From Opitutaceae bacterium EW11 (GTDB taxonomy: Bacteria > Verrucomicrobiota > Verrucomicrobiia > Opitutales > Opitutaceae), in NCBI GenBank assembly GCA_003054665.1, contig QAYY01000001.1, positions 423,501-487,500 on the forward strand: a stretch of 64,000 nucleotides of DNA. Direction: 5' to 3'. The notes under the pieces were generated by a model. It made no database searches. It saw only the letters and a list, made by a program, of their open reading frames with translations, and had not been told where the DNA came from. A program made the position numbers and the translations under genes. Position 1 is the first letter of the stretch, and every line of letters starts with the position of its first letter. Below, piece after piece: positions 1 through 64,000 of this stretch.

Positions 1-204
1 GAAGAGGCGTTCACGGAAATGCACCGGACTCACCCGGAGGTGCCGATTCTGCTGATGAGCGGCTATTCCGAAAAACTCGCCTCCGAACGATTCGCGAAGG
101 AAAAGCCCGCCGGCTTCCTCCCGAAACCCTTCGATCGAGCAACGCTGGAAGCGACTCTCGCCGCCGTGCTTGCGTCCCAGACCGCCGCCCAGGCCCGGAC
201 CTAG
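1..204 (+). CDS. Response regulator receiver domain, C-terminal part (5' truncated)
   Basis: The reading frame is open from the first base and ends at 204, giving the last 67 residues of a protein whose start lies outside the window. The motif ILLMSGYSE carries the conserved Ser/Thr position of receiver domains, and FLPKPF carries the invariant lysine, followed by the last helix (LEATLAAVLAS). The phosphoacceptor aspartate would lie upstream and cannot be seen. The style (MSGYSE, KPFDRATL) is typical of receiver domains at the C-terminus of hybrid PAS histidine kinases, so the missing part is probably a kinase; a free-standing regulator is also possible. Confidence 0.85.
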   Translation, partial: EEAFTEMHRTHPEVPILLMSGYSEKLASERFAKEKPAGFLPKPFDRATLEATLAAVLASQTAAQART

Positions 205-210
205 TTTGCA

Positions 211-245
211 CAAAAAAAAGCGCGGGGCGAAAACGCACCCGCGCT
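211..245 (-). terminator. Rho-independent terminator of the zinc-ribbon gene
   Basis: Perfect 8 bp arms AGCGCGGG (219-226) and CCCGCGCT (238-245) enclose an 11-base loop. On the minus strand the stem is followed by an eight-base T run (plus-strand A run 212-219). It sits 15 bp beyond the stop of the minus-strand gene at 261-644. The stem could also stop plus-strand transcripts from the gene ending at 204, but that side has no T run. Confidence 0.8.
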
Positions 246-260
246 CAGAGGAAAGTGCTG

Positions 261-644
261 TCAGACCGCGGCAGCCTCGCTCGTGCGGCGTGTCTTCCGG
301 CCCACGGCAGCCGCCACCGGCTTCTTCGGAAGCATCGCCTGCATTTCTTCGGCCGGCAAAAACAGGTAACAGCCGCAGTTCTCGCAAAGGGTCAGATCGT
401 CCTGCTTCATCAACGAGCCCGTCATGCTGGCGGGAACGCGCATGTGGCACGCAGTGCACACCCCGTGCCGCACCGGAGCGACACCCTTTCTTCCCTGCTC
501 CACGAGGCGCAGGTAGTGTGCCAAGATCGGATTCGGAACCTGCTCCCGCAGGCCCGCAACGACCGCCTGATGTTCGGGCGATGTCGACGGCACCCGAAGC
601 AGCGTGGGTTGGGCAGAGAGCATTTTTTCAACCAGAGTACTCAT
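261..644 (-). CDS. Zinc-ribbon domain protein (C4-type), function unknown
   Basis: A 127-residue protein starting MSTLVEKML. I chose this start because GGAGGT lies just upstream (648-653); the longer frame to 827 has no support. The C-terminal half has a four-cysteine zinc ribbon, CTACHMRVP about 20 residues before CENCGCYLFL, as in the C4 zinc-ribbon (DUF164/CT398-like) proteins. The usual long N-terminal coiled coil of that family is missing or very short here, so this is either a short relative or an independent ribbon protein. The tail is basic (GRKTRRTSE), which could favour nucleic-acid contact, but that is inference. It has its own terminator at 211-245. Confidence 0.8.
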   Translation of the reverse strand: MSTLVEKMLSAQPTLLRVPSTSPEHQAVVAGLREQVPNPILAHYLRLVEQGRKGVAPVRHGVCTACHMRVPASMTGSLMKQDDLTLCENCGCYLFLPAEEMQAMLPKKPVAAAVGRKTRRTSEAAAV

Positions 645-647
645 ACG

Positions 648-653
648 ACCTCC
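648..653 (-). promoter_or_regulatory. Shine-Dalgarno site fixing the zinc-ribbon start
   Basis: The minus strand reads GGAGGT, then CGT, then ATG. This is one of the few strong Shine-Dalgarno sites in the window and decides the 644 start over the longer upstream frame. Confidence 0.7.
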
Positions 654-924
654 GGTACCGCATGGCATATGCCGATGTACACCGCCGCGCGGCAAGGTAC
701 TCTCGGGAAGGAGGTTGGAGGTCCAATTCGCCCTTCCGCCGCAACGACCTCGCTCGGTTAATCCGTCATTTGCTGCAGTTCTTGCAGCACTTGGCTGCGG
801 AATCTGCAGTGTTTGCTCACGGCCCAAGAGGCTCCTCAGCGAGCGTAGGGCCGCCGCCGACTCGGGCTACTCCTGCGTAGTGCCGAATCTCATACCCGCC
901 CCGGGCGACCAGCCGGATTTGCGG

Positions 925-1665
925 TCAAAGCGGTGGCTCAGGGAGTTCTCCGGAAAGATCGAGGATGAATGCAGCCGGAATCGCGGCGCGAACGATCTCG
1001 CAGGCTGCGTTCACCCAGCGGCCGCAGCGGTCGAGCACGGCGCTGTCCGACGTCGCGACCGGCCACGCGCTTTCGGCGAGGAGTCGGTCGGGGCTGAACT
1101 CGAGCTGCACCTCCCAGTTCCAACCGGCGCGTTTGGCTAGCTCTTCGAGCACACCGCGCAGGCGTCCGCTATTTCCGACCGGCCGATCGAGAAACCAGCG
1201 GCAGCGGCTCACCTGCCAGCCCGCGGCCGCCTCGCCGATCAGCTGGGCCGCGCGTCCGGTCTCCGTGACTTCGCGGTAAGTCCCGTGCAGGCTCGCCATG
1301 TCCCGGTAAGCACCATCGCGCCCGCGGAGGATGACGCCGCCCGCCAGGGCCGCCTCGATCGTGATCAGGAGGTTGTAGCCGTCGATCCACAGTTCGCCGC
1401 CCGCAAGCTCTCCGGCGTCAAGCTCGTGCGTCCGACGTCGCATCCGCTGCTCCTCCGAGCAGGCGCAACGAGCCACGGCGAGGCGCTGGCGCTGGGTGAG
1501 CAGGTGGCGATCTCCCGTGATCGCGAGTGCGGAGCGAAGCGCGTATCCGCGGTCAAGCAGCCACGCCAGATCGGCGCTCGCGGCGCGAAGGGCCGGCCAG
1601 TGCGTCGCGGCGAAGAGTTCGTCGTCTTCGGGATGCGCTCCGCGGTGCGTCCGCTTGTCCGGCAT
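925..1665 (-). CDS. DUF434 / DUF5616 domain protein
   Basis: A 246-residue protein. The N-terminal block (HRGAHPEDDELF, LAWLLDRGYALRSAL, GDRHLLTQRQRLAV) matches what I know of the DUF434 family, and the second half (WIDGYNLLITIEAALAGGV, GRDGAYRDMASLHGTYR) matches the DUF5616 part that usually follows it. No catalytic assignment is established. The conserved acidic residues in DGYN and in GRDG/RDM recall metal-dependent nuclease folds such as PIN, but this is only inference. The start at MPDKRTHRG agrees with family N-termini. The gap to the next minus-strand gene upstream (1750-5109) is 84 bp, so co-transcription is possible, although the functions look unrelated. Confidence 0.8.
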   Translation of the reverse strand: MPDKRTHRGAHPEDDELFAATHWPALRAASADLAWLLDRGYALRSALAITGDRHLLTQRQRLAVARCACSEEQRMRRRTHELDAGELAGGELWIDGYNLLITIEAALAGGVILRGRDGAYRDMASLHGTYREVTETGRAAQLIGEAAAGWQVSRCRWFLDRPVGNSGRLRGVLEELAKRAGWNWEVQLEFSPDRLLAESAWPVATSDSAVLDRCGRWVNAACEIVRAAIPAAFILDLSGELPEPPL

Positions 1666-1749
1666 GCGCTCAGTCTGCCGTCGCCGGATCTCCTCCGCAA
1701 CTCTCGGGGCCGCGAACCGAGCGCCTGCCGCAGACCGTCCGGGGTGCGG

Positions 1750-4700
1750 TCATCTCACGAGTGTCGCCGACATGAGGCCGATCACGACATCGTTGGCCAA
1801 GGCCCGCACTTCCAACGAGCGGAGTTCGCGGTCGGGCTGTAGTGGCAGTTCCAGGACGGTCGCCGCGCCGCCGGGAATCGGCCCGCCTCGCCCCTCGAAA
1901 TCGGGGAAGGACAGCACGCGCACGTTGCCCGTTTTCAGATCCACGCGCATCGGCAGCGGCTGAGGACGGCGGAACTGGAAATCGTCGACAAAATAGTCCT
2001 GTTCGATCGGCCACCAGGTAACGGGGTTCTGCAGCGAGAGCCGGTCGGCCGAACCATCGGCGTAGCGCACGACCACCTCGCCGTTCTCGAAACGGCTCTG
2101 CATCGGTCCGGTGGATCCGGCCATGAGCAAAACGATGCCCCGGGCCCGCCCGGAAAGCTCCACGCTGACGGATTTCGGGTAGTTGTCCCACTGCGACACA
2201 AATGCGACGTTCCGCGCCTGCGGTTCGCCCGGCGTCGCGAGCGGCACGCCGTTCGGCAGGGAGATTCTTCCGCCGCCGCGCGCGGCGCTTGCCCTCAGGC
2301 CCGAGTCGTCGATCTCGGCGGTGGTCTTCACGCCGCCCGCCCAGCCGCCGAGCCCCTGCTTCGGCAGCGCCAGCGATACGAACGGCGAGCGCGGCGAGCG
2401 GTACTCGTTCCTGAAGATCTGGGTCACGCGATCGTTGAACGCGCCCGAAAGGTCCACCGGCTCGCACCGATCCGTCGCGCCGAGCTGGATACGCGGGAAG
2501 TCGGGCTCGGGCAGCCGGGCGTCGACACGCGGCTCCGCCCGCCAGGCGAGACGCCCGTCTCCCGCGGCGGCTGGACGAGGCTCGGATCCCCTGGCGACCG
2601 GCACGCCGGCCCAGCGAATCGCCACGCGGTGCCGGCCCGCCGGCTGGGCGCGAATCTCGATCTTCGGTCCCCCGATGGCGTCCGGCACTTCGGCAAAGGT
2701 TCCGGGGACGCCGTTGATGGTGATGTCGCCCACCCGATCGTTGGGCGCGTTAACGATCAGCCGAAGCGCCTGCGGCACCGGAAAGCGCTGCTCGACGTCG
2801 TAGGTGTCGGTGTCCCCTTCCCTCCAAAACGTGAACGACACGTCCGGATGCACCAGGCTCGCCTGCGGCCATGCCTCCGGGAAACCCGGCGAGACCGTCA
2901 GAACGCCCGAAAGCGCATCGGGGCGCAGACCGAACAGTCCCTCGATCAGCGCGCGCGAAAACGTTCCGCAGCCGTCCGCGAAATCGCGCTGGGACTCACG
3001 GCGATAGACGTCGAGATACGACATCGAGCCGACGTTGCCGGGAGAAATGCCGAGGTACATCGCCGCGAGGAGCGAACCTTTCGCCATGCGCCAGGCCTCG
3101 TCCGGCCGGCCCGCCTGCCAAAATCCCAGCGACGCGTGCATCACTTCGGACATGACGACGTTGTTGATCGACCACTGATACGGCATCCAGTCCGAGGTCG
3201 AGAGCGTGTAGAATCCGTCGGGAACGCCCGGACCACGCACCGGCAGGTGAGGGATCTCGTCGTCGACCTGGCGCGACATTCGCCACGCCTCGTCGCCGGT
3301 CGGCACCTCGGAATCGACCGTGTGGTAGAAGGTCCACAACGCGGCGCTTGGGTGCACGCGTTGGAGCCCGAGCCAGTCCTTGTATTCGGCAAAGCACTGC
3401 CGGTCGGGAAGCCACAGCAGTTTCCGCATGGCCCGGCCGATCAGCTCCGCCTCGCGTTCATAGGGCTCGGGATTCTCGCCCAGAAGGCGGGCCAGCCGGG
3501 CAGCTTCTCGATTCTGGAAGTAATTGTAGGCCGACGCGTGGGCCGTCCCGCCACCGCCGTACTGCAGGTCGTCGCTCGCCCAGATCGCCGCGTAAGCTTC
3601 GTACAGCGGCAGCTTTTCGGGGCCGTATTCCCGACGGAAAAGGCGCCGTTCCCAGGCGAGATGTCGAACGATCGCCGGCCAGAGCCGCCGCGCGAGCTTC
3701 AGATCGCCCGTCCAGCGCAAGTGCCGGAACACCCCGTCGAAAAAGACGAGGTTCATGTCGTAGTGCGAATTCGAAAGATCGCCGTTGGAGTGCAGCCCCG
3801 CCTCGTTTCGGGCCAGATTGGCCGCCTCGTCGGCAGGCGGCACCGATCCGGGAACGGTATCCGTGTTTTGGCGACCGATCCAATAGAGCATGTTCTTCCT
3901 GGCGCGGTCGTGCCGCCCCAGGGCGTCGAGCGAATACGGCCCGCGCCAGCCCAGGAGCTTCGTACGCCATGCGATCGCGCCGTGCATGATCGCCTGCTGC
4001 GGCTCGTCCCAGACGGCGTCCGCCGCGACGTTGAGCGCGCCCACGGCGGCATTCAGGTACGGATCCGGCGTCTGCACCCGCACGCGGTTGCGCAACTCCG
4101 AGAACTGCTCCTCCGCGGCGGCAAAACGGCTCGTGAGTTCGGCGGGAGCGAACACCGGGGCAAGCGTTCCCGGTTTCGGGGCGCTGGCCTGAGCAGTGCC
4201 CGGTTTGGTCACTTCGCGATAGACCGGGAGTTCCTCGGCGCCCCCGCTGGTCACCCGCTGGAAAGAAAGCAACACCGGCCTGCGTTGCGTCAGCGGCAAC
4301 AGCCCAACGACCACGGGCAGTTCGGGCGCCGCCGCGCTGTGCGGCCGTTCTTCAAGCGCGCGGAGCAGCTTCGCGGGAGACCCCCAGTCCGCGGCGTCCG
4401 CGACCGCCTGTCTCGCCGGGACGCTGGTCACGCCGACAAGCGTGGCCGCCTTTGCGCGAAGCGTGAAACCCGAGTCGCGGAGTTCGAAAACGTTTCCCCG
4501 GCAAAACGCGGGCTTCAGCTGGAACCACTCGGAGATCGGCACCTTTTCCGTGCCGATGTCGCCGTCGCGCGTGCCTCGTTGCCCATTCACGCCGCCGAAG
4601 GCCCAGACCAGGTCCACCGGGCCGGGCAGCCCCGAAGCCGCCACACTCAAGGCGAGTCCCTCGGTTTCTCGGTACGCGACGGCGGTGAGCGTGATCCGCC

Positions 4701-5109
4701 CATCGGGCCCAAGCAGAGGATCGCGAATGTCGTAGATCAGCTCGCCCGGACGATAGCGCGTCTGGATCGACGCCGCCTCGATCAACCATTTGGCGCCGGC
4801 CGGGGTCGCGACGCCGACGCGCACGTTGCCGCCGCGGCCGGGGAGATAGAGCACAAATTCAGGCCGGTCCCCGCCGTCCACACGGAAGGCGGAGTTCCCT
4901 CCGTACAGTGGGCGATTGAAGGTTTCCTTTCCGTCCTCGATCACGAAGTCGGCACCGTCGGGCCGATATCGCAGGGGTCGATCGATGCCGCCGGCCAGAT
5001 TAGGAGTGAGACGCGACGCTCCAGGAGTCTGCGCCGAGAGCGCAGCGAGGCCCAGGAGCAGGCCGGGGAAGACTACGCGGAGAGGAAGCACACGCATCTT
5101 TCGCAGCAT
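1750..5109 (-). CDS. Large secreted DUF4450-type glycoside-hydrolase-like protein
   Basis: About 1,119 residues from MLRKMRVLPLR; the frame extends to 5157, but the signal peptide (RVLPLRVVFPGLLLGLAALSAQ) argues for 5109 or 5097. The N-terminal 300 residues form a beta-rich domain (RYRPDGADFVIEDGKETFNR, LYLPGRGGNVRVG) resembling DUF4450 proteins of Bacteroidetes. The middle (about 340-800) is an (alpha/alpha)6-type catalytic region with WRTKLLGWRGPYSLDALG, DMNLVFFDG and ASDDLQYGGGG, as in GH clans with six-hairpin barrels. A further C-terminal beta region follows. I expect export and action on plant or algal polysaccharide, but the substrate is not known and no catalytic acid can be named safely. 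The hydrolase gene 5180-6145 lies just upstream on the same strand, so they may form an operon. Confidence 0.8.
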   Translation of the reverse strand: MLRKMRVLPLRVVFPGLLLGLAALSAQTPGASRLTPNLAGGIDRPLRYRPDGADFVIEDGKETFNRPLYGGNSAFRVDGGDRPEFVLYLPGRGGNVRVGVATPAGAKWLIEAASIQTRYRPGELIYDIRDPLLGPDGRITLTAVAYRETEGLALSVAASGLPGPVDLVWAFGGVNGQRGTRDGDIGTEKVPISEWFQLKPAFCRGNVFELRDSGFTLRAKAATLVGVTSVPARQAVADAADWGSPAKLLRALEERPHSAAAPELPVVVGLLPLTQRRPVLLSFQRVTSGGAEELPVYREVTKPGTAQASAPKPGTLAPVFAPAELTSRFAAAEEQFSELRNRVRVQTPDPYLNAAVGALNVAADAVWDEPQQAIMHGAIAWRTKLLGWRGPYSLDALGRHDRARKNMLYWIGRQNTDTVPGSVPPADEAANLARNEAGLHSNGDLSNSHYDMNLVFFDGVFRHLRWTGDLKLARRLWPAIVRHLAWERRLFRREYGPEKLPLYEAYAAIWASDDLQYGGGGTAHASAYNYFQNREAARLARLLGENPEPYEREAELIGRAMRKLLWLPDRQCFAEYKDWLGLQRVHPSAALWTFYHTVDSEVPTGDEAWRMSRQVDDEIPHLPVRGPGVPDGFYTLSTSDWMPYQWSINNVVMSEVMHASLGFWQAGRPDEAWRMAKGSLLAAMYLGISPGNVGSMSYLDVYRRESQRDFADGCGTFSRALIEGLFGLRPDALSGVLTVSPGFPEAWPQASLVHPDVSFTFWREGDTDTYDVEQRFPVPQALRLIVNAPNDRVGDITINGVPGTFAEVPDAIGGPKIEIRAQPAGRHRVAIRWAGVPVARGSEPRPAAAGDGRLAWRAEPRVDARLPEPDFPRIQLGATDRCEPVDLSGAFNDRVTQIFRNEYRSPRSPFVSLALPKQGLGGWAGGVKTTAEIDDSGLRASAARGGGRISLPNGVPLATPGEPQARNVAFVSQWDNYPKSVSVELSGRARGIVLLMAGSTGPMQSRFENGEVVVRYADGSADRLSLQNPVTWWPIEQDYFVDDFQFRRPQPLPMRVDLKTGNVRVLSFPDFEGRGGPIPGGAATVLELPLQPDRELRSLEVRALANDVVIGLMSATLVR

Positions 5110-5179
5110 CGGCGTTTGAGTTCGAGGGTCCGTTTGCTGGACAGTCCGAGTCGCCACGCAGCGAGTCCGGGCCGAGCGT

Positions 5180-6145
5180 CTATTTTCGGTCGAGCGATAG
5201 TTCTCGCATCAGCCAGGCCTCGCGGTCGGCGCGGATGGTCGCGGGCTGGGCCATCTCGTGGGTGGCGCCGCCGTAGACGGTCATTTGCTTCCTGCCGGAG
5301 ACCGCCGCAAAAAAATCCGCCGCCTTCGCCAGCGGGACGTAACGGTCCTTTTCCGCGAACTGGCAGAGCACGGAGGCGCCGCCGAGTTCGCCGAGATAAT
5401 CGCGCATCTCGAGTCCGCGGTTACGATGCAGGTAATCCGGCATCGACTTTGGTTTTGCGTGATAAAACGCCCAATCGAGGAGACTCGGTGTGCAGGCGAT
5501 GAATACGCAGGTTTTCACCGGACCGCCCACGCTGGCGGCGATGGAAGCGTACATCGCTCCGTAGTCGTGGCCGACGATGGCGACGGGGACAGCGGATCCG
5601 GCCTCGCCTCGCAGGAGTTCGATCGCACGGCACAGCGCAACCACCTGAGCGACGGAATTCCCGTAATCCTCCTCCAGGACACGCTGTTCGTACCAACCGG
5701 GCCGCGCCCAGGCGGCGTCGACGAGCAACGAGACGACCCCGCGCCCGGCCAGCGCCGACGCTTCGCCGAGAAACTCGCTGCGATTCGTCGTTTCGGGTTT
5801 CCCCAGCCAATGCACCCAAAGCACCGCCGCGCGGACGGCGCCCTCCTTCGGCCGGATGAGAAACGCCGCGGTGCGGTCGAGCGAAGAACCGGGAGCGGCG
5901 GCAAACGTCAGGTCCGAGACGATCGCGTCGTCCCGGGACTCCGAGGACTTGCGCACCACCTGGAGATCGTGGACGCCACCGAGCGGGAATTGCGCACGGC
6001 GTTCCTCGCGCGAAAGCGACGTGCCGCGTTCCGCTTCGGAGGGATTCGCAGAGGGTGCCGAATCGCCGGCGCCCCGGACGCTTCCGGTCAGCGCCGCCAT
6101 TGAAAGAACGAACGCGAACACCCGGACGAGGATGGGAAAAGTCAT
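5180..6145 (-). CDS. Secreted alpha/beta hydrolase with an Asp-type nucleophile elbow
   Basis: A 321-residue protein with a signal peptide (MTFPILVRVFAFVLSMAALTGSVRG). The alpha/beta-hydrolase fold is shown by the strand ending VLWVHWLGKP (about 110), the elbow VGHDYGAMYA (about 191-200), FAEKDRYVP (263-271) and GGATHEM (292-298). The putative triad is Asp194, Asp267 and His296. The elbow carries Asp where most esterases carry Ser, as in epoxide hydrolases and haloalkane dehalogenases. A dienelactone-hydrolase-like or prolyl-peptidase-like ancestor with a changed nucleophile is the other option. It is probably co-transcribed with the DUF4450 gene downstream, which suggests removal of a substituent from a carbohydrate, but this is inference. 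Confidence 0.8.
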   Translation of the reverse strand: MTFPILVRVFAFVLSMAALTGSVRGAGDSAPSANPSEAERGTSLSREERRAQFPLGGVHDLQVVRKSSESRDDAIVSDLTFAAAPGSSLDRTAAFLIRPKEGAVRAAVLWVHWLGKPETTNRSEFLGEASALAGRGVVSLLVDAAWARPGWYEQRVLEEDYGNSVAQVVALCRAIELLRGEAGSAVPVAIVGHDYGAMYASIAASVGGPVKTCVFIACTPSLLDWAFYHAKPKSMPDYLHRNRGLEMRDYLGELGGASVLCQFAEKDRYVPLAKAADFFAAVSGRKQMTVYGGATHEMAQPATIRADREAWLMRELSLDRK

Positions 6146-6252
6146 GGCGTCTCCGATGCCAACTCGTCCGACTCGGCCGCTTCGTCAACTCCGCTTTCGT
6201 CAGACGCCGCTTCGGGAGTTGCCGGTTGTCCGGATCCGCGTGCAATCGAGCC

Positions 6253-6960
6253 ATGACTCCGGACACGACCCCCACCCCGTTTCCCGAAAACCCACCGCTC
6301 TCCGCGCTCGAAGCGCGTGCCCTGGGTTGTCTGATCGAAAAGGAGTTCACCACCCCCGACGTGTATCCGCTTTCGCTCAACGCGCTGGTCAACGCCTGCA
6401 ATCAGCGCAACAATCGGCACCCGATTTTATCCGTCGGTGCGCGCGAGGTGGAACTGGCGCTCGATCAACTCAGGCAGCGCCGCATCGCCTCGCTCGTCGC
6501 CGGAGCCGACGCGCGGGTGCCGAAGTTCCGGCAAACGCTGGACATCTCCTACCCACTCGACCCGATTTCCCGCGCGCTGCTGGGCGAACTGCTGCTCCGG
6601 GGCCCGCAGACCGCGGCGTCGCTGCGCGCCAACGCAGAGCGCATGCAGCCGATGCCCGACGCCGCCGAAATCGACCGCCTTCTCAACGACATGGCGGAGC
6701 GTCCGGCGGGCGCGCTCATCCGCCGTCTGCCCCGGCAAGCCGGTCAAAAGGAACTGCGCTGGGTGCAGCTCTTCACCGGAGAACCCGCCGAGAGCGCGGC
6801 GGCAGCCAGTCCTGCCGAATCGGGCCGACAAGCGCCGCCCCTCACCGTCTCGGTGTCGCTTCCGCCCGAAGCCGAAGCGCGCTTCGCCGCCCTCGAGGCC
6901 GAGGTCGCCCAGCTCAAGGCCGAGCTGAAAGCGCTGCGCGAATCGCTCGGCGGCAGCTGA
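6253..6960 (+). CDS. YceH-like DUF480 protein
   Basis: A 235-residue protein beginning MTPDTTPTPF. The sequence LSALEARALGCLIEKEFTTP followed by YPLSLNALVNACNQ, NRHPI and VELALDQLRQRRI is the hallmark of the DUF480/YceH family, which folds as two winged-helix domains; the second starts near RALLGELLLRGPQTAASLR. The C-terminal 35 residues (EAEARFAALEAEVAQLKAELKALRE) form a coiled coil, which probably drives dimerisation. The function of the family is not established. The frame stays open upstream to 6055, but that part overlaps the divergent hydrolase gene. The gene stands alone on the plus strand. Confidence 0.9.
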   Translation: MTPDTTPTPFPENPPLSALEARALGCLIEKEFTTPDVYPLSLNALVNACNQRNNRHPILSVGAREVELALDQLRQRRIASLVAGADARVPKFRQTLDISYPLDPISRALLGELLLRGPQTAASLRANAERMQPMPDAAEIDRLLNDMAERPAGALIRRLPRQAGQKELRWVQLFTGEPAESAAAASPAESGRQAPPLTVSVSLPPEAEARFAALEAEVAQLKAELKALRESLGGS

Positions 6961-7006
6961 GGCGGATCGAAGTGCGCGCAGCTCTCGCGCTCCCCTCACG
7001 TGCGCG

Positions 7007-7036
7007 CTTGCGGGTGGGTCGGCGCGTCCCTGCGAC
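7007..7036 (+). repeat. 30 bp interspersed intergenic repeat, copy 1
   Basis: The block beginning CTTGCGGGTGGG and ending CGTCCCTGCGAC recurs in inverted orientation at 54523-54552 with one mismatch in 30. Both copies are intergenic. A diverged third copy may lie at 37306-37340. Confidence 0.7.
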
Positions 7037-7111
7037 AACAGGTTTTGCTGCGCCCGTTCGTCGGCTGAGGCTGTCCGGACGCGTCTGCTGCGGAGAACGA
7101 CCGCGCTCTCA

Positions 7112-8317
7112 CTATTGCTCCAGCAACGCGGCGATGCCGCGCAGGACATCGTCGCGCCGCAGTTCGTAGTCCGACATTTTCTGGCTGTCGAACGGTCGTC
7201 GTCGCTCGACGAGCGAACGTCCCACCACGATCCCATACGGCATTCCTGCCGTGGCGCAGAACGAATAAAAGTAAGTGGAGAAAAACGGATGGCGCGCCAC
7301 TTCGCTCGGCACGAGTTCGAGCACCCGCGTGCCAGGGGCGCAGAAGATCAGGTTCGCCAATCCCGCGCCGTGCACGGCCAGCACGTGCGACGCTTCCGAC
7401 AAGCGCTCGCGAAAATCGGGCGTGCTCAGCGGATCGATGGTTTCGAAGCCCGCTTCGGCTGCGACCGTCTGCAGCCAAGCCCGGTCCAGCGGCTGCCGCC
7501 TGCCTTCGCGTACGAGAAAGATCCTCCGCCTGCGGCGACTCGTTTCCACCGGAGGAAATACCTCGCGGTAGAACTCCGTCACCCAGCCCGGCGTCAGGCC
7601 CGCCGCCCCCGGAAACGACGGCTGGACCAGGCAGTCGCACTCGAACTGCCCGCGGTGCGCGGGGCGGATCACGCGATCGCCCGGGATCTCTAGAGCGCGC
7701 TCGATCATCGCGGTGGCCGGAGTCCGCAGGGCCGGCAAAACGATCCGGTCGAAGTCCTCCCAGCGGGAGCCTGTCCGGCGGACGAGCGCCCAACGTCCGA
7801 CGCCGTCGATCGTGTAGTGGAAAAAATTGGACGCCGCCCACGCGGTCGCGAGATTCAGGATCCGCCCGGAGAGTTTTTGGGGCCGCCTCAACGAAACGAT
7901 GCGATTCGCCGCGGAATGCCAGGCGAGACCCATCTGGCAGAAGTCGCCGAGAAAGGTGTCGCCGGCGCCCACGACCCAGCCGTGCTGGTCGAGGATTCTT
8001 CCGCCGGGAATCTCCGCCACGCCGGCGTCATCCCAGCGCACCGTTTTTCCCTTTCGGAACGGCACGCCGGTATCGCTGCAAAAAAACGGAGGCGGCAACC
8101 GCTCCTCGTGCGCGGGGACGACCACCGACCAGTTCAAGCTGTGGCGCGCCCGATAGCCGCGCCAGTCCTGCCAGCGGCGCGGCGGGCCAAAGGATCGCGA
8201 ACTGCCCGGCAACCAGCGCAGGACCGTGCGCGGCACAATTCCGAAAAGCCGCAGGAGTAGGCGATCGATTAGCTTGGGGAGACGTTGCCGCACACCGACA
8301 GGCTCTAAAAGAGCCAA
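7112..8317 (-). CDS. Glycosyltransferase family 61 (DUF563) protein
   Basis: A 401-residue protein without a signal peptide. The C-terminal half has the GT61/DUF563 pattern: RRRIFLVREGRRQPL (nucleotide-sugar region), then LSEASHVLAVHGAGLANLIFCAPGTRVLELVP, where HGAGL.N..F is the family signature. The middle has NFFHYTIDGVGRW, also typical. Such enzymes build capsule or exopolysaccharide chains on the cytoplasmic side; the donor and acceptor cannot be deduced. It begins 31 bp after the stop of the secreted protease gene on the same strand and may share its transcript. No other polysaccharide-assembly gene is next to it, so it is an orphan transferase. Confidence 0.88.
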   Translation of the reverse strand: MALLEPVGVRQRLPKLIDRLLLRLFGIVPRTVLRWLPGSSRSFGPPRRWQDWRGYRARHSLNWSVVVPAHEERLPPPFFCSDTGVPFRKGKTVRWDDAGVAEIPGGRILDQHGWVVGAGDTFLGDFCQMGLAWHSAANRIVSLRRPQKLSGRILNLATAWAASNFFHYTIDGVGRWALVRRTGSRWEDFDRIVLPALRTPATAMIERALEIPGDRVIRPAHRGQFECDCLVQPSFPGAAGLTPGWVTEFYREVFPPVETSRRRRRIFLVREGRRQPLDRAWLQTVAAEAGFETIDPLSTPDFRERLSEASHVLAVHGAGLANLIFCAPGTRVLELVPSEVARHPFFSTYFYSFCATAGMPYGIVVGRSLVERRRPFDSQKMSDYELRRDDVLRGIAALLEQ

Positions 8318-8348
8318 CGGCGGTATCGAGTCTTGAAATCGGCGAGCG

Positions 8349-11300
8349 CTATTTTACCAAGTACAGCTCGAGGAGAGCGGTTCCGATCGTGTCGCCAAGG
8401 CCCGAGACCTTTGCGGTATATGCTCCCGCAGGCAGCGTCGCGACCAGCGCGGAATCGTTGTCCGAGGTCAGCGCAAAGGCACCCGTGGCCGCATTGGCGG
8501 CGGTAACGGCCGAACCGATTCCGCCCGTCCTCCAGCCGGAGTTGGTCGCGACGACCCTCGAGGAGGCGTCCACCACCTCGATCACGGGCTTCTGCAGGAC
8601 GTCGGCCACGTCGAACGAGGCCAGGGTCGGGCCCACCGCGCGAACGAGGATCTTCGAAGGCTGGGAGAGAATCACGCCGGCGATGGCAATGCTCGAGCCG
8701 GTCTTCACGTAAACGCGGGAAGAAACGTTGAAGAAGGGATCGCCGTTCCCAACCGAACTCGTGTCGAGGTACACTTCGATGAGCGCGTTGCCGGTGGATT
8801 CGTTGGCGCCGCTCAGCTGCGCGGTGTACGCGCCCGCAGGCAGCGTGAGGACCAGCGCCGCATCGCTGTCGCTCGAATAATCGAAGGCCGAGACCGCTCT
8901 GAACGCCGCCTGGATGCCCGCCACCGCCGAGGCGTCGGACTTCCATCCGGCGTTGCTGGCGATCGCCTTGCCGCCGCCGTCGAAGAGAGTCAGCACCGGC
9001 TTCTGGAGCAGGTTATCGACCCCGTAGTTGGCCAGCGTCGGACCGACGCCGCGAATGATGACCCGCGCCGGCTGATTCAGGATGAAACCGGCGATGGCGA
9101 TCCTGCTGCCCGTGCCCACGAAACAGCGCGTCGAGAGGTTCTTCATGTGCACGCTCGCCGTGTCGCCGCTCGCCACGAGCGAGAGCTTCGCCGAGGAGGT
9201 GTAAACCTTGCCGTTGGCGTTGGAGGCGGCGCACCGATAGCGGTAGCCGTCGAAACCCGCCCCGGCGGTCACCTTGAGGGACGTGGTGGTCGCGCCGGAA
9301 TAACTGGAGCCGTTGGAGACGGCCGTCCACGTCGCCCCCGCGTCGGTCGACACCTGCCACTGCAGCGTGCTGGCGCCGCTGGCCGCCATGGAAAAGGAGG
9401 CCGATCCGCCCACGAGCGCCGCTGCATCGGAAGGCTGCTGCGTGATGCTCGGCGCGCCGGCGGCGACTACCATTTTCACGGTGCTGCTGGTCGCGGTGCC
9501 GATCGCGTTCGAGAGGACGCACCGATAAACCAGGGCGGCGGACGCCGCCGTGACCTCGACCGAGAGGGTGGACGTCGCCGATCCGCTGATACCCGAGCCG
9601 TCGGAGAGATTGGTCCACGGCCCAGACGAACTGCCGGCGGACTGCCAGGCGTAGCTGCTGTTTGCCGTGCCCACGACGGTGAAGGTCGCCGTGTCTCCCA
9701 GCTTCACGGAGGCGTCGGTCGGTTGCTGCGAAACGGACGGGGCGCCCGGCATCGTCACCTCGATATCGAGGTACCCGTTCGGAGCCGTGCCGCCGCGCGA
9801 GACGGTCCTGAACGTGATGCCTCGGGCGGAATCGGTGAACGACGCCCCGACCTGCAGGGGCGAATCCTGGAACGTGTTGCCCGGGGTGGCCAGATCGAGG
9901 ACCAGCGTCTCGTAATTCGAGCCGCCGACGGCCCAGTAGACATAGGCGCCGTTCAGCACGGATTGACTGATCGTGTAGTTGCCCCGGTAAGACAACCAGT
10001 AGGTGCGGCTGGCGTCGCGCTGGACCAGCAGTGCGACCACCTCGTTTTTGCAGCCGGGGTTGTCGGCGCCGAAATTGTAGACGCGGTAGGTGCCGGACGC
10101 CGTGACGGTCTTGGTGTTGGTCGAGGTGAGCCAGCCCAGCTTGATCTTCGCACTGGGGCTGAACTCCTGCACGGGATCGTTGTTGCCGATGCCCATGACG
10201 TTGAAGGGATCCCCGTACTCGGAAGCCGTGCCCGCGGCGCTGGCGGGGTCGCCGTCGGTCACCTCCCAGGAGCCTGCGTGAAGCAGCCCGTAGTTATGCC
10301 CGATCTCGTGCGCCACGATCCGGAAATCCACCTCGCCGTTGGCCCAGACCTTCGTGCCGCCGATGATGGCCTGCCCGCCGAAGGTGATTTTGGAGCCGGT
10401 CACCGAACCGAGGCTCGGGAACGCGATGACGACGCGGTCGTAGCCGGCGACGTTGAAGTCGGCCCCCGCGGCCGCCGTGGCATCGTTGTAGAGCTTGTTC
10501 ACGTCGCCGCTCGTCGCGTACGAGGCGCCGGTCGAGGGCATGCGATAGAGCTTGGGCGACGCGGTGCAGACGAGGCTCGTCGCACCGTAGGAGGAGCCGC
10601 TGTAGAACGGCGCGACCTTCGTATCCAAAAGATTCTGCGCGTATTCGGCGGTGCAGGTGACGGAGCCCCATTTCGGATCGCCGGGAAAGTCCGAGAAATC
10701 CACGCGGATCATCAGCACCTTCTTCACGCCCGTGGCCCAGGCCGTGTCCAGCACCGCCGGGGCGGTCGTCGCCGTCGCAGGACTCGCGATGTCCGTTCCG
10801 GCTGCTGCATTCATCAGGCTCTGGCTCGCCGCACGTCGCGGACGTGGTCCGAGCACGGCCTCGTCCTGCCGAATGGCCCGCTCCGCGGCGAGCAGCCGCT
10901 GCCGGGAAGCAAAGCGGTAAAACCTCCCGCCCATCTCGCCGATTGCGCCCTGGCCGGCGGGCAGACCGTCGGCCAGGTTCTCGACCGAACCCGACACCTC
11001 GGCCGGCTGGACCTCGCGGATGGCGTTTTCATCGAGCACAAACACGCCGTTCACGAGCACGCCGTTGAGCGGAATCCCCGTCTTCGAAAGATGATCCAGG
11101 CGGCGGCCGTAGGCGAATGCCGGATACTCACGCCCGTCTATCGTCACCGTCCGGCGAATGGACTCCTCGCCTTCGACCGTCCCCAGTTCGGCGTACACCG
11201 TGTAGTCGCCGATGGCGGAAATGGGGGTTTCGACCTCGGCGGCGACCGGCGCGGGCAAGGCCGACCGGGCATTCGCCGGAAGTGCGAGTTGAAGGACCGC

Positions 11301-11531
11301 GGCGGGATCATCCGCAGCCAGCTCTGCCATCGCGGCGGCGCGCGCTTTGGCCAATTCGATCCCGCGGGCGATCGACACGCCCGTCTCTCCGCTCGCGCGT
11401 CGCTCCAGCCAATCCTCGAACGCAGCGGCACGGGCTCTCAGGTTTCCCGCATGCGGCGTCGGCGCCGCGCTTAGGAACGGCGCGCAACTGAGCCAGAGAA
11501 CGAGGCCGAAAACGGCGGGCAGACGACCCAC
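8349..11531 (-). CDS. Secreted metzincin (M11/gametolysin-like) protease with Ig-like and duplicated C-terminal domains
   Basis: About 1,060 residues. The start is uncertain: GTG at 11531 puts the signal peptide (VGRLPAVFGLVLWLSCAPFL) first and has GGAGG 12 bases upstream, while an ATG at 11642 is the alternative. After a propeptide of roughly 250 residues comes a metalloprotease domain with HEIGHNYGLLH near residue 408, a complete HExxHxxgxxH zinc site. Next come two Ig-like domains, each starting near APSxxQQPxDA (about 590-780). Two tandem copies of a domain of about 130 residues follow, each with NVSSR/NLSTR, SIAIAG and VGPTLA, a module I associate with secreted Opitutaceae proteins. A role in extracellular protein degradation is likely. 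The GT61 gene follows 31 bp downstream. Confidence 0.87.
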   Translation of the reverse strand: MGRLPAVFGLVLWLSCAPFLSAAPTPHAGNLRARAAAFEDWLERRASGETGVSIARGIELAKARAAAMAELAADDPAAVLQLALPANARSALPAPVAAEVETPISAIGDYTVYAELGTVEGEESIRRTVTIDGREYPAFAYGRRLDHLSKTGIPLNGVLVNGVFVLDENAIREVQPAEVSGSVENLADGLPAGQGAIGEMGGRFYRFASRQRLLAAERAIRQDEAVLGPRPRRAASQSLMNAAAGTDIASPATATTAPAVLDTAWATGVKKVLMIRVDFSDFPGDPKWGSVTCTAEYAQNLLDTKVAPFYSGSSYGATSLVCTASPKLYRMPSTGASYATSGDVNKLYNDATAAAGADFNVAGYDRVVIAFPSLGSVTGSKITFGGQAIIGGTKVWANGEVDFRIVAHEIGHNYGLLHAGSWEVTDGDPASAAGTASEYGDPFNVMGIGNNDPVQEFSPSAKIKLGWLTSTNTKTVTASGTYRVYNFGADNPGCKNEVVALLVQRDASRTYWLSYRGNYTISQSVLNGAYVYWAVGGSNYETLVLDLATPGNTFQDSPLQVGASFTDSARGITFRTVSRGGTAPNGYLDIEVTMPGAPSVSQQPTDASVKLGDTATFTVVGTANSSYAWQSAGSSSGPWTNLSDGSGISGSATSTLSVEVTAASAALVYRCVLSNAIGTATSSTVKMVVAAGAPSITQQPSDAAALVGGSASFSMAASGASTLQWQVSTDAGATWTAVSNGSSYSGATTTSLKVTAGAGFDGYRYRCAASNANGKVYTSSAKLSLVASGDTASVHMKNLSTRCFVGTGSRIAIAGFILNQPARVIIRGVGPTLANYGVDNLLQKPVLTLFDGGGKAIASNAGWKSDASAVAGIQAAFRAVSAFDYSSDSDAALVLTLPAGAYTAQLSGANESTGNALIEVYLDTSSVGNGDPFFNVSSRVYVKTGSSIAIAGVILSQPSKILVRAVGPTLASFDVADVLQKPVIEVVDASSRVVATNSGWRTGGIGSAVTAANAATGAFALTSDNDSALVATLPAGAYTAKVSGLGDTIGTALLELYLVK

Positions 11532-11823
11532 CGGCCAACCGCACCTCCGCTGGACTCGGGGCAACGAGTCCCTGCATTTGTCAGCGGCCTGCGCCGTCTG
11601 AGGTTCACCCGTTCGAAACACTGCGCCTGGGAAACCGCTCATCGAAAGGTCCAGTATCGGCACGTTCATAGGCCTGTTGAGTGGGCCCACCGGACAGCTG
11701 AACCTTTGCAGAGTTTTTCACGGACCGCGGCAATTTTCACCTCGACCGCAAGCGCCTTGCCACAGGCTCCTCCTTCGCAAACGCCCTGCATCCGACAGCA
11801 GCCAAAAGCGGCTACACGCCGTC

Positions 11824-13521
11824 TCAATCGGCGCGGGGCAGCTGAACCCAAAAGGTCGAGCCGTTCTCGCCGTCGGACTCGACCCCGGCTTCGCCGCCCA
11901 TCCGATTGGCGGCCTTGCGCACGATCGCCAAGCCCACGCCATTGCCCTCGTATTCGAGATCGGGGTGCACCCGCTCGAACATCCGGAACAGCCGGTCCCG
12001 ATACTCGGCCCGGATGCCGATGCCGTTGTCGCGCACGAGGAGCCGAACGGATTCGCCGTGCGTCTCCGTCCACACTCGGACAACCGGACGGACGCCGGGA
12101 CGGACGAATTTCACCGCATTGTTCAGCAGGTTCGAAACGACCTGAATCAGGGAGGGCTCATGCCCGCGGACGTCCAGGAGAGGCTCGATCTCGATGAAGG
12201 CGCGAGGCGGCAGCATCCCTGGGTATTGGGTCACGATATCGCGCACAAGCCGGTCGAGATGCACCCGCTCGACCTGCAGTTCGGCGCGCCCAATCCGGCT
12301 GAAGGTCAGGATGTCCGTCACCATCTTGTCGAGGCGCTGCGCGTTCTCCGCGATCCGCTTCAGCCAAAGCCGCATTTCGGGTTTGAGCGAGGGACCGTAG
12401 TCCTCGAGCAGGGCTTGGCTATATCCAAGCATGCCGCGAAGCGGGGCTCGGAGGTCGTGGGAAACCGTGTAGGAAAACTCCTCCATCTGGGCGATCGCTT
12501 CTCGCAACGACGCGGTGCGCTCGGCCACCCTCGCCTCGAGCTCCTCGTTGGCGCGGGCCAACTGGCGCCGCGTCTCCTCCAAAGCCGCCTCGGAGCGCTT
12601 TCGGTCCGTGATGTCCCGCGCGATCTTCGAAGCGCCGACGATCCGGCCCGTCGCGTCCTTGACCGGAGATATCGTGAGGGAGACGTCGATCCTCGTTCCG
12701 TCCTTCTTCACCCGCACGGTCTCGAGGTGATCGATGCGCTCTCCGCGCCGCAGCCGCGCCAGGATGCGCGTTTCTTCCTCGAGGCGCTCCGGCGGCAGCA
12801 GCAGGGTGATGGGCCGGCCGATCGTCTCCTGCGCGCTGTATCCAAAGATCCGTTCGGCACCGCGGTTCCAGGACCTGATGATCCCGTCGAGGTTCTTGCT
12901 CACGATGGCGTCGTCGGACCACTCGACGATGGCCGCGGCGTGCCGGACCAGCTCCTCCGCTCTCCGCTGCTCCGTGACGTCGCGCATCACGCATTGGCTG
13001 TGCAGAAACCGGCCGTCCTCCCAAAGTCCGGTGGCGTCGAACAGCACGGTCTTCACCGAGCCGTCCCGGCAGCGCAGCCGCGCTTCCTGGTCGCGCACGG
13101 CCTCGCGGCGGCTCAGCCGGTCGACGATGCTCTCGAAAACCTGCGGTTCGATGAAAACATCGCGGCTGGAGCGTCCCACGTATTCGGCTTCCGAGTACCC
13201 CAGCATGTCCAGCTCGGCCCGGTTGGCCCACAGTATGGTGCCTTCGGCGTCGGCCCAATGCAGGCCGTAAGGCAACGTCTCCACCAGGGCGCGCAGCTCC
13301 AGTTCGCGCCGCCGAAGCGAGACTTCCTCCGGGCGTCCGGCACCTTCCGGAATTGCGAGCATCGGCGGAGGCTGCGGCCAGCTTTCGACACCCGCCGCCG
13401 GAGCCGGATCGGAGGAGTTGACCACCGCGGCGGCGTCCGAGTCGCGGGACAGCAGCTTGAGGGCGGGCACAGACAAGCCGAGGGGTTGGGTGCGATCGGG
13501 CTCGTGGAAATCGAGAGACAT
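11824..13521 (-). CDS. PAS-domain sensor histidine kinase
   Basis: A 565-residue protein from MSLDFHEPDR; the frame runs on to 13809, but the extra part is basic, low-complexity sequence. It has two PAS domains (about 75-185 and 190-305, the latter with SDDAIVSKNLDGIIRSWNRGAERIFGY), a coiled coil (305-345), a HisKA helix with FSYTVSHDLRAPLRGM (His355) and an ATPase domain with NLLNNAVKFV, DNGIGI and GNGVGLAI. There is no transmembrane segment, so it is a cytoplasmic sensor. The FSYTVSHDLRAPLRGM style is that of bacteriophytochrome-like kinases that use single-domain regulators; none is next to it. Its ligand is unknown. Confidence 0.9.
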   Translation of the reverse strand: MSLDFHEPDRTQPLGLSVPALKLLSRDSDAAAVVNSSDPAPAAGVESWPQPPPMLAIPEGAGRPEEVSLRRRELELRALVETLPYGLHWADAEGTILWANRAELDMLGYSEAEYVGRSSRDVFIEPQVFESIVDRLSRREAVRDQEARLRCRDGSVKTVLFDATGLWEDGRFLHSQCVMRDVTEQRRAEELVRHAAAIVEWSDDAIVSKNLDGIIRSWNRGAERIFGYSAQETIGRPITLLLPPERLEEETRILARLRRGERIDHLETVRVKKDGTRIDVSLTISPVKDATGRIVGASKIARDITDRKRSEAALEETRRQLARANEELEARVAERTASLREAIAQMEEFSYTVSHDLRAPLRGMLGYSQALLEDYGPSLKPEMRLWLKRIAENAQRLDKMVTDILTFSRIGRAELQVERVHLDRLVRDIVTQYPGMLPPRAFIEIEPLLDVRGHEPSLIQVVSNLLNNAVKFVRPGVRPVVRVWTETHGESVRLLVRDNGIGIRAEYRDRLFRMFERVHPDLEYEGNGVGLAIVRKAANRMGGEAGVESDGENGSTFWVQLPRAD

Positions 13522-13717
13522 CGTGAACGCCACGAGCAGGCAGCTGGGAAAAGGCTCCGACGAGGCGAGCTTACTATAGCCCGCGTCCGATCCTCCGCCT
13601 ATGGGAGAAACTCCGGGCGCTTCGGCCGGTTTTTTCGCGCAACCGGGCGTCCGAACCGGTGCCTTCACCCTTCCGCGTCGAGGCATCCTCGCCCCGCGTG
13701 GCACCGTCAGCTCCGAT

Positions 13718-16135
13718 TTATTCGGACCGCAATGCCGACATCGGCTCGACCTTGGTCGCCCGTCTTGCGGGAAACCAGCACGCGAGCAGCGTTGCCAGGA
13801 GCAGGACAAAACAAACCAGCGCGAGCCCCCAGGGATCCGGCGAGGCCAAGCGCGGCATCAAGCTCGAGAGGAACCGCCCGAGTCCGTACGCGCCGACAAT
13901 GCCGAGCACGAGCCCCACCGCGGCGAGGCTCAATCCGCGCTTCAGCACGTCGCCGAAGACGTCCTTCGGCAATGCGCCGAGCGCGAGGCGAATCCCAAAC
14001 TCCGTCACGCGCTGCGCGACGAGATTCGAAACGACGCCATACACGCCCACGGCTGCGAGAACGAGGCCGAGGGCGGCCAGCCCGAGCGTCGTGCGGGCGA
14101 CGATCAGGATGTTGCGCAGGATCGTGTCCGTCTGCTGCTGAATGGTGCCCGCCTGCTCGAGCGCGAGTTCCGGATCGATCTCTCCGATCACACGTCGCAT
14201 GGGCTCGACGAGCGTCTCCGGATGCGCGCCCCGCATCACGATGTTCACGTAACCCCACGGCTCCTGCGCCAGCGGGCGGTAGACCACCAGCGGCGTGGAG
14301 GTTTTGCCCGGATTCGCGGAAGGTTCGACGTCGGCCGACACGCCGATGACCTCGCGCCAGAGGGTGTTGTTTTCCTCGATGCTCGCGATGCGCTTGCCAA
14401 TCGCGCTCTGCCCCGGCCAGAAGCGGCGCGCGAGCGACGCGTTGACGATCGCGAGTCCGGGGCCGTCGAGGGCAACGTTCTCCGGGAACGTGCGCCCCTC
14501 GAGCAGAGGAATGCCCAGGGTGGCGAAATAGTCCCGCGTGACCATCACGTGCGAGGCGACGGGGTTCTCCGCGCGGCCGGCCGTCGACGCTCCGTCGGTC
14601 AGAACCGGTCGGTTCGCGGAATAATCGAAAAGCGGCAGCGAAGTGGTCAGAGCGGCGCGCTCCACGCCCGGCAGCTGCACCAGCCGGTCCTCCAGCTTTC
14701 GGAAGAAAACGTTACGACTCTGCATGGTGGGATATTGCTTCTCCGGGATCGGAAGACTCGACACCGCCACGTGCGAGGGGTCCCAGCCCAGCTGGCGATG
14801 AAGCAGTCGATCAAAGCCGCGGTTCATGACCGCCGCGCCGCCGAGCAGAACCACCGCGAGGAACACCTCGCCGACGATGAGCGCACTCCGCATCCGGTGA
14901 TGCCCCCGCCCCGCCGTCGAGCCGCGCGCTCCGGACTTGAGCATCAGGTTCACGTCCACGCGGGAGGCGAACAAGGCGGGAACGACGCCGAACAGGAGCC
15001 CGGTTGCGATCGAAACGCCCAGCGCGGTTGCCAGGACGGGCCCGTCGAGAGGCACCACAAAACTTCCCGGGACGCCGCCGATCACCACGTTTTTCTCGAA
15101 GAGGTCGTTGAGCCAGAGCGCGACCAGCAGGCCGAAAAGCCCACCCGCGACGGAGAGCACGATGCTTTCGGTCAAGAGCTGCCGCACGAGCCGCGTGCGC
15201 GAGGCGCCGAGCGCGGAGCGGATGGCGTATTCACGGAGCGCGGCCGTGGCCCGCGCGAGCTGCAGATTCGCGAGATTGGCGCAGGCGATCAGGAGGATGA
15301 AGACGGAGAATCCGAGCAGGGTCCACGAAATCGCCCGGCCGACGCTGTCCATCACGGCCTCGTTCAGGGTGATCCCCTCGTATCGAAGTCCTGGGTACTG
15401 GTTGGGAAACGCCTTTTCCTGGGAGGCGGCCAGGCCCGCGAGTTGCGCCCCGATCGAACCTCGGGATTCTCCCGGTCTGAGGCGCTTGACGGCCAAAAAG
15501 CCGCGATAGGAGCGGGTGTTCTGCTGGTCCGGGGTGAAGTTGATCGGCCGCAGGACCTCGGTCCTTCCCCACAGCATCGGGTAATCGAAGCGCGCCGGCA
15601 TGACGCCGATAATCGTGACGGTTTCGCCCTGGAGGCGCAGGGTCCGGCCCACCATGTCGGGCGCCGAACCAAAACGAGAAGCCCAGAAGCTCTCCGAGAG
15701 CAGCACGACTTGGTTGCGTCCGTCGTCGTACTCCTCCGGCGACGGCAGCCGGCCGAGCAGCGGCTGCGTCCGAAAGACCTCCATCAGTTCGCGGGAAACC
15801 AGCATCGCCTCCAACTGCTCCGCCGGCCGTCCCGGCTCGGTCCAGGGATACGTGATCTTGCTCACGGTCAGCACCGAGGAGGCATCCGGAAGCGCCTCCC
15901 GCACTTCCCGAATTTCAGTGGGCGAAAATGAAAACAGCCGCCCGGTCCGCGTGATCCCGTTGAGGACGACCAATCGTTCGGAGCCGGGATACGGCGCCGA
16001 ACGGAACAGCAGGGTCTGCACGAGGCTGACCATCGAGGTGTTCACCCCGATTCCCAGCGCCAGCGTGAGCAGCGCGATGCAGGTATAGGCAGGCGTCTTC
16101 GCGAGAGAACGGAGGGCAAACCGGAGATCGTGCAT
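13718..16135 (-). CDS. ADOP-type ABC transporter permease (FtsX/MacB family)
   Basis: An 805-residue protein with the arrangement of acidobacterial duplicated orphan permeases. The first transmembrane helix follows MHDLRFALRSLAKTPAYTCIALLTLALGIGVN; a large periplasmic MacB-like core comes next (LVVLNG to about 260). A three-helix FtsX domain follows (ISWTLLGFSVFILLIACANLANLQLARA, about 280-420). The whole unit is then repeated (second periplasmic core about 450-660, second FtsX domain about 680-790). ALGASRTRLVRQLLTES is a typical coupling sequence. No ATPase gene lies next to it, as is usual for this class. Its role is unknown; related MacB permeases act in export or mechanotransmission. Confidence 0.9.
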   Translation of the reverse strand: MHDLRFALRSLAKTPAYTCIALLTLALGIGVNTSMVSLVQTLLFRSAPYPGSERLVVLNGITRTGRLFSFSPTEIREVREALPDASSVLTVSKITYPWTEPGRPAEQLEAMLVSRELMEVFRTQPLLGRLPSPEEYDDGRNQVVLLSESFWASRFGSAPDMVGRTLRLQGETVTIIGVMPARFDYPMLWGRTEVLRPINFTPDQQNTRSYRGFLAVKRLRPGESRGSIGAQLAGLAASQEKAFPNQYPGLRYEGITLNEAVMDSVGRAISWTLLGFSVFILLIACANLANLQLARATAALREYAIRSALGASRTRLVRQLLTESIVLSVAGGLFGLLVALWLNDLFEKNVVIGGVPGSFVVPLDGPVLATALGVSIATGLLFGVVPALFASRVDVNLMLKSGARGSTAGRGHHRMRSALIVGEVFLAVVLLGGAAVMNRGFDRLLHRQLGWDPSHVAVSSLPIPEKQYPTMQSRNVFFRKLEDRLVQLPGVERAALTTSLPLFDYSANRPVLTDGASTAGRAENPVASHVMVTRDYFATLGIPLLEGRTFPENVALDGPGLAIVNASLARRFWPGQSAIGKRIASIEENNTLWREVIGVSADVEPSANPGKTSTPLVVYRPLAQEPWGYVNIVMRGAHPETLVEPMRRVIGEIDPELALEQAGTIQQQTDTILRNILIVARTTLGLAALGLVLAAVGVYGVVSNLVAQRVTEFGIRLALGALPKDVFGDVLKRGLSLAAVGLVLGIVGAYGLGRFLSSLMPRLASPDPWGLALVCFVLLLATLLACWFPARRATKVEPMSALRSE

Positions 16136-16351
16136 GGTGGTGACGGAGCGCTCCCGCGCTCATGGGGAACACGGATCAAACGCCCGCCGGCCCCGTGACG
16201 CAGCCCGCGTGCCGCGCTTCCGATGCAGCGATTAACCGATTGCTTCCCAGATGGTAGAAAATCCAAGGGGCATCGCTGGCCACCGCCGGAGCACCCAAAC
16301 CCGAAACGGCCGAATCCCAAAACCGGGAGGACTCCGCGCCTCGTCGAACAA

Positions 16352-17146
16352 TCAGTAGCCGGAAGCTGGGCCGGCTTTTGCCGGCTGCTCCGCGCCCTCC
16401 AGCCCCGGAGGCACCGGTCCCGGCAGGCCCATCTTCACGGCGTCGGCCAGGATGGATTCCGTAGCGGTGGCTCCAATACGGCTGACTCCGAGCGCTCGCA
16501 CGCGCAGGACGTCCGCGAGCGTTCGCACGCCGCCCGCCGCCTTGACCTGCACGGCCGGCCCCGAGTGCTGGCGCATCAGCCGCAGCTGGACGTCGGTCGC
16601 GCCCTGGTAGTTGTAGTCGCCGTTGGGCCGCTTGACGAAGCCGTAGCCCGTGGAGGTCTTGACGAACGCAACTCCGACCTCGGTGCAGATCTCGCAAAGC
16701 CGGACGATCTCCCGGTCCCCCAGGAAGTCGTTCTCGAAAATCACCTTCAGCAGCGCGCCCCGCGTGATGCAGGTCTCGTTGAGCGCGCTGATCTCGCTCT
16801 GAACGTACCGCCAATCGCCGCTGAGGACCTTGCCGACATTGACCACGACGTCCACCTCCGCCGCGCCTTCGGCCAGCGCGTGGTCGGTTTCGGAGACCTT
16901 CACCTGCATGTGGCTGCTGCCGTGGGGAAACCCCGCGACGGCGCACACGTGGACGCCGGAGCCCTCGAGAAAGGATGCCGCCATCGCCACCGCATAGGGC
17001 TTCACACACGCGGTCGCACAGAGGCATCTGCGGGCCACCTCGAGTCCCGCGCGCAACTGCAGATCCGTGAGCGTCGGGTGGAGCAGCGAATGGTCGATCA
17101 TCTTCGCGATCTCACAGACCGACGGACGCTCGGAGAACGTGCTCAT
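16352..17146 (-). CDS. deoC: Deoxyribose-phosphate aldolase
   Basis: A 264-residue cytoplasmic enzyme that splits 2-deoxyribose-5-phosphate into glyceraldehyde-3-phosphate and acetaldehyde during deoxynucleoside breakdown. The start MSTFSERPSV gives the normal family length; the frame continues to 17386 without support. Class I aldolase residues are visible: the Schiff-base lysine in FVKTSTGYG (Lys163), the second lysine in VKAAGG (Lys202) and the acid in AAEVDVVVN (Asp99). No deoA, deoB or deoD gene is adjacent, so it is not in a classic deo operon. The S9 peptidase gene lies just upstream: its stop at 17220 is 73 bp before this start. Confidence 0.95.
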   Translation of the reverse strand: MSTFSERPSVCEIAKMIDHSLLHPTLTDLQLRAGLEVARRCLCATACVKPYAVAMAASFLEGSGVHVCAVAGFPHGSSHMQVKVSETDHALAEGAAEVDVVVNVGKVLSGDWRYVQSEISALNETCITRGALLKVIFENDFLGDREIVRLCEICTEVGVAFVKTSTGYGFVKRPNGDYNYQGATDVQLRLMRQHSGPAVQVKAAGGVRTLADVLRVRALGVSRIGATATESILADAVKMGLPGPVPPGLEGAEQPAKAGPASGY

Positions 17147-17219
17147 GAGAGGATGAAAAACCACAACAACCGAACCGCCGCAACACACGGATTGGCCGCG
17201 CGCGCCGAAGCGTGGCGCT

Positions 17220-19247
17220 TCACTTTCCCTGCGGTGGCGTGAATTCCACTCCGGGACCGAGGTTCTTCTCGAGAAACGCAACCAAGGCTTGGAAAATCGC
17301 GAGGCGCCCTTTCGAACCGGCCAGCGAGTGACCCTGGTTGGGGACGAAGAGGCTCTCCGGCGGGTGCCCAGCCTTTTCCAGCGCATCGATCATCAGCCGC
17401 GCCTGCCGGGGCGGAACGATCCGATCGTCCTTTCCCTGGATGATGAGAACGGGAGCGAGGATCTTGTCGGCAAAGCTCACCGGCGACACGGCTCTCAACC
17501 GCTCCGCCTCCGTCTCCGGATCGCCGATCTGCTGCCGCCAGTGGGCATTGGCCGCGCGGTAATCCGAGTCGTGCTTTCGATCGCCGAAAATATCCATCCA
17601 GTCGGTGACGCCGGCGATCGATACGCCGCAGCGGTAGAGATCCGGGTTTTTGCCGAGTGCGAAGAGCGCCGAATAGCCACCGTAACTCGCGCCGACGATC
17701 GCCATGCGCTTGGGATCGGCCACGCCCGCGGCGACGGCCCAGCGCGCAGCATCCTCGATGTCGTCCTGAATCTTGCCGCCAATCTCCTTCTGCGCCGCAT
17801 CGTACAGCTCTTCGCCGTAGCCCACCGAGCCGCGATAGTTCATTTGGAGCACGGCGTAGCCCCGGCTCGCGAGCAGTTGCACGAGCGGATCGAACACCCA
17901 CACATCGCGGACCCACGGGCCGCCGTGCGGCAGCACCACGAGCGGCAGGTTCTTCGGCGGATGGCCGACCGGAACGGTCAGGTAACCGTGCACGATCAAG
18001 CCGTCGCGCGCCGCGTATTTCACGGAAAGCATCGGCGACATCTGAGCCGGCTTGATCCAGTTCATGCGTGCGGCAATCGACGTGAGCGAACGCTTCTCGA
18101 AATCAAAGAGGTAATAGGTTCCCGGGTCCTGATCCGAGAACGCGAACCACAGCATGCGTTTTTCGTCCTGCGAAAGATCGACGGGGATGTTGACGGTGTT
18201 CGGCAACGCGCGGTCCATCCCCCGCTGCTGCTCCTGGAAGGACCGGTTGAACCATTTCACTCGGGGAGCCTCGGTGAAATAGCGGAGGCCGAGCAGCGAA
18301 CGGTCCTTCGGCGAAAAGATCGCCTCGTGGAGGCGGAGACCGTCGATCGCCGTCGGAGAACTCCGCGGCAGGACGTCGTACTCGGGATCGGACAGGATCG
18401 GTTCGCTCGTGGTTTTTGTCTGCAGGTCGAAGGTGCAGAGCGCCCGCCGTTTTGTCGCGTTGAGGGAGGTGACAAACAGGACGTTGCGCGCCGCGTCATA
18501 GCCCACCGGAGCCATCCTGCCCGGCCTCGCTTCGAGCGGAAGCAGCGTCGTCCAGGGTTTGTCTTCCGCCTCCCGGTAAATGACGCCGGAAAGCGCGCCA
18601 TGGGAGGTGAACCCGACGCGCACGACACCCTTCGCGTCCGCCGCCCAGCTCGCAACCTCGCCCGGGTTCTTCGCGACGAGCGCGCCTCCGCCGACGTCGG
18701 TGTTGATCCGATACACGTCGGGCCGGGTGAAGCTTCCGGGCGTGGCTTCGTGGCGGTCGAGCATCAGGACCATCGGGTCGGCGGAGAAATTTCGCGCGAT
18801 CGTCTCGTAGAAATAGAGGCGCGATTCCTGGAGGTTCATCTTTTCGTCCTCCAGGCCGCTGATTGGGACGCGGCGGCGGCCATCCCGGTCGACCGCCACG
18901 GTCCCGTAGATCGCGCCCCAGACGGACGTGGTGATGATGAGGCGGCGATCGCTCACCCATTGGAAATCGACGACCTCCTTCGGCGCCCCCTGCACGAGCT
19001 GGGCCTCCCCGGGATCGAGTCGCACGAGCCCCTTGCCGTCGATCTCGTCGACAAAAAGCATCGACCGTCCGACGTACGGCCGGAGGAAGGCGACGTATTT
19101 GCCGTTCGGAGACAAGCGCGCCCGGGCGGCCTCGGGCTCGCGGGCAAAATCCTCGATGGGAAGGCGGGGTGCGGCTTGCGCCAGGATCGGCGCGAGGCCG
19201 AGCGACACAGCCACGGCAAGGCAAGGCCAGAACTTCGGGGTGCGCAT
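17220..19247 (-). CDS. Secreted S9 family (prolyl oligopeptidase-like) peptidase
   Basis: A 675-residue protein from MRTPKFWPCLAVAVSLGLAPILAQAA, a clear signal peptide; the frame upstream to 19487 is not supported. The N-terminal 400 residues form the beta-propeller (ARLSPNGKYVAFLRP, WVSDRRLIITTS). The C-terminal catalytic domain has GASYGGYSALF (Ser521), QGKDDRIVPP (Asp608) and NQGHSLAG (His640), a complete Ser-Asp-His triad. The family includes dipeptidyl/acylaminoacyl peptidases; the exact specificity cannot be read. A periplasmic role in oligopeptide use is likely. deoC follows after 73 bp on the same strand. Confidence 0.93.
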   Translation of the reverse strand: MRTPKFWPCLAVAVSLGLAPILAQAAPRLPIEDFAREPEAARARLSPNGKYVAFLRPYVGRSMLFVDEIDGKGLVRLDPGEAQLVQGAPKEVVDFQWVSDRRLIITTSVWGAIYGTVAVDRDGRRRVPISGLEDEKMNLQESRLYFYETIARNFSADPMVLMLDRHEATPGSFTRPDVYRINTDVGGGALVAKNPGEVASWAADAKGVVRVGFTSHGALSGVIYREAEDKPWTTLLPLEARPGRMAPVGYDAARNVLFVTSLNATKRRALCTFDLQTKTTSEPILSDPEYDVLPRSSPTAIDGLRLHEAIFSPKDRSLLGLRYFTEAPRVKWFNRSFQEQQRGMDRALPNTVNIPVDLSQDEKRMLWFAFSDQDPGTYYLFDFEKRSLTSIAARMNWIKPAQMSPMLSVKYAARDGLIVHGYLTVPVGHPPKNLPLVVLPHGGPWVRDVWVFDPLVQLLASRGYAVLQMNYRGSVGYGEELYDAAQKEIGGKIQDDIEDAARWAVAAGVADPKRMAIVGASYGGYSALFALGKNPDLYRCGVSIAGVTDWMDIFGDRKHDSDYRAANAHWRQQIGDPETEAERLRAVSPVSFADKILAPVLIIQGKDDRIVPPRQARLMIDALEKAGHPPESLFVPNQGHSLAGSKGRLAIFQALVAFLEKNLGPGVEFTPPQGK

Positions 19248-19374
19248 AGGGGAATGCGGGACGTTCCCGCGTCGCTCCAAAACGCCCGGGCGGCGGGAAA
19301 ATGGCAAGCCGCGGCCAGCCGGAAAACACCGGCGGCACACTGAGCCGGAAGCACGGCGGATCGGCTCGCTCCGC

Positions 19375-20949
19375 TCAGGTGCGGGTGTCCGGTCCCGGCT
19401 TGTGCGCCTTCGCTGGCTTCGGCTGCGGCGCGGCGGGGGCGCTCGCGCTGGGTTTGGCCGGGGGCGCCGGGCGAGGCTCGGACGCATCGGAGCCGTCCGG
19501 CGGCGGCGGGGAAGCCTTCCCGGAACCGTCGATCACCTTTCGGAGATTGTCCACGGCCTCGCGCATGGACTCGGTCTGGACGCTCAACTCCTCCGCCGCG
19601 CTCGCCATCTCCTCGGCGCTGGCCGCGTTGGACCGAGTGATGGATTCCACCTGGCCGACCGCTGTATTCACCTGGCCGATGCCTTGGGCCTGTTCGTTCG
19701 AGGACTGGGCGATGCCCGCGACGACGGTATCCATCTCGCGCGCCTTGCTCACGATTGCGGTGAGCGCGCCGGCCACGCGGTCGCAGATCTCGACACCTCG
19801 GGCGCTCTTCGCGACGGAGTCCTCGATCTTCTCCGTCGTCTCGCGGGCCGACTGCGCGCTGCGGTGGGCAAGGCTGCGAACCTCGTCGGCGACCACCGCG
19901 AAGCCCATGCCCGCCTCGCCGGCGCGAGCCGCCTCCACCGCGGCGTTGAGGGCGAGGATGTTCGTTTGAAAAGCGATCTCGTCGATCGTCTTGATGATCT
20001 TCGAAATGTCGTCGGAGGAGGCCTTGATCGCATCCATCGCCTCCTTCATCTGCTGCATGTCGGCCGCTCCCGTGTCCGCCGCCGCGCGGGTCTCGCCGGC
20101 CAGCGTCTTCGCGTGGGCCGCGCCCTCGGAGTTGTTCTTCGTCATGCTGGACATTTCTTCCAGCGAGGCGCTCGTCTCTTCCAGCGAGGCAGCCTGTTCG
20201 CTCGCGCCGGACGCGAGGGATTGGCTGGACGACGTCACGTGGCTGGCCGCGAGCGCCGTCTGCTCCGCGCCCGCCCCGAGGGTCTCTGCCATCGCGCGAA
20301 GCGGTTTCGTGATGGACCGCTGCAGAACACCCGCCACGACGAGGGCGCACAGCAGGCCGAGACCGCCGGTCCCGAGCGAGAACCACGCGCCGCGGCTCTG
20401 CATGCGGTTCGATTGGCCGACCTCGTTCTCCACCGCGCCGCTCACGCTCTTCATCAGCGCGTCGTACGGCTCGAGCACGTTCTTCAATTCCTGGGTCGTC
20501 ACCTCGCGGTAATACGCCACCGCGCTCGCGCGGCCGTCGGGGCCCGCATGGAGGCGATTGTCGATCTCCGCCGCGGACGCGTGCAGCCTGAGGTGCGGTT
20601 GTTCGAGCTTCACCAGCGCTTCCGCCGCACCCGGCACCAAGGCCTCGAGCCGCCGCCGGCCCTCGCCGTAATACCACTTGCCGAACGCGCAGGCGTGCCC
20701 GTCTTTCACCACGTCGACCGACTTCACGGAATCGTCGGTCGCGAACCGACCGGCGTTACGCACCCAGTTCAAGTGTTCGAGTTCGCGCTGCAGGAGAGCC
20801 TTCGCCTGTTCCTGCAGTTCGAACGTGCGTTTCAGCTCCGCCTGGCTGCGGGAGGCTTGCCAGCCGTTGGCCAGCCCAAGCGCCACGCAGAGGAGTCCGA
20901 TCAAGGCGAAGCCGCAAAGCAGTTTGGCGCCCAGGGAAAACGTTTTCAT
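19375..20949 (-). CDS. Methyl-accepting chemotaxis protein with CZB-like sensor domain
   Basis: A 524-residue chemoreceptor from [10 protein letters not shown]. The first transmembrane helix is at about 9-29 and the second at about 178-195. The region between them has His59-x2-Trp62, Cys87-AFGKW and His119/His123, which fits a chemoreceptor zinc-binding (CZB) domain with three His and one Cys. Here it appears to be periplasmic. The cytoplasmic signalling hairpin has the canonical tip [20 protein letters not shown], flanked by methylation helices. The tail is Pro/Ala-rich with no CheR-binding pentapeptide. A CheY-like regulator gene lies 185 bp upstream on the same strand; no other che genes are near. 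CZB domains are known to sense zinc, pH or hypochlorous acid; which applies here is open. Confidence 0.92.
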
Positions 20950-21134
20950 GGTGAGTATCGAGAGAGGATCGGGACGCCGGCGCGACAGGCAGCGGCATCC
21001 CAACTACTTAAGATCGGCCCACTCCCCGCCGTCCCGTCTCGCCCCCCGCAATATGAGCGGCCCCGATAGCCCGAAGAAGACAGCCGAATGTGCCCCAGGC
21101 CCGGCTTGTTCGCCGGCTGTTTCCCAGCACGCGA

Positions 21135-21506
21135 CTACGGCGTGGCCAGCATCCGGTCCACCACGGCCATCAGCTCCTGCGCGGTGAACGGCTTCTCGAT
21201 CGTTTCGCTGGCGCCCAGCATGTGGGCCATCTTCAGGATATTTTCCGTGCCACTGCGTCCTCCGCCGGACATCGCCAGGACCTTTGTCCGAGTCCCGGCC
21301 GAACGCATCCGGCGGATCGTCTCCAGACCCTCGACGTCGGGCATGATGAGATCCATCAGGACGAGGTCGAACGTGCCGACCTGCAACTGCATCCAGGCCT
21401 CGCGGCCGTTCGAAGCCTGGGTGACGGCGTGACCATGCCGGCTGAGCGCCTGGGTCAGCATGTTCCGGAGCGACAGGTCGTCGTCCACAACGAGAAGGCG
21501 GGCCAT
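21135..21506 (-). CDS. CheY-like single-domain response regulator
   Basis: A 123-residue receiver domain with no output domain. The acidic pocket is VVDDD (Asp8/9), the phosphoacceptor is Asp52 in LVLMDLIMPD, the switch residue is Ser80 in AMSGG and the lysine is Lys105 in EKPF. The insertion GGGRSGTENILKMAHMLGASE is common in regulators that report to kinases through protein-protein contact. It lies directly upstream of the chemoreceptor gene, in the same direction, 185 bp away. It may serve that receptor or an unlinked kinase. Confidence 0.9.
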   Translation of the reverse strand: MARLLVVDDDLSLRNMLTQALSRHGHAVTQASNGREAWMQLQVGTFDLVLMDLIMPDVEGLETIRRMRSAGTRTKVLAMSGGGRSGTENILKMAHMLGASETIEKPFTAQELMAVVDRMLATP

Positions 21507-21803
21507 GGGTATGGTGTATTCGAGTGGTCGCTACGGCGATTCGCGCTCCGGGGATGCGGTCGGATTCTTCGGGTCTCGTCGGGGCGCGGGGTTCGCGAGA
21601 GGAGCCAGCGGGGTGTGCGAAGGGGGACGTGCAGAAAAAACGCCAGCTTGGGCCCAATCGCAAGCCCGCTGAGGTTCTGTCCGCCGGGCCGAAACCGGTC
21701 AGCCCGGCGCCTCCGCGCCCGGGGATGGATACGGGCGCCCGGGCGGAGCAGAACCGGCAGTCCGGCGTCGCCAACTCCCTGTTTCCTCCACACCTTGCGC
21801 GCC

Positions 21804-22550
21804 ATGCACCCCGCCCGCTTCGGCCTCGGTCGAAAACCTTCGCCCCGGAACCATATCGGTTTGTCCCGGCGGTTCGGGGTGTTTTCAGCCGCGTCCGCTC
21901 TTTGCTTGTTAGGCGCAGATCTCCGCGCGGATGCACCGGCCGACGCGGACAAGCAGGCGCCGACCCGCTGGGTGCTCGACGCTCCCGGCAGGCTCGGCGA
22001 CCTTACGCCGACGCGACTTGGAGCGCCCCAGCCGCTGCCGACGCCGGACGGCCCCGGGCTGCGTTTCGATGGGCGCGCCGACGGCCTTGTCCTGCCGGTC
22101 AATCCTCTGGCGGGGCTGAACCGGTTCACGATCGAGATCTGCCTCAAACCGGATCGGGACGGTCCGGCGGAGCAGCGGTACTTCCACGCCCAGGACTCGG
22201 CAGGCCACCGCGCGCTGCTGGAGCTGAGGCTGAATCCCGACAGTACCTGGGTCCTGGATACGTTTCTCTACTCCGGCACGAGCCGCCTCGCGGTCATCGA
22301 TCGGAGCAAAACGCACCCCGCCGGAGAATGGCATTGGGTCGCGCTGGTCTACGACGGGCGCGTGCTGTCCGGCTTCGTCGACGGGATCAAACAGGGCGAA
22401 GGCGCCGTCAGCTTCCCGCCGATGGGGCCGGGCGAGATCTCGCTCGGCGTGCGGTTGAACCGGGTCGCCTGGTTCAAGGGCGCCCTCCGCGAGGTCCGCA
22501 TCCATCCCCGGGCCCTCGCGGCCGAGGAACTCGCCCGCAGCGGGCGGTGA
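21804..22550 (+). CDS. Secreted LamG / concanavalin-A-like domain protein
   Basis: A 248-residue protein from MHPARFGLGRK, with an N-terminal hydrophobic segment (FGVFSAASALCLLGADLRADA) that looks like a signal peptide. The rest is one LamG-type jelly-roll domain: LRFDGRADGLVLPVNPLAGL, FTIEICLKPDRDG, GEWHWVALVYDGRVLSGFVDG and VRIHPRALAAEELARS at the end, the usual closing helix. Such domains bind glycans or act as accessory modules; here it stands alone. The long upstream frame (from 21090) overlaps the divergent response regulator and is not coding. It converges on the HD-domain gene. Confidence 0.82.
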   Translation: MHPARFGLGRKPSPRNHIGLSRRFGVFSAASALCLLGADLRADAPADADKQAPTRWVLDAPGRLGDLTPTRLGAPQPLPTPDGPGLRFDGRADGLVLPVNPLAGLNRFTIEICLKPDRDGPAEQRYFHAQDSAGHRALLELRLNPDSTWVLDTFLYSGTSRLAVIDRSKTHPAGEWHWVALVYDGRVLSGFVDGIKQGEGAVSFPPMGPGEISLGVRLNRVAWFKGALREVRIHPRALAAEELARSGR

Positions 22551-22564
22551 GCGGCCCGCTTTCC
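22539..22564 (+). terminator. Possible terminator hairpin after the LamG gene
   Basis: Arms AGCGGGC (22539-22545) and GCCCGCT (22554-22560) enclose eight bases that include the stop codon of the LamG gene, followed by TTCC. The T run is weak, so this is tentative. Confidence 0.4.
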
Positions 22565-22594
22565 TCGACGGCTTAATCCGTCGCCAGATTTCCG

Positions 22595-23140
22595 CTACGG
22601 TAGCGTCGAGAAGAACCGGATCAGGTTCGCCACGTGGTCGTCGACCGAAACGCCCAGGTGCTCGCAGCCGAGTTGGATGGTCGCCCGGTCGATCTTCGCC
22701 GCAAACGACGGCTCCTTGAGCTTCTTCTTGATCGAGCCCGGCTTCATCTGGCCGTACGGCACCGGATTCAGTTTTCGATACGCGTAGAAAATCCCGCTCA
22801 TCTCGTCGCAGGCGAGCAGGGCCGCCGCTAGCTTCGTCTTGGGCAGCGTCCGATAGCCGTTGTAGCCGTAGGCGTGCGCTTCCACCGCGTGAATCAGCTC
22901 CGGTGGGTAGCCCCACTCCGCGAACCACCGGAGCTCATCGCCCGGATGCGTTTCCGGATGCTCCTGAAAATCCAGATCGTGCAGGAGTCCGGTGCAGAAC
23001 CAGAGATGCGCGTCTTCCTGGAACAACCCCGCGTACCCTTCCATCGCCGTCGCCACCATCTCGCCATGCAGACGCTGGTACGGATCGCTCACGTGGCTTT
23101 CCAGCAGCTGCCGCGCATCGGGTCGGTCGGGCAAACTCAT
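22595..23140 (-). CDS. HD-domain phosphohydrolase family protein
   Basis: A 181-residue protein of a single HD domain. The metal-binding pattern is His25 (YQRLHGEM), His54-Asp55 (TGLLHDLDF) and Asp112 (LLACDEMSG), with His84/His89 between them (LIHAVEAHA). These small HD proteins are annotated as predicted hydrolases or nucleotidases; the substrate is unknown. TGLLHDLDFQEHPETHPGDE is a recognisable family stretch. It converges with the LamG gene. Confidence 0.88.
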   Translation of the reverse strand: MSLPDRPDARQLLESHVSDPYQRLHGEMVATAMEGYAGLFQEDAHLWFCTGLLHDLDFQEHPETHPGDELRWFAEWGYPPELIHAVEAHAYGYNGYRTLPKTKLAAALLACDEMSGIFYAYRKLNPVPYGQMKPGSIKKKLKEPSFAAKIDRATIQLGCEHLGVSVDDHVANLIRFFSTLP

Positions 23141-23333
23141 GCCCTCAGGTTTTCGAGCACGGCTTTTCTAGCGAGTCGTTTAGCCGTTTTCTTCCCCATC
23201 AGAAGCCGCCGGCACTCGTCGGCTTCCACCGAGGAGCCAATCCACCCGAACGGGGGGAGTCGAAACCGACCAGGAAAACCCTTAATGCAATCGTAATGTA
23301 ATGCACGAAATCGGCGGCATCTTCGGCCGTCAC

Positions 23334-23377
23334 GTTCGTCGTATCATGTTATTGTAAAGCTATCTACACCGACGAAC
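23334..23377. promoter_or_regulatory. Inverted repeat in the leader of the PEP-CTERM gene
   Basis: Perfect 8 bp arms GTTCGTCG (23334-23341) and CGACGAAC (23370-23377) flank 28 bases of AT-rich sequence containing TATCATGTTATTGT. The pair lies 65 bp before the gene at 23443, in the 302 bp gap between the HD gene and the PEP-CTERM gene. It may be an operator or an RNA stem; I see nothing else in this gap. Confidence 0.45.
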
Positions 23378-23442
23378 CTCAAATTTCCGTGGTAGGAGGG
23401 AACATTGACAGCGAAGCAGGCCGCCAAGTTTATCGCCGCACC

Positions 23443-24513
23443 ATGAACGCATTCCGGCCGTCGCCCCTCTTCATCCTCGCAGGACTCACCGTCGCAGGCG
23501 CGCTGCCCTGCTCGGCGCTGACGGTCGATCAAGCTCTCGCTCAGTACGACAGTCTGCTCGGCAACTACAACGCCATCGTCTTTGGCAACGCCGCGCTGAA
23601 ATCCGGTTACGGCGACACCGAAGGCGGACTGGTCGTCGGCGGTAACCTTTATGTGGAAGGCGGCGCCCTCAACACGCACGCCAACACGCCGGGATTGGCG
23701 CTCTACGTCGGCGGCCAGCTGATCAACAACGGCACCGAGCTCATGTTGAACTCGGGCTACGCCTCCCTGCCGAACACCTCCGGCACCTGGGATCCCGCTA
23801 CCGGGCACCTCACGAAGGGCGGCAAAGTCGTTCTCAGCACGATCAACTCGTCCGATCCGCACAAGTTCATCGACCCCCGTTCGCCGGCGCTCAACCCCGG
23901 ATTCGACATGGCGGCGATCAAGAGCGAGTTCTCGAGTCTCTCCGCGACTTTCGACGGCCTAGCCAACAACGGCTCGGTCTCGGTCATCGGTCAGACGCTC
24001 ACGTTTCAGGCCAGCAACCCGACCACCCACGGGGCGATCGTCTTCGACTTCGACGCCTCCAAACTCTCGGGCAGCACGTACAAGGGCACGTATTTCTCCG
24101 GCATCTCGATCAACATCGCCAACGGGGACAACTACATCATCAACGTCCTCAACGCCAACGGTAAGACCCTGTTCGGTACGGGTGTGAACTACAACCCCGG
24201 CACGAACTCGGATCAGCTGCTCTGGAATTTCGTCGGCGGCGGCAACGTCACGTTGAGCAATGGAGGCGGTTTCTTCGGCAGCGTGCTCGCCCCCAAGATG
24301 TCGGTCTCGAATGGCAACAACACCTACATCCAGGGCCAGTTGGTCGCCGATCAGTTCAGCCTCGCCGGTGCCGAGCTTCACTTCACCGGTTTCGAGGAGC
24401 CCTATCCCACCCCGGAGCCTTCCACCTACGGTTTGATCGGCGCCGGAGCGCTCTTCGGTTTGGCCTCTTGGCGCCGCTGGTCGAAGCGGCGCTCGACCGC
24501 TCGGCAGGCCTGA
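23443..24513 (+). CDS. Choice-of-anchor A family protein with PEP-CTERM sorting signal
   Basis: A 356-residue exported protein. The signal peptide is PSPLFILAGLTVAGALPCSA. The body fits the choice-of-anchor A domain: LAQYDSLLGNYNAIVFGNA near the start, GLVVGGNLYVEGG, then GGGNVTLSNGGGFFGSVLAP and NNTYIQGQLVADQF, a collagen-binding-like beta structure. The end is a PEP-CTERM signal: PTPEPSTYGLIGAGALFGLASWRR, that is PEP, a hydrophobic helix and a basic tail. In species with exosortase this leads to cleavage and surface or exopolysaccharide attachment. No exosortase gene is in the window. The start at 23443 places the signal peptide at the N-terminus; there is no good Shine-Dalgarno site. Confidence 0.92.
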   Translation: MNAFRPSPLFILAGLTVAGALPCSALTVDQALAQYDSLLGNYNAIVFGNAALKSGYGDTEGGLVVGGNLYVEGGALNTHANTPGLALYVGGQLINNGTELMLNSGYASLPNTSGTWDPATGHLTKGGKVVLSTINSSDPHKFIDPRSPALNPGFDMAAIKSEFSSLSATFDGLANNGSVSVIGQTLTFQASNPTTHGAIVFDFDASKLSGSTYKGTYFSGISINIANGDNYIINVLNANGKTLFGTGVNYNPGTNSDQLLWNFVGGGNVTLSNGGGFFGSVLAPKMSVSNGNNTYIQGQLVADQFSLAGAELHFTGFEEPYPTPEPSTYGLIGAGALFGLASWRRWSKRRSTARQA

Positions 24514-24563
24514 TCGGGGCCGATCCGCGCGGGACACGTCACCCGCTCAACTCTTCTCTCCTC

Positions 24564-24591
24564 GCACCCGGCTCTATCAACGGCCGGGTGC
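24564..24591. terminator. Hairpin after the PEP-CTERM gene, possibly bidirectional
   Basis: Perfect 9 bp arms GCACCCGGC (24564-24572) and GCCGGGTGC (24583-24591) with a 10-base loop, 50 bp past the stop at 24513. The downstream T content is poor (TTCGT). Confidence 0.55.
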
Positions 24592-24750
24592 TTCGTAATA
24601 AGCGGGTCCGCCCGGTGCCACGGGCTTGGCCTTGAGAGCGCCGGCTCCGTCGGGCTTGCCCACGCAGTACACCAGCGCGGTGATCCAAAGGAAATGCACG
24701 AGGCGCCAGCGACGAGAGCCCCGAAGTGATGCAGGTGCGGGCGTGGTCAT
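24577..24750 (-). CDS. Possible 57-residue single-pass membrane protein
   Basis: A small frame starting MTTPAPASLRG with one hydrophobic stretch (LVHFLWITALVYCVG) after a basic segment (RGSRRWR), then a Pro/Ala-rich tail ending YYEAPGR. AAGG lies 7 bases upstream as a weak Shine-Dalgarno site. The charge pattern (positive, helix, polar tail) is right for a small inner-membrane protein, but I recognise no family and the end overlaps the hairpin at 24564-24591. It is the only candidate in the 24514-24975 gap, which otherwise shows nothing. Confidence 0.35.
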   Translation of the reverse strand: MTTPAPASLRGSRRWRLVHFLWITALVYCVGKPDGAGALKAKPVAPGGPAYYEAPGR

Positions 24751-24975
24751 GCTGCCTTGATTCGTCACCGCACCGATCCCCTGAAGGGGGTTTCCGCGAA
24801 ATGAGGGATTCTCCCGCGCCAACCGGGGAATCCGGCTCAGGCAAGCCGCCGAAACGCTCGCAAACGGCCGCACCCGCCGGAGCGCCGGCGGCAACGCCGT
24901 ACTCCATCCCCGCGCCAACCCTGCGGCTGCACCCCGCGCTGGCCGGGGTTCGCCAGGGAGCCGCACCGCGCGGAA

Positions 24976-25485
24976 TCAGGGCAAAGGCGTGCAAAGCTCG
25001 ACCAGGTAGCCGCAGTTGTCCCGCACGTAGGCGATGGTCTGCCCCCAAGGTTTCTTCTCGGGACTGCTCACGGGGACCGCACCGGCTTTCACCGCACATT
25101 CAAAGGCAGCGGCGACGTCCGACGTCGTGAATGCAATCTCTACTCCCAGGGGCGGCTTCCCAGGCTGCGCCGTGACGACGTCCTGCTTCAGGACCTCTCG
25201 CGCCATCGCCAAGCTGGCGAACGCCAGGCGTACGGTCCCGCTTTTCAGTTCGCCGTAGGCCTTGCCGTCGTTGTCGCTCAGAAACCCCCGCGAAAAGCCA
25301 AAGGCCTTTTCGTAGAAGGCGAGGCTGGCCGCGACATCCGGAACGTAAAGGATCACGTAACCGAGTGAGAGAGCTGATTTGGTGGGTGTTTTCATGGTCG
25401 AAAGGTTTTCGGCACTCGCATTGCCTCCGCTCGCGAAAACCGAGCTCGCCAGAGCGAGGCACAGGACAAAAAACGGAGTTCTCAT
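24976..25485 (-). CDS. VOC (glyoxalase/bleomycin resistance) family protein, probably exported
   Basis: A 169-residue protein from MRTPFFVLCLALASSVFASG, which reads as a signal peptide; a shorter cytoplasmic form could start at 25395 (MKTPTKSALSL). The VOC fold is seen in LGYVILYVPDVAASLAFYEKAFGF, VEIAFTTSDVAAAFECAVKAGA and TIAYVRDNCGYLVELCTP, where the late Glu is the usual metal ligand. The reaction is unknown; VOC proteins range from lyases to dioxygenases. Export would be unusual for the family. An AraC-type regulator gene lies 101 bp upstream on the same strand and may control it. Confidence 0.87.
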   Translation of the reverse strand: MRTPFFVLCLALASSVFASGGNASAENLSTMKTPTKSALSLGYVILYVPDVAASLAFYEKAFGFSRGFLSDNDGKAYGELKSGTVRLAFASLAMAREVLKQDVVTAQPGKPPLGVEIAFTTSDVAAAFECAVKAGAVPVSSPEKKPWGQTIAYVRDNCGYLVELCTPLP

Positions 25486-25586
25486 CGCGGGAGGTGCCGA
25501 CGGGGTGATTCCGAACGTGATGCGATCGTACACCGCGCCTCGAGCGGCGTCTTGAAGAAATCCGACATGCCGCCCCTGCGGCGAAG

Positions 25587-26360
25587 CTACCGCTGCCGGA
25601 GGTACTCCACCGGAGTCACGCCGGCGAAGGTCCGGAACTCCCGCGACAGGTGTGCCTGATCGGAAAAGCCGTACTCGTAAGCCAGCGCGGACCAACGCAC
25701 CGTCCCGCCGGACGAGCCCGCGGCCCCGGCGACGGCCTTGAACCGCGCGATCCGCGCAAACGCCTTCGGGCCAACGCCGATCTGCTGGAGAAACCTCCGT
25801 TCGAGCTGCCGGGATCCCAGGCCGCTCGATCGCTCCAAGTCGCTCAGCCTGACGTTGCCCGCGCAGGCTTCGATCCGCCCCACGCAGTGGGACAAAACCG
25901 GATCCGGCGAAAGCGATCCACGCTTCTCCGCTCCCTTCGCCAAGGCTGCCTCCAAGATCTGGATACGACGCTCCGGCCCGGCCTCGGCCAGGCGCTCCCA
26001 GAGTTCGCCCGCGTGGGTTCCCCAGAACTCCGCCAACTCGGCCTGCTCGTCCGTCAATTGCGAGGCATCGAGGCGAAGCAGGGTCGGAAGCCCGCCGGGG
26101 CGAAACCGCACGCCGAGCAGGTCGGATGTGCCGTGGGGCTCGACCGCGAGCGGTCGGGTCATCGTGCCGATCACCACGGCTCGTCCATCCGCCGCCGGCG
26201 AGAAATCGAAGATGACGTCCATGCACCCGTCCGGGAGGACGTCATGGGCGTCCGCCACCGCGTCCGCCGGCCCGGACGATGCGCTGGTCCAGAAGCATTC
26301 GACCGCTGCGGCGAAACGCGGCGATGGAGAAAGCTCCCGATAGTTCGGCGGTGAGGACAT
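25587..26360 (-). CDS. AraC family transcriptional regulator
   Basis: A 257-residue regulator. The N-terminal domain (about 1-150) has DVLPDGCMDVIFDF and LLGVRFRPGGLPTLL, the DUF6597 type found in many AraC-family proteins. The C-terminal domain is the double helix-turn-helix: VRLSDLERSSGLGSRQLERRFLQQIGVGPKAFARIARF, then WSALAYEYGFSDQAHLSREFRTFAGVTPVEYL. The effector is unknown. The VOC gene is 101 bp downstream in the same direction, which suggests an operon or a local target. Confidence 0.93.
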   Translation of the reverse strand: MSSPPNYRELSPSPRFAAAVECFWTSASSGPADAVADAHDVLPDGCMDVIFDFSPAADGRAVVIGTMTRPLAVEPHGTSDLLGVRFRPGGLPTLLRLDASQLTDEQAELAEFWGTHAGELWERLAEAGPERRIQILEAALAKGAEKRGSLSPDPVLSHCVGRIEACAGNVRLSDLERSSGLGSRQLERRFLQQIGVGPKAFARIARFKAVAGAAGSSGGTVRWSALAYEYGFSDQAHLSREFRTFAGVTPVEYLRQR

Positions 26361-26451
26361 GGGTGTTTCTGCGATCCGAGAAGCTCGGACCCGCCCGGAG
26401 CGCGATGGGGATGGCCTTCACGCAGCGGCCGCCCCTTTTCCCTGAGAGGCC

Positions 26452-27843
26452 CTACAGTTCGATCACCTCGTGGAGCTTCGGCGCGTGGGCAGAGAGTCCG
26501 TGAAGCTCGCGAATCCGCTGCCCCAACGCGGCCCGCTGCGGATTCTCACCATGAGTCAGGAGCACACGCGGTTTGGCGGGCGCCAGCGCGGCGAACCAGG
26601 CCAAGAGGTCCGATTGACCGGCGTGCGCGCTGAAGCCGCCGAGGGTGTGGACCTTGGCGGCGACGGCGATCGTTTCGCCGAAGATGGACACCTTGCGCGC
26701 CCCATCGACGAGCTGCCGGCCCAGCGTTCCGTGACCCTGATAGCCGACGATCAGGACGTGCGCCTGCGGGTCCCAGAGGTTGTGCCGCAGATGGTGAAGA
26801 ATCCGGCCCGCGTTGCACATGCCCGAGCCGGCCATGATCATCGCCGGACCGGGCACGCCGTTGATCGCGCGCGACTCGTCCGGACGGGCCGTCATCCGAA
26901 GTGTCTTGAGATCGAGGCCGATAGGGCGCGCCTTGAGAAAGGCCACCATCTCGTCGTCGTACAACTCGGGGTGCCGCGAGTAGATCTCCGACGCCTCGAT
27001 CGCCATGGGGCTGTCGAGGAACACCGGAAACGGAGCGAGTTTTTTCTCGCGAAACGCCCACGCGAGCAAAGCCGTGAGCAGCTGGGCCCTTCCCACCGCG
27101 AAAGTCGGCACCAGCACCTTGCTGCGCTGCGCGACCACGTCGTGCACGATGTTGACGAACTCCGCCACCGTCGCCTCGAACGGCTGGTGGTCGCGGTCTC
27201 CATAGGTCGACTCGAGGAAGACGACATCGGCCGAAGTCAGTGGCTCGAATTCCCGCAGGATCGGGGCGCTCTTCGGCCCCAGGTCGCCGGAAAACGCGAT
27301 GACCTTCTGTCGCCCGCCGTCCTCGACCGTCAGCTGAATGCTCGCCGAGCCGAGCATGTGCCCCGCCTCGACAAAACGGGCCTGGATGCCCGGAGCCACG
27401 ACAAGCGGCTCGCGATACGGCGCGGGCCGGAGCTGCCCCAGGATCCGCTCCGCGTCGCCGACGGTATAGAGCGGAGGCACGGCAGGCTCGCCGGCGCGCT
27501 GGCGGACGCGGTTATGACGCTCGGCATCCTGGGTCTGGATTTTCGCGGCATCCCGTAGAATCAGCCCCGTCATTTCGATCGTCGCCGGCGTGGCGAAGAC
27601 CGGACCGGCGTAACCCGCCTTCGCGAGCAGCGGCAGCCGGCCCGTGTGGTCCAGATGCGCGTGCGTCAGCACCACGGCCGACACGGCGGCCATTTCGGGC
27701 AGGCGGTCCTGATTGAGCGCCTCCGCCTGGGGGCCGCCCTGGAACATGCCGCAGTCGACGAGGACGCGAGCCCGATCCGTTTCCACGAGATAACAGGATC
27801 CCGTCACTTCACCGCCAGCCGCTCCGAGAAGAGTAATTTTCAT
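26452..27843 (-). CDS. Beta-CASP metallo-beta-lactamase protein (RNA-specificity type)
   Basis: A 463-residue protein from MKITLLGAAGG. The metallo-beta-lactamase signature is LTHAHLDHTGRLP (His61, His63, Asp65, His66). The beta-CASP insertion lies between about 200 and 380 (FLESTYGDRDH, VPTFAVGRAQ, DSPMAIEASEIY). The C-terminal RMMBL part has GMCNAGRILHHLRHNLW and VHTLGGFSAHAGQSDLLAW. This is the architecture of CPSF73/YSH1-like endoribonucleases and of their many bacterial homologues, which are predicted to process RNA in the cytoplasm. The start at 27843 puts the first strand at the N-terminus; the upstream extension to 27900 is not typical. It is divergent from the 28308 gene. Confidence 0.92.
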   Translation of the reverse strand: MKITLLGAAGGEVTGSCYLVETDRARVLVDCGMFQGGPQAEALNQDRLPEMAAVSAVVLTHAHLDHTGRLPLLAKAGYAGPVFATPATIEMTGLILRDAAKIQTQDAERHNRVRQRAGEPAVPPLYTVGDAERILGQLRPAPYREPLVVAPGIQARFVEAGHMLGSASIQLTVEDGGRQKVIAFSGDLGPKSAPILREFEPLTSADVVFLESTYGDRDHQPFEATVAEFVNIVHDVVAQRSKVLVPTFAVGRAQLLTALLAWAFREKKLAPFPVFLDSPMAIEASEIYSRHPELYDDEMVAFLKARPIGLDLKTLRMTARPDESRAINGVPGPAMIMAGSGMCNAGRILHHLRHNLWDPQAHVLIVGYQGHGTLGRQLVDGARKVSIFGETIAVAAKVHTLGGFSAHAGQSDLLAWFAALAPAKPRVLLTHGENPQRAALGQRIRELHGLSAHAPKLHEVIEL

Positions 27844-28307
27844 GCGAGGGGTTGCGCGCGAGCGCAGCCTCCAGGCAACGCCGCGCCACCGGGATGGCAA
27901 CCCTCGGCTGCCGTGGCAGCGCCGGGGAGACGAGCCCTTGGGCGGCGTCCGTTCGCCCTCCGACGGATCGGGGAAATCGGCGCCAAACCGAGCAGGCAGC
28001 CAAAACCTCCGGGGCTTCAGCTGCGGCCCGATGCAATGGACTTGTGGATACGAGGGTGGCTGCGCCGTTTTCCCGGGCTCCTCATTTGACGGGCGTCATC
28101 AACGAGGTACGTTCCCCCGCTTCGCTGCTCACGTTCTCGCGCCGTTTCCGCCGGGTGCCAGCAAGGGTGGAAACAGCTGGATTGGGAGGACGCGTGCCCA
28201 GCTCGCCCCACCGTCGTTATCCCACTCGCGGCGCCGTTGCCCTGCTTCCTTCCCTCGGCTGACGATGCCGCGCCGTCAGATCCTGAAACAACCGTTCACG
28301 GAATATT
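27844..28307. other. 464 bp divergent intergenic region before the caspase operon
   Basis: It separates the beta-CASP gene from the lipoprotein/caspase/gluzincin genes. No convincing gene was found. The last 30 bases are AT-rich (around GGAATATTAT) and may hold the promoter, though that box runs into the proposed start at 28308. Confidence 0.5.
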
Positions 28308-29246
28308 ATGATTTCGCACGTGAACATTTCTCCCCTGGCGCACCGTTTGCTCCTGGCCGGCCTCGTGCCGTTGATTGGTTTTGCCCCCGGATGTGCCGCG
28401 ACCGGCACCAGCACCTCGCCATCGAGTCCACCGGCTGCGACGACGCAGGCGCCAGCCCGGTACGTGTGCGAAGCGGAGTTTCTCACCGTGGAGGACGTCG
28501 CCGCGCTGGGACTCGGGCCCAAGTTCGACCAATCGTTCCGCGACCGGATGGGCATTCCTCCGGACCGTTACGCGAGCCGAGGCCTCGGCGTGGCTGTGGT
28601 CTCGGGCGTTGCCGTGTGGGCGGCAAAAGGCGCCGTCAAGTGGATCGCGCAACAGCTGCAGGAACGCGCCAAGGAATACACCGCCGAATTCGGCGGCGCC
28701 GGGGTCGGCAGGGAATGGTCGGCGCAAGGCGGCTACGCCGCGATTTCGCTGAAACGCTGGAAGCTCCAGGGAGACGCCCCCGCCCAGCTCACCCACCACG
28801 CGATCTTCATCCTGCCGCCGGTGGATCCGGCCCTCGGCGTGTACCAGCTCGAGCCGATCTACTGGAGCGTCACGGAGCCCGCGCCGGCCCGGACCCATGG
28901 CGGAGAATTCACCGCCGTGATCAATCTCAAGCTCTCGGCTCTCTGGAACACGTCGGGCGAGCCGAGACGGCTCGATGCGACCGAGTTCGCCTGGGTGCTG
29001 AGCGGCTACAAGGCGGGCGAGCCGCGGCTCTACGCTCCGCCGACAAAAGACCCGACCGCCGGCCTGAAAACCGCGCCCGGCTCCGCTCCGTTCGGCCTGC
29101 CGGCGACGAAGGCTGTGCTCTACGCCTCGTTCACCGTGGCCGAAGTCGACGCCAGCAACGCCCGGAAATACCTCGAACAACTGTCGCAGGCGGTCGGCAA
29201 ACAGGCGGACGCTGTCGGCGGCCTGGTGGAAGACAAACTCAAGTAG
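28308..29246 (+). CDS. Putative lipoprotein of unknown function, first gene of the caspase operon
   Basis: A 312-residue protein. The N-terminus has a hydrophobic segment (LLLAGLVPLIGFAPGC) ending in a cysteine at a poor but possible lipobox, followed by a Ser/Thr/Pro-rich linker (about 30-48), which fits an envelope lipoprotein. A short hydrophobic stretch (LGVAVVSGVAVWAAKGAV, about 93-110) precedes an amphipathic helix (KWIAQQLQERAKEY). The rest is mixed alpha/beta with no family I recognise. It ends 123 bp before the alpha/beta hydrolase-caspase gene in the same direction. The start ATG lies in an AT-rich stretch without a clear Shine-Dalgarno site; a GTG at 28320 is an alternative. Confidence 0.75.
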   Translation: MISHVNISPLAHRLLLAGLVPLIGFAPGCAATGTSTSPSSPPAATTQAPARYVCEAEFLTVEDVAALGLGPKFDQSFRDRMGIPPDRYASRGLGVAVVSGVAVWAAKGAVKWIAQQLQERAKEYTAEFGGAGVGREWSAQGGYAAISLKRWKLQGDAPAQLTHHAIFILPPVDPALGVYQLEPIYWSVTEPAPARTHGGEFTAVINLKLSALWNTSGEPRRLDATEFAWVLSGYKAGEPRLYAPPTKDPTAGLKTAPGSAPFGLPATKAVLYASFTVAEVDASNARKYLEQLSQAVGKQADAVGGLVEDKLK

Positions 29247-29369
29247 CCACTCTTTCGATACTCCGTTGCCGCCGCGGCGGCGCGCCCTTTCCAGCGAGAT
29301 CCGTCTCCAGCCCGATCCTTCGTTTTGTCCGGTCCGTTGCCCGCATCTCAACCGTCCACGACGCTCCCC

Positions 29370-32156
29370 ATGTCTCCGCTTCCCTACACCGTCTCGCTCG
29401 ACGAATTCCAGGAACTGCTCCGCCGTTTCCCCTTCGACCGCACCATCGACTCCGTCCAGCTCCGCGGCCGCACCGAGCTGCCGAACGCGGACTCCGACTG
29501 CCATGTGCTCGTGACACCCGACGGGGTGCTGCTCAACCGCGGGAGCTGGCACTGGCGCGCCGGCGGGGCCGCGCCGCGCTCCCGGCTGCGGGCCCTCTCG
29601 CCCTTCCTCGTCGATGCGATCTGCGGCGCGGACGGCTCGCTGCCCGCCTTCCAGCGCAACCTGGTCCTTCAGGTCGCCGCGCGGGTGCTGCTCCGATTCG
29701 GGCTCGCGCCCGAGGACGTCCACAGCGTCGTCGCGGCGAAGGCCAACGGCCACGACGCCGTGCCCACGCCGCGGCTCAAGCTGACCCCGAAGGAAATCGC
29801 CCCCGTGCTGCAGGAGCTGAAGACCGAGTCGCCCGTCTCCCTCCCTGCCGATCGCGACTTCCCCTTCCCCGGCACGGCTCGCTCGGTCTGGACGTTGATC
29901 GACGAGGTGCGCTCAAACGGCCATGCGCGCCCCGAGCGTTCCGCGGCGGCGACGACGACAGCCGACTCCGGCTTCCCCTTCCCTGCCAGCCGCGGTGTGC
30001 CTCTGCCCGCTCCGGCCGCCACGCGCGAACCCGAGCCCGTCCCCGCAGAGCCGATCCAGCTCACGCCGGACGTGCAACAGGACCTGCGCGCCCACGTGAT
30101 CAATCTTGCCCAGGGCCGCTTCTCGATGCAGGGGTGGAAAACGCCGAAGGAGGACGTCGACACGATCTTCCGGAAGCACATTCCCGAATGGGCCGCTAGC
30201 CGGCCCGTCGACGAGAAGCTGAAGATCGTGATCTACGCCCACGGCGGCCTCGTATCCGAAAAGAAAGGACTCGAGATCGCCGCGAAGCAACTGGGCTGGT
30301 GGAAGGACAACGGCGTCTACCCGCTCTTTTTCGTCTGGGAAACCGGCCTGATGGAGACCCTCAGCCAGCTGCTGAATCCGAATCGGCAGCGGGCGATCGA
30401 TCTTGCGGCGCCCACCGACTACCTTCTCGAAAACCTTGCCCGCGCGATCGGCGGCGTCGCCGTCTGGTCCGGGATGAAGCGAAGCGCCGAGCGTGCATCC
30501 GATGCCGACGGCGGCGCCCGTTATGTCGGAGGCGAGCTGTCCAAGCTGTTCGGCGGCGATCTCGCCACGCGGCTCGAGCTCCACGCCGTCGGCCACAGCG
30601 CCGGCTCCATTTTCCACGGCCACTTCATCAACGCCGCGATTGAGATGGGCGTGCCGCGCTTCAACAGCCTCTCGCTGCTCGCGCCCGCGATCACCGTCGA
30701 CGGTTTCAAGCAGCTCCTGCTGCCCCGCATGGCCGACAAGGCGGTCGCGCGCACCACGATGTTCACGATGTCGCGCCCGTACGAACTCGACGACAATTGC
30801 GCGCAGGTCTACCGGAAGTCGCTGCTTTATCTCGTCCGCGCCGCGTTCGAACCCGAACCGCGCACGCCGATCCTCGGGCTCGAGGAATCGATCCGCCAGG
30901 ACCCGGACGTGATGCGCGCCTTCGATCCCGACGGCGCGCATCCCTCCCGGCTCGGAGAGATCGTGTTCTCGGTGACTAAGGACGGCTCCGCCCGCTCGTC
31001 GTCCCAAAGCACCAGCCACGGCGGTTTCGACGACGACAAGGCGACGATGGAAAGCGTGGCCCGGCGCATCCTCGATCGCGACGACATCAAGCCGTTCCCG
31101 GTGACCCGCGCACTTCCGGAGGAGTCCGTCCTCCCGACGCTCCCGGAAGCCGACTTGCTGGCCCGACTCCTTCGCTCGCCCTCCCTCGCCGCGGCGATGC
31201 CCATCCCTGCTCCGGCGGCAACCGACGGCGAAAATCCGGACCGCGGCGGCGGTGGCGGACGAAAGCGCGCCCTCTGCATCGGGATCGACCGCTACCGCGA
31301 TGCGCCCTTGAGCGGCTGCGTGAACGACGCACGGCAGTGGGAAACGGCGTTCAAGAACCTCGGCTTCACGACCGAGACGCTGCTCGACGAGCAGGCGACC
31401 CGCGACGCCATGCTCGGCCGGATCACCTCGCTGGTCACCGAAAGCCGCGCCGGCGACGTCGTCGTGGTGCAATACGCGGGCCACGGCACGCAACTCGAGG
31501 ACCTCAACGGCGACGAAGACGACTCGTACGACGAGGCGCTCTGCCCGATCGATTACCCCAGCGGCCGATTCCTGATCGACGACGACCTCGCCGACGTCTT
31601 CGACCGAATCCCGGACGGCGTGAACGTCACCGTCTTCACCGACTGCTGCCACTCGGGCACGATCACCCGCCTTGCGCTCGGAGTGCCGAGCGCTCCGGCC
31701 GCGCCGTCGTCGCGGGCGCGCTTCATCGTCGCCACGCCGGAGTTGGAAGCCGCCCACAAGCAGGACCGCGAACGGATGGCCCTGCAGTCCCGGGCTCCGA
31801 AGGCGGCACGCCCCTATCTGCAGGCCAGGGAAGTCCTCTTCTGCGCCTGCCGCGCCAACGAAGTCGCGATGGAAAGCAACGGCCACGGCGACTTCACGAT
31901 TCGCGCGGTGCCGCTGCTCGCGCGAGGCGCCGCGGGCATGACGCACGAGCAGTTCGAGGACGCGGTGCTCGACGTATTCGGATCTTCCCCACGCCAGCAT
32001 CCCGAGCTCCATTGCTCCGAGGAGCGGAAAACCGGAAAACTCTTCGTCGCGCCGGAGTCCGGCCGGCCCGCGCCGGGCGCGGCCGTCGCGTCTCCCGCCA
32101 GCGAACGCGCCAAGCTCCGCCACGCGTTCGAAGTCGCGGCCGAATCGCTCCGCTGA
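29370..32156 (+). CDS. Alpha/beta hydrolase - caspase-like (C14) protease fusion
   Basis: A 928-residue protein from MSPLPYTVSLDEF. Three parts can be seen. Residues 1-130 form an unrecognised alpha/beta domain, then a Pro/Ala-rich linker. Residues about 280-490 form an alpha/beta-hydrolase domain with KIVIYAHGGLVSEKKG and the nucleophile elbow HAVGHSAGSIFHG (Ser410). After a second linker, residues about 630-900 form a caspase/metacaspase domain: RKRALCIGIDRYRD, LSGCVNDARQWETAF, VVQYAGHGTQ (catalytic His705), DEALCPIDY and TDCCHSG (catalytic Cys760). Both active sites look intact. There is no signal peptide, so it is probably cytoplasmic. Bacterial caspase-like proteins often act as proteolytic effectors in conflict systems, but no sensor domain is obvious here. 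The gluzincin gene starts 4 bp after its stop. Confidence 0.9.
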   Translation: MSPLPYTVSLDEFQELLRRFPFDRTIDSVQLRGRTELPNADSDCHVLVTPDGVLLNRGSWHWRAGGAAPRSRLRALSPFLVDAICGADGSLPAFQRNLVLQVAARVLLRFGLAPEDVHSVVAAKANGHDAVPTPRLKLTPKEIAPVLQELKTESPVSLPADRDFPFPGTARSVWTLIDEVRSNGHARPERSAAATTTADSGFPFPASRGVPLPAPAATREPEPVPAEPIQLTPDVQQDLRAHVINLAQGRFSMQGWKTPKEDVDTIFRKHIPEWAASRPVDEKLKIVIYAHGGLVSEKKGLEIAAKQLGWWKDNGVYPLFFVWETGLMETLSQLLNPNRQRAIDLAAPTDYLLENLARAIGGVAVWSGMKRSAERASDADGGARYVGGELSKLFGGDLATRLELHAVGHSAGSIFHGHFINAAIEMGVPRFNSLSLLAPAITVDGFKQLLLPRMADKAVARTTMFTMSRPYELDDNCAQVYRKSLLYLVRAAFEPEPRTPILGLEESIRQDPDVMRAFDPDGAHPSRLGEIVFSVTKDGSARSSSQSTSHGGFDDDKATMESVARRILDRDDIKPFPVTRALPEESVLPTLPEADLLARLLRSPSLAAAMPIPAPAATDGENPDRGGGGGRKRALCIGIDRYRDAPLSGCVNDARQWETAFKNLGFTTETLLDEQATRDAMLGRITSLVTESRAGDVVVVQYAGHGTQLEDLNGDEDDSYDEALCPIDYPSGRFLIDDDLADVFDRIPDGVNVTVFTDCCHSGTITRLALGVPSAPAAPSSRARFIVATPELEAAHKQDRERMALQSRAPKAARPYLQAREVLFCACRANEVAMESNGHGDFTIRAVPLLARGAAGMTHEQFEDAVLDVFGSSPRQHPELHCSEERKTGKLFVAPESGRPAPGAAVASPASERAKLRHAFEVAAESLR

Positions 32157-32160
32157 CGCC

Positions 32161-34107
32161 ATGAGCGAGGATATTCTGATCTCCACGCCCGAAGCCACCG
32201 CCGCGGAGGCTCAGAGCCGCCGCGGCGAGACTCCGCCGAATCGGAACGGACACCGAGCCCAGGTGCCGCCGGTGGGAATCGAAGGGGTGCACTTCACGAT
32301 CTCGGAAAACCTCGGACGCGCCGTGGAAGGCAAACCCTACGAACGCCGGAGCCGCGATCCCGTTTACCGGCCCCTGCGCATCTTCGCCGTCGATCCCTCC
32401 CTCTCGCGACTTGAGGGAGCCGAGGCGGTCGTGAACGTGCCCTACGAGCCGCTTCGCCCCGGACCGGTTGGTCGCGTGCTCGAGGTCGACGATCGCGACG
32501 ATTCGCGCCGCACGCATTGGGGCCGGGTCGATCTCGACCATCCGTTGGTGCTGATGACGAGCGGCAAGCCGCCGTCGGTGGCGGATCCGGAGTCGCACCA
32601 GCAGATGGTGTACGCGGTGGCGTCGTCGGTCTACGCCACCTTCCGACGGGCCCTCGGCCGGCATCTGAGCTGGGGCTTCGATCGCGCACAGGGCGGCGCC
32701 GACGGCACCCGGCTGGTGCTCCGGCCCCATGCTTTCGAGGCGGAGAACGCCTGCTACGACCGCGAGCGCGGCGAGATCTGCTTCGGATACTGCCGGGCAG
32801 GCAGCAACGCCGGGCCGCGGGTGCTGCCTCACGGCGTGGTTTTCACCTGCCTCTCGCACGACGTGATCGTCCACGAAATGACGCACGCCCTGCTCGACGG
32901 CCTGCGGGCGCATTTCGCCCTGCCCACCGGCCACGATGTGCTCGCTTTTCACGAGGGCTTCGCCGACCTCGTCGCGCTCTTCCAGCACTTCAGCTATCCG
33001 GAAGTGCTGCGAGCCGCGATCCGCAAGTCCCGCGGCGAGCTCGAGCACGCCGCGTTTCTCACCGACATCGCGGTCGAGTTCGGGCGCGCCGTGGCGGGCG
33101 GAAACGCGCTGCGTTCCGCGGTGGAGGAGTTTCGGAATCCGAATTCTCCTCCGAAACTCTACCCGGGCCGTGAAAGCCACGAGTCCGGCGAAATCCTGGT
33201 TCGCGCCGTGTTCGAGGCGTTCCTCACCGTCTACACCCGCAAGACCGAACGCTATCGGCGGCTCGCCAGCCACGGCACGGGGCGGCTGCCGCCGGGCGAA
33301 CTCCCTCCGGACCTTCAGGAGATTCTGGCCGATCGCGCCAGCAAACTCGCGAGCCAGTTCCTCTCGATATGCATCCGCGCGATCGACTACTGCCCGCCCA
33401 TCGACCTGGAGCTGGGCGAATACCTGCGCGCCCTGATCACCGCGGACCACGAACTCGTGCCCGACGATCCGTGGGGCTTCCGTGAAGCCCTGATCGACGC
33501 TTTCGCGCGGCGCGGCATCTACCCGCCCGCGGTTGCCACGCTCGCCGAAGACAGCCTGCGCTGGCAGCCGGCCGAACCGTCGGTCCCCGCCGTGCCCGAG
33601 CTGCACTTCGACAAGCTCGAGTTTTCCGGCGATCCCGCGGAGCCCGCCGGACTCGGCGAGCTTCGCCGGCAGGCCCGGGCGCTCGGCGCGCTGCTCGGGG
33701 ACGACTCCATCCTCCGGGAGTTCGGGCTCGCTTCACCCTCGGAAGCCCTGCCCAACGGCGACCGCGTCGGTCTTCCCTGTATCCAGTCCATTCGGACGTG
33801 CCGGCGGATCGGGCCGGACGGCCAGATCGTCTTCGACCTGGTGGCGGAAATCACCCAATCCCGCCGGGTAGAACGCGGCGGCGTGCGGTTCGATTTCTTC
33901 GGCGGAGCGACGGCGATCGTCGGCCCGCGCGGCGAGATTCGCTACCTGATTTCGAAAAACATCCTGAACGAAGCCCGGCTCGAGCGCCAACGGGAGTACA
34001 TCGCCGGCCCCGGAAAGGACTTCTGGATGCGCGACGGCGAGGCGGCCGCGGCACGGAAAAACCTTTTCGCCCTGCTCTGCTCCGGAAAGTCGCCTTCCTC
34101 CGGGTGA
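32161..34107 (+). CDS. Gluzincin-type metallopeptidase-like protein in the caspase operon
   Basis: A 648-residue protein. The zinc site is VIVHEMTHALLDGL (His238, Glu239, His242) with the third ligand about 23 residues later in HEGFADLVALF (Glu265), the HExxH...ExxxD layout of gluzincins such as thermolysin. The N-terminal 230 residues and the 350-residue C-terminal part match no family I know. The C-terminus has a small domain (SIRTCRRIGPDGQIVFDLVAEITQ, VRFDFFGGATAIVGPRGEIRYLI). No signal peptide or membrane helix is present, so it is probably cytoplasmic, unlike most M4 relatives. The gene lies 4 bp behind the caspase gene and is almost certainly co-translated with it. It converges with the 34115 gene, 7 bp apart. 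Confidence 0.87.
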   Translation: MSEDILISTPEATAAEAQSRRGETPPNRNGHRAQVPPVGIEGVHFTISENLGRAVEGKPYERRSRDPVYRPLRIFAVDPSLSRLEGAEAVVNVPYEPLRPGPVGRVLEVDDRDDSRRTHWGRVDLDHPLVLMTSGKPPSVADPESHQQMVYAVASSVYATFRRALGRHLSWGFDRAQGGADGTRLVLRPHAFEAENACYDRERGEICFGYCRAGSNAGPRVLPHGVVFTCLSHDVIVHEMTHALLDGLRAHFALPTGHDVLAFHEGFADLVALFQHFSYPEVLRAAIRKSRGELEHAAFLTDIAVEFGRAVAGGNALRSAVEEFRNPNSPPKLYPGRESHESGEILVRAVFEAFLTVYTRKTERYRRLASHGTGRLPPGELPPDLQEILADRASKLASQFLSICIRAIDYCPPIDLELGEYLRALITADHELVPDDPWGFREALIDAFARRGIYPPAVATLAEDSLRWQPAEPSVPAVPELHFDKLEFSGDPAEPAGLGELRRQARALGALLGDDSILREFGLASPSEALPNGDRVGLPCIQSIRTCRRIGPDGQIVFDLVAEITQSRRVERGGVRFDFFGGATAIVGPRGEIRYLISKNILNEARLERQREYIAGPGKDFWMRDGEAAAARKNLFALLCSGKSPSSG

Positions 34108-34114
34108 GTCCGTC

Positions 34115-34858
34115 TCACGCGCTCGCTGCCAGCGGATACACCGCGGGCTCCGGCGAGGGCGACGCCTGTCGCCGGAGGTGCGCGCCGACCAGCCGCGCGG
34201 CTTCGGGCAGCGGCGTGGCGGCGGTATTGATCACGAGATCATAGGCGCACGGGTCGGAGACGCTCGATCCGAAGTTCGCGCGGACATAACTGCGCCGGGC
34301 GGCGTCGCACTTCGCGTTCAGCGCCCGCGCCTGCTTTTCCGAGATGTTGTATTGTTGCGCAAGATACCGCGCACGGTGCTCCGCCGGAGCGACCAGCCGG
34401 ATGTGGGTGGCGTTGTCCATGCCCGCCGTCGCGAAATTGGCTCCGCGCCCGACGAGAATCACGTGACCGCCCGCGGCGAGCCGTCGCATCGTCTCGTTGG
34501 TTTTCTGCACCAGGTTCCAGAGGTTCGGGTGAAGACCGACCAGTTCGCCGATGATTGCGGCAACCTCGGGAATCCGCTGCTCCGGCAAATAGCGGGCCAG
34601 CCGCCGGGGAAGCCGATTGTCCTCGAGCATCTTCGCGATGAGATTGCCCTCGTACACGCGCCAGAGCGTCCCGTCGCCGCTCTCCGAATTGAGCTTCCGC
34701 GCAAGCAGTCGGGCAAAACTGGAGCCCCCGGAACCGGCCTCGCGAGAAACGGTGATGAAGGGCCCGCCCATCGATTCGCGGCGCCACGGAGTCTGTGACT
34801 CGCGCCACTGGGAGTTCAGATACGGATCGACGGTGTCAAAAACGGTCACGGTGCTCAT
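34115..34858 (-). CDS. Cytidylate kinase-like family protein
   Basis: A 247-residue protein with the cytidylate-kinase-like fold: FITVSREAGSGGSSFARLLARKL (P-loop-like segment, about 35-57), HVILVGRGANFAT (about 132-144), THIRLVAPAEHRARYLAQQY (LID region) and YDLVINTAA near the end. The P-loop is GSGGSS rather than the strict GxxGxGKS, as is usual for this family, so the phosphate donor and acceptor are not certain. The N-terminal 30 residues precede the fold and look disordered. The gene is single, between the convergent gluzincin gene and the quinone reductase. Confidence 0.88.
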   Translation of the reverse strand: MSTVTVFDTVDPYLNSQWRESQTPWRRESMGGPFITVSREAGSGGSSFARLLARKLNSESGDGTLWRVYEGNLIAKMLEDNRLPRRLARYLPEQRIPEVAAIIGELVGLHPNLWNLVQKTNETMRRLAAGGHVILVGRGANFATAGMDNATHIRLVAPAEHRARYLAQQYNISEKQARALNAKCDAARRSYVRANFGSSVSDPCAYDLVINTAATPLPEAARLVGAHLRRQASPSPEPAVYPLAASA

Positions 34859-34959
34859 GGCGGCGGGGATTTGCGATGTCCTGGGCTTATAGCAAGTAGC
34901 ATGCCTCCTAATGCGTATCTGCAGTCGCCGGCTTTATTTCCGCGTCGTGCGTCGGCGGA

Positions 34960-35916
34960 TCAGGGAATGAGGACGATCTTGCCCGGCGCCTTGGCCGACA
35001 TCACCTCGCGATGCGCGGCGGCCGCCTCGGCGAGGGGCAACTCGCGCGAAATGATGGGGCGCAGGGTTTTCGCCCTGAGTCCCGCGGCGACCGCGGCCTG
35101 CGCTTCGGCGCGTTCCTCGGGCGTGGAAGACAAAACCGCGAGAATCTGGCCTTCGCTTCGCATCAGGCCGCGCGGGTCGATTTCGATCCTTCCGCGGCTT
35201 CCGACGACCACGATCCGGCCAAATTTGGCCAGCAGACCCAGATCGCGGTCGAGGTTCACATTCGCGAGCATCTCGACGATCAGTTCCACACCGCGGCCGC
35301 CCGTCGCCGCCATGATCTCGTCGGCGTAGCCGGGCGTGCGGTGATCGAAAACCATTTCGGCTCCCTCGCGGCGGACGATCTCCCGGCCTTCTTCGCTCCC
35401 TCCCGTCCCGAACACCCGAAGTCCCGAGGCGCTGGCAAACTGCACCGCGGCCAGCCCGACGCCACCCGTGGCGCCGTGCACCAGCACCGTCTGGCCGGCG
35501 CGGGCCTGGCCGCGAATGTAGAGGGCTTTGTACGCCGTGCTGTACGGCACGGATAAGGCCGCGCCCTGGGAAAAACCGATCCCGCCCGGCAACGGCCAGA
35601 CTTGTTCCTGGGCGCAAGCGGCGAGTTCGGCATAGGTGCCGCTCGTGCTGCCGGTCGTGTAGACGCGATCGCCGACGCGGACGCGCGAGACGCCCTCTCC
35701 GACCGCCTCGACGATCCCCGCGCCGTCGGTGCCCGGCGTGTACGGCAGGTTCGGCTTGGCGGCGTATTGCCCCGAGCGGATGTAGGTTTCGACGGGGTTC
35801 ACTCCCGCCGCGTGTATCCGAACAACCACTTCGCCGGCGCGCGGACGCGGGTCCGCCACCGTTTCCGAAACCAGGACGTCGGGTCCCCCAAAACTGCGCA
35901 CGAGGATCGCTTTCAT
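34960..35916 (-). CDS. NADPH:quinone reductase (zeta-crystallin-like MDR protein)
   Basis: A 318-residue medium-chain dehydrogenase/reductase from MKAILVRSFGGP. The N-terminal GroES-like domain has GEVVVRIHAAGVNPVETY and TDGAGIVEAVGEGV; the Rossmann domain has VLVHGATGGVGLAAVQFA with the NADPH-binding AxxGGVG motif, and GRIVVVGSRG. Zinc-binding cysteines are absent, as in QOR proteins. It would reduce quinones one electron at a time in the cytoplasm. Its 5' part (228 bp including 41 bp upstream) is duplicated at 37361-37588, next to the TAXI gene, and the sequence upstream of the start is foreign to it. I infer that an insertion cut this gene off from an original operon with the TAXI gene. 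Confidence 0.93.
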   Translation of the reverse strand: MKAILVRSFGGPDVLVSETVADPRPRAGEVVVRIHAAGVNPVETYIRSGQYAAKPNLPYTPGTDGAGIVEAVGEGVSRVRVGDRVYTTGSTSGTYAELAACAQEQVWPLPGGIGFSQGAALSVPYSTAYKALYIRGQARAGQTVLVHGATGGVGLAAVQFASASGLRVFGTGGSEEGREIVRREGAEMVFDHRTPGYADEIMAATGGRGVELIVEMLANVNLDRDLGLLAKFGRIVVVGSRGRIEIDPRGLMRSEGQILAVLSSTPEERAEAQAAVAAGLRAKTLRPIISRELPLAEAAAAHREVMSAKAPGKIVLIP

Positions 35917-35957
35917 CCCCGGACCGATACTCGAAATGCGCGCCGACGCGAATCGGC
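35730..35957. repeat. 228 bp direct repeat, copy A (5' end of the quinone reductase gene)
   Basis: It matches 37361-37588 base for base without gaps, apart from at least six substitutions seen by eye. The match starts at TGCCCGGCGTG and ends after GACGCGAATCGGC. Both copies have the same orientation and flank the 1.4 kb foreign-looking block. Confidence 0.9.
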
Positions 35958-35974
35958 CGCGTCGCCTTGCCGGT

Positions 35975-36064
35975 CGTGCGGAGGCACCTCGTGCATCCGG
36001 TTGAGGATGCGCAGGAGGTTCGATTTTCCACCGCCACTGGGGCCGACGATGGCGGTCCGGCATA
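35975..36064 (-). pseudogene. Fragment of a phosphate ABC transporter ATPase gene (pstB-like)
   Basis: The minus strand encodes TAIVGPSGGGKSNLLRILNR followed by MHEVPP, which matches the Walker A region of PstB (GPSGcGKST...LNRMHE). Only about 30 residues remain; there is no start, no signature motif and no Walker B. The Walker A Thr/Ser is Asn here. It directly abuts copy A of the 228 bp repeat, so it marks a recombination junction. Confidence 0.65.
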
Positions 36065-36351
36065 GGCTAGCAGCACACAGCCTGCGCGTGGTGACACCGA
36101 ATAGTCCGCCTACGCTTGTGGCGCGCATGTCTACCACGCCATGATCTTGCGAATATCGAGGCGCATATCATGCCATGGCGCAAACTCGCGCTAATATAAC
36201 ATCATTGCACACAAGAACTGTTTTCACCAACAGTAGATTATATTATAGGGCATAGAGCGAGAATGAGCTCGCTGTATTCTGCGCACGATGGATTGTCTCA
36301 TCCTGGAAAAGAATAATGGTGCGCAGCCTCTTTGAAGAGGCACGAATAATA
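36065..36351. other. AT-richer intergenic stretch of foreign look
   Basis: Between the pstB remnant and the gene at 36352 the base composition drops visibly (for example AATATAACATCATTG and GATTATATTATAGGG). A small inverted repeat AGCGAG/CTCGCT lies near 36250. It probably carries the promoter of the 36352-37199 gene pair. No coding sequence is supported on either strand. Confidence 0.55.
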
Positions 36352-37065
36352 ATGAACCCTCGATCATACCTCACGCTTGGGGTGATCGCGCTGCTCACGG
36401 TGGGAGGGTGGTTCGTTTGGAGGACTACTGACCCCTCCGTCTGTCGCACGGTCACCGCACTCTCCACCACTAAAGAACGGCCGAAAGGCGCAAACCATCA
36501 GATCGCCAACCAGCAACCTGCGAGCCCAGACATCCAGGTAGCAGAGCCGCCGAAGCTAGCCCAATTCGTACCAAACATCGATGACGAGACGCTCGCCGCT
36601 TGCGGGTTCCAACCCTCCCAATATGCAGCGGTCAACGGGCTTTTCCAGGAGACTTATCTACTCGTTCTTAACAGAGTTGCAACCTATGGTACGGCTGTTT
36701 CTCAAAACGCGAACATAACGCGAATCACGGCTGATCTGGGCCCGGCGGCAAGCACCGCACTGAGGGAATACTTTGAGAGGGGACTGGAGCGCATCGCCGG
36801 GAAGCCCGGATTGGAGCGCTATCGCAACAGCGAGTATGCCGCATATATCGAACACAGTCTGTTCAGCTTCGCGGAGATGCCTGTAACCCTTACGCTCGAC
36901 AGCTCGACTCCAGGGATCACGAAGTTTGTCATCGCAACAGAGCAACCTGTTTCCGCGCGGGCTCCGGGAATGTACTATTTAGCATCGGAGATCCCTACAC
37001 ATTCGCTAAAGGAGTTGCTGCCCGAAGTATACGACAAATCCGTCCTGACGGGAGGCCGTCCATGA
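36352..37065 (+). CDS. Membrane-anchored protein of unknown function in a foreign-looking block
   Basis: A 237-residue protein starting MNPRSYLTLGVIALLTVGGW, with one N-terminal transmembrane helix (about 7-24) and the rest presumably outside the membrane. The body is mostly helical (TLAACGFQPSQYAAVNGLF, ALREYFERGLERIAGK). An upstream start at 36316 is possible. Codons such as ATA, CTA and AGG, rare in neighbouring genes, suggest transfer. It overlaps the next gene by ATGA, so the two are translationally coupled. I recognise no family. Confidence 0.72.
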   Translation: MNPRSYLTLGVIALLTVGGWFVWRTTDPSVCRTVTALSTTKERPKGANHQIANQQPASPDIQVAEPPKLAQFVPNIDDETLAACGFQPSQYAAVNGLFQETYLLVLNRVATYGTAVSQNANITRITADLGPAASTALREYFERGLERIAGKPGLERYRNSEYAAYIEHSLFSFAEMPVTLTLDSSTPGITKFVIATEQPVSARAPGMYYLASEIPTHSLKELLPEVYDKSVLTGGRP

Positions 37066-37199
37066 AACGACTGGCATTCCTAGCACTAGTATTGTGCCTG
37101 TTCAGCAAAATGTCCGGACAGGAGGTTTTCTGCGTGTCCGTGAAACCCTCTGACTACCTATCAAGCGAGGTTGGAGTTGGGGGACGCGCCGGCAAGTGA
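37062..37199 (+). CDS. Small secreted protein, 45 residues, possibly truncated
   Basis: The start ATG overlaps the stop of the preceding gene (ATGA), with GGAGG at 37051-37055, seven bases before the start. The first 20 residues (MKRLAFLALVLCLFSKMSGQ) are a clear signal peptide; the mature part is only about 25 residues (EVFCVSVKPSDYLSS and a Gly-rich tail). It may be a short secreted peptide or the stump of a longer gene cut by rearrangement. Codon use is as atypical as in its partner gene. Confidence 0.6.
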   Translation: MKRLAFLALVLCLFSKMSGQEVFCVSVKPSDYLSSEVGVGGRAGK

Positions 37200-37229
37200 G
37201 CGGTAGAACTGCAGAACACTATTCCCAGC

Positions 37230-37259
37230 GAGGGCCGACGTGTTAGTGCGACGGCCCTC
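37230..37259 (+). terminator. Hairpin downstream of the 36352-37199 gene pair
   Basis: Perfect arms GAGGGCCG (37230-37237) and CGGCCCTC (37252-37259) with a 14-base loop, 30 bp after the last stop. No T run follows, so it is only a likely transcript end. Confidence 0.5.
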
Positions 37260-37305
37260 CGATATCACGTGCATATCTATATAAAACTGCACGATCCTCC
37301 GGCCG

Positions 37306-37340
37306 CGTGCGGGTGACGCGACGCGTCCTTGCGGCGCGAC
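37306..37340 (+). repeat. Possible degenerate third copy of the 30 bp repeat
   Basis: CGTGCGGGTGACGCGACGCG followed by TCCTTGCGGCGCGAC resembles the 30 bp repeat at 7007-7036 with several changes and an insertion. It lies just before copy B of the 228 bp duplication. Confidence 0.35.
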
Positions 37341-37360
37341 TCAGCGCTGCCCGCGCGTGA

Positions 37361-37588
37361 TGCCCGGCGTGTACGGCAGGTTCGGCTTGGCGGCGTATTG
37401 CCCCGAGCGGATGTAGGTTTCGACGGGGTTCACCCCCGCCGCGTGTATCCGGACAACCACTTCGCCGGTGCGCGGGCGCGGGTCCGCCACCGTTTCCGAA
37501 ACCAGGACGTCGGGTCCCCCAAAACTGCGCACGAGGATAGCTTTCATCCCCGGACCGATACTGAAAATGCGCGCCGACGCGAATCGGC
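37361..37588 (-). pseudogene. 228 bp direct repeat, copy B: truncated 5' end of the quinone reductase gene
   Basis: From an ATG at 37547 (minus strand) it encodes the first 62 residues of the quinone reductase with one change (Ala27 to Thr), then runs into unrelated sequence and stops six codons later (ITRGQR). The whole Rossmann domain is missing, so it is not functional. It includes 41 bp upstream of the start. It lies 12 bp beyond the stop of the TAXI gene, which is probably where the intact reductase gene once stood. Confidence 0.88.
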
Positions 37589-37599
37589 GGACCTTCTCC

Positions 37600-38952
37600 T
37601 CAAGCCGGACGCGTCGCTGCCGCCAGCAACCTCTGCCGGACCGACGCAAGATGGCTGCGCAGCCAGTAGAAGCGGTCGGCAAACGACGCCGGCACCTTCA
37701 GCCGGTTGACCGTCTCCTCGATGTCGTCCAGCCGCCGAAGCAGCTCCTGGCGACGTTCCGCAGAGAGCGGCACGAAGGTTTCCCGCTCGATCCGCAGGAG
37801 CGGGCGATAGCAGCGGTAGAGCCGCAGCTGAACGCTGAGCCGGAAGGCGAGCGGCAAGAAGCGTATTGCCGGAACGATGACGAGGACAAGGGGCACCACC
37901 GCGACGAGGATTCGGTTGAGCAGGCTCGCCAGCCAGAACGAGTGGATGGTCCGGTAGAAGATGCCCTTGCCCGACTTGTAGTACCGAAGGGCGTCGTCGC
38001 TCACCGGAATCTCGTGCTCGATCGCCGCGGGAAACTCGCCCCGTCGCGTGAGCAGGCTCGCCTTGCCGTGGACCTCCTTGGCGACCTCCAGCAGAAGGTC
38101 GGAAAGCGCGGAGTTGAGTCCCTTGCGCGCCACCAGTTCGACCGTGGGGCCGACGAGAAACACATCCTGCCCCGGCAGATCCTTGCCCAGATCGATCGAT
38201 CCCCGCGGCAGCACCATCTTGTTCAAGTAGTCGAACCGCCGCACATAGGCGTCGGCCTGCGCGAAGTGGAAAAGCTGCACCTCGGGCGTGCGGATCAGGG
38301 TGCGCAGCGTCTGGAGCGAAGCAGAGTCTCCCATGAGGAAAACCGCGTCCAGCTTCCCCGCGAGGAGGTCCGCCGCGGCCGCATCCGCGTCGGAGTCGGA
38401 AAACGTCGTAGGGGCGCCGCTGATACCGTTCGCCTGAAGCAGCGCCAGGGCGAGATTCCGCGTCCCGCTGCCGGGCGCTCCCACGGCGATGCGTTTCCCA
38501 GCGAGATCGGCCAGTCGGCCGAACGGCGCGGCGTTACGGTAGAACACCCAGAGGGGCTGGTAGGCGATGCTCCCGAGTGACACGACCCCACCCACGTCGC
38601 CGCCCTTCGCCAGGCCGCTCGGGACAAAACCGACGTCGATCCCCTCCGCCGCGGACTGGAGCCGCTGCAGGTTTTCCTGCGAGCCCGCCGAGGGGCGGAT
38701 CTCCAGCGTGACGCCATGCGTGGCGAGCGATTTCTGGTAGGCTGCGGCCCAGCGCTGAAACGAACTGCCTTCCGGACCGGTCGTGAGGACGATTGTCCGG
38801 GAGGGCGCCGACCGGACCACCCACACCACGGCGAGGAGACAGACAATCCCCAGGAACAGGGCGACGGCGGTCGCGACCGCGGGGCTGAACCCGAAGGTCT
38901 CGATCAGCGTGGTGACGATGCGAAGCCGTTTCTTCTCTTTCGGAGTGTCCAT
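37600..38952 (-). CDS. TAXI family TRAP transporter solute-binding protein, membrane-anchored
   Basis: A 450-residue protein. After a short basic N-terminus comes a transmembrane helix (VATAVALFLGIVCLLAVVWVV, about 25-45), then the TAXI domain: TIVLTTGPEGSSFQRWAAAY, DVGFVPSGLAKGG, LAGKRIAVGAPGSGTRNLALALL and DAVFLMGDSAS. Two hydrophobic segments follow near 340-370 (LVAVVPLVLVIVPAIRFLPLAF), then a cytoplasmic helical tail with coiled-coil character (RRQELLRRLDDIEETVNRL). No TRAP permease (DctQM) gene is in the window. The membrane anchor and tail suggest an orphan sensor or scaffold role rather than free periplasmic binding. The quinone-reductase remnant follows immediately. Confidence 0.9.
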   Translation of the reverse strand: MDTPKEKKRLRIVTTLIETFGFSPAVATAVALFLGIVCLLAVVWVVRSAPSRTIVLTTGPEGSSFQRWAAAYQKSLATHGVTLEIRPSAGSQENLQRLQSAAEGIDVGFVPSGLAKGGDVGGVVSLGSIAYQPLWVFYRNAAPFGRLADLAGKRIAVGAPGSGTRNLALALLQANGISGAPTTFSDSDADAAAADLLAGKLDAVFLMGDSASLQTLRTLIRTPEVQLFHFAQADAYVRRFDYLNKMVLPRGSIDLGKDLPGQDVFLVGPTVELVARKGLNSALSDLLLEVAKEVHGKASLLTRRGEFPAAIEHEIPVSDDALRYYKSGKGIFYRTIHSFWLASLLNRILVAVVPLVLVIVPAIRFLPLAFRLSVQLRLYRCYRPLLRIERETFVPLSAERRQELLRRLDDIEETVNRLKVPASFADRFYWLRSHLASVRQRLLAAATRPA

Positions 38953-39037
38953 GGACGAGCGCCAAGCGCTCCTCCATGAGCCACGATCGCGTCTCTGCTT
39001 TCAAGCCCGGGCCGCGAGTCTGCCCGGACCCTGAAGG

Positions 39038-40246
39038 TCAGCGGGACTTCCACCACTGGCTGACCGAATCCGCGACCTGCGCCGTCTTGGCCGGCAGGGC
39101 GACGAGAAATTCGTGCACCTGCGGGATATAATGATCCGCCAGCCAGATCGCGGCGACCACCGCGGCGAGCCATACGAGCGAATCGAAGAAGCCGCCCGTC
39201 CAAACCATCCGCTTGCCCGTGACGGAGGCAACCAGCGCATGTTTCGCCGCCTTGATCGGCCAGATCGCGACATGGAAGAAAAACGCGAGCGCAACCACGC
39301 CGATCCAGAGCGGCACGCCGTCGGGCAGCGGGATGCCCCAGACGGAGCCGTGGCTCACGAGCAGCACGATCGTCCAGACGGCGAGAATCACGAGGCCGAA
39401 CTCGATGAACCCGAGAATCGGAAGAGCGAAGGCCGGCGCCGACGCCATCACGGGAACGGCATCGTAGTTCGCCGCTCCGTAGTGCCGCGCCCGGTACTCC
39501 TGGGCCCGCATCTGGCGCTTGAACTCGCGTCGCCAGTGCCGCCGTCCCGGACCGCGCCCGAACGAGCGCAGGCCGTCGTAGTACCCCTGTTTCGCCCGCC
39601 GGATGTACTCCTGGGCGGTCGCCGGATCTCCGCGTGCCGCCGCCCGTTCCGCGGCCGTCGTGGCGGACGGCAGCATGGCCGCCAGCGCGCCGTAGGCGAG
39701 AAGAGGAACGAAGATGAACCAGTGCGCACCGAGGCTGATCAGCGCGGACAACAGGACCACGCCGAGAAACACCAGGCGCACCACGATCGGATCGATCGAG
39801 AAATACGTCGCCACGCCGTTGCAGACGCCCGCCAGCATCGCTCCCTCGGGAATCTTGTAGAGGCGCTTGGCGGGCCCCGGATCTTCGCCGGAAGACGCGG
39901 CACCCCCTTTCGCTTCCGCCGAAGCTCCGGCGGCGCCGCCGGAAGGTCCAGCCGAGGTTGAGGACTGGGAAGTGGCGCCGGTTTCGTCGGCGTCGTCCTG
40001 CACGGGCCCCATTTCGGCGATCACGTTTTCCACCTCCTTCGCCAGAACGACGGATTTGTGCGGCCCCAGCACGGCGCGAAATTTGTCCGCGATGGCGGCT
40101 TCGATGTCGGCGAGAATCTCGTCCTTGTCGGGATTCGGCTCCAGGCGCCGGGCGGCGCCCTCGAGGTAGGACTGCAACGCCGCGTATCCGTTTTCCTCAA
40201 TCTGGAATGCGTTGCCGGCCAGGTTGACGGTGGTGACCTTGTTCAT
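39038..40246 (-). CDS. PspC domain membrane protein
   Basis: A 402-residue protein starting MNKVTTVNLAGNAFQIEENG, an N-terminal cytoplasmic domain of about 90 residues with DKDEILADIEAAIADKF, common in PspC proteins encoded next to PadR genes. After a Ser/Ala/Gly linker comes the PspC domain (KRLYKIPEGAMLAGVCNGVATYFSIDPIVVRLVFL, about 127-200) with its two helices. Further transmembrane helices lie at about 268-290, 306-325 and 350-375. PspC proteins take part in envelope stress responses. It is followed downstream by the TAXI gene. The PadR regulator gene is 18 bp upstream, so the two form an operon, presumably autoregulated. Confidence 0.9.
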   Translation of the reverse strand: MNKVTTVNLAGNAFQIEENGYAALQSYLEGAARRLEPNPDKDEILADIEAAIADKFRAVLGPHKSVVLAKEVENVIAEMGPVQDDADETGATSQSSTSAGPSGGAAGASAEAKGGAASSGEDPGPAKRLYKIPEGAMLAGVCNGVATYFSIDPIVVRLVFLGVVLLSALISLGAHWFIFVPLLAYGALAAMLPSATTAAERAAARGDPATAQEYIRRAKQGYYDGLRSFGRGPGRRHWRREFKRQMRAQEYRARHYGAANYDAVPVMASAPAFALPILGFIEFGLVILAVWTIVLLVSHGSVWGIPLPDGVPLWIGVVALAFFFHVAIWPIKAAKHALVASVTGKRMVWTGGFFDSLVWLAAVVAAIWLADHYIPQVHEFLVALPAKTAQVADSVSQWWKSR

Positions 40247-40264
40247 GGTGGTGATCGCTGTGAC

Positions 40265-40597
40265 TCAGGGGTTGCGCGAACCGAGATTCTGGACCGTGCC
40301 GGTGAGGCGCTCCCAAAACTCGGACGTTTCACGAAGGCGCTCCCGGCCCTTGGCCGTGAGCTGGTAATATTTCCGAGGGGGGCCGGCTTCCGACTCCTTC
40401 CACTCGTAGTCCAGCAGCTTTTCCCGGCGCATCTTGCTCAGCAGCGGATACAGCGTGCCTTCGGGAGTCGCGAATTCGGTCGCGCTCAGCTGCTTCAGGA
40501 TGTCCGCCGCGTAGACGCGGTCCGCCGCGATGATCTTCAGCAGGAGGAACTCCAGCATTCCTTTCCTGATGGGAGTGAATTTTTCGTTGAGGCTCAT
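40265..40597 (-). CDS. PadR family transcriptional regulator
   Basis: A 110-residue winged-helix regulator from MSLNEKFTPIRKGMLEFLLL. The PadR pattern is complete: KGMLEFLLLKIIAADRVYAADILKQL, then TPEGTLYPLLSKMRREKLLDYEW (recognition helix and wing) and GPPRKYYQLTAKGRERL. The C-terminal dimerisation helix is short, as in the PadR-s1 subgroup. An inverted repeat just upstream (40610-40635) is a good candidate for its own operator. The next gene, 18 bp downstream, is the PspC gene it probably controls. Confidence 0.93.
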   Translation of the reverse strand: MSLNEKFTPIRKGMLEFLLLKIIAADRVYAADILKQLSATEFATPEGTLYPLLSKMRREKLLDYEWKESEAGPPRKYYQLTAKGRERLRETSEFWERLTGTVQNLGSRNP

Positions 40598-40609
40598 CGT
40601 CGGCTTCCA

Positions 40610-40635
40610 AGCTACCTTGGTGCGGCAAGGTAGCT
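40610..40635. promoter_or_regulatory. Probable PadR operator: inverted repeat
   Basis: Perfect 10 bp arms AGCTACCTTG (40610-40619) and CAAGGTAGCT (40626-40635) with a 6 bp spacer, 12 bp before the PadR start. The size and symmetry fit a dimeric winged-helix regulator and autorepression of the padR-pspC operon. Confidence 0.65.
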
Positions 40636-40801
40636 GGTCTTCCGAAGGTGTCAAGCGCCAGAATGCGAACGACCGGAGACGCGACGGCGCCAGCGGTGAA
40701 ACGGATGCCTTTTCGGTCAGGCTTCAGTTCCACGGCGGAAATCCCGCGCAGGCTGCCGGTGCGACGAGAACGGCGGATGCCGCGCGAAGCGGGAACCGCG
40801 C

Positions 40802-43800
40802 TTACCTCGCTACGGGATGCGGAGCTTCGTCGAGCCGGCGGCGCACGATCACCGCGAGATCGCTGAACGAATAAGGTTTCTCGAGGTAGTTGATGCCGGA
40901 TTTCAGATCGAGCTGCTGCCCGACCGCGGAGGTGCTGTGCCCGGTGGTGTAGATGATGCGGAGGCTCGGGCTTCGGCGCATGAGTTCGTCGGCCAGATCC
41001 TTTCCGGATACGCCGCCCGGCATGATCAGGTCGGTCAGGAGCAGGTCCACCTTGTCCTGGATGCTTCCCCACTTCTCGAGCGCGTGGACGGCGTTGTCGG
41101 CCTCGTAGACGCGATAACCCCGCTCGCGGAGCGCGGCGCTGGCGAGCGCCCGGACGAGCGACTCGTCCTCGACGAGGAGGATGCTTTCGGTGCCTCCGCG
41201 GATGGCCGGTGTTTCTTCGCCCATCGCCGCCTCGGCGGCCGCCTGGCTGAGAGCGGGGAGGAAAATCCGGAAGGTCGTCCCCTTCCCCACCTCGCTGTCC
41301 AGTTCGAGCCAGCCGCGGTGTTGGTTGACGATGCCGAACACGGTCGCGAGGCCGAGTCCGGTACCCTTGCCGACCTCCTTCGTGGTGAAGAACGGCTCGA
41401 AGATCCGCGTCCTGATCTCCGGCGGAATCCCGCAGCCGGTATCCGTCACTTCGAGACAAACGTACCGGCCCTCCTTCGCCGGCGGGTGCGCCAGGACGTA
41501 CTCGGCGTCGAGCATCATCGAATCGATCGAGATCGTGAGCCGCCCGCCCGAGGGCATCGCGTCGCGGGCATTGACGACCAGGTTCATCAGCACCTGCTCC
41601 ATCATGCCCGGGTCGGCGTAGACCGGAGGCAGGCCGGGAGCGAACCGGCTTTCCAGCATGATATCCTCGCCGAGGATGCGCCGGAGCATCTTGGTCATGC
41701 TGCCGATCACCTCGCCGAGATCGACCGTTCGCGCCGTCTGCGTCTGGCGCCGGCTGAACGTCAGCAGCTGCCGCGTGAGATTGGAGGCGCGCTTGGCCGC
41801 ATCCATGATCTGCTGCATGCCCTGCTCGCTCTCTCGGTCCTCCTTCAGGCGCTGCACGAGCAGGGACGACTGGAGCTGGATAACCGTGAGCAGATTGTTG
41901 AAATCGTGCGCGATGCCGCCGGCGAGCTGACCCACCGCCTCCATCTTCTGCGCCTGCCTGAACTGCTCCTCCAACTCGCGGCGCTGGGTGATGTCGGAAG
42001 CGACGCCGGCGATGCGGTACGTCTTTCCCTCCGAGTCCTTCACCGGGAACGCGCGTTCGTGGATGCAGCGCACCGAACCGTCGGGCCGTACAATCCGGTA
42101 TTCCACGTCGTAAGTGCCGCCGACCTGCGCGCTCAGAGCGTCGCGAACGCGTTCGCGGTCCTCCTTGCACACGGCTTCGAGCCAGGACAGCGGATCGGCG
42201 TAGACGGCCTCGCAGCTGCGGCCCCAGATCCGGGCGTACGCGGGGCTGACATAGAACTTCTGGCCGGTGCTGGCGTCGGTCAGCCAGAACACCTCGTCGA
42301 TGTTCTCCGCCACCTGGCGGAAGCGCCGCTCGCTCTCGCGACGCGCATCCTCCGCGCGATCCAGCTCCGTGATGTCCTGGATCATCCACAAGTAGTGATC
42401 CTGCCCGTTCAGGACGATCTTCGCGACCGAGCTCAGGCCGACTCCGATTTCTCCGTTCTTCTTTCGCCCCATCAGCCGAAAGGCCACCGCGGCTCCTTTT
42501 TCCCGGCATTCTCGGAGAATCTCGGCGCGATCGGTGATTTCGCTCCACAACTTCAGATCGGCCGGGGTCCGGCCGATCACCTCCTCCCGGACGAAGCCCG
42601 TGCCGGAGAGGAACGCCCTGTTCGCCTCGACGAAATGATCGTCCGACGCCCGGACGATGCAGATGCCCGTCGGGCTCAGATTGAAGATCGTCGCCAGCCG
42701 CTCCTCGCTCGTGCGCAGCGCCTCCTCGACCAGCACCCGGTCGGTGATGTCGGTGTTGATCGTCATCGCCTGCCAGCTCCGAGGCCCGAGCGGCTCGAGG
42801 GTGGCGGCCTGGACAAAATAGTGCACGCGGCCGCCCCGATCCAGGGCCCGGAACTCCTGCTGCCAACTCCGCGCCCCGGACACGAGGCACTGGGAGATCT
42901 TGGCGAACGACGCCTTCCGGTCGTCCGGATGCTCGGCGGCGTCCCAGAATTCCCGATACTCCCGGCCAGGCGGCACCTCGAGCGGCAGCACCTGCTGCGC
43001 GGCCTCGGCGTCGGCGAAATGCCATTCCCAGCCGAGGCTGGCCGGCGGCTTTCCCTTGTCGGGACGCCAGTCCTCGGGGGCGGTCACGACCGCGTCGGCC
43101 ACGATGGTCCGCGCGTGCCGCAGGACGTTTCGCAACGCCGCCTCCGTGCGCTTGCGTTCGCTGATGTCGCGGAAGAGCGCGAGGGTGAAAGGCCGGTCGT
43201 ACAGCTCGACGCGGGAGACGCAGACGTGCACCGGCACGGGCGCGCCTCCGGCGCGGGGCACCAGCGCCTCCGATTCTCCGGAAACGTGCGAGCCGGCCTC
43301 GCCCGCCCGGTCCGGCAGCTGGAGGTGGGGGTTTCTTGGATACAGCTCGGCGCTCGTTGCGCCCAGCAGCTGCTCCCGCGTGCGGCGAAACAGAATCTCC
43401 GCCTGTTCGTTGGCGTCGATGATGCGGTCGGAATCCGCGGAGATCAGCAGCGCCGCGTCGCTCATGAAACGGAAGAGATGCCGGTATTTGTGCTCCGACA
43501 TCCGCATCTGCGTTTCCGCCTCCCGGTGCTGCTGGCGCTCGATCGCGTCCCTCAGCTCGCGCTCGATCGCGGGGACCAGTCGCGCGAGGTTGTTTTTCAT
43601 CACGTAGTCGTGCGCGCCGGCCTTCATCGCGCCGACGGCGATGTCCTCGCCCATCGTTCCGGACACGAAGATGAACGGCAGGTCCTGACCGCTCTCCTGC
43701 GCGGTGCGCAGGGCCGCCTCCCCGCTGAAATGCGGAAGCGAATAGTCGCTCAGGATCACGTCCCAACCGCCGGCGCCGAGCGCGGCCCGGAGATCGTCGC

Positions 43801-43915
43801 CTGTCTCGACGCGCTTCGCCGTCACGTCGTAACCGCCGCGCGAGAGCTCCCGAATGAGCAGCTTCGCGTCATCCTCGGAATCCTCCACGATCAGCACTCG
43901 GAGTGGCTTTTTCAT
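40802..43915 (-). CDS. Hybrid PAS histidine kinase with N- and C-terminal receiver domains
   Basis: A 1,037-residue cytoplasmic protein. Order: receiver domain 1-120 (ED at 11-12, phosphoacceptor Asp57 in ILSDYSLP, Lys107); four PAS/PAC units (about 140-255, 285-395, 400-515, 530-645); HisKA with GQLAGGIAHDFNNLLTVIQ (His670); ATPase domain with NLVVNARDAMPSGG, DTGCGIPPEI, FEPFFTTKEVGKGTGLGLATV; C-terminal receiver domain about 905-1030 (LLLTDLIMP, EKPYSFSDL). No membrane segment. The gene starts 10 bp after the stop of the Rcp1-like regulator gene and is the last of a four-gene operon headed by the TonB receptor. The N-terminal receiver suggests that it is itself a phosphorelay target. Confidence 0.93.
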   Translation of the reverse strand: MKKPLRVLIVEDSEDDAKLLIRELSRGGYDVTAKRVETGDDLRAALGAGGWDVILSDYSLPHFSGEAALRTAQESGQDLPFIFVSGTMGEDIAVGAMKAGAHDYVMKNNLARLVPAIERELRDAIERQQHREAETQMRMSEHKYRHLFRFMSDAALLISADSDRIIDANEQAEILFRRTREQLLGATSAELYPRNPHLQLPDRAGEAGSHVSGESEALVPRAGGAPVPVHVCVSRVELYDRPFTLALFRDISERKRTEAALRNVLRHARTIVADAVVTAPEDWRPDKGKPPASLGWEWHFADAEAAQQVLPLEVPPGREYREFWDAAEHPDDRKASFAKISQCLVSGARSWQQEFRALDRGGRVHYFVQAATLEPLGPRSWQAMTINTDITDRVLVEEALRTSEERLATIFNLSPTGICIVRASDDHFVEANRAFLSGTGFVREEVIGRTPADLKLWSEITDRAEILRECREKGAAVAFRLMGRKKNGEIGVGLSSVAKIVLNGQDHYLWMIQDITELDRAEDARRESERRFRQVAENIDEVFWLTDASTGQKFYVSPAYARIWGRSCEAVYADPLSWLEAVCKEDRERVRDALSAQVGGTYDVEYRIVRPDGSVRCIHERAFPVKDSEGKTYRIAGVASDITQRRELEEQFRQAQKMEAVGQLAGGIAHDFNNLLTVIQLQSSLLVQRLKEDRESEQGMQQIMDAAKRASNLTRQLLTFSRRQTQTARTVDLGEVIGSMTKMLRRILGEDIMLESRFAPGLPPVYADPGMMEQVLMNLVVNARDAMPSGGRLTISIDSMMLDAEYVLAHPPAKEGRYVCLEVTDTGCGIPPEIRTRIFEPFFTTKEVGKGTGLGLATVFGIVNQHRGWLELDSEVGKGTTFRIFLPALSQAAAEAAMGEETPAIRGGTESILLVEDESLVRALASAALRERGYRVYEADNAVHALEKWGSIQDKVDLLLTDLIMPGGVSGKDLADELMRRSPSLRIIYTTGHSTSAVGQQLDLKSGINYLEKPYSFSDLAVIVRRRLDEAPHPVAR

Positions 43916-43925
43916 GGCGCACCTC

Positions 43926-44369
43926 CTACGGCTTCGTCGGCGGCGCTTCGTTCAGGATAAGCCAGTAGAGCCCCAGTTGATTCAGGGCGCTGCAGAACTG
44001 CTCAAAGTCCACCGGCTTTCGGATGTAGCTGTTGGCCCCGAGGTCGTAGCTCTTGATGATGTCCTGCTCCTCCTTCGAGGTGGTCAGGATCACGACGGGC
44101 TGCCGCCGGAGCCTCGGGTCGGCCCGGACCTGGCGCAGCACCTCCATGCCGTCCATCTTCGGCAGCTTGAGATCGAGCAGCACCACCGCCGGGAGGGTCT
44201 TCGGGTGCTCCGCGTTCGGCTCCGCCGCCTCGCGGAGGTAAGCCAGCGCCGACACACCATCACCCACGACCACGAGTTCGTTCATGATGTTGTTTCGGCG
44301 GAAGGCGCGCCGGGCCAGCCGCACGTCGTCTTCGCTGTCTTCTACGAGGAGGATGGGTTTTGTGTTCAT
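43926..44369 (-). CDS. Rcp1-like single-domain response regulator
   Basis: A 147-residue receiver domain: LVEDSEDD (Asp11, Asp14/15), phosphoacceptor Asp66 in VVLLDLKLPKMDG, switch Thr in ILTTSKEE and Lys118 in YIRKPVDF. The long loop between strand 2 and strand 3 (EAAEPNAEHPKTL) and the LKLPKMDG motif are typical of phytochrome-type regulators (Rcp1 family), which dimerise and have no output domain. Its ATG overlaps the stop of the propeller kinase gene (ATGA), so it is co-translated with its likely kinase. Confidence 0.93.
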   Translation of the reverse strand: MNTKPILLVEDSEDDVRLARRAFRRNNIMNELVVVGDGVSALAYLREAAEPNAEHPKTLPAVVLLDLKLPKMDGMEVLRQVRADPRLRRQPVVILTTSKEEQDIIKSYDLGANSYIRKPVDFEQFCSALNQLGLYWLILNEAPPTKP

Positions 44370-47300
44370 GAGAGGCTTTGGGTTGGATCTGGAAGGGTGA
44401 AATAGAAGGTGGCGCCGGCGTCCGGGCGGCTCTCCGCCGACACATGGCCGCCGTGCCGGTGGATGATGCGCTGCACGGTCGCGAGTCCGATGCCCGTGCC
44501 CGGAAATTCGGCCGAGGTGTGAAATCGCTGGAACGCGCCGAACAGCTTCTGCGCATAGGTCATGTCGAAACCCGCGCCGTTATCCCGGACGAAAAAACTG
44601 CGCGTTCCGTCGCGTTCGACCGCTCCGAACTCGATTCGCGAAATCGCGCGTTTGCCGGAAAACTTGGCCGCGTTTCCCAGCAGATTCTGGAAGGCGACGT
44701 GGAGCAGCCTCGCGTCGCCGTTCGCCACCAGTCCCGGCTGGATGGCAAATTCCATCCGCTGCTCGGGATTGGCGTCCTTCAGCTCCTCCGCGACTTTTTC
44801 AGCAAGCTCGCTGAGATTGACGGGGCCGCGCTGCAGTTCGTCTCGGGAGACGCGCGCGAGATTGAGCAGGTCGTCGATCAGCTGCCCCATCCGCTGGCTC
44901 GCTCCGCGGATGCGCATGAGACTGTCCCGGCCCTCCTCGTCGAGCCTGTCGGCGTAGTCCTCGAGCAACACCCGGCTGAATCCATCCATGCTGCGCAGCG
45001 GTGCGCGCAGATCGTGCGATACGGAATAGCTGAACGACTCCAGCTCCTTCAGCGCCGTCGCGAGCTGCGAGGTGCGGTTCGCGACGCGCACTTCCAATTG
45101 CTGATTGAGCTCCCGAAGCTCCTGGGCCGCGCGGGCCCGTTCCTCGGCCCGCTCGCGCTCGGTCGCCAATTCGCGCTGGCGCTGCGCCTCGCGCGCCCGG
45201 GCCGACGAAACCGCCCAGCCCACCGCCGTCGTCGTTCCGAGCAGCAGCAGGAGCGCGCCGCCCCGGAACCAGTTTGTCCTCCACCACGGCGGGACCACCT
45301 CCAGATCGAGCGACACGCCGGAGCGGTTCCAGACGCCGTCGTTGTTGGCCGCCTGCACACGGAGCCGATAGCGGCCCGGGTCGAGATTCGTGAAGGTCGT
45401 GCGATGCTCCGGGCCGAGGTCGCGCCATTCGCTGTCGAATCCCTCCAGCTTCAGACGATAGCGGGTTCGCGCGCTCGACCGATAGCTCAGGGCCGCGAAA
45501 TCGAATCCAATAACCGAATACTTCCAGGGAATCGCCAGGCGGTCTGTTTCGGAAATGCTGCGGCGCAGCGGCGATCCGCCCGCCGCAGGTGTCACCGCGC
45601 GATTGAAGACCTCGAGGCTGGTGAGCACGACGGGAGGAGGCTTGGAGTCGACGGGCAGCGCCCGGGGATTGAACCGGACAAAGCCTTGAGTGCTGCCAAA
45701 GAGAAAATCGCCGTCCTTGAGCCGCAATCGCGCGTGGGGATTGAACTGGCTCCCGGGCAGGCCGTTGCTCTCGTCGAACACCTTCACCTGGCGCGAGTGC
45801 GGCTCGAAACGGACCAAGCCGCGATTTGATCCGATCCACAGGGCGCCCTCGTCGTCCTGGAGGATCCCGCGCAGGACATCGCTCGGAAGTCCGTCTCGCA
45901 TGCGGAAGTTCTCGCACGTTTCCGTCGCGGGATCGAGACGGTTGAGTCCCCCACCTTCCGTGGTGGCCCAGATCGCGCGGTCCCGGTCTTCCAGCAGATC
46001 GAAGATCCAATAGTTGTTCAGCGTTCCCGGTTCGCCCGGCTTGGTTTGAAAACGACGCCACGACTGGGTCGCCGAATCGAACCGGGCCAGACCTTTGGCC
46101 GTGCCGATCCAGAGCGCGCCGGCGCGGTCGACGTACAGCGCGGAAACGATATCGTCGTTGATCGAACGGGGGTCCCGCGGATCGTGCCGAAAATGCTCAA
46201 AGCCGTCCGTCTCGGGGTCGTAGCGTTCGACGCCGCCCCCGATGGTTCCGATCCAGAGCCGGCCCTCGCCGTCCTCCGCAATCGACCAGACGTGGGAATC
46301 GCTCAGGGAGGTCGGGTCGCCCGGGCGCGGCAAGTAGCGGCGAAAGGTGCCGGTCTCCGGATCGAAGCGGTTCAAGCCGCCGGCCCAGGTGCCCACCCAC
46401 AAGACGCCCCGACGATCCCGGTACAGCGCCACGGCCGCCTTGGCGCCGAGACTGCCGGGATCGTGAGGCGAGTAGTTGTAGCTCGTCCAGCGCCCGGTTT
46501 CAGCCGACCAGTGGTTCAGCCCGCCGTTGTCCGTGCCCACCCACAGGCCCCCGGACGGCTCCTCGAGAAACGAAAGCACCTGATCGTCCGACATCGTGTT
46601 GGGGACACCGGGCACGGTGACAAAACCCTGGAACGCGGCGGCGGATCGATCGAAGTGGCTGATTCCAGCGGGGAAATGGCCGATCCACAGGTCGCCGGCG
46701 CCGTCCTTGAACAGGGCGCGAACGGCGTCGGAGACCAGCGAGTTTCCCGCGTAGCGAGACCGCCGGTGCTGCGTGAACCTTCGTTTTTCCGGCTCGAAGC
46801 GGAGGAAGCCTCCGCCGTCGGTGCCGATCCAGACGGTGCCGTCGTCGTCCGCGATCAAGGCCGTCACCGTCTGGTTCGGAAGGATCTCGCGATCGTCGCC
46901 AACCAGCGGATACCGCTCGAACCGTTCGCGCGCGGAATCGAGGCGGCAGAGTCCGCCGTCGGTCCCCACCCAGAGGTTTCCCTGACGATCCTCCGCGATG
47001 GCCGAGACGCGGTTGTCCACCAGCGCGTGCGGGTCGTCGGGTTTCGCCCCGTACAGGCGGAACGTTCGCGAACCGGGATCGAGCCGGGCGAGCCCGCTGT
47101 TCCCCGTTCCCACCCAGACGACGCCGCTCCGGTCCCGGAACAGGCAGCGCACCCACGCGTCGCCCGGGACCAGCCGCTCACAGCGCTTCGTTTTCGGATC
47201 GAAAAGGTGGAGTCCGCCGCGGCGCGTTCCGACCCAGAGCGTGCCGTCCGGATTCCGGAGGAGGCATTGCGTCGTGTCGTCGCCCAGCGTCGTCGGGTCC

Positions 47301-47722
47301 GGCTCCCGATGCTGATAGTGGCTGAACCGTTCTGTGTCCCGGTGCCAGAGATCGAGGCCTCCCTCCGTCGCCATCCAGAGATTGCCGTCGCCGTCCTCCT
47401 CGATGCCCAGCACCGCGCCGTTTGCGATGCTCTCCGGATCTCCCGGATCGGGCCGAAACACTCTGAACTCGTGGCCGTCGAAACGCGCCACGCCGTCGGC
47501 AGTCCCAAACCACAGGAAACCGCGGCTGTCCTCCATGCCACAATACACCACGGCGGCGGGCAGTCCGTCGCGCGGGGTGAAACGCTGAAAGTTGAGGTGA
47601 TCGTCGGAAGGAGCGCCGTCGGCGTCCGGACGCGGCGCCGCGCAGGCCAGAGCCAGAACCCACCGGAGCGCCCGCAGAGGGTTCCCTCCCATGCCCGTCG
47701 TGGTTTCAAGATGGGAGGTCAT
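44366..47722 (-). CDS. Membrane sensor kinase with two-component regulator propeller
   Basis: A 1,118-residue kinase from MTSHLETTTGM; the frame extends further, but this start shares one base with the TonB receptor stop (TGATG). After a weak signal segment come two seven-bladed-type propellers made of Reg_prop repeats (many W.GT.GGL..., LWVGTRRGGLHLFD, ALWIGTAKGLARFD), about 45-740; a Y_Y_Y domain (RYRLRVQAANNDGVW) near 790; one transmembrane helix (about 821-838); a coiled coil; HisKA with FSYSVSHDLRAPLRSM (His903); and an ATPase domain (NLLGNAAKFS, DNGAGF, GTGIGLATV). It resembles Bacteroides HTCS proteins but lacks their receiver and AraC parts; the separate regulator downstream replaces them. 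It probably senses a periplasmic glycan or other TonB substrate. Confidence 0.92.
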   Translation of the reverse strand: MTSHLETTTGMGGNPLRALRWVLALACAAPRPDADGAPSDDHLNFQRFTPRDGLPAAVVYCGMEDSRGFLWFGTADGVARFDGHEFRVFRPDPGDPESIANGAVLGIEEDGDGNLWMATEGGLDLWHRDTERFSHYQHREPDPTTLGDDTTQCLLRNPDGTLWVGTRRGGLHLFDPKTKRCERLVPGDAWVRCLFRDRSGVVWVGTGNSGLARLDPGSRTFRLYGAKPDDPHALVDNRVSAIAEDRQGNLWVGTDGGLCRLDSARERFERYPLVGDDREILPNQTVTALIADDDGTVWIGTDGGGFLRFEPEKRRFTQHRRSRYAGNSLVSDAVRALFKDGAGDLWIGHFPAGISHFDRSAAAFQGFVTVPGVPNTMSDDQVLSFLEEPSGGLWVGTDNGGLNHWSAETGRWTSYNYSPHDPGSLGAKAAVALYRDRRGVLWVGTWAGGLNRFDPETGTFRRYLPRPGDPTSLSDSHVWSIAEDGEGRLWIGTIGGGVERYDPETDGFEHFRHDPRDPRSINDDIVSALYVDRAGALWIGTAKGLARFDSATQSWRRFQTKPGEPGTLNNYWIFDLLEDRDRAIWATTEGGGLNRLDPATETCENFRMRDGLPSDVLRGILQDDEGALWIGSNRGLVRFEPHSRQVKVFDESNGLPGSQFNPHARLRLKDGDFLFGSTQGFVRFNPRALPVDSKPPPVVLTSLEVFNRAVTPAAGGSPLRRSISETDRLAIPWKYSVIGFDFAALSYRSSARTRYRLKLEGFDSEWRDLGPEHRTTFTNLDPGRYRLRVQAANNDGVWNRSGVSLDLEVVPPWWRTNWFRGGALLLLLGTTTAVGWAVSSARAREAQRQRELATERERAEERARAAQELRELNQQLEVRVANRTSQLATALKELESFSYSVSHDLRAPLRSMDGFSRVLLEDYADRLDEEGRDSLMRIRGASQRMGQLIDDLLNLARVSRDELQRGPVNLSELAEKVAEELKDANPEQRMEFAIQPGLVANGDARLLHVAFQNLLGNAAKFSGKRAISRIEFGAVERDGTRSFFVRDNGAGFDMTYAQKLFGAFQRFHTSAEFPGTGIGLATVQRIIHRHGGHVSAESRPDAGATFYFTLPDPTQSLS

Positions 47723-50700
47723 CAAAACGTCGTCCCGATTCGGATACTTGCGCTTCGGCCGGGCGCCCACAGAAGCCCGTACCGTTTTTGATCGTCGAGG
47801 AGGTTGTCGATGTTCGCCTGAACGTAGGCGTCGCGCTTCCCGAGCTTGAACTCGTAGTGTGCGAAAACATTCACGGTCCACCGCGCCGGCGTGCTGAGTA
47901 CGATGGCCGTGCCGCTGCTGTCCTTGAGCGCGTCTCCCGCGTGCGTGAAGCCGCTCTCGTATTCCTGGGGTCCCGTGCGGATCGCTCCGCCGCCGATCCG
48001 GAGTCCCTTGGCCCCGAGTTTCGTCAGGCGGTAGCTCGTGAAGAGGCTCCAGGACCATTTCGGGTAGTCCATGCCCTGCGCTCCCGGATAGATGAGCCCC
48101 TTGAACGAGAACGTGGAGGTCCGCGCCTCATCCGAGTACTGCACGTTTTTTCCGTAGAAGCCGGAGAGGCCCCATTGTCCGTTGGGAAACATCCAGGGGG
48201 CCCATCGATCCGCGTTCTGCCCCGGGTAGTCCGGAAACTGCCCGAGCGAGAGGATCTCGTGGTTGTTCTTCTCGAAGCTGAAGAGGATCTGCCAGTCGTC
48301 CGTCGGCGTGACGAGCACCTGCCCGTCCCAGCCGGTGTTGCGGTCTTTCTCGGGCGCGGAAAGCGAGGGATTGTTGGCGAACGAATTCGTGTCCAGGGCG
48401 GCGCTGTTGTAGCCGGTGCCGGCGGGCGCGCTGTTGAAGAACCAGCCCGGCCAGTTGTCGCTGCCCGGATGGGCTTCGCCGGCCGAGCGGCAGTACTGGT
48501 AGACCGCATCCATGTACGCCGCGCCTTCCGGCCGGGACGCGGAGAGCGTGATGTACGCGTTGGTCGGCCCGCCCGCCGCGATCAGACTGGCGAACGCCGC
48601 TTCGCTGATGGCGTTGCCGGAGCGGTCCCAGTAACCGACCGCACCCGCGACTTTCGCCGCCGTCCAGGTGCTCTGGATCGCCTCGCGCTGCGCATTCAGG
48701 CCGTCGGACTGGTAACTCTGCAGCCCGGCGAGGGTGGCGCTCGAACCGGCCGCGCCGGCGGGCACGGAGGAGTATCGAGAGAGGTCGCCCCAATACGCGT
48801 AGTTGTTGTTCCACTGGATCAGCGGCACCGTCGCCCCGGTGTTGTCGGTGTAGGTGTAGCGCAGAGCGGCGTCCGGATTGAGGTCGGTGATGTTGTAGAC
48901 CACCGTCTTTGAAGGATCGAAGCGATGCGTCGCCGTCTGCGGCGCCCACCAGAAGCTGCCGTTCGGCTGGCCCGAGCGGGTGATCCGATAATGCGAGATC
49001 GTGCCGGAGAGACGTCCGCCGAAGAGATCAAACTTGAGGCCGTACTCCTGATTGACCGCCGTGACGGCGTCCATCGGTTTCCCGGTGAGATCGCGGGCGC
49101 CCGAGTAGTTGGGATTCAGTCCCTCGGAGCGCAGCGCGTACAACGAAAGCGCCTTGATCGGCGCGACGCTCACGCCGATCTGGCTGGTCGTGTAGGTTTT
49201 CTGGTCGGGTTCGGAGGAGCTGCTGGCGCCCGAGTCGACCGAGCCGTCCGCATAGTTGTATGCAATATCCTGAGACGAAGCGCCGTTGCGGTCGCGTCGC
49301 ACGCCGCCGAGCACCGTGATCATCCCCTTCAGGAACTTGCCCTCGTAGGCGAGGTAGCCGCCGGTCTCCCTGGCGATCGCCTCGCTCCAATGCCTCGGCT
49401 TCAGCGGAAGCGAGGGGTTTCCGTCGCCCTGGGTGCCGAACCGGAACGGGGTGGAATCCGCGACGCTCTTCCAGTCGTACACCGAGTTGGCGCTGTCGAG
49501 CGTGCGCAGCGCAGTCGTCGTGCGGTCCCTCTCGACGGAAACGCCGAGAAGGAAATTGTGCTTCATCTCCAGCCAGGGACGGCTCTCGAACAGAGGGAGC
49601 TTGTAGCTCAGCTCCGCCCTCCCCTGATGGGCCCGCAACTCCGACTTCGTGTCCGACCAGCTGTACGCCACGATGGAATGCGGGATCGGCGCGGCGGCCC
49701 AGTTCGCATCGGTGTCGCCGCGCAACGCGTCGAGGGGCACGGGGATCAGCGTGCTCCAGAGATTCATCGGCCCGATGTTGTTGCCGATGGAGGCGTTGAC
49801 GTCGCGCGTATCGAAGGTCGCGGACGAGAAGTTGTAGCCGGCGAGAAAATCCAGCCCCCGCGCCAGATGTTGCGTGAGCTTCAGCTCGAGATTTCCCTGG
49901 GTGGATTTCTGAAATGTGTCGGGGCCCGACCAACGCATCGTCCGGAGATGCTCGCCGGGAAACGCCACGAAGCCGGCGTGCTCCTGCCGGCCGTTGTTGC
50001 CCAGGGCATCCGCCCGGGCACGGATGCTCTGGAAGCCGATTCCGGTGTCGCGCGTCCTGCCGAGTTCGGCATCGACCGTGATCTCGGTGTGTTTCCAGGG
50101 ACGCCACGTGACGATGCCCGCCAGCGACGCCTTCCGCGCTCGGTAGTATTCCGTGTAGTCGCCGCTCTGCTGCGCCGCCGCAGTGATCCGGTAGCCCGCA
50201 TGCCCGCCGTCGAAGGGAGCCGTGACGTCGACCGACGCGCGCAACAGATCGTCCGTCCCCGCAACCACCTCGACTGCTTGGGCCGGCTTCGGCAGCGGCG
50301 TCTTCGGCAGGTAATTCACGACGCCGCCGAAATTGCCGATGCCGTAGAGCAGCGCCGCAGGCCCGCGAACCACCTCGATGCGGTCGATGTTCACCGTGTC
50401 CGTCGTCACCTTCCGCCGGAAACCGTCGCGCAGAGAATTCTCCGTCGTGAACCCGCGGATGATCACGACCGTGTCGGACTTGTTCGCGGTCTGCATCTCC
50501 GGGTTATTCACCCCGCCGATATTCTGGTACTGGGAAAAACCGTTGCCTGTGTAGTCGTTCTGCGAACGAAGTTGGATGCCCGAGCTGTACTGCAGCGCCT
50601 GCCGCAGGCTCGTCGCTCCGGTGTCCTTGATGAATTCCGACGTGATCACCTCCACCGCGAGCGGAACGTCCTTGATCGGACTGTCGAGCCGCGTGCCGGA

Positions 50701-50916
50701 CGTCGCGTTGGTGGCCTTGTAGCCCTTGTCTCGACCGGTGGTCACCGCGAACGGGTTCAGGATCACGACACCGTCCTCGTCGCGGTCCGGTTCGTCTGCG
50801 TCCGTCTGTTTTTCCGGACTTCGCGGAGTGTCCTGGGCTGCGACGATTCCCGGCAATCCGGCGACAAGCGCCAGAGAAATCCAGCTTCTGACAACTTTAG
50901 GGTATTGGCTTGTCAT
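47722..50916 (-). CDS. TonB-dependent outer-membrane receptor (siderophore-receptor-like)
   Basis: A 1,064-residue protein with a signal peptide (SWISLALVAGLPGIVAAQ). A TonB-box-like segment (VVILNPFAVTTGRDKGY) is followed by the plug domain (SPIKDVPLAVEVITSEFIKDTGATSLRQAL to VVNYLP, about 75-205), with DRIEVVRGPAALLYG as the typical plug end. The remaining 850 residues form the 22-strand barrel and end in NLLDDQKRYG and a final Phe (RIGTTF). The style is that of siderophore-type receptors expanded in Opitutaceae. It is the first gene of a coupled operon with the propeller kinase, suggesting that substrate binding or import is linked to signalling. The ligand is unknown. Confidence 0.93.
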   Translation of the reverse strand: MTSQYPKVVRSWISLALVAGLPGIVAAQDTPRSPEKQTDADEPDRDEDGVVILNPFAVTTGRDKGYKATNATSGTRLDSPIKDVPLAVEVITSEFIKDTGATSLRQALQYSSGIQLRSQNDYTGNGFSQYQNIGGVNNPEMQTANKSDTVVIIRGFTTENSLRDGFRRKVTTDTVNIDRIEVVRGPAALLYGIGNFGGVVNYLPKTPLPKPAQAVEVVAGTDDLLRASVDVTAPFDGGHAGYRITAAAQQSGDYTEYYRARKASLAGIVTWRPWKHTEITVDAELGRTRDTGIGFQSIRARADALGNNGRQEHAGFVAFPGEHLRTMRWSGPDTFQKSTQGNLELKLTQHLARGLDFLAGYNFSSATFDTRDVNASIGNNIGPMNLWSTLIPVPLDALRGDTDANWAAAPIPHSIVAYSWSDTKSELRAHQGRAELSYKLPLFESRPWLEMKHNFLLGVSVERDRTTTALRTLDSANSVYDWKSVADSTPFRFGTQGDGNPSLPLKPRHWSEAIARETGGYLAYEGKFLKGMITVLGGVRRDRNGASSQDIAYNYADGSVDSGASSSSEPDQKTYTTSQIGVSVAPIKALSLYALRSEGLNPNYSGARDLTGKPMDAVTAVNQEYGLKFDLFGGRLSGTISHYRITRSGQPNGSFWWAPQTATHRFDPSKTVVYNITDLNPDAALRYTYTDNTGATVPLIQWNNNYAYWGDLSRYSSVPAGAAGSSATLAGLQSYQSDGLNAQREAIQSTWTAAKVAGAVGYWDRSGNAISEAAFASLIAAGGPTNAYITLSASRPEGAAYMDAVYQYCRSAGEAHPGSDNWPGWFFNSAPAGTGYNSAALDTNSFANNPSLSAPEKDRNTGWDGQVLVTPTDDWQILFSFEKNNHEILSLGQFPDYPGQNADRWAPWMFPNGQWGLSGFYGKNVQYSDEARTSTFSFKGLIYPGAQGMDYPKWSWSLFTSYRLTKLGAKGLRIGGGAIRTGPQEYESGFTHAGDALKDSSGTAIVLSTPARWTVNVFAHYEFKLGKRDAYVQANIDNLLDDQKRYGLLWAPGRSASIRIGTTF

Positions 50917-51576
50917 ACCTTCTCTGGTGACGGCCTATCCAAAAGGCGCTGCGGGCGGAGAATGTGGGTAAGCATTCACGGGGTGAGCCCAAACGCAGGG
51001 AAAGGGAATAGCGGATAGAGATAACGGCTGCAAGACCTTGCACAGCGAGGTTTGCGAAATTTGTGCGCCCTCGGGGAGTTTTCAGCATTCGCGCCAGCTG
51101 ACTAAGTACCGCTGTTGCCGCCGCATGCGGCGAAGTCGCTCCAGGCAGGACAAAAAACGCGCAGCCCTGCACCATGGTGCCGAAACGGCGCGATGTCCCC
51201 GCGGTGCGTCGGCAGCCTCCGTCGTGTCTGAAAAACGCTGCCGACTGCGCCAGCCGACACCGCCTCTCCGGAACCTCGCAACCGCGATTTGCAGACGCTC
51301 GGGGGCCATCGGAAGCAAAGCGGCGAAGACCCGTATGCATGTTCCGAATACTCCATTTTGATAGGAGAAGTCTGCCTTTTCGCGCAGCCGAAATCGGAGG
51401 TCGGGCGCCGGTTTTCACCCCCGATCGATGGCTGTCAGAAGTGTTAAAAACATCATCGTTCATGCCATTTCTCACCTGGGAACCTCGCTATATGCTGTGC
51501 CGCGTAACGCAGTCCGTCTCCCCCCCCCTACCACACCGACGTACTGAAACTGCCCTAGTCGATTGGAGCACGAACA
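50917..51576. other. 660 bp divergent intergenic region between two TonB receptor genes
   Basis: It holds the promoters of both receptors. The part near 51452-51496 carries the shared promoter element described separately. The stretch 51000-51440 shows GC-rich sequence without a supported gene on either strand. Confidence 0.55.
51452..51496 (+). promoter_or_regulatory. Shared promoter element upstream of the TonB receptor
   Basis: ATCATCGTTCATGCCATT (51452-51469) is followed after 19 bases by the -10-like box TATATGCT (51489-51496), 80 bp before the gene at 51577. The same 18-mer with two changes and the same 19-base spacing occurs at 54695-54739 upstream of the NagB-LmbE gene. A TTAA lies just upstream in both. 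It could be a regulator site overlapping the -35 region. Confidence 0.6.
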
Positions 51577-54216
51577 ATGCACAAGCAGACCTGTCATGAG
51601 CGCGGCTTCCCCGGCCGTCGCATTGCGGGCGCAATGTTAATTGCAGCCCTTTCCGCATCCGCCCAAACGGCACCCGATTCCTCCAGTCCGGAGAAGAAGG
51701 ACGAGGTGATCACGCTGTCGGAATTCACCGTCACCGGTTATCGCGCCAGTCTCGCGAAATCCCTCGAGACGAAACGTGAATCCGCCTCGATCATCGACGT
51801 CATCACGGCGGAAGACGTTGGCAAGTTCCCGGATACCAACATCGCCGAATCGCTTTCCCACCTGACCGGCATCTCCGTCGACCACCAGTTCGGCGAAGGT
51901 GAAAAGGTCAGCATCCTGGGTACGGATCCCGCGCTGAACCGCCTCCTCGTCAACGGCCAGACCATCGCTTCCGGCGACTGGGGTGGCAATCCGACGGACA
52001 CGTCCGGCCGCACGTTCAACTACACGCTGCTCTCGCCGGAGATCATCGGCAGCGTCGAGTTGTACAAGGCCTCCGAGGCCCGCATCGACGAAGGTTCGAT
52101 CGGCGGTACCGTGATCGTGAATACGCGCCGTCCGCTCGACCTCCCGGCGAACACCGTCCGGGCGTCGGCCGGCTACGCGTACAACGACCGCTCCGAAAAG
52201 GGCAACCTGCGCGGCTCCGTCCTCTATAGCTGGAAGTCCAGCGACAAGAAGTTCGGCGCCCTCGCCGCGGTCACGCACGACAAAGAGAACCTCTCCCGCG
52301 CCGGCATCGAATACTGGGGCTTCGGCACGGTGGCCGCCGCTAACAACGCGATGGTGCCGTTCGGCATGAACTCCGCGTACTTCAAGCAGGAGCGTCGCCG
52401 CGACGGCATCCAGGCAGCGCTGCAGTGGAAGCCGATCGATCAGCTCGAGCTGAATCTCACCGGCGTTCACATCAAGGGCGTCTACGACAACTTCAGCCAG
52501 TCGCGCTATGTCGTCCCGGCCTACTGGGGCACGCTCGATTCGTACACGGTGAAGAACGGCTACGTCGTTTCCGGCCACGTCACCGCGAACAACGCGACCG
52601 TCGACGGCGTGACGCTCGTCGGTCCCGCCGCGAATCCGTACGCCGCCAACGGCCAGTACGACACCAACCTTCGCAAGACCACGGTGAAGACGGACGCGAT
52701 CAACCTGCACGGTGATTATCGTCCGGACGACACCTGGCACATCGGCTTCGACGTGGGCCACACCTCGGCCAGCGGCGGCAAGGACCCCGAGTACCTGTTC
52801 TCGCTGATGTTCAACCAGAACTTCAGCTTCGCGTACGACGGTTCGAAGTCCTCGCTGACCTTCGACGATCATGCGGCCGCGACGGATCCCGCAGCCTACC
52901 GCACCCGCAAGACGGGCGACCAGGCAGGCGGCATCGAATACACGAAGACCAAGGACAAGGAAGACTACATCCAGATCGACGCCGATCGTCCGGTCCGCTT
53001 CGGCGCCTTCGACAAGATCCTCTTCGGCACGAAGTACACCGATCACGTCAATCGCCAGGATTCGATCGGCAATCGCATCAACGTGACGGACATCAGGGAC
53101 CTCAGCTCCTTCAGTCCCTCGAACTCCCCCACCGGCCTCTTCGACGGCCTCGGCACCAGCGGCGACACGGCGACCATGGTCGTCCCGACGCAGGATGCGG
53201 TCGTCAAGTACCTGCTCTCCCTCCCGCAGGGCGTGATGGAGGAAAAGAAGGGCCAGGAGTTCTACGTGCGTGAGAAGAACCTCGGCGCCTACGTCCAGGC
53301 CAACTTCTCCAGCACGAACTACCGCGGCAACCTCGGTCTCCGCGTCGCGGATACGACAGAGGAATCGAAGTACTGGAATTACGACGGCAACACCGCCACC
53401 TACACGAAGGTGAAGAAAGACAGCGACTACATGAAGTGGCTGCCGAGCTTCAACTTCACGCTGGATCTCGACAAGGACCTGCTCCTCCGCACCGGCGTCT
53501 CGCAGGTGATCGCCCGCCCGCGCTACAGCGATCTGGCCGGTCACTTCGAGGTGGACAACACCCGCCTCACCGGCGGCGGCGGCAATCCGGACCTCAAGCC
53601 TTACGAGTCGAACAACGTCAACGTCTCGCTCGAGTGGTACCCGAAGAAGTCGAGCCTCTACGCCGTCGAGTTCTTCGCCCGCAACATCAGCAACTACATC
53701 CTCAGCGTCACCGAGGACAAGGTGCTGTTCAACACGGCCACCGGGCAGAACGCCACCTACTCGATCAGCTCTCCGTTCAACGCCGGCACCGCCGTCGTCC
53801 GCGGCGTGGCCCTCACCACCCAGCAGGAACTCGGAGCAGGCTTCGGCATCCAGGCGAACATCACGTTCTCCGACGCCAACACGTCGAACGGCTACAACAT
53901 GCCGTACCTCTCGAAGACCACGTACAACATCATCCCGTACTGGGAGTCGGGACCGTTCGCCGCCCGCGTGAGCTACAGCTGGCGCTCCTCGTTCTTCACC
54001 TCCATCGGCCGCCTGAACTCGCCGCTCTTCGCGGACAGCTACAAGCAGCTCGACGCGTCGTTCTCCTACCAGGTCACGAAGAACATCCAGGTTCAGTTGA
54101 ACGCCACGAACCTCCTCGATTCGACGTACTTCTGGTATTACAAGTACAAATACGCCCCGATGGGCGTGTACAAGAACGGCCGCATGCTGACGGCCAGCGT
54201 CTCGTACAAGTTCTAA
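51577..54216 (+). CDS. TonB-dependent outer-membrane receptor of the amino-sugar locus
   Basis: An 879-residue protein with a signal peptide (RIAGAMLIAALSASAQ). The TonB box region is ITLSEFTVTGYRASLAKSLE. The plug (about 60-190) has SASIIDVITAEDVGKFPDTN, IAESLSHLTGISVD and EGSIGGTVIVNTRRPLDLP, features of the TIGR01782 (Caulobacter-type) receptors, several of which import oligosaccharides such as chitooligosaccharides. The barrel ends NATNLLDSTYFWYY and a final Phe (SVSYKF). A good terminator follows at 54264. The locus behind it encodes GlcNAc catabolism and glycosidases, and its promoter element is shared with the NagB-LmbE gene, so uptake of a GlcNAc-containing glycan is a reasonable inference. 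Confidence 0.93.
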   Translation: MHKQTCHERGFPGRRIAGAMLIAALSASAQTAPDSSSPEKKDEVITLSEFTVTGYRASLAKSLETKRESASIIDVITAEDVGKFPDTNIAESLSHLTGISVDHQFGEGEKVSILGTDPALNRLLVNGQTIASGDWGGNPTDTSGRTFNYTLLSPEIIGSVELYKASEARIDEGSIGGTVIVNTRRPLDLPANTVRASAGYAYNDRSEKGNLRGSVLYSWKSSDKKFGALAAVTHDKENLSRAGIEYWGFGTVAAANNAMVPFGMNSAYFKQERRRDGIQAALQWKPIDQLELNLTGVHIKGVYDNFSQSRYVVPAYWGTLDSYTVKNGYVVSGHVTANNATVDGVTLVGPAANPYAANGQYDTNLRKTTVKTDAINLHGDYRPDDTWHIGFDVGHTSASGGKDPEYLFSLMFNQNFSFAYDGSKSSLTFDDHAAATDPAAYRTRKTGDQAGGIEYTKTKDKEDYIQIDADRPVRFGAFDKILFGTKYTDHVNRQDSIGNRINVTDIRDLSSFSPSNSPTGLFDGLGTSGDTATMVVPTQDAVVKYLLSLPQGVMEEKKGQEFYVREKNLGAYVQANFSSTNYRGNLGLRVADTTEESKYWNYDGNTATYTKVKKDSDYMKWLPSFNFTLDLDKDLLLRTGVSQVIARPRYSDLAGHFEVDNTRLTGGGGNPDLKPYESNNVNVSLEWYPKKSSLYAVEFFARNISNYILSVTEDKVLFNTATGQNATYSISSPFNAGTAVVRGVALTTQQELGAGFGIQANITFSDANTSNGYNMPYLSKTTYNIIPYWESGPFAARVSYSWRSSFFTSIGRLNSPLFADSYKQLDASFSYQVTKNIQVQLNATNLLDSTYFWYYKYKYAPMGVYKNGRMLTASVSYKF

Positions 54217-54263
54217 ACTTATCCAGCCGGACGTCGTCATTCCGTACCGGCTAGGGTTCTAAC

Positions 54264-54302
54264 GAGGTCCGGGTGCTCACGCGCCCGGGCCTCTTTTCTT
54301 TT
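54264..54302 (+). terminator. Rho-independent terminator of the TonB receptor gene
   Basis: Arms GAGGTCCGGG (54264-54273) and CCCGGGCCTC (54284-54293), one mismatch, with a 10-base loop, followed by TTTTCTTTTC. It lies 47 bp past the stop. It separates receptor transcription from the NagB-LmbE genes. Confidence 0.85.
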
Positions 54303-54522
54303 CGGAAGCCGAGGGACGCGGGGGCAGCTGAGAGCGCGGCTGTATCGGCCGCCGTTTTTTCGGGATGAGGTAGGGATGCCCGCCCTCCCGGTATGGCCGG
54401 CCGGCAAGAGTACTTGCCGCTGGCGCGAATCCTCTTCGGCGGCGCACCGGCGCTGCGCTTGCTTTTCCGTCGGCGGGGTGAGGCCCAAGAGCCACGACGA
54501 GGCGCGGCCGGAGCCAAGTGGC

Positions 54523-54552
54523 GTCGCAGGGACGCGCCGCCCCACCCGCAAG
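54523..54552 (-). repeat. 30 bp interspersed intergenic repeat, copy 2 (inverted)
   Basis: It starts GTCGCAGGGACG and ends CACCCGCAAG; the reverse complement differs from 7007-7036 at one position. Confidence 0.7.
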
Positions 54553-54694
54553 CGTGCGGGCTCGGGCAACTTCTCCCGGGCGTGAGCAGTATCCGACTGC
54601 CGGGTACACCTCAGTTCCAGGGAGGCATCTCCCGCGCATTCCGGCCGCCTGAGCCTCCCCTGCCCGAGGGCGGATAATCGGAATTAACAAAAAA

Positions 54695-54739
54695 ATCGTC
54701 GTTTATGCCATTCTGCGTGCAGGGCGTCGGGTTTACTCT
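54695..54739 (+). promoter_or_regulatory. Shared promoter element upstream of the NagB-LmbE gene
   Basis: ATCGTCGTTTATGCCATT (54695-54712), 16 of 18 bases as at 51452-51469, then 19 bases, then the -10-like TTTACTCT (54732-54739), 27 bp before the start at 54767. An A-rich tract precedes it. Confidence 0.6.
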
Positions 54740-54766
54740 CTAGCGCCCCCTGTTCGATCGCACGCC

Positions 54767-56716
54767 ATGACGACCACCGACTCCCTGACGCCGTCCCGCT
54801 TCGAGCACATCCCGCTCGCCGTTTTTCCGACCAGCACCGACGCTTCGCGCATGGTGGCACAGGAAGTCGCTGCGCTCATCCGCAGCCGCCAGCGGGAGGG
54901 CCGCTCGGTGGTGCTCGGCCTCGCCACGGGGTCCACCCCCCTCAGCTTCTACGGCGAACTCATCCGGCTGCACCGCGCCGAAAGCCTCAGCTTCAAGAAC
55001 GTCATCACGTTCAATCTCGACGAATACTACGGTCTGAAGCCGGAGCACCCGCAGAGCTACCACCATTTCATGCACACCCATCTGTTCGATCACATCGATG
55101 TGCCCGCCGAGGCCATCCATGTGCCGGACGGCATGGTGCCTGCGAGCCAGCTCGAAAAGTTCTGCCTGGCGTACGAGGAAAAGATCCGCGCCGCCGGCGG
55201 CATCGACTTCCAGATTCTCGGCATCGGACGGACGGGCCACATCGGCTTCAACGAACCCGGAAGCGCCCGCCGCTCCCGCACCCGGTACGTCACCCTCGAT
55301 CCACTCACGCGGCGCGACGCCGCGGGCGATTTCGGCGGTGAGGAAAACACGCCGCGCGCCGCCGTGACCATGGGCGTGCGGACGATCATGGACGCTCGCC
55401 GCGTCGTGCTCATGGCCTGGGGCCAGCACAAGGCCGACATCGTCCGCGACGCCGTCGAAGGGCCGATCACGCCCCAGGTCACCGCCTCGTTTCTTCAGGA
55501 GCACGACCACTGCACATTTGTCCTCGATGCCTCCGCCGCCGGCTCGCTCACGCGCTACCGGACGCCGTGGCTGATCGGAGCGCTGGAGGACCAGGGACTC
55601 GCGTGGGACGAGCGCATGACGCGCCGGGCCATTCTCTGGCTCTCGGAGCAGAAGAAGGCCATCCTGAAGCTGACCGACGACGACTACAACGAGAGCAGCC
55701 TCCAGGATCTGCTCCGTGTCCACGGCTCCGCGTACGAAACGAACCTCGTCGGCTTTTACCAGATGCAGCACACGATCACCGGCTGGCCCGGCGGTCGCGA
55801 CCCGAAGCGCACCAAGCCCGGCGACGCGCCCGTGCGTCCGCTGCGAGGCGGCTCCGCCCAGGTGTTCCCCAAACGCATTCTCATTCTCTCGCCGCACCCG
55901 GACGACGACGTGATTTCGATGGGCGGCACCGTCTGCCGGCTCGTCGAACACGGGCACGAGGTGCACGTCGCCTACCAGGTCTCGGGCGCAAACTCGGTTT
56001 CGGACGAGTCGCTCTGGCGCTCCCTCCTGTTCGCCCGGGGAACGGGCGCGGCCAACTCCGCCGCCGAAGCCTTCTGCTCGACCTTCGAGCAGGGCGACTC
56101 CCCCGCGGCCACGCCGGAGATCATGCAGTGGAAAGGCCTGATCCGCCGAAACGAGGCCACCGCCGCCGCGCGTGTCTGCGGCGTATCCAGCGACCGGCTT
56201 CATTTCCTCGACCTCCCCTTCTATCACGGAACGGATCGCCGCCGCCAACTCGGCGAAGCCGATTTGAAGATCATGGGCGCGCTGCTCGACGAGCTGAAAC
56301 CTCACCTGATTTTCGCGGCCGGCGATCTCGACGATCCGCACGGCACCCATCGCCTCTGCGTGCGCGTCCTTCGCGACGCCCTCGCCCAGCGGATCTCGCA
56401 GGACTGGGCCGCCGCCTCGGAGATCTGGCTGTATCGCGGCGCGTGGGCGGAATGGGACGCCTCGGAAATCGACCTGGCCGTGCCGCTCAGCCCGCAGGAG
56501 GTGCTGCGCCGCCGCCGCGCGATTTTCCGCCACGAAACCCAGAAGGACCAGGCCCTGTTTCTGGGCAACGACCGCCGGGAGTTCTGGCAGCGGAGCGAGG
56601 ACCGCAGCCGCCGGCTCGCCGCGACTTACAACGCCCTCGGTCTCGCCGAATACGAGGCGATCGAGGCGTTCAAACGCTACGCTCCGGCCGACTTCGCCCA
56701 GCAAAAACAGTTTTAG
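54767..56716 (+). CDS. nagB: Glucosamine-6-phosphate deaminase fused to a LmbE/PIG-L deacetylase domain
   Basis: A 649-residue fusion. The N-terminal half is NagB: LGLATGSTPLSFYGEL (phosphate site, about 50-64), TFNLDEYYGL (Asp85-Glu86), GIGRTGHIGFNEPGS (His158). It converts glucosamine-6-phosphate to fructose-6-phosphate and ammonia. The allosteric lid is shortened. After a linker, residues about 370-640 form a PIG-L/LmbE deacetylase: ILSPHPDDDVISMGG (His377, Asp379, Asp380 zinc site) and DLDDPHGTHRLC. The same fusion is known in Bacteroidetes. The deacetylase half may act on an N-acetylated amino sugar before deamination, since no NagA gene is in the window. It is the first gene of a plus-strand run with the ROK-like (51 bp) and PIG-L (10 bp) genes. 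Confidence 0.93.
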   Translation: MTTTDSLTPSRFEHIPLAVFPTSTDASRMVAQEVAALIRSRQREGRSVVLGLATGSTPLSFYGELIRLHRAESLSFKNVITFNLDEYYGLKPEHPQSYHHFMHTHLFDHIDVPAEAIHVPDGMVPASQLEKFCLAYEEKIRAAGGIDFQILGIGRTGHIGFNEPGSARRSRTRYVTLDPLTRRDAAGDFGGEENTPRAAVTMGVRTIMDARRVVLMAWGQHKADIVRDAVEGPITPQVTASFLQEHDHCTFVLDASAAGSLTRYRTPWLIGALEDQGLAWDERMTRRAILWLSEQKKAILKLTDDDYNESSLQDLLRVHGSAYETNLVGFYQMQHTITGWPGGRDPKRTKPGDAPVRPLRGGSAQVFPKRILILSPHPDDDVISMGGTVCRLVEHGHEVHVAYQVSGANSVSDESLWRSLLFARGTGAANSAAEAFCSTFEQGDSPAATPEIMQWKGLIRRNEATAAARVCGVSSDRLHFLDLPFYHGTDRRRQLGEADLKIMGALLDELKPHLIFAAGDLDDPHGTHRLCVRVLRDALAQRISQDWAAASEIWLYRGAWAEWDASEIDLAVPLSPQEVLRRRRAIFRHETQKDQALFLGNDRREFWQRSEDRSRRLAATYNALGLAEYEAIEAFKRYAPADFAQQKQF

Positions 56717-56767
56717 CCCCACAGACTTTCGTCCGCCGTTCGCCGCGAAGGGGGCAAGTCCGCCCGA

Positions 56768-58210
56768 ATGACGACCGCAAGCGACGGACAGCTCGTATCA
56801 GCCATGTCGTTACTTCCCCCCAACGTATACCCGGCGCTCGATTCCAGTTTCCTGCCTGCGGTTCTCTGGAACCGCGCCTACAGGAAGATGGTGGAGAGCG
56901 ACCCTCACGCGCGTCCCTTCGCGCTGGTGCTTGGCCGACCGGATGGTTCCCGGAAGGTGCACGAAAGCCGCGTGCTTTCGGCCCAGCATCCAGCTGCATT
57001 GCTCAATGTGACGTACGCTGAACGCCTGCTGAAGTTTCTCCTTTGGCAGAAGGGCGGCTCGCGCGTGGGGGTCTACGGGGCCCCCGAAATCGCCGAAGCG
57101 TTGGCGAAGACCTACAGCCCCAACGGGGCCCGGGCGTTCGACCACCAGTTCATGGGCGAGAAGGTCTACGGCGAACCGTTCAGCGTCCGCGCGATCGACA
57201 AATACGAGCCGGAATTCGAGTCGGATGGCCTGGCGATCGGTCGCAATCTCGACGGCTGCCGCATCGGTTTCGACCTGGGCGGAAGCGACCGCAAAGCCGC
57301 CGCCGTGATCGACGGCGAAGTCGTCTTTTCCGAGGAGATCGCGTGGGACCCGTATTTTCAGTCCGACCCGGCGTACCACATCGAGGGCGTTTTCGATTCG
57401 CTCAAACGCGCTGCGGCGCACCTGCCGCGGGTCGACGCGATCGGAGGAAGCGCCGCGGGCGTGTACGTCAACAACGAGGTGCGGGTCGCATCGTTGTTCC
57501 GCGGCGTGCCGCCGGGCGCGTTCGAGAAACAGATCCGGCCGATGTTCGCCGGACTCAAAGCCCGTTTCGGCGGCGTGCCGTTCGAGGTCGTGAACGACGG
57601 CGAGGTCACGGCGCTCGCGGGCTCGATGTCGCTCCGAGACAACTCCGTGCTCGGCATCTCGATGGGCACGAGCCTCGCCGCCGGCTACGTCACCTCCGCC
57701 GGCCGAATCACCACCTGGCTGAACGAACTCGCCTTTGCGCCGATCGACTATCGCGCCGACGCACCGCGGGACGAATGGTCGGGCGATCTCGGTTGCGGCG
57801 TTCAATACCTTTCCCAACAGGCCGTCGGCCGGCTCGCGGAGAAAGCCGGAATCCAGTTCCCCGCCAAGATGCCGCTACCGGAGCGGCTCCTCTCCGTGCA
57901 GCAGGCGATGAGCGAAGGCGACACCCGCGCGGCGAAGATCTACGAGACGATCGGCGTGTATTTCGGGTATGCGATCGCCCACTACGCCGAGTTCTTCGAT
58001 CTCCGGAGGCTGCTCGTGCTCGGCCGGGTGTCGTCCGGCGAAGGCGGCCGCGTGATCCTCAGCCAGGCGGAAAACGTCCTCGCCCGCGAATTCCCCGAAC
58101 TGGCCGAGACCATCCATCTCCACACCCCCGACGAAAAGAACAAGCGCCACGGCCAGGCGATCGCCGCAGCGAGTTTGCCCATTCTCAAGCAAAACCCCAA
58201 TTGTTCGTAA
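56768..58210 (+). CDS. ROK-family-like sugar kinase
   Basis: A 480-residue protein. The ASKHA/ROK core starts near residue 160: CRIGFDLGGSDRKAAAVIDGEVV (phosphate-1 motif), VDAIGGSAAGVYVNN, VVNDGEVTALAG, and LGISMGTSLAAGYV. The typical ROK zinc motif (CxCGxxGC) is not present; LGCGVQYLSQQAV stands at that place. About 160 N-terminal residues are extra and unassigned. The context (deaminase before, deacetylase after, 10 bp gap) suggests phosphorylation of GlcNAc, glucosamine or mannose. There is no helix-turn-helix domain, so a kinase rather than a repressor is likely. A start at MSLLPPNVYP (56804) is also possible. Confidence 0.85.
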   Translation: MTTASDGQLVSAMSLLPPNVYPALDSSFLPAVLWNRAYRKMVESDPHARPFALVLGRPDGSRKVHESRVLSAQHPAALLNVTYAERLLKFLLWQKGGSRVGVYGAPEIAEALAKTYSPNGARAFDHQFMGEKVYGEPFSVRAIDKYEPEFESDGLAIGRNLDGCRIGFDLGGSDRKAAAVIDGEVVFSEEIAWDPYFQSDPAYHIEGVFDSLKRAAAHLPRVDAIGGSAAGVYVNNEVRVASLFRGVPPGAFEKQIRPMFAGLKARFGGVPFEVVNDGEVTALAGSMSLRDNSVLGISMGTSLAAGYVTSAGRITTWLNELAFAPIDYRADAPRDEWSGDLGCGVQYLSQQAVGRLAEKAGIQFPAKMPLPERLLSVQQAMSEGDTRAAKIYETIGVYFGYAIAHYAEFFDLRRLLVLGRVSSGEGGRVILSQAENVLAREFPELAETIHLHTPDEKNKRHGQAIAAASLPILKQNPNCS

Positions 58211-58220
58211 GCCAGACATC

Positions 58221-59072
58221 ATGAAATTCTCCCATCCAAACGCCGACGTCTTTGTACCAGGATCCGCCGCCACGCCCGCCGCAGCGTTGGCCAGAGTGAC
58301 GCATCTCTGCGTCGCCGCCCATCAGGACGACATTGAAATAATGGCCTACGCCGGCGTCACCGCCGCGCTCGACACCCCCGGAAAAGCCTTCGGCGGCGTG
58401 GTCGTGACGAACGGAGCCGGATCTCCCCGCACCGGAACCTACGCACATCTCACCGACGAAGAGATGCAGAAGGTCCGCCGCGAAGAACAGCGCGCCGCGG
58501 CCCGACTCGGCGGTTATGCCATTCAGATCCAGCTCGCCCACCCAAGCGCCGAGGTGAAGAAGCACGCGCAACCCGACGTCGTGGCCGACCTGGTGAAAAT
58601 CTTCTCCGGCTGCACGCCCGACGTGGTTTACCTCCACAATCCCGCGGACAAGCACGACACCCACGTCGCCGTCCTCGCGCGCTGCGTCGAGGCCCTCCGC
58701 CAGCTGCCGGCCGACCGCGCGCCGAAGCGCGTGCTCGGCTGCGAAGTCTGGCGCGATCTGGACTGGCTCGTCGACGCCGACAAGGTCGCGCTCGATTCAG
58801 GACGCCACCCGGAACTCGCCCCGGAGTTGTTGAAGGTCTTCGACTCGCAGGTCGCCGGCGGAAAACGCTACGACCTCGCGACCCTCGGCCGCCGGTCCGC
58901 CCACGCGACCTTCCACACGTCGCACGCCACCGACAAGCTGACGGGAATCACCTGGGCGGTCGATCTGACGCCCCTGATTCAGAATCCGAAACTCACGCTC
59001 GAAGAATTCACGCTTTCCCACGTCGACCGGCTCCGCTCCGACATCGCGGACCGGCTCCGCAAGGTCGTCTGA
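58221..59072 (+). CDS. PIG-L family deacetylase
   Basis: A 283-residue zinc-dependent N-acetylglucosaminyl-type deacetylase. The metal site is VAAHQDDIEIMAY (His34, Asp36, Asp37) with the third ligand in LHNPADKHDTH. VTNGAGSPRTGTYAHLTDEEM is the substrate-loop part. There is no signal peptide, so it is cytoplasmic. With the LmbE half of the 54767 gene it is the second such domain in the locus; it probably removes acetyl from GlcNAc or a derivative. It starts 10 bp after the ROK-like gene and is surely in its operon. It converges with the AraC gene, 5 bp apart. Confidence 0.92.
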   Translation: MKFSHPNADVFVPGSAATPAAALARVTHLCVAAHQDDIEIMAYAGVTAALDTPGKAFGGVVVTNGAGSPRTGTYAHLTDEEMQKVRREEQRAAARLGGYAIQIQLAHPSAEVKKHAQPDVVADLVKIFSGCTPDVVYLHNPADKHDTHVAVLARCVEALRQLPADRAPKRVLGCEVWRDLDWLVDADKVALDSGRHPELAPELLKVFDSQVAGGKRYDLATLGRRSAHATFHTSHATDKLTGITWAVDLTPLIQNPKLTLEEFTLSHVDRLRSDIADRLRKVV

Positions 59073-59077
59073 GCGGT

Positions 59078-59989
59078 TCACTTGTCCCGATGCAGCGTTC
59101 CTCCATGCCGGTAGGCCATCGGCGAGATGCCGTAGGTCGTCCGGAAGGCCCGGCTGAAACTGAAGATGGAGTTGAACCCGCACTGCTCGGCGATTTCGGA
59201 TACGCGGCACGAACTCAGCCGGAGCAAGCCGCAGGCTTTTTCCATCCGGAGCCGGCGCAAGTGTTTCCCGAGGCTCACCCGGCAGGAGGCGCGGAAGCGC
59301 GCGCGCAAGTGGCTCGAACTGATCCCGAGAAGACGCGCCATCTCCTTCACGCTCGGCATCTCGCCTTTGCGCTGGGCGAGCTGATTCACCTGGGTGATCA
59401 GCGACTCGGGCGTGGAAGGCGTGCTCTGCCGGCGCTGAATCGGCGTCGCCTGTTCGATGCGCGCGAGCAGCAGCGCAAGAGTCAGGATGGAGAGATTCGG
59501 GTCGTTGGGCGCGAGGTAGCAGTTCACCAGTTCGGCGGCGAGGCGTTCGATCACCGGCGATATCTCGAAGGGCCGGAAACGCAGCGCCTCGAGCGCGCGG
59601 TTGTCGGCCATCTCGAAGGTCACGAACAGCCACGTGAGTTTTTCCTGCTGCGGCTGCATGTAGTCGTGAAATTGAAACGGCAGCACGAGCAGACCTTCGC
59701 CCGGGTGCAGCCGCACGGTGCGATCGTCGACGCACACCGTCACCGCCGTCTCGAACGCCATGATCAACACGTGCCGGTGATGCAGCGCGCGGCCTTGCTG
59801 GGGTCGGTTGAGATCCGTCGCGGAACTCCGGCAGAAACAAACGACGTTGTCCGGCAAGGCGAGGTCCACCGCCTGCTGCCCGTGAAGCTGCAGCATCGGC
59901 GACGGAAGCATGCGCACCAGGCGGGCCGTCGAAAGATTTCGTTGCGATCCAACCTTCGCTTCAGGAGCGGAAACGGACGTATCGTTCAT
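59078..59989 (-). CDS. AraC family transcriptional regulator of the glycan locus
   Basis: A 303-residue regulator. The N-terminal part is a cupin-like sensor (MLQLHGQQAVDLALPDNVVC, RTVRLHPGEGLLVLPFQFHDYMQ, about 28-125). The C-terminal double helix-turn-helix is at about 215-298: MPSVKEMARLLGISSSHLRARFRASCRVSLGKHLRRLRM, then SCRVSEIAEQCGFNSIFSFSRAFRTTYGISPMAYR. It is divergent from the GH3 gene with a 95 bp gap that carries an inverted repeat (60003-60033). It probably activates the glycosidase genes in response to a sugar. Confidence 0.93.
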   Translation of the reverse strand: MNDTSVSAPEAKVGSQRNLSTARLVRMLPSPMLQLHGQQAVDLALPDNVVCFCRSSATDLNRPQQGRALHHRHVLIMAFETAVTVCVDDRTVRLHPGEGLLVLPFQFHDYMQPQQEKLTWLFVTFEMADNRALEALRFRPFEISPVIERLAAELVNCYLAPNDPNLSILTLALLLARIEQATPIQRRQSTPSTPESLITQVNQLAQRKGEMPSVKEMARLLGISSSHLRARFRASCRVSLGKHLRRLRMEKACGLLRLSSCRVSEIAEQCGFNSIFSFSRAFRTTYGISPMAYRHGGTLHRDK

Positions 59990-60002
59990 TAGGAACAGGT
60001 AT

Positions 60003-60033
60003 TTGCCGTATAACCGTTACGAATCGACGGCAA
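60003..60033. promoter_or_regulatory. Inverted repeat between the araC-type gene and the GH3 gene
   Basis: Arms TTGCCGT (60003-60009) and ACGGCAA (60027-60033) with a 17-base spacer, lying in the 95 bp divergent gap. A likely operator of the AraC-type regulator. Confidence 0.5.
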
Positions 60034-60084
60034 TAGCCAGTTTAGACGACCGAGATTCGGGTAATCAGAATTCCTCTACTTGCC

Positions 60085-62766
60085 ATGTTTTTCTCGTTTA
60101 GCAGCGGCTTCTTTTCTATCGGCACTTCCCGGCGCCACCTGCAGTTCTCGTGCCCCGGAATATTCGCCGGCGCCCTCCTGCTCGGCGCGTCCGCGTTGGC
60201 GGGCGGCGCGGCCGAGGCGACGCCGGCGTTTCGCGACCCGGCGCTCCCGCTCGACACCCGGGTGGCGGATCTCGTCTCGCGCCTCTCGCTGGACGAAAAA
60301 GCCGGGCTGATGAAAAACGCCACGGACGGCGTTCCGCGGCTGGGCATTCCAAAGTACGATTGGTGGAACGAAGCGCTCCACGGCGTGGCGCGAGCCGGAG
60401 ATGCCACCGTCTTTCCCCAAGCCATCGGTCTGGCCGCGACGTGGGACGACGCGTTTGTGCGGGAGGTGGCCGACACGATTTCCACCGAAGCGCGGGCCAA
60501 ATACAACGAGGCGCTCGCCAAGGGAAACGCCGGCGAACGCTACCGCGGGCTCACGTTCTGGACTCCGAACATCAATATCTTTCGCGATCCGCGCTGGGGC
60601 CGGGGCCAGGAAACGTACGGCGAGGATCCGTACCTGACCGGTCGTATCGGCGTGGCGTTCGTGCGCGGACTTCAGGGCGACGACCCGCGGTATCTGAAGA
60701 CCTCCGCCACCGCGAAACACCTCGTCGCGCACAGCGGACCGGAGGCGACGCGCTACAAGGTCAACGTCGAGCCGCCGAAAGCCGATCTCTACGAGACCTA
60801 TCTTCCGGCGTTCGAGGCGCTCGTGCGCGAGGGCCGCGTGGAATCCGTGATGACGGCCTACAACGCGCTCTACGGCGAGCCGTGCTCCTCGAATCCGTTT
60901 CTGTACGGCATCCTCCGGAGCTGGGGTTTCAGCGGCCATGTGGTCTGCGACTGCGGCGCGGTTTACTGCATCTACGAAAAGTATCAGCTGGCCCGCGACT
61001 TTCCCGAAGCGGAGGCGCGGGCGGTCAAGGCGGGTCTCAGCCTTCGCTGCGGTCTCGGAGACGCCCAGCTTGCCGTCGCCGTTCGCCGCGGATTGCTGAC
61101 CGAAGCCGAACTCGACGCCGGACTCACGCCCCTGCTCCGCACGCTGTTTCGCCTGGGTTTCTTCGACCCGGCGGACCGCGTACCCTTCTCATCCATCCCC
61201 GTGAGCGAGAACAATTCCCCCGCCCATGCGGCCCTCGCTCTCGACGCCGCACAACGCTCGATCGTCCTGCTGAAAAACGACGGTGCCCTCCCGCTGGACA
61301 AAAAGAAGCTCCGGCGCCTCGCCGTCATCGGCCCCAACGCCGATTCGGTTCCCGTTTTGCTGGGCAACTATCACGGCACGCCGACGGCGCCCGTCACCGT
61401 CCTGGCCGGCCTGCGCGCCACGCTCGGACCAGGAGTCACGGTGGAGTATTCAAAAGGCTGCGACTACGCGGAGATTCTTCCCGGGAAGACGGTCGTGCCG
61501 CGAACAGCCCTCTCGGCCGAGTGCGACTGCGGCGAACCCGACGAAGGCGACCGTTCGGGCTTGATGGCCGAGTATTTCGCCAATCCCGACCTCGCCGGCG
61601 CACCGGCGGCGAAAAAGCGCAACCACCAGATTGAATTCGCGTGGGGCGGCAAGGCTCCGGCTGACGGCGTGCCCGCTTCCGGCTTTTCGGTGCGCTGGAC
61701 CGGCACTCTCACCCCGGCGCTCGCCGGAGAGTACGCCTTCACCATCACGGCCCGCGGCGGCGTGCGCTTCTCGGCGGCGGGCACGGCGCTGCTCGACGCC
61801 TGGACCGCCGCTCCCGGAGAGCGGACCTACACCGTGAAGAGCCGTTTCTCCGACGGCTCGCCGGTCCGGATCGAACTCGAATACTCGGCGCACGCCGAAG
61901 CAGAGCCTTCCATCGCCCTCCGGTGGACGCCGCCGCCGTCGAACTCCGGTTTCGCCGCCGCTTTGGCCAACGCTCGCGCAGCCGACGCCGTCGTTTTCGT
62001 CGGAGGCATTTCGCCCGAATTGGAGGGCGAAGACATGCGGGTCGACTACGACGGTTTCTCCGGAGGCGATCGGACCCGGATAGAGCTGCCGGCGGTGCAG
62101 CAGCGCCTGCTCAAGGCATTGGCCGCGCTGGGAAAACCGCTCATCTTCGTGAACCTCTCGGGAAGCGCGGTCGCGTTTCCCGAGATCGACGCCTGCGCGA
62201 ACGCGATCGTCCAGGGCTGGTACCCGGGGCAGTCCGGCGGCATCGCCATCGCCGACGTGCTTTTCGGGAGAACGAATCCCGCGGGCAGGCTGCCCGTCAC
62301 GTTCTACGCCTCCACCTCGGACCTGCCCGATTTCGCCGACTACCACATGGCGAACCGCACCTACCGCTATTTCACGGGCAAGCCCCTGTATCCATTTGGT
62401 CATGGCCTCAGCTACACGACATTCGCCTATCGGAGCCTTCGCGTCGCCGAAACGCCTGACGGCTCGCGCACGGTGACAGTTGACGTGACGAATTCCGGAA
62501 AACTCGCGGGCGACGAAGTCGTCCAACTTTACCTGCAGGAGCCGGCGTCGAGCCATCCGCGGGCATCGAAGACGCTCGCCGGTTTCCGACGCATCGCGCT
62601 CCGCGCCGGCGAGACCCAGACGGTCGCGCTCCCGCTCACGCCGACGAGCTTCCGGCGCTGGAACGACGAGAAAGGCGCCTACGCCGCGCCCTCGGGCACC
62701 TGGACGCTCCTTGTGGGCAGCTCCTCCGCCGACATCCGTATCCGCACAACCACGACTTTGCCTTGA
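60085..62766 (+). CDS. Secreted GH3 glycosidase with PA14 insertion
   Basis: An 893-residue enzyme with a signal peptide (FAGALLLGASALAGGAAEA). GH3 barrel: DWWNEALHGVAR, RDPRWGRGQETYGEDPYLTG, KHLVAHSGPE (Lys211-His212) and the nucleophile Asp289 in HVVCDCGAV. The second alpha/beta domain starts near 390 (SIVLLKNDGALPLDKK). A PA14 domain is inserted at about 500-625 (LMAEYFANPDLAG, WTGTLTPALAGEYAFTI), and a FnIII-like domain closes the chain (VTVDVTNSGKLAGDEVVQLYL). This layout is that of beta-glucosidases and beta-xylosidases. The beta-mannosidase gene starts 2 bp after its stop. Confidence 0.93.
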   Translation: MFFSFSSGFFSIGTSRRHLQFSCPGIFAGALLLGASALAGGAAEATPAFRDPALPLDTRVADLVSRLSLDEKAGLMKNATDGVPRLGIPKYDWWNEALHGVARAGDATVFPQAIGLAATWDDAFVREVADTISTEARAKYNEALAKGNAGERYRGLTFWTPNINIFRDPRWGRGQETYGEDPYLTGRIGVAFVRGLQGDDPRYLKTSATAKHLVAHSGPEATRYKVNVEPPKADLYETYLPAFEALVREGRVESVMTAYNALYGEPCSSNPFLYGILRSWGFSGHVVCDCGAVYCIYEKYQLARDFPEAEARAVKAGLSLRCGLGDAQLAVAVRRGLLTEAELDAGLTPLLRTLFRLGFFDPADRVPFSSIPVSENNSPAHAALALDAAQRSIVLLKNDGALPLDKKKLRRLAVIGPNADSVPVLLGNYHGTPTAPVTVLAGLRATLGPGVTVEYSKGCDYAEILPGKTVVPRTALSAECDCGEPDEGDRSGLMAEYFANPDLAGAPAAKKRNHQIEFAWGGKAPADGVPASGFSVRWTGTLTPALAGEYAFTITARGGVRFSAAGTALLDAWTAAPGERTYTVKSRFSDGSPVRIELEYSAHAEAEPSIALRWTPPPSNSGFAAALANARAADAVVFVGGISPELEGEDMRVDYDGFSGGDRTRIELPAVQQRLLKALAALGKPLIFVNLSGSAVAFPEIDACANAIVQGWYPGQSGGIAIADVLFGRTNPAGRLPVTFYASTSDLPDFADYHMANRTYRYFTGKPLYPFGHGLSYTTFAYRSLRVAETPDGSRTVTVDVTNSGKLAGDEVVQLYLQEPASSHPRASKTLAGFRRIALRAGETQTVALPLTPTSFRRWNDEKGAYAAPSGTWTLLVGSSSADIRIRTTTTLP

Positions 62767-62768
62767 GC

Positions 62769-64000
62769 ATGCAGCACCTTCCGCTCGCCTCGACCGACTG
62801 GCGCTTCCGCGACAGTTCCGAAACAAAATGGCTTCCGGCGACCGTGCCCGGATGCGTCCACACGGACCTTCGCAGGGCCGCCCGAATCCCCGATCCATTC
62901 TGGGGCACCAATGAACTCCAACTCCAATGGATCGAGGAGCGCGACTGGGTTTACTCCACGACCTTTGCGATCGGCGCCTCCCTCCCGGCCGAGGAGGTCG
63001 TCGAGTTGGTGGCCGACGGCCTCGATACCGTCGCCATCGTCACGCTCAACGGCACCGAAGTCGGCCGAACCGAAAACATGTTTGTCGCGCACCGCTGGGA
63101 CGTGAAGCCGCTCCTGCGCCGCGGCCGGAACACCCTGGAGATCCGTTTCGAAAGCGCGATGAGCTACCTCCGCGCGCACCGCACGGACCTCGATCCGGGC
63201 GAGATTAACGATCCCTTTGGACGCGCTCCCGCCATTCGCAAACAGCAATGCCAGTTCGGCTGGGATTGGGGTCCGCGGTTCGTGACCGCCGGCATCTGGC
63301 GCGACATTCGCCTGGAAGGCTGGTCGGGCAACCGGCTCGAGAGCGTGCACGTCCGACAAACTCACGCCCCGGACGGCCCGGTGGCTCTGGCGTTCTTGCC
63401 CGAACTCGCCCGCGCCGAGGCTGGCGCGGCGGTGCGCGGTCGCGTCCTGTTCGAAGGTGCGGTCGTCGCCACGATCGAAAACGGCGCCGCCACGATTGCG
63501 CAGCCGAAGCTCTGGTGGCCTTCCGGCCAGGGCGATCAGCCTCTGTACCGCATCGAAGCCGAGGTCGTCGGCCCCGACGGCCGGACGATCAGCACCTGGT
63601 CGAAGCGCATCGGTCTTCGAACGATCGCGCTCGACCGGCATCCCGATGCCGCCGGGGAAACGTTCCAGTTCGTCGTCAATGGCCGGCCCGTTTTCGCGAA
63701 AGGCGCCAACTGGGTGCCCGCGCACAGCTTTGTCGCAGGGCTGGGTCGCGCCGACTACGAGCGCGATCTTCGCAGCGCCGCGGCCGCCAACATGAACATG
63801 GTCCGCGTGTGGGGCGGCGGCATCTACGAGAGCGAGGATCTCTATGACCTCTGCGACGAGCTCGGCCTGATGGTCTGGCAGGACTTCATGTTCGCCTGCG
63901 CCATCTACCCAGGCGACGCGCCGTTCGTCGCCAGCGTGCGGACCGAGGCGGAACAGCAGGTGCGCCGGATTCGGCACCACGCCTGCCTGGCGCTCTGGTG
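62769..64000 (+). CDS. GH2 beta-mannosidase, 3' truncated by the window end
   Basis: The frame starts MQHLPLASTDWRFRD at 62769 and is open to the end of the window (410 residues seen). It has no signal peptide. N-terminal sugar-binding domain: WLPATVPGCVHTDL, DLDPGEINDPFGRAPAIRKQ, CQFGWDWGPRFVTAG, all typical of GH2 beta-mannosidases. The barrel begins with FAKGANWVPAHSFV, NMNMVRVWGGGIYES and LGLMVWQDFMFACAIYP. The catalytic acid/base would be in the motif starting LALW at the cut. It removes beta-1,4-linked mannose from non-reducing ends. It is co-transcribed with the GH3 gene. Confidence 0.93.
   Translation, partial: MQHLPLASTDWRFRDSSETKWLPATVPGCVHTDLRRAARIPDPFWGTNELQLQWIEERDWVYSTTFAIGASLPAEEVVELVADGLDTVAIVTLNGTEVGRTENMFVAHRWDVKPLLRRGRNTLEIRFESAMSYLRAHRTDLDPGEINDPFGRAPAIRKQQCQFGWDWGPRFVTAGIWRDIRLEGWSGNRLESVHVRQTHAPDGPVALAFLPELARAEAGAAVRGRVLFEGAVVATIENGAATIAQPKLWWPSGQGDQPLYRIEAEVVGPDGRTISTWSKRIGLRTIALDRHPDAAGETFQFVVNGRPVFAKGANWVPAHSFVAGLGRADYERDLRSAAAANMNMVRVWGGGIYESEDLYDLCDELGLMVWQDFMFACAIYPGDAPFVASVRTEAEQQVRRIRHHACLALW

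Follow-up and report, generated by a model that had tools for sequence, protein, structure and literature searches.

In Escherichia coli the AraC-type regulator ChbR is linked to a sugar related to N-acetylglucosamine (GlcNAc), namely chitobiose, and acts together with NagC, a ROK protein. The locus considered here is alike in that an AraC-type regulator appears tied to a GlcNAc-related sugar, and the joint action with NagC sets ChbR apart from it. In Pseudomonas fluorescens the AraC/XylS-type regulator MtlR confers sugar-induced activation on the promoter PmtlE from an operator that lies 5' of the -35 element and spans at least 37 bp, established by mutation, EMSA and footprint; in it two similar 15-bp blocks (-72 to -58 and -50 to -36) carry direct repeats (the sections of PMC4514859 on this promoter). 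The operator predicted here has the same geometry of two direct-repeat blocks upstream of the -35, but differs in sequence, sugar (mannitol in the case of MtlR) and phylum, and is a prediction from sequence whereas that of MtlR was demonstrated experimentally. For the hybrid two-component systems (HTCSs) of Bacteroides, sites have been predicted as direct repeats that recur every 21 bp (16+5, 12+9; the part of PMC3878776 treating these sites). These systems share with our locus an AraC-type DNA-binding domain, predicted direct repeats of that period and the control of glycan-utilisation genes, but they are membrane sensor kinases, whereas domain matching found no kinase domain in the 303-residue AraC-family protein described below. 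E. coli AraC at araI1-araI2 is comparable to the arrangement proposed here in its family and in having two proximal half-sites, of which the one nearer the promoter brings in RNA polymerase, and differs in responding to arabinose, in the CRP site within that element and in half-site sequence (as given in the relevant passages of PMC4760080). Searches of the open-licence full-text literature turned up no account of such a regulon in Opitutaceae and their relatives.

The locus lies in a stretch of 64,000 nucleotides from Opitutaceae bacterium EW11, analysed as a whole and referred to as the window. The first of two proposed controlled genes encodes a TonB-dependent receptor of the TIGR01782 type (51577..54216, + strand; 672.9 bits, cut-off 310), and the second NagB-LmbE (54767..56716, +; NF002557, 902.8 bits, cut-off 384; PF01182 and PF02585), in which a glucosamine-6-phosphate deaminase is joined to a deacetylase domain of the PIG-L/LmbE kind. 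The genes for a ROK-like protein (56768..58210, +; PF00480, 20.8 bits, under the cut-off of 22.9) and a PIG-L/LmbE-type deacetylase (58221..59072, +; PF02585, 62.6 bits) probably belong to one operon with nagB-lmbE. On the opposite strand follows the gene for an AraC-family protein, the proposed activator (59078..59989, -), whose C-terminal two-HTH domain is recognized by PF12833 (71.8 bits, cut-off 33.6; E 5.6e-20) and PF00165 (58.6 bits, cut-off 26.6). Its predicted structure (pLDDT 88.3) matches AraC-type domains in Foldseek (e.g. 3lsg_A, TMt 0.83, rmsd 2.0). The N-terminal part has no Pfam match; in the model this region resembles E. coli AraC (2arc/1xja) and the lactose sensor BgaR at a TMt of about 0.6, some of these alignments having a high rmsd, which points to a ligand-binding/dimerisation domain like that of AraC. 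In this genome no target is transcribed divergently from araC, and the araC promoter itself carries no site that reaches 10 bits.

Copies of a shared upstream element

An earlier note on this DNA had reported an 18-bp motif in the intergenic regions before the receptor gene (51452-51469, +; ATCATCGTTCATGCCATT) and before nagB-lmbE (54695-54712, +; ATCGTCGTTTATGCCATT), identical at 16 of 18 positions. A scan of the window bears this out, with three matches at up to three mismatches against 0.03 expected and none of 100 shuffles reaching three. The note had further proposed a genome-wide search for copies near amino-sugar genes, and had named numerous random copies outside promoters as grounds for abandoning the idea. 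Across the whole genome (6,396,474 bases) the motif has just three matches at up to two mismatches, as opposed to none for a reversed control pattern, and the one additional copy, about 18 kb away from that at 51452, immediately precedes the gene for a GH20 beta-N-acetylhexosaminidase. At up to three mismatches there are ten matches versus one for the control. The seven further genomic matches at this level are not recovered up to E 10 by a site model (R1) whose 40 training sites all come from genomes other than this one; hence we regard them as background, including the third window match (58506), which has three mismatches and lies inside the PIG-L gene.

Over the 6.4 Mb of the genome, model R1 retrieves exactly three promoters and no others up to E 10: those of the receptor (C11:474933-474996; 37.9 bits, E 8.4e-9), nagB-lmbE (C11:478188-478239; 22.9 bits, E 4.1e-4) and GH20 (E 4.9e-4). 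Scored alongside the relatives, two of these three sites fall well short of most nagB-lmbE sites, at 31 and 34 bits compared with mostly 40 to 63. Among 200 genomes of the family, 72 have matches to the model at E <=0.1. The bare motif at up to two mismatches occurs in 98 of the 200, as against 10 for the reversed control (counted from the table), but recurring strings such as ACCGTCGTGTATGCCATT, of which some are probably coding, swell this count, and it was therefore given no weight.

Predicted operator and promoter layout

A survey for NagB-LmbE gave 105 matches in 100 of the 200 genomes, from which we took the 61 loci following the window's own gene, minus that of genome G059; the resulting 60 include a second copy in the EW11 genome. 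Their upstream regions yielded an alignment of 40 (at most five mismatches to the motif, with 45 bases before it; effective sequence number 19.4 after weighting); 20 were dropped, one of them (L066) solely because its contig starts there. Being anchored on the motif, the alignment favours the proximal half, while the upstream half and the -10 had no role in the choice. In it the motif makes up the half nearer the promoter of a predicted 37-bp operator (TGGCATTTTTGTTAAAAACATCGTCGTTTCTGCCATT in the relatives), composed of two direct half-sites 21 bp apart with the consensus YGKCRTTTYTGYYA and abutting a weak -35. Mean conservation is 1.26 bits per column in the operator and 1.16 in the -10, against 0.22 in the spacer, 0.16 upstream and 0.17 downstream. 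When the proximal half is kept constant, a direct repeat offset by 21 bp reaches 11.7 bits and the next offset 4.0; among 2000 permutations of the operator columns, 32 do equally well (0.016), which is only moderate.

Before the receptor gene the proximal half-site (51454-51467, +; CATCGTTCATGCCA) falls within the motif copy, and 21 bp 5' of it lies an upstream half-site (51433..51446, +; TGTCAGAAGTGTTA) scoring 13.7 bits with the relatives' half-site matrix. The proximal half-site of nagB-lmbE (54697-54710, +; CGTCGTTTATGCCA), likewise within its motif copy, scores 20.8 bits; the corresponding upstream position (54676..54689, +; AATCGGAATTAACA) is degenerate at -1.8 bits and not recognizable by sequence. 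Two details of the earlier note need correction. Its TTAA is not equally spaced in the two copies, lying four bases before the motif at 51452 and seven at 54695, and in the relatives corresponds to the end of the second half-site (GTTAAAAAC). Its -10-like boxes exactly 19 bases after the motif (TATATG and TTTACT) are 2 bp off, the better -10 being TANNNT at 21 bases. The element of the note should read as a promoter-proximal half-site plus the -35.

The predicted -10 boxes, TATGCT for the receptor (51491..51496, +) and TACTCT for nagB-lmbE (54734..54739, +), both lie 21 bp after the motif. The conserved -10 fixes the position of the predicted weak -35 of the receptor promoter (TTTCTC, 51468..51473, +; 17-bp spacer); that of nagB-lmbE (TTCTGC, 54711..54716, +) also precedes its -10 by 17 bp, and the relatives' -35 columns are mostly TTTNT. 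Scanning positions 10 to 32 placed the TANNNT at 21 bases in 37 of the 40 relatives' sites, at 20 in two and at 18 in one; in the three EW11 sites the distances are 21, 21 and 20 bp. An operator abutting the -35, with a nearly fixed -10 distance, is the layout of a class-II sigma-70 promoter. We accordingly envisage that an AraC-type dimer would bind the two direct half-sites; as the downstream one abuts a poor -35, the protein bound there would contact RNA polymerase and switch on the promoter at its TANNNT -10.

Proteins of the AraC family can both activate and repress. It is conceivable, though unlikely, that the same protein acts on these operators mainly by repression, or by looping without inducer, with activation minor. 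Looping between distant sites has a precedent in E. coli AraC (PMC4760080, where it treats such loops), and the two window operators lie 3.2 kb apart; in several genera a pair of operators flanks araC at a distance of about 1 kb. However, the position immediately 5' of a poor -35, the almost invariant -10 distance and the lack of overlap with the -10 or the start are those of a class-II activator.

Distribution beside AraC-family genes

The AraC-type protein at 59078, which the earlier note had offered as one candidate regulator, is favored by the distribution of the sites. At the thresholds used (AraC relative at least 129 bits, operator at least 20 bits), 36 of the 60 nagB-lmbE loci (59 from other genomes, one the second copy in EW11) have an AraC relative and all 36 have the operator, versus 8 of the 24 loci without one; 40 of these upstream regions had served to train the matrix, though the araC gene played no part in the training. 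Of the 36 loci, 30 have araC in divergent orientation at no more than 320 bp, and each of these 30 has its operator in that interval. At the level of the 200 genomes, 47 have both, 4 the AraC only, 8 the site only and 141 neither (Fisher 1.6e-32, uncorrected for phylogeny, related genomes not being independent). Among individually named loci the operator accompanies 50 of 52 AraC proteins of at least 46% identity and 1 of 27 of at most 41%. Counting against the pairing are the degenerate upstream half-site of nagB-lmbE, the low scores of two EW11 sites and the position of araC away from any divergent target. Taken together, this makes it highly likely, as far as comparison of sequences can tell, that the operator is paired with the AraC-family protein encoded at 59078-59989(-).

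Known regulators of GlcNAc use elsewhere are often of the ROK, GntR or LacI types. For instance, the sialic acid/GlcNAc regulator NanR of B. thetaiotaomicron is listed as ROK (in the regulator listing of PMC3878776). Hence, a dyad-binding protein of these types, or an AraC paralog, might use the sites, with the neighboring AraC a linked passenger, and the earlier note had raised LacI and ROK proteins. The outer ends of the operator, TGGCA and TGCCA, are indeed inverted relative to each other, and in 8 of the 200 genomes a site occurs with no strong match to the AraC protein; some of these genomes are incomplete, but one (G061) is 96% complete. Only these 5-bp arms are clearly inverted, and the best dyad scores 7.0 against 11.7 for the direct repeat, which argues against a dyad-symmetric LacI/ROK/GntR operator, while the ROK-like gene of the operon is itself a sub-threshold match. 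Moreover, the sites follow the AraC lineage even in loci without a NagB-LmbE match (L211, L219, L222, L228 and L233), and the near absence of the operator beside the distant AraC proteins holds although 14 of those 27 loci have a NagB-LmbE match. We therefore consider a different regulator improbable.

Still less credible is that the motif belongs to a promoter of an alternative (ECF-type) sigma factor, which the nearly fixed -10 distance might suggest: the conserved block of 37 bp is far longer than a -35 element, a TANNNT -10 with a 17-bp spacer fits sigma-70, and the sites accompany the AraC gene. A fortuitous resemblance or the recent copying of a promoter fragment, which might be suspected from two sites in one gene cluster and a third within 18 kb, can be practically dismissed, being already contradicted by the conservation across genomes (72 of 200), the empty reversed control at two mismatches and the flanks and spacers of the three EW11 sites, which by eye look unrelated.

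A candidate amino-sugar regulon

The sites are best read as those of an AraC-type regulon for amino sugars under class-II activation, its regulator being of an already familiar type; that the protein binds them, that it activates rather than represses and that its inducer derives from GlcNAc-like sugars are our proposals. All three sites in the EW11 genome precede genes of the amino-sugar pathway (receptor, nagB-lmbE and GH20), and in relatives the operator is kept beside genes of these same three kinds. For family matching, 20 proteins were hand-picked from the examined loci. The 19 relatives' proteins beside further sites comprise nine TonB receptors, four GH20 enzymes, one NamZ fusion, one acetyl-CoA synthetase and four others: a 3-keto-disaccharide hydrolase and a ferrochelatase, neither evidently linked to amino sugars, and two (L185 and L078) without any Pfam family match. 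The site before the ferrochelatase gene (L182) is weak (28.4 bits) and may be due to chance. The suggestion of the earlier note that one regulator controls uptake and catabolism gains support from the third site, the relatives' targets and the co-occurrence with AraC. Under joint control of the three promoters, the TonB receptor would serve uptake, the nagB-lmbE/ROK-like/PIG-L operon deacetylation and deamination, and the GH20 enzyme the release of GlcNAc or GalNAc.

In relatives with a distant AraC (about 30-34% identity; Pelagicoccus-type and genus g48) other conserved sequences occupy the operator position. In two such lineages the eye picks out a 21-bp repeat; an unbiased scan of offsets, however, places 21 only third and fourth there, as opposed to first in the window's lineage, and hence we do not claim it. 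We offer only tentatively the idea that the divergent AraC/nagB-lmbE pair is an old verrucomicrobial module, in which regulator and operator sequences repeatedly changed together while the place of the operator was kept. In several genera a second operator, in reverse orientation and about 1 kb distant on the far side of araC, precedes a TonB receptor gene; if this is correct, one dimer could loop both promoters.

Judging from these sequence comparisons, an AraC switch very probably turns on the uptake and breakdown of N-acetylglucosamine-like sugars together. For the Opitutaceae and their relatives this unites regulator, operator and target genes into one testable package for amino-sugar use, and the operator matrix can be used to call further targets in other genomes.

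Copies of a probable operator and their genes in EW11

An 18-bp motif had been placed by the earlier note before the genes for a TonB receptor and for NagB-LmbE, and re-reading of the window bore out both positions: 51452-51469(+) for the receptor (gene start 51577) and 54695-54712(+) for NagB-LmbE (gene start 54767). The receptor is TonB-dependent and matches TIGR01782; NagB-LmbE matches NF002557. A search of the 6,396,474 bases of the genome at up to 2 mismatches recovered three copies, which share a strand and a contig and lie within 18 kb; the reversed pattern, used as a control, had no match. The third copy (C11:492917, equivalent to window position 69417 and outside the window; L009:7918-7935 in the fetched locus) sits between an upstream sialidase-like gene, named by eye from its translation, and a downstream gene for a GH20 beta-N-acetylhexosaminidase (PF00728, 319 bits), after which come sugar-porter-like and GH92-like genes, also named by eye. 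This row of sialidase-like, GH20, MFS and GH92-like genes just downstream of the window (L009:6803-14935), with Pfam confirmation for GH20 only, is probably a glycan utilisation cluster carrying on from the window.

Close behind the NagB-LmbE gene follow genes for a protein with a weak ROK match and for a deacetylase of PIG-L type, probably on the same transcript, and the gene for an AraC-family regulator (59078-59989(-)) is convergent with the end of this operon. Elsewhere in the window lies the gene for a sensor kinase (44366-48058(-)) that combines Reg_prop and Y_Y_Y repeats with HisKA and HATPase domains, and in which a domain search found no AraC-type domain; a second TonB receptor gene (47722-50916(-)) adjoins it.

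Architecture of the operator

NagB-LmbE relatives were detected in half of the 200 family genomes (105 matches in 100 genomes, E up to 1e-100), and upstream stretches of up to 400 bases were taken from 60 of the genes, 59 of them in other genomes and one the second EW11 copy on contig C21. Forty of these, lying within 5 mismatches of the motif, were aligned and 20 dropped. The conserved block reaches well past the 18-bp motif, reading TGGCATTTTTGTTAAAAACATCGTCGTTTCTGCCATT followed by a conserved -10; columns of this operator carry 1.26 bits of information on average and those of the -10 carry 1.16, whereas spacer and flanks stay at 0.16 to 0.22. The motif-to--10 distance is 21 bp in 37 of the 40 sites, and a poor -35 starts directly after the second half-site, with a 17-bp spacer to the -10.

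The two predicted half-sites, TGGCATTTTTGTTA and CGTCGTTTCTGCCA, form a direct repeat with a period of 21 bp. When the second half-site is held constant, this offset reaches 11.7 bits, compared with 4.0 for the next offset and 7.0 for the best inverted arrangement. Of 2000 permutations of the operator columns, 32 produced a repeat as good, whatever its offset, so statistical support for the direct repeat is moderate. The MtlR binding site in Pseudomonas lies upstream of the -35, covers 37 bp or more and includes two 15-bp blocks whose coordinates put them 22 bp apart (PMC4514859); predicted sites of Bacteroides AraC-type HTCS regulators show 16+5 and 12+9 bp periods (PMC3878776).

R1, the model built from the 40 aligned sites, all from genomes other than EW11, finds the same three EW11 promoters: receptor (37.9 bits), nagB-lmbE (22.9) and GH20 (22.6). 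Of 902 first-look candidates the best 150 were scored, and no fourth site was among them up to E 10; very weak sites could thus be missed. Upstream and proximal half-sites score 13.7 and 15.7 at the receptor, 10.9 and 15.8 at GH20, and -1.8 and 20.8 at nagB-lmbE, whose operator thus combines one strong and one degenerate half.

Association with the AraC lineage

At 36 of the 60 nagB-lmbE loci the fetched stretch encodes a protein related to the AraC regulator of the window (129 bits or more), and every one of the 36 has the operator at 20 bits or above. In 30 of them araC is divergent and within 320 bp of nagB-lmbE, the operator falling inside that region in all 30. Of the 24 loci without such a relative in the fetched stretch, 8 have the operator; in three of these (G147, G175, G187) araC is found at another place in the genome, and one (L066) lies at a contig start. 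The second EW11 NagB-LmbE gene (C21:78994-80919), 72% identical to the window copy, was without an operator on examination of its locus (L088). An AraC relative is missing from that locus too, and the loci of the copies in G013, G016 and G093, likewise near-clade genes, lack both.

At the genome level, with cut-offs of 250 bits for AraC and E 1e-3 for R1 sites, 47 of the 200 genomes have both, 4 AraC only, 8 the site only and 141 neither. The four AraC-only genomes have weaker sites: two (G122, G040) just above the R1 cut, and G163 and G006 at 33 and 22 bits by matrix. In named records, partly the same as the 200 genomes, the operator occurs in 50 of 52 loci whose AraC protein is at least 46% identical to the window's and in 1 of 27 where identity is 41% or less (L271, with 2.4 kb between operator and araC). 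Since operators are nearly absent beside distant AraC despite a NagB-LmbE match in 14 of these 27 loci, the sites track the window's AraC lineage and not nagB-lmbE itself.

Two genomes of genus g19 (G196, G061) have a strong operator before nagB-lmbE (L105, L106), although a search with an E cut-off of 1e-20 matched no AraC protein in either. Beside distant AraC, L158-L164 and L165-L168, L170 display other conserved araC/nagB-lmbE intergenic sequences (GATCGGAAATATCAAA...GATC; GCAAAG...GGAAAG), with a 21-bp period by eye that an offset scan does not single out.

Probable regulon in relatives and proposed mechanism

Twenty hand-picked site-adjacent proteins, one being EW11's own GH20, comprise nine TonB receptors, five GH20 enzymes (L178, L183, L188, L107 and that of EW11), one each of acetyl-CoA synthetase, beta-lactamase-NamZ fusion, 3-keto-disaccharide hydrolase and ferrochelatase, and two with no family match. 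Three of the receptors lie downstream of a forward site (L070, L073, L181); six read away from a reverse-orientation site (L071 twice, L092, L094, L097, L195). In several genera a second, reversed operator lies between the araC end and a large gene (e.g. L095:11037-11073(-), L092:6807-6843(+), L097:6965-7001(+)), mostly 135-192 bp upstream of its start in the 17 sites read out; the large gene encodes a TonB receptor in 6 of 6 tested by Pfam, and a TTGGAC-like box recurs further downstream. Such sites may reflect control in either orientation, or looping.

Operators upstream of the acetyl-CoA synthetase (L187:1234-3186(-), site 44.6 bits) and NamZ (exo-N-acetylmuramidase) fusion genes (L192:2778-5204(+), 27.0 bits) suggest links with the activation of acetate and with amino sugars of the cell wall; acetate freed by deacetylation would be a substrate for the synthetase.

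Both domains of the AraC structure model (pLDDT 88.3) match AraC-family structures at low query-normalised TM scores (0.3 to 0.4); such values would be expected for differently placed domains or for structures with only one domain solved. Titles and abstract openings of open-licence full texts yielded no published account of such a regulon. Most likely, an AraC dimer with a GlcNAc-derived ligand activates all three EW11 promoters: it would occupy both half-sites and recruit RNA polymerase, so that release by GH20, outer-membrane uptake by the TonB receptor and catabolism by the NagB-LmbE operon would rise jointly.
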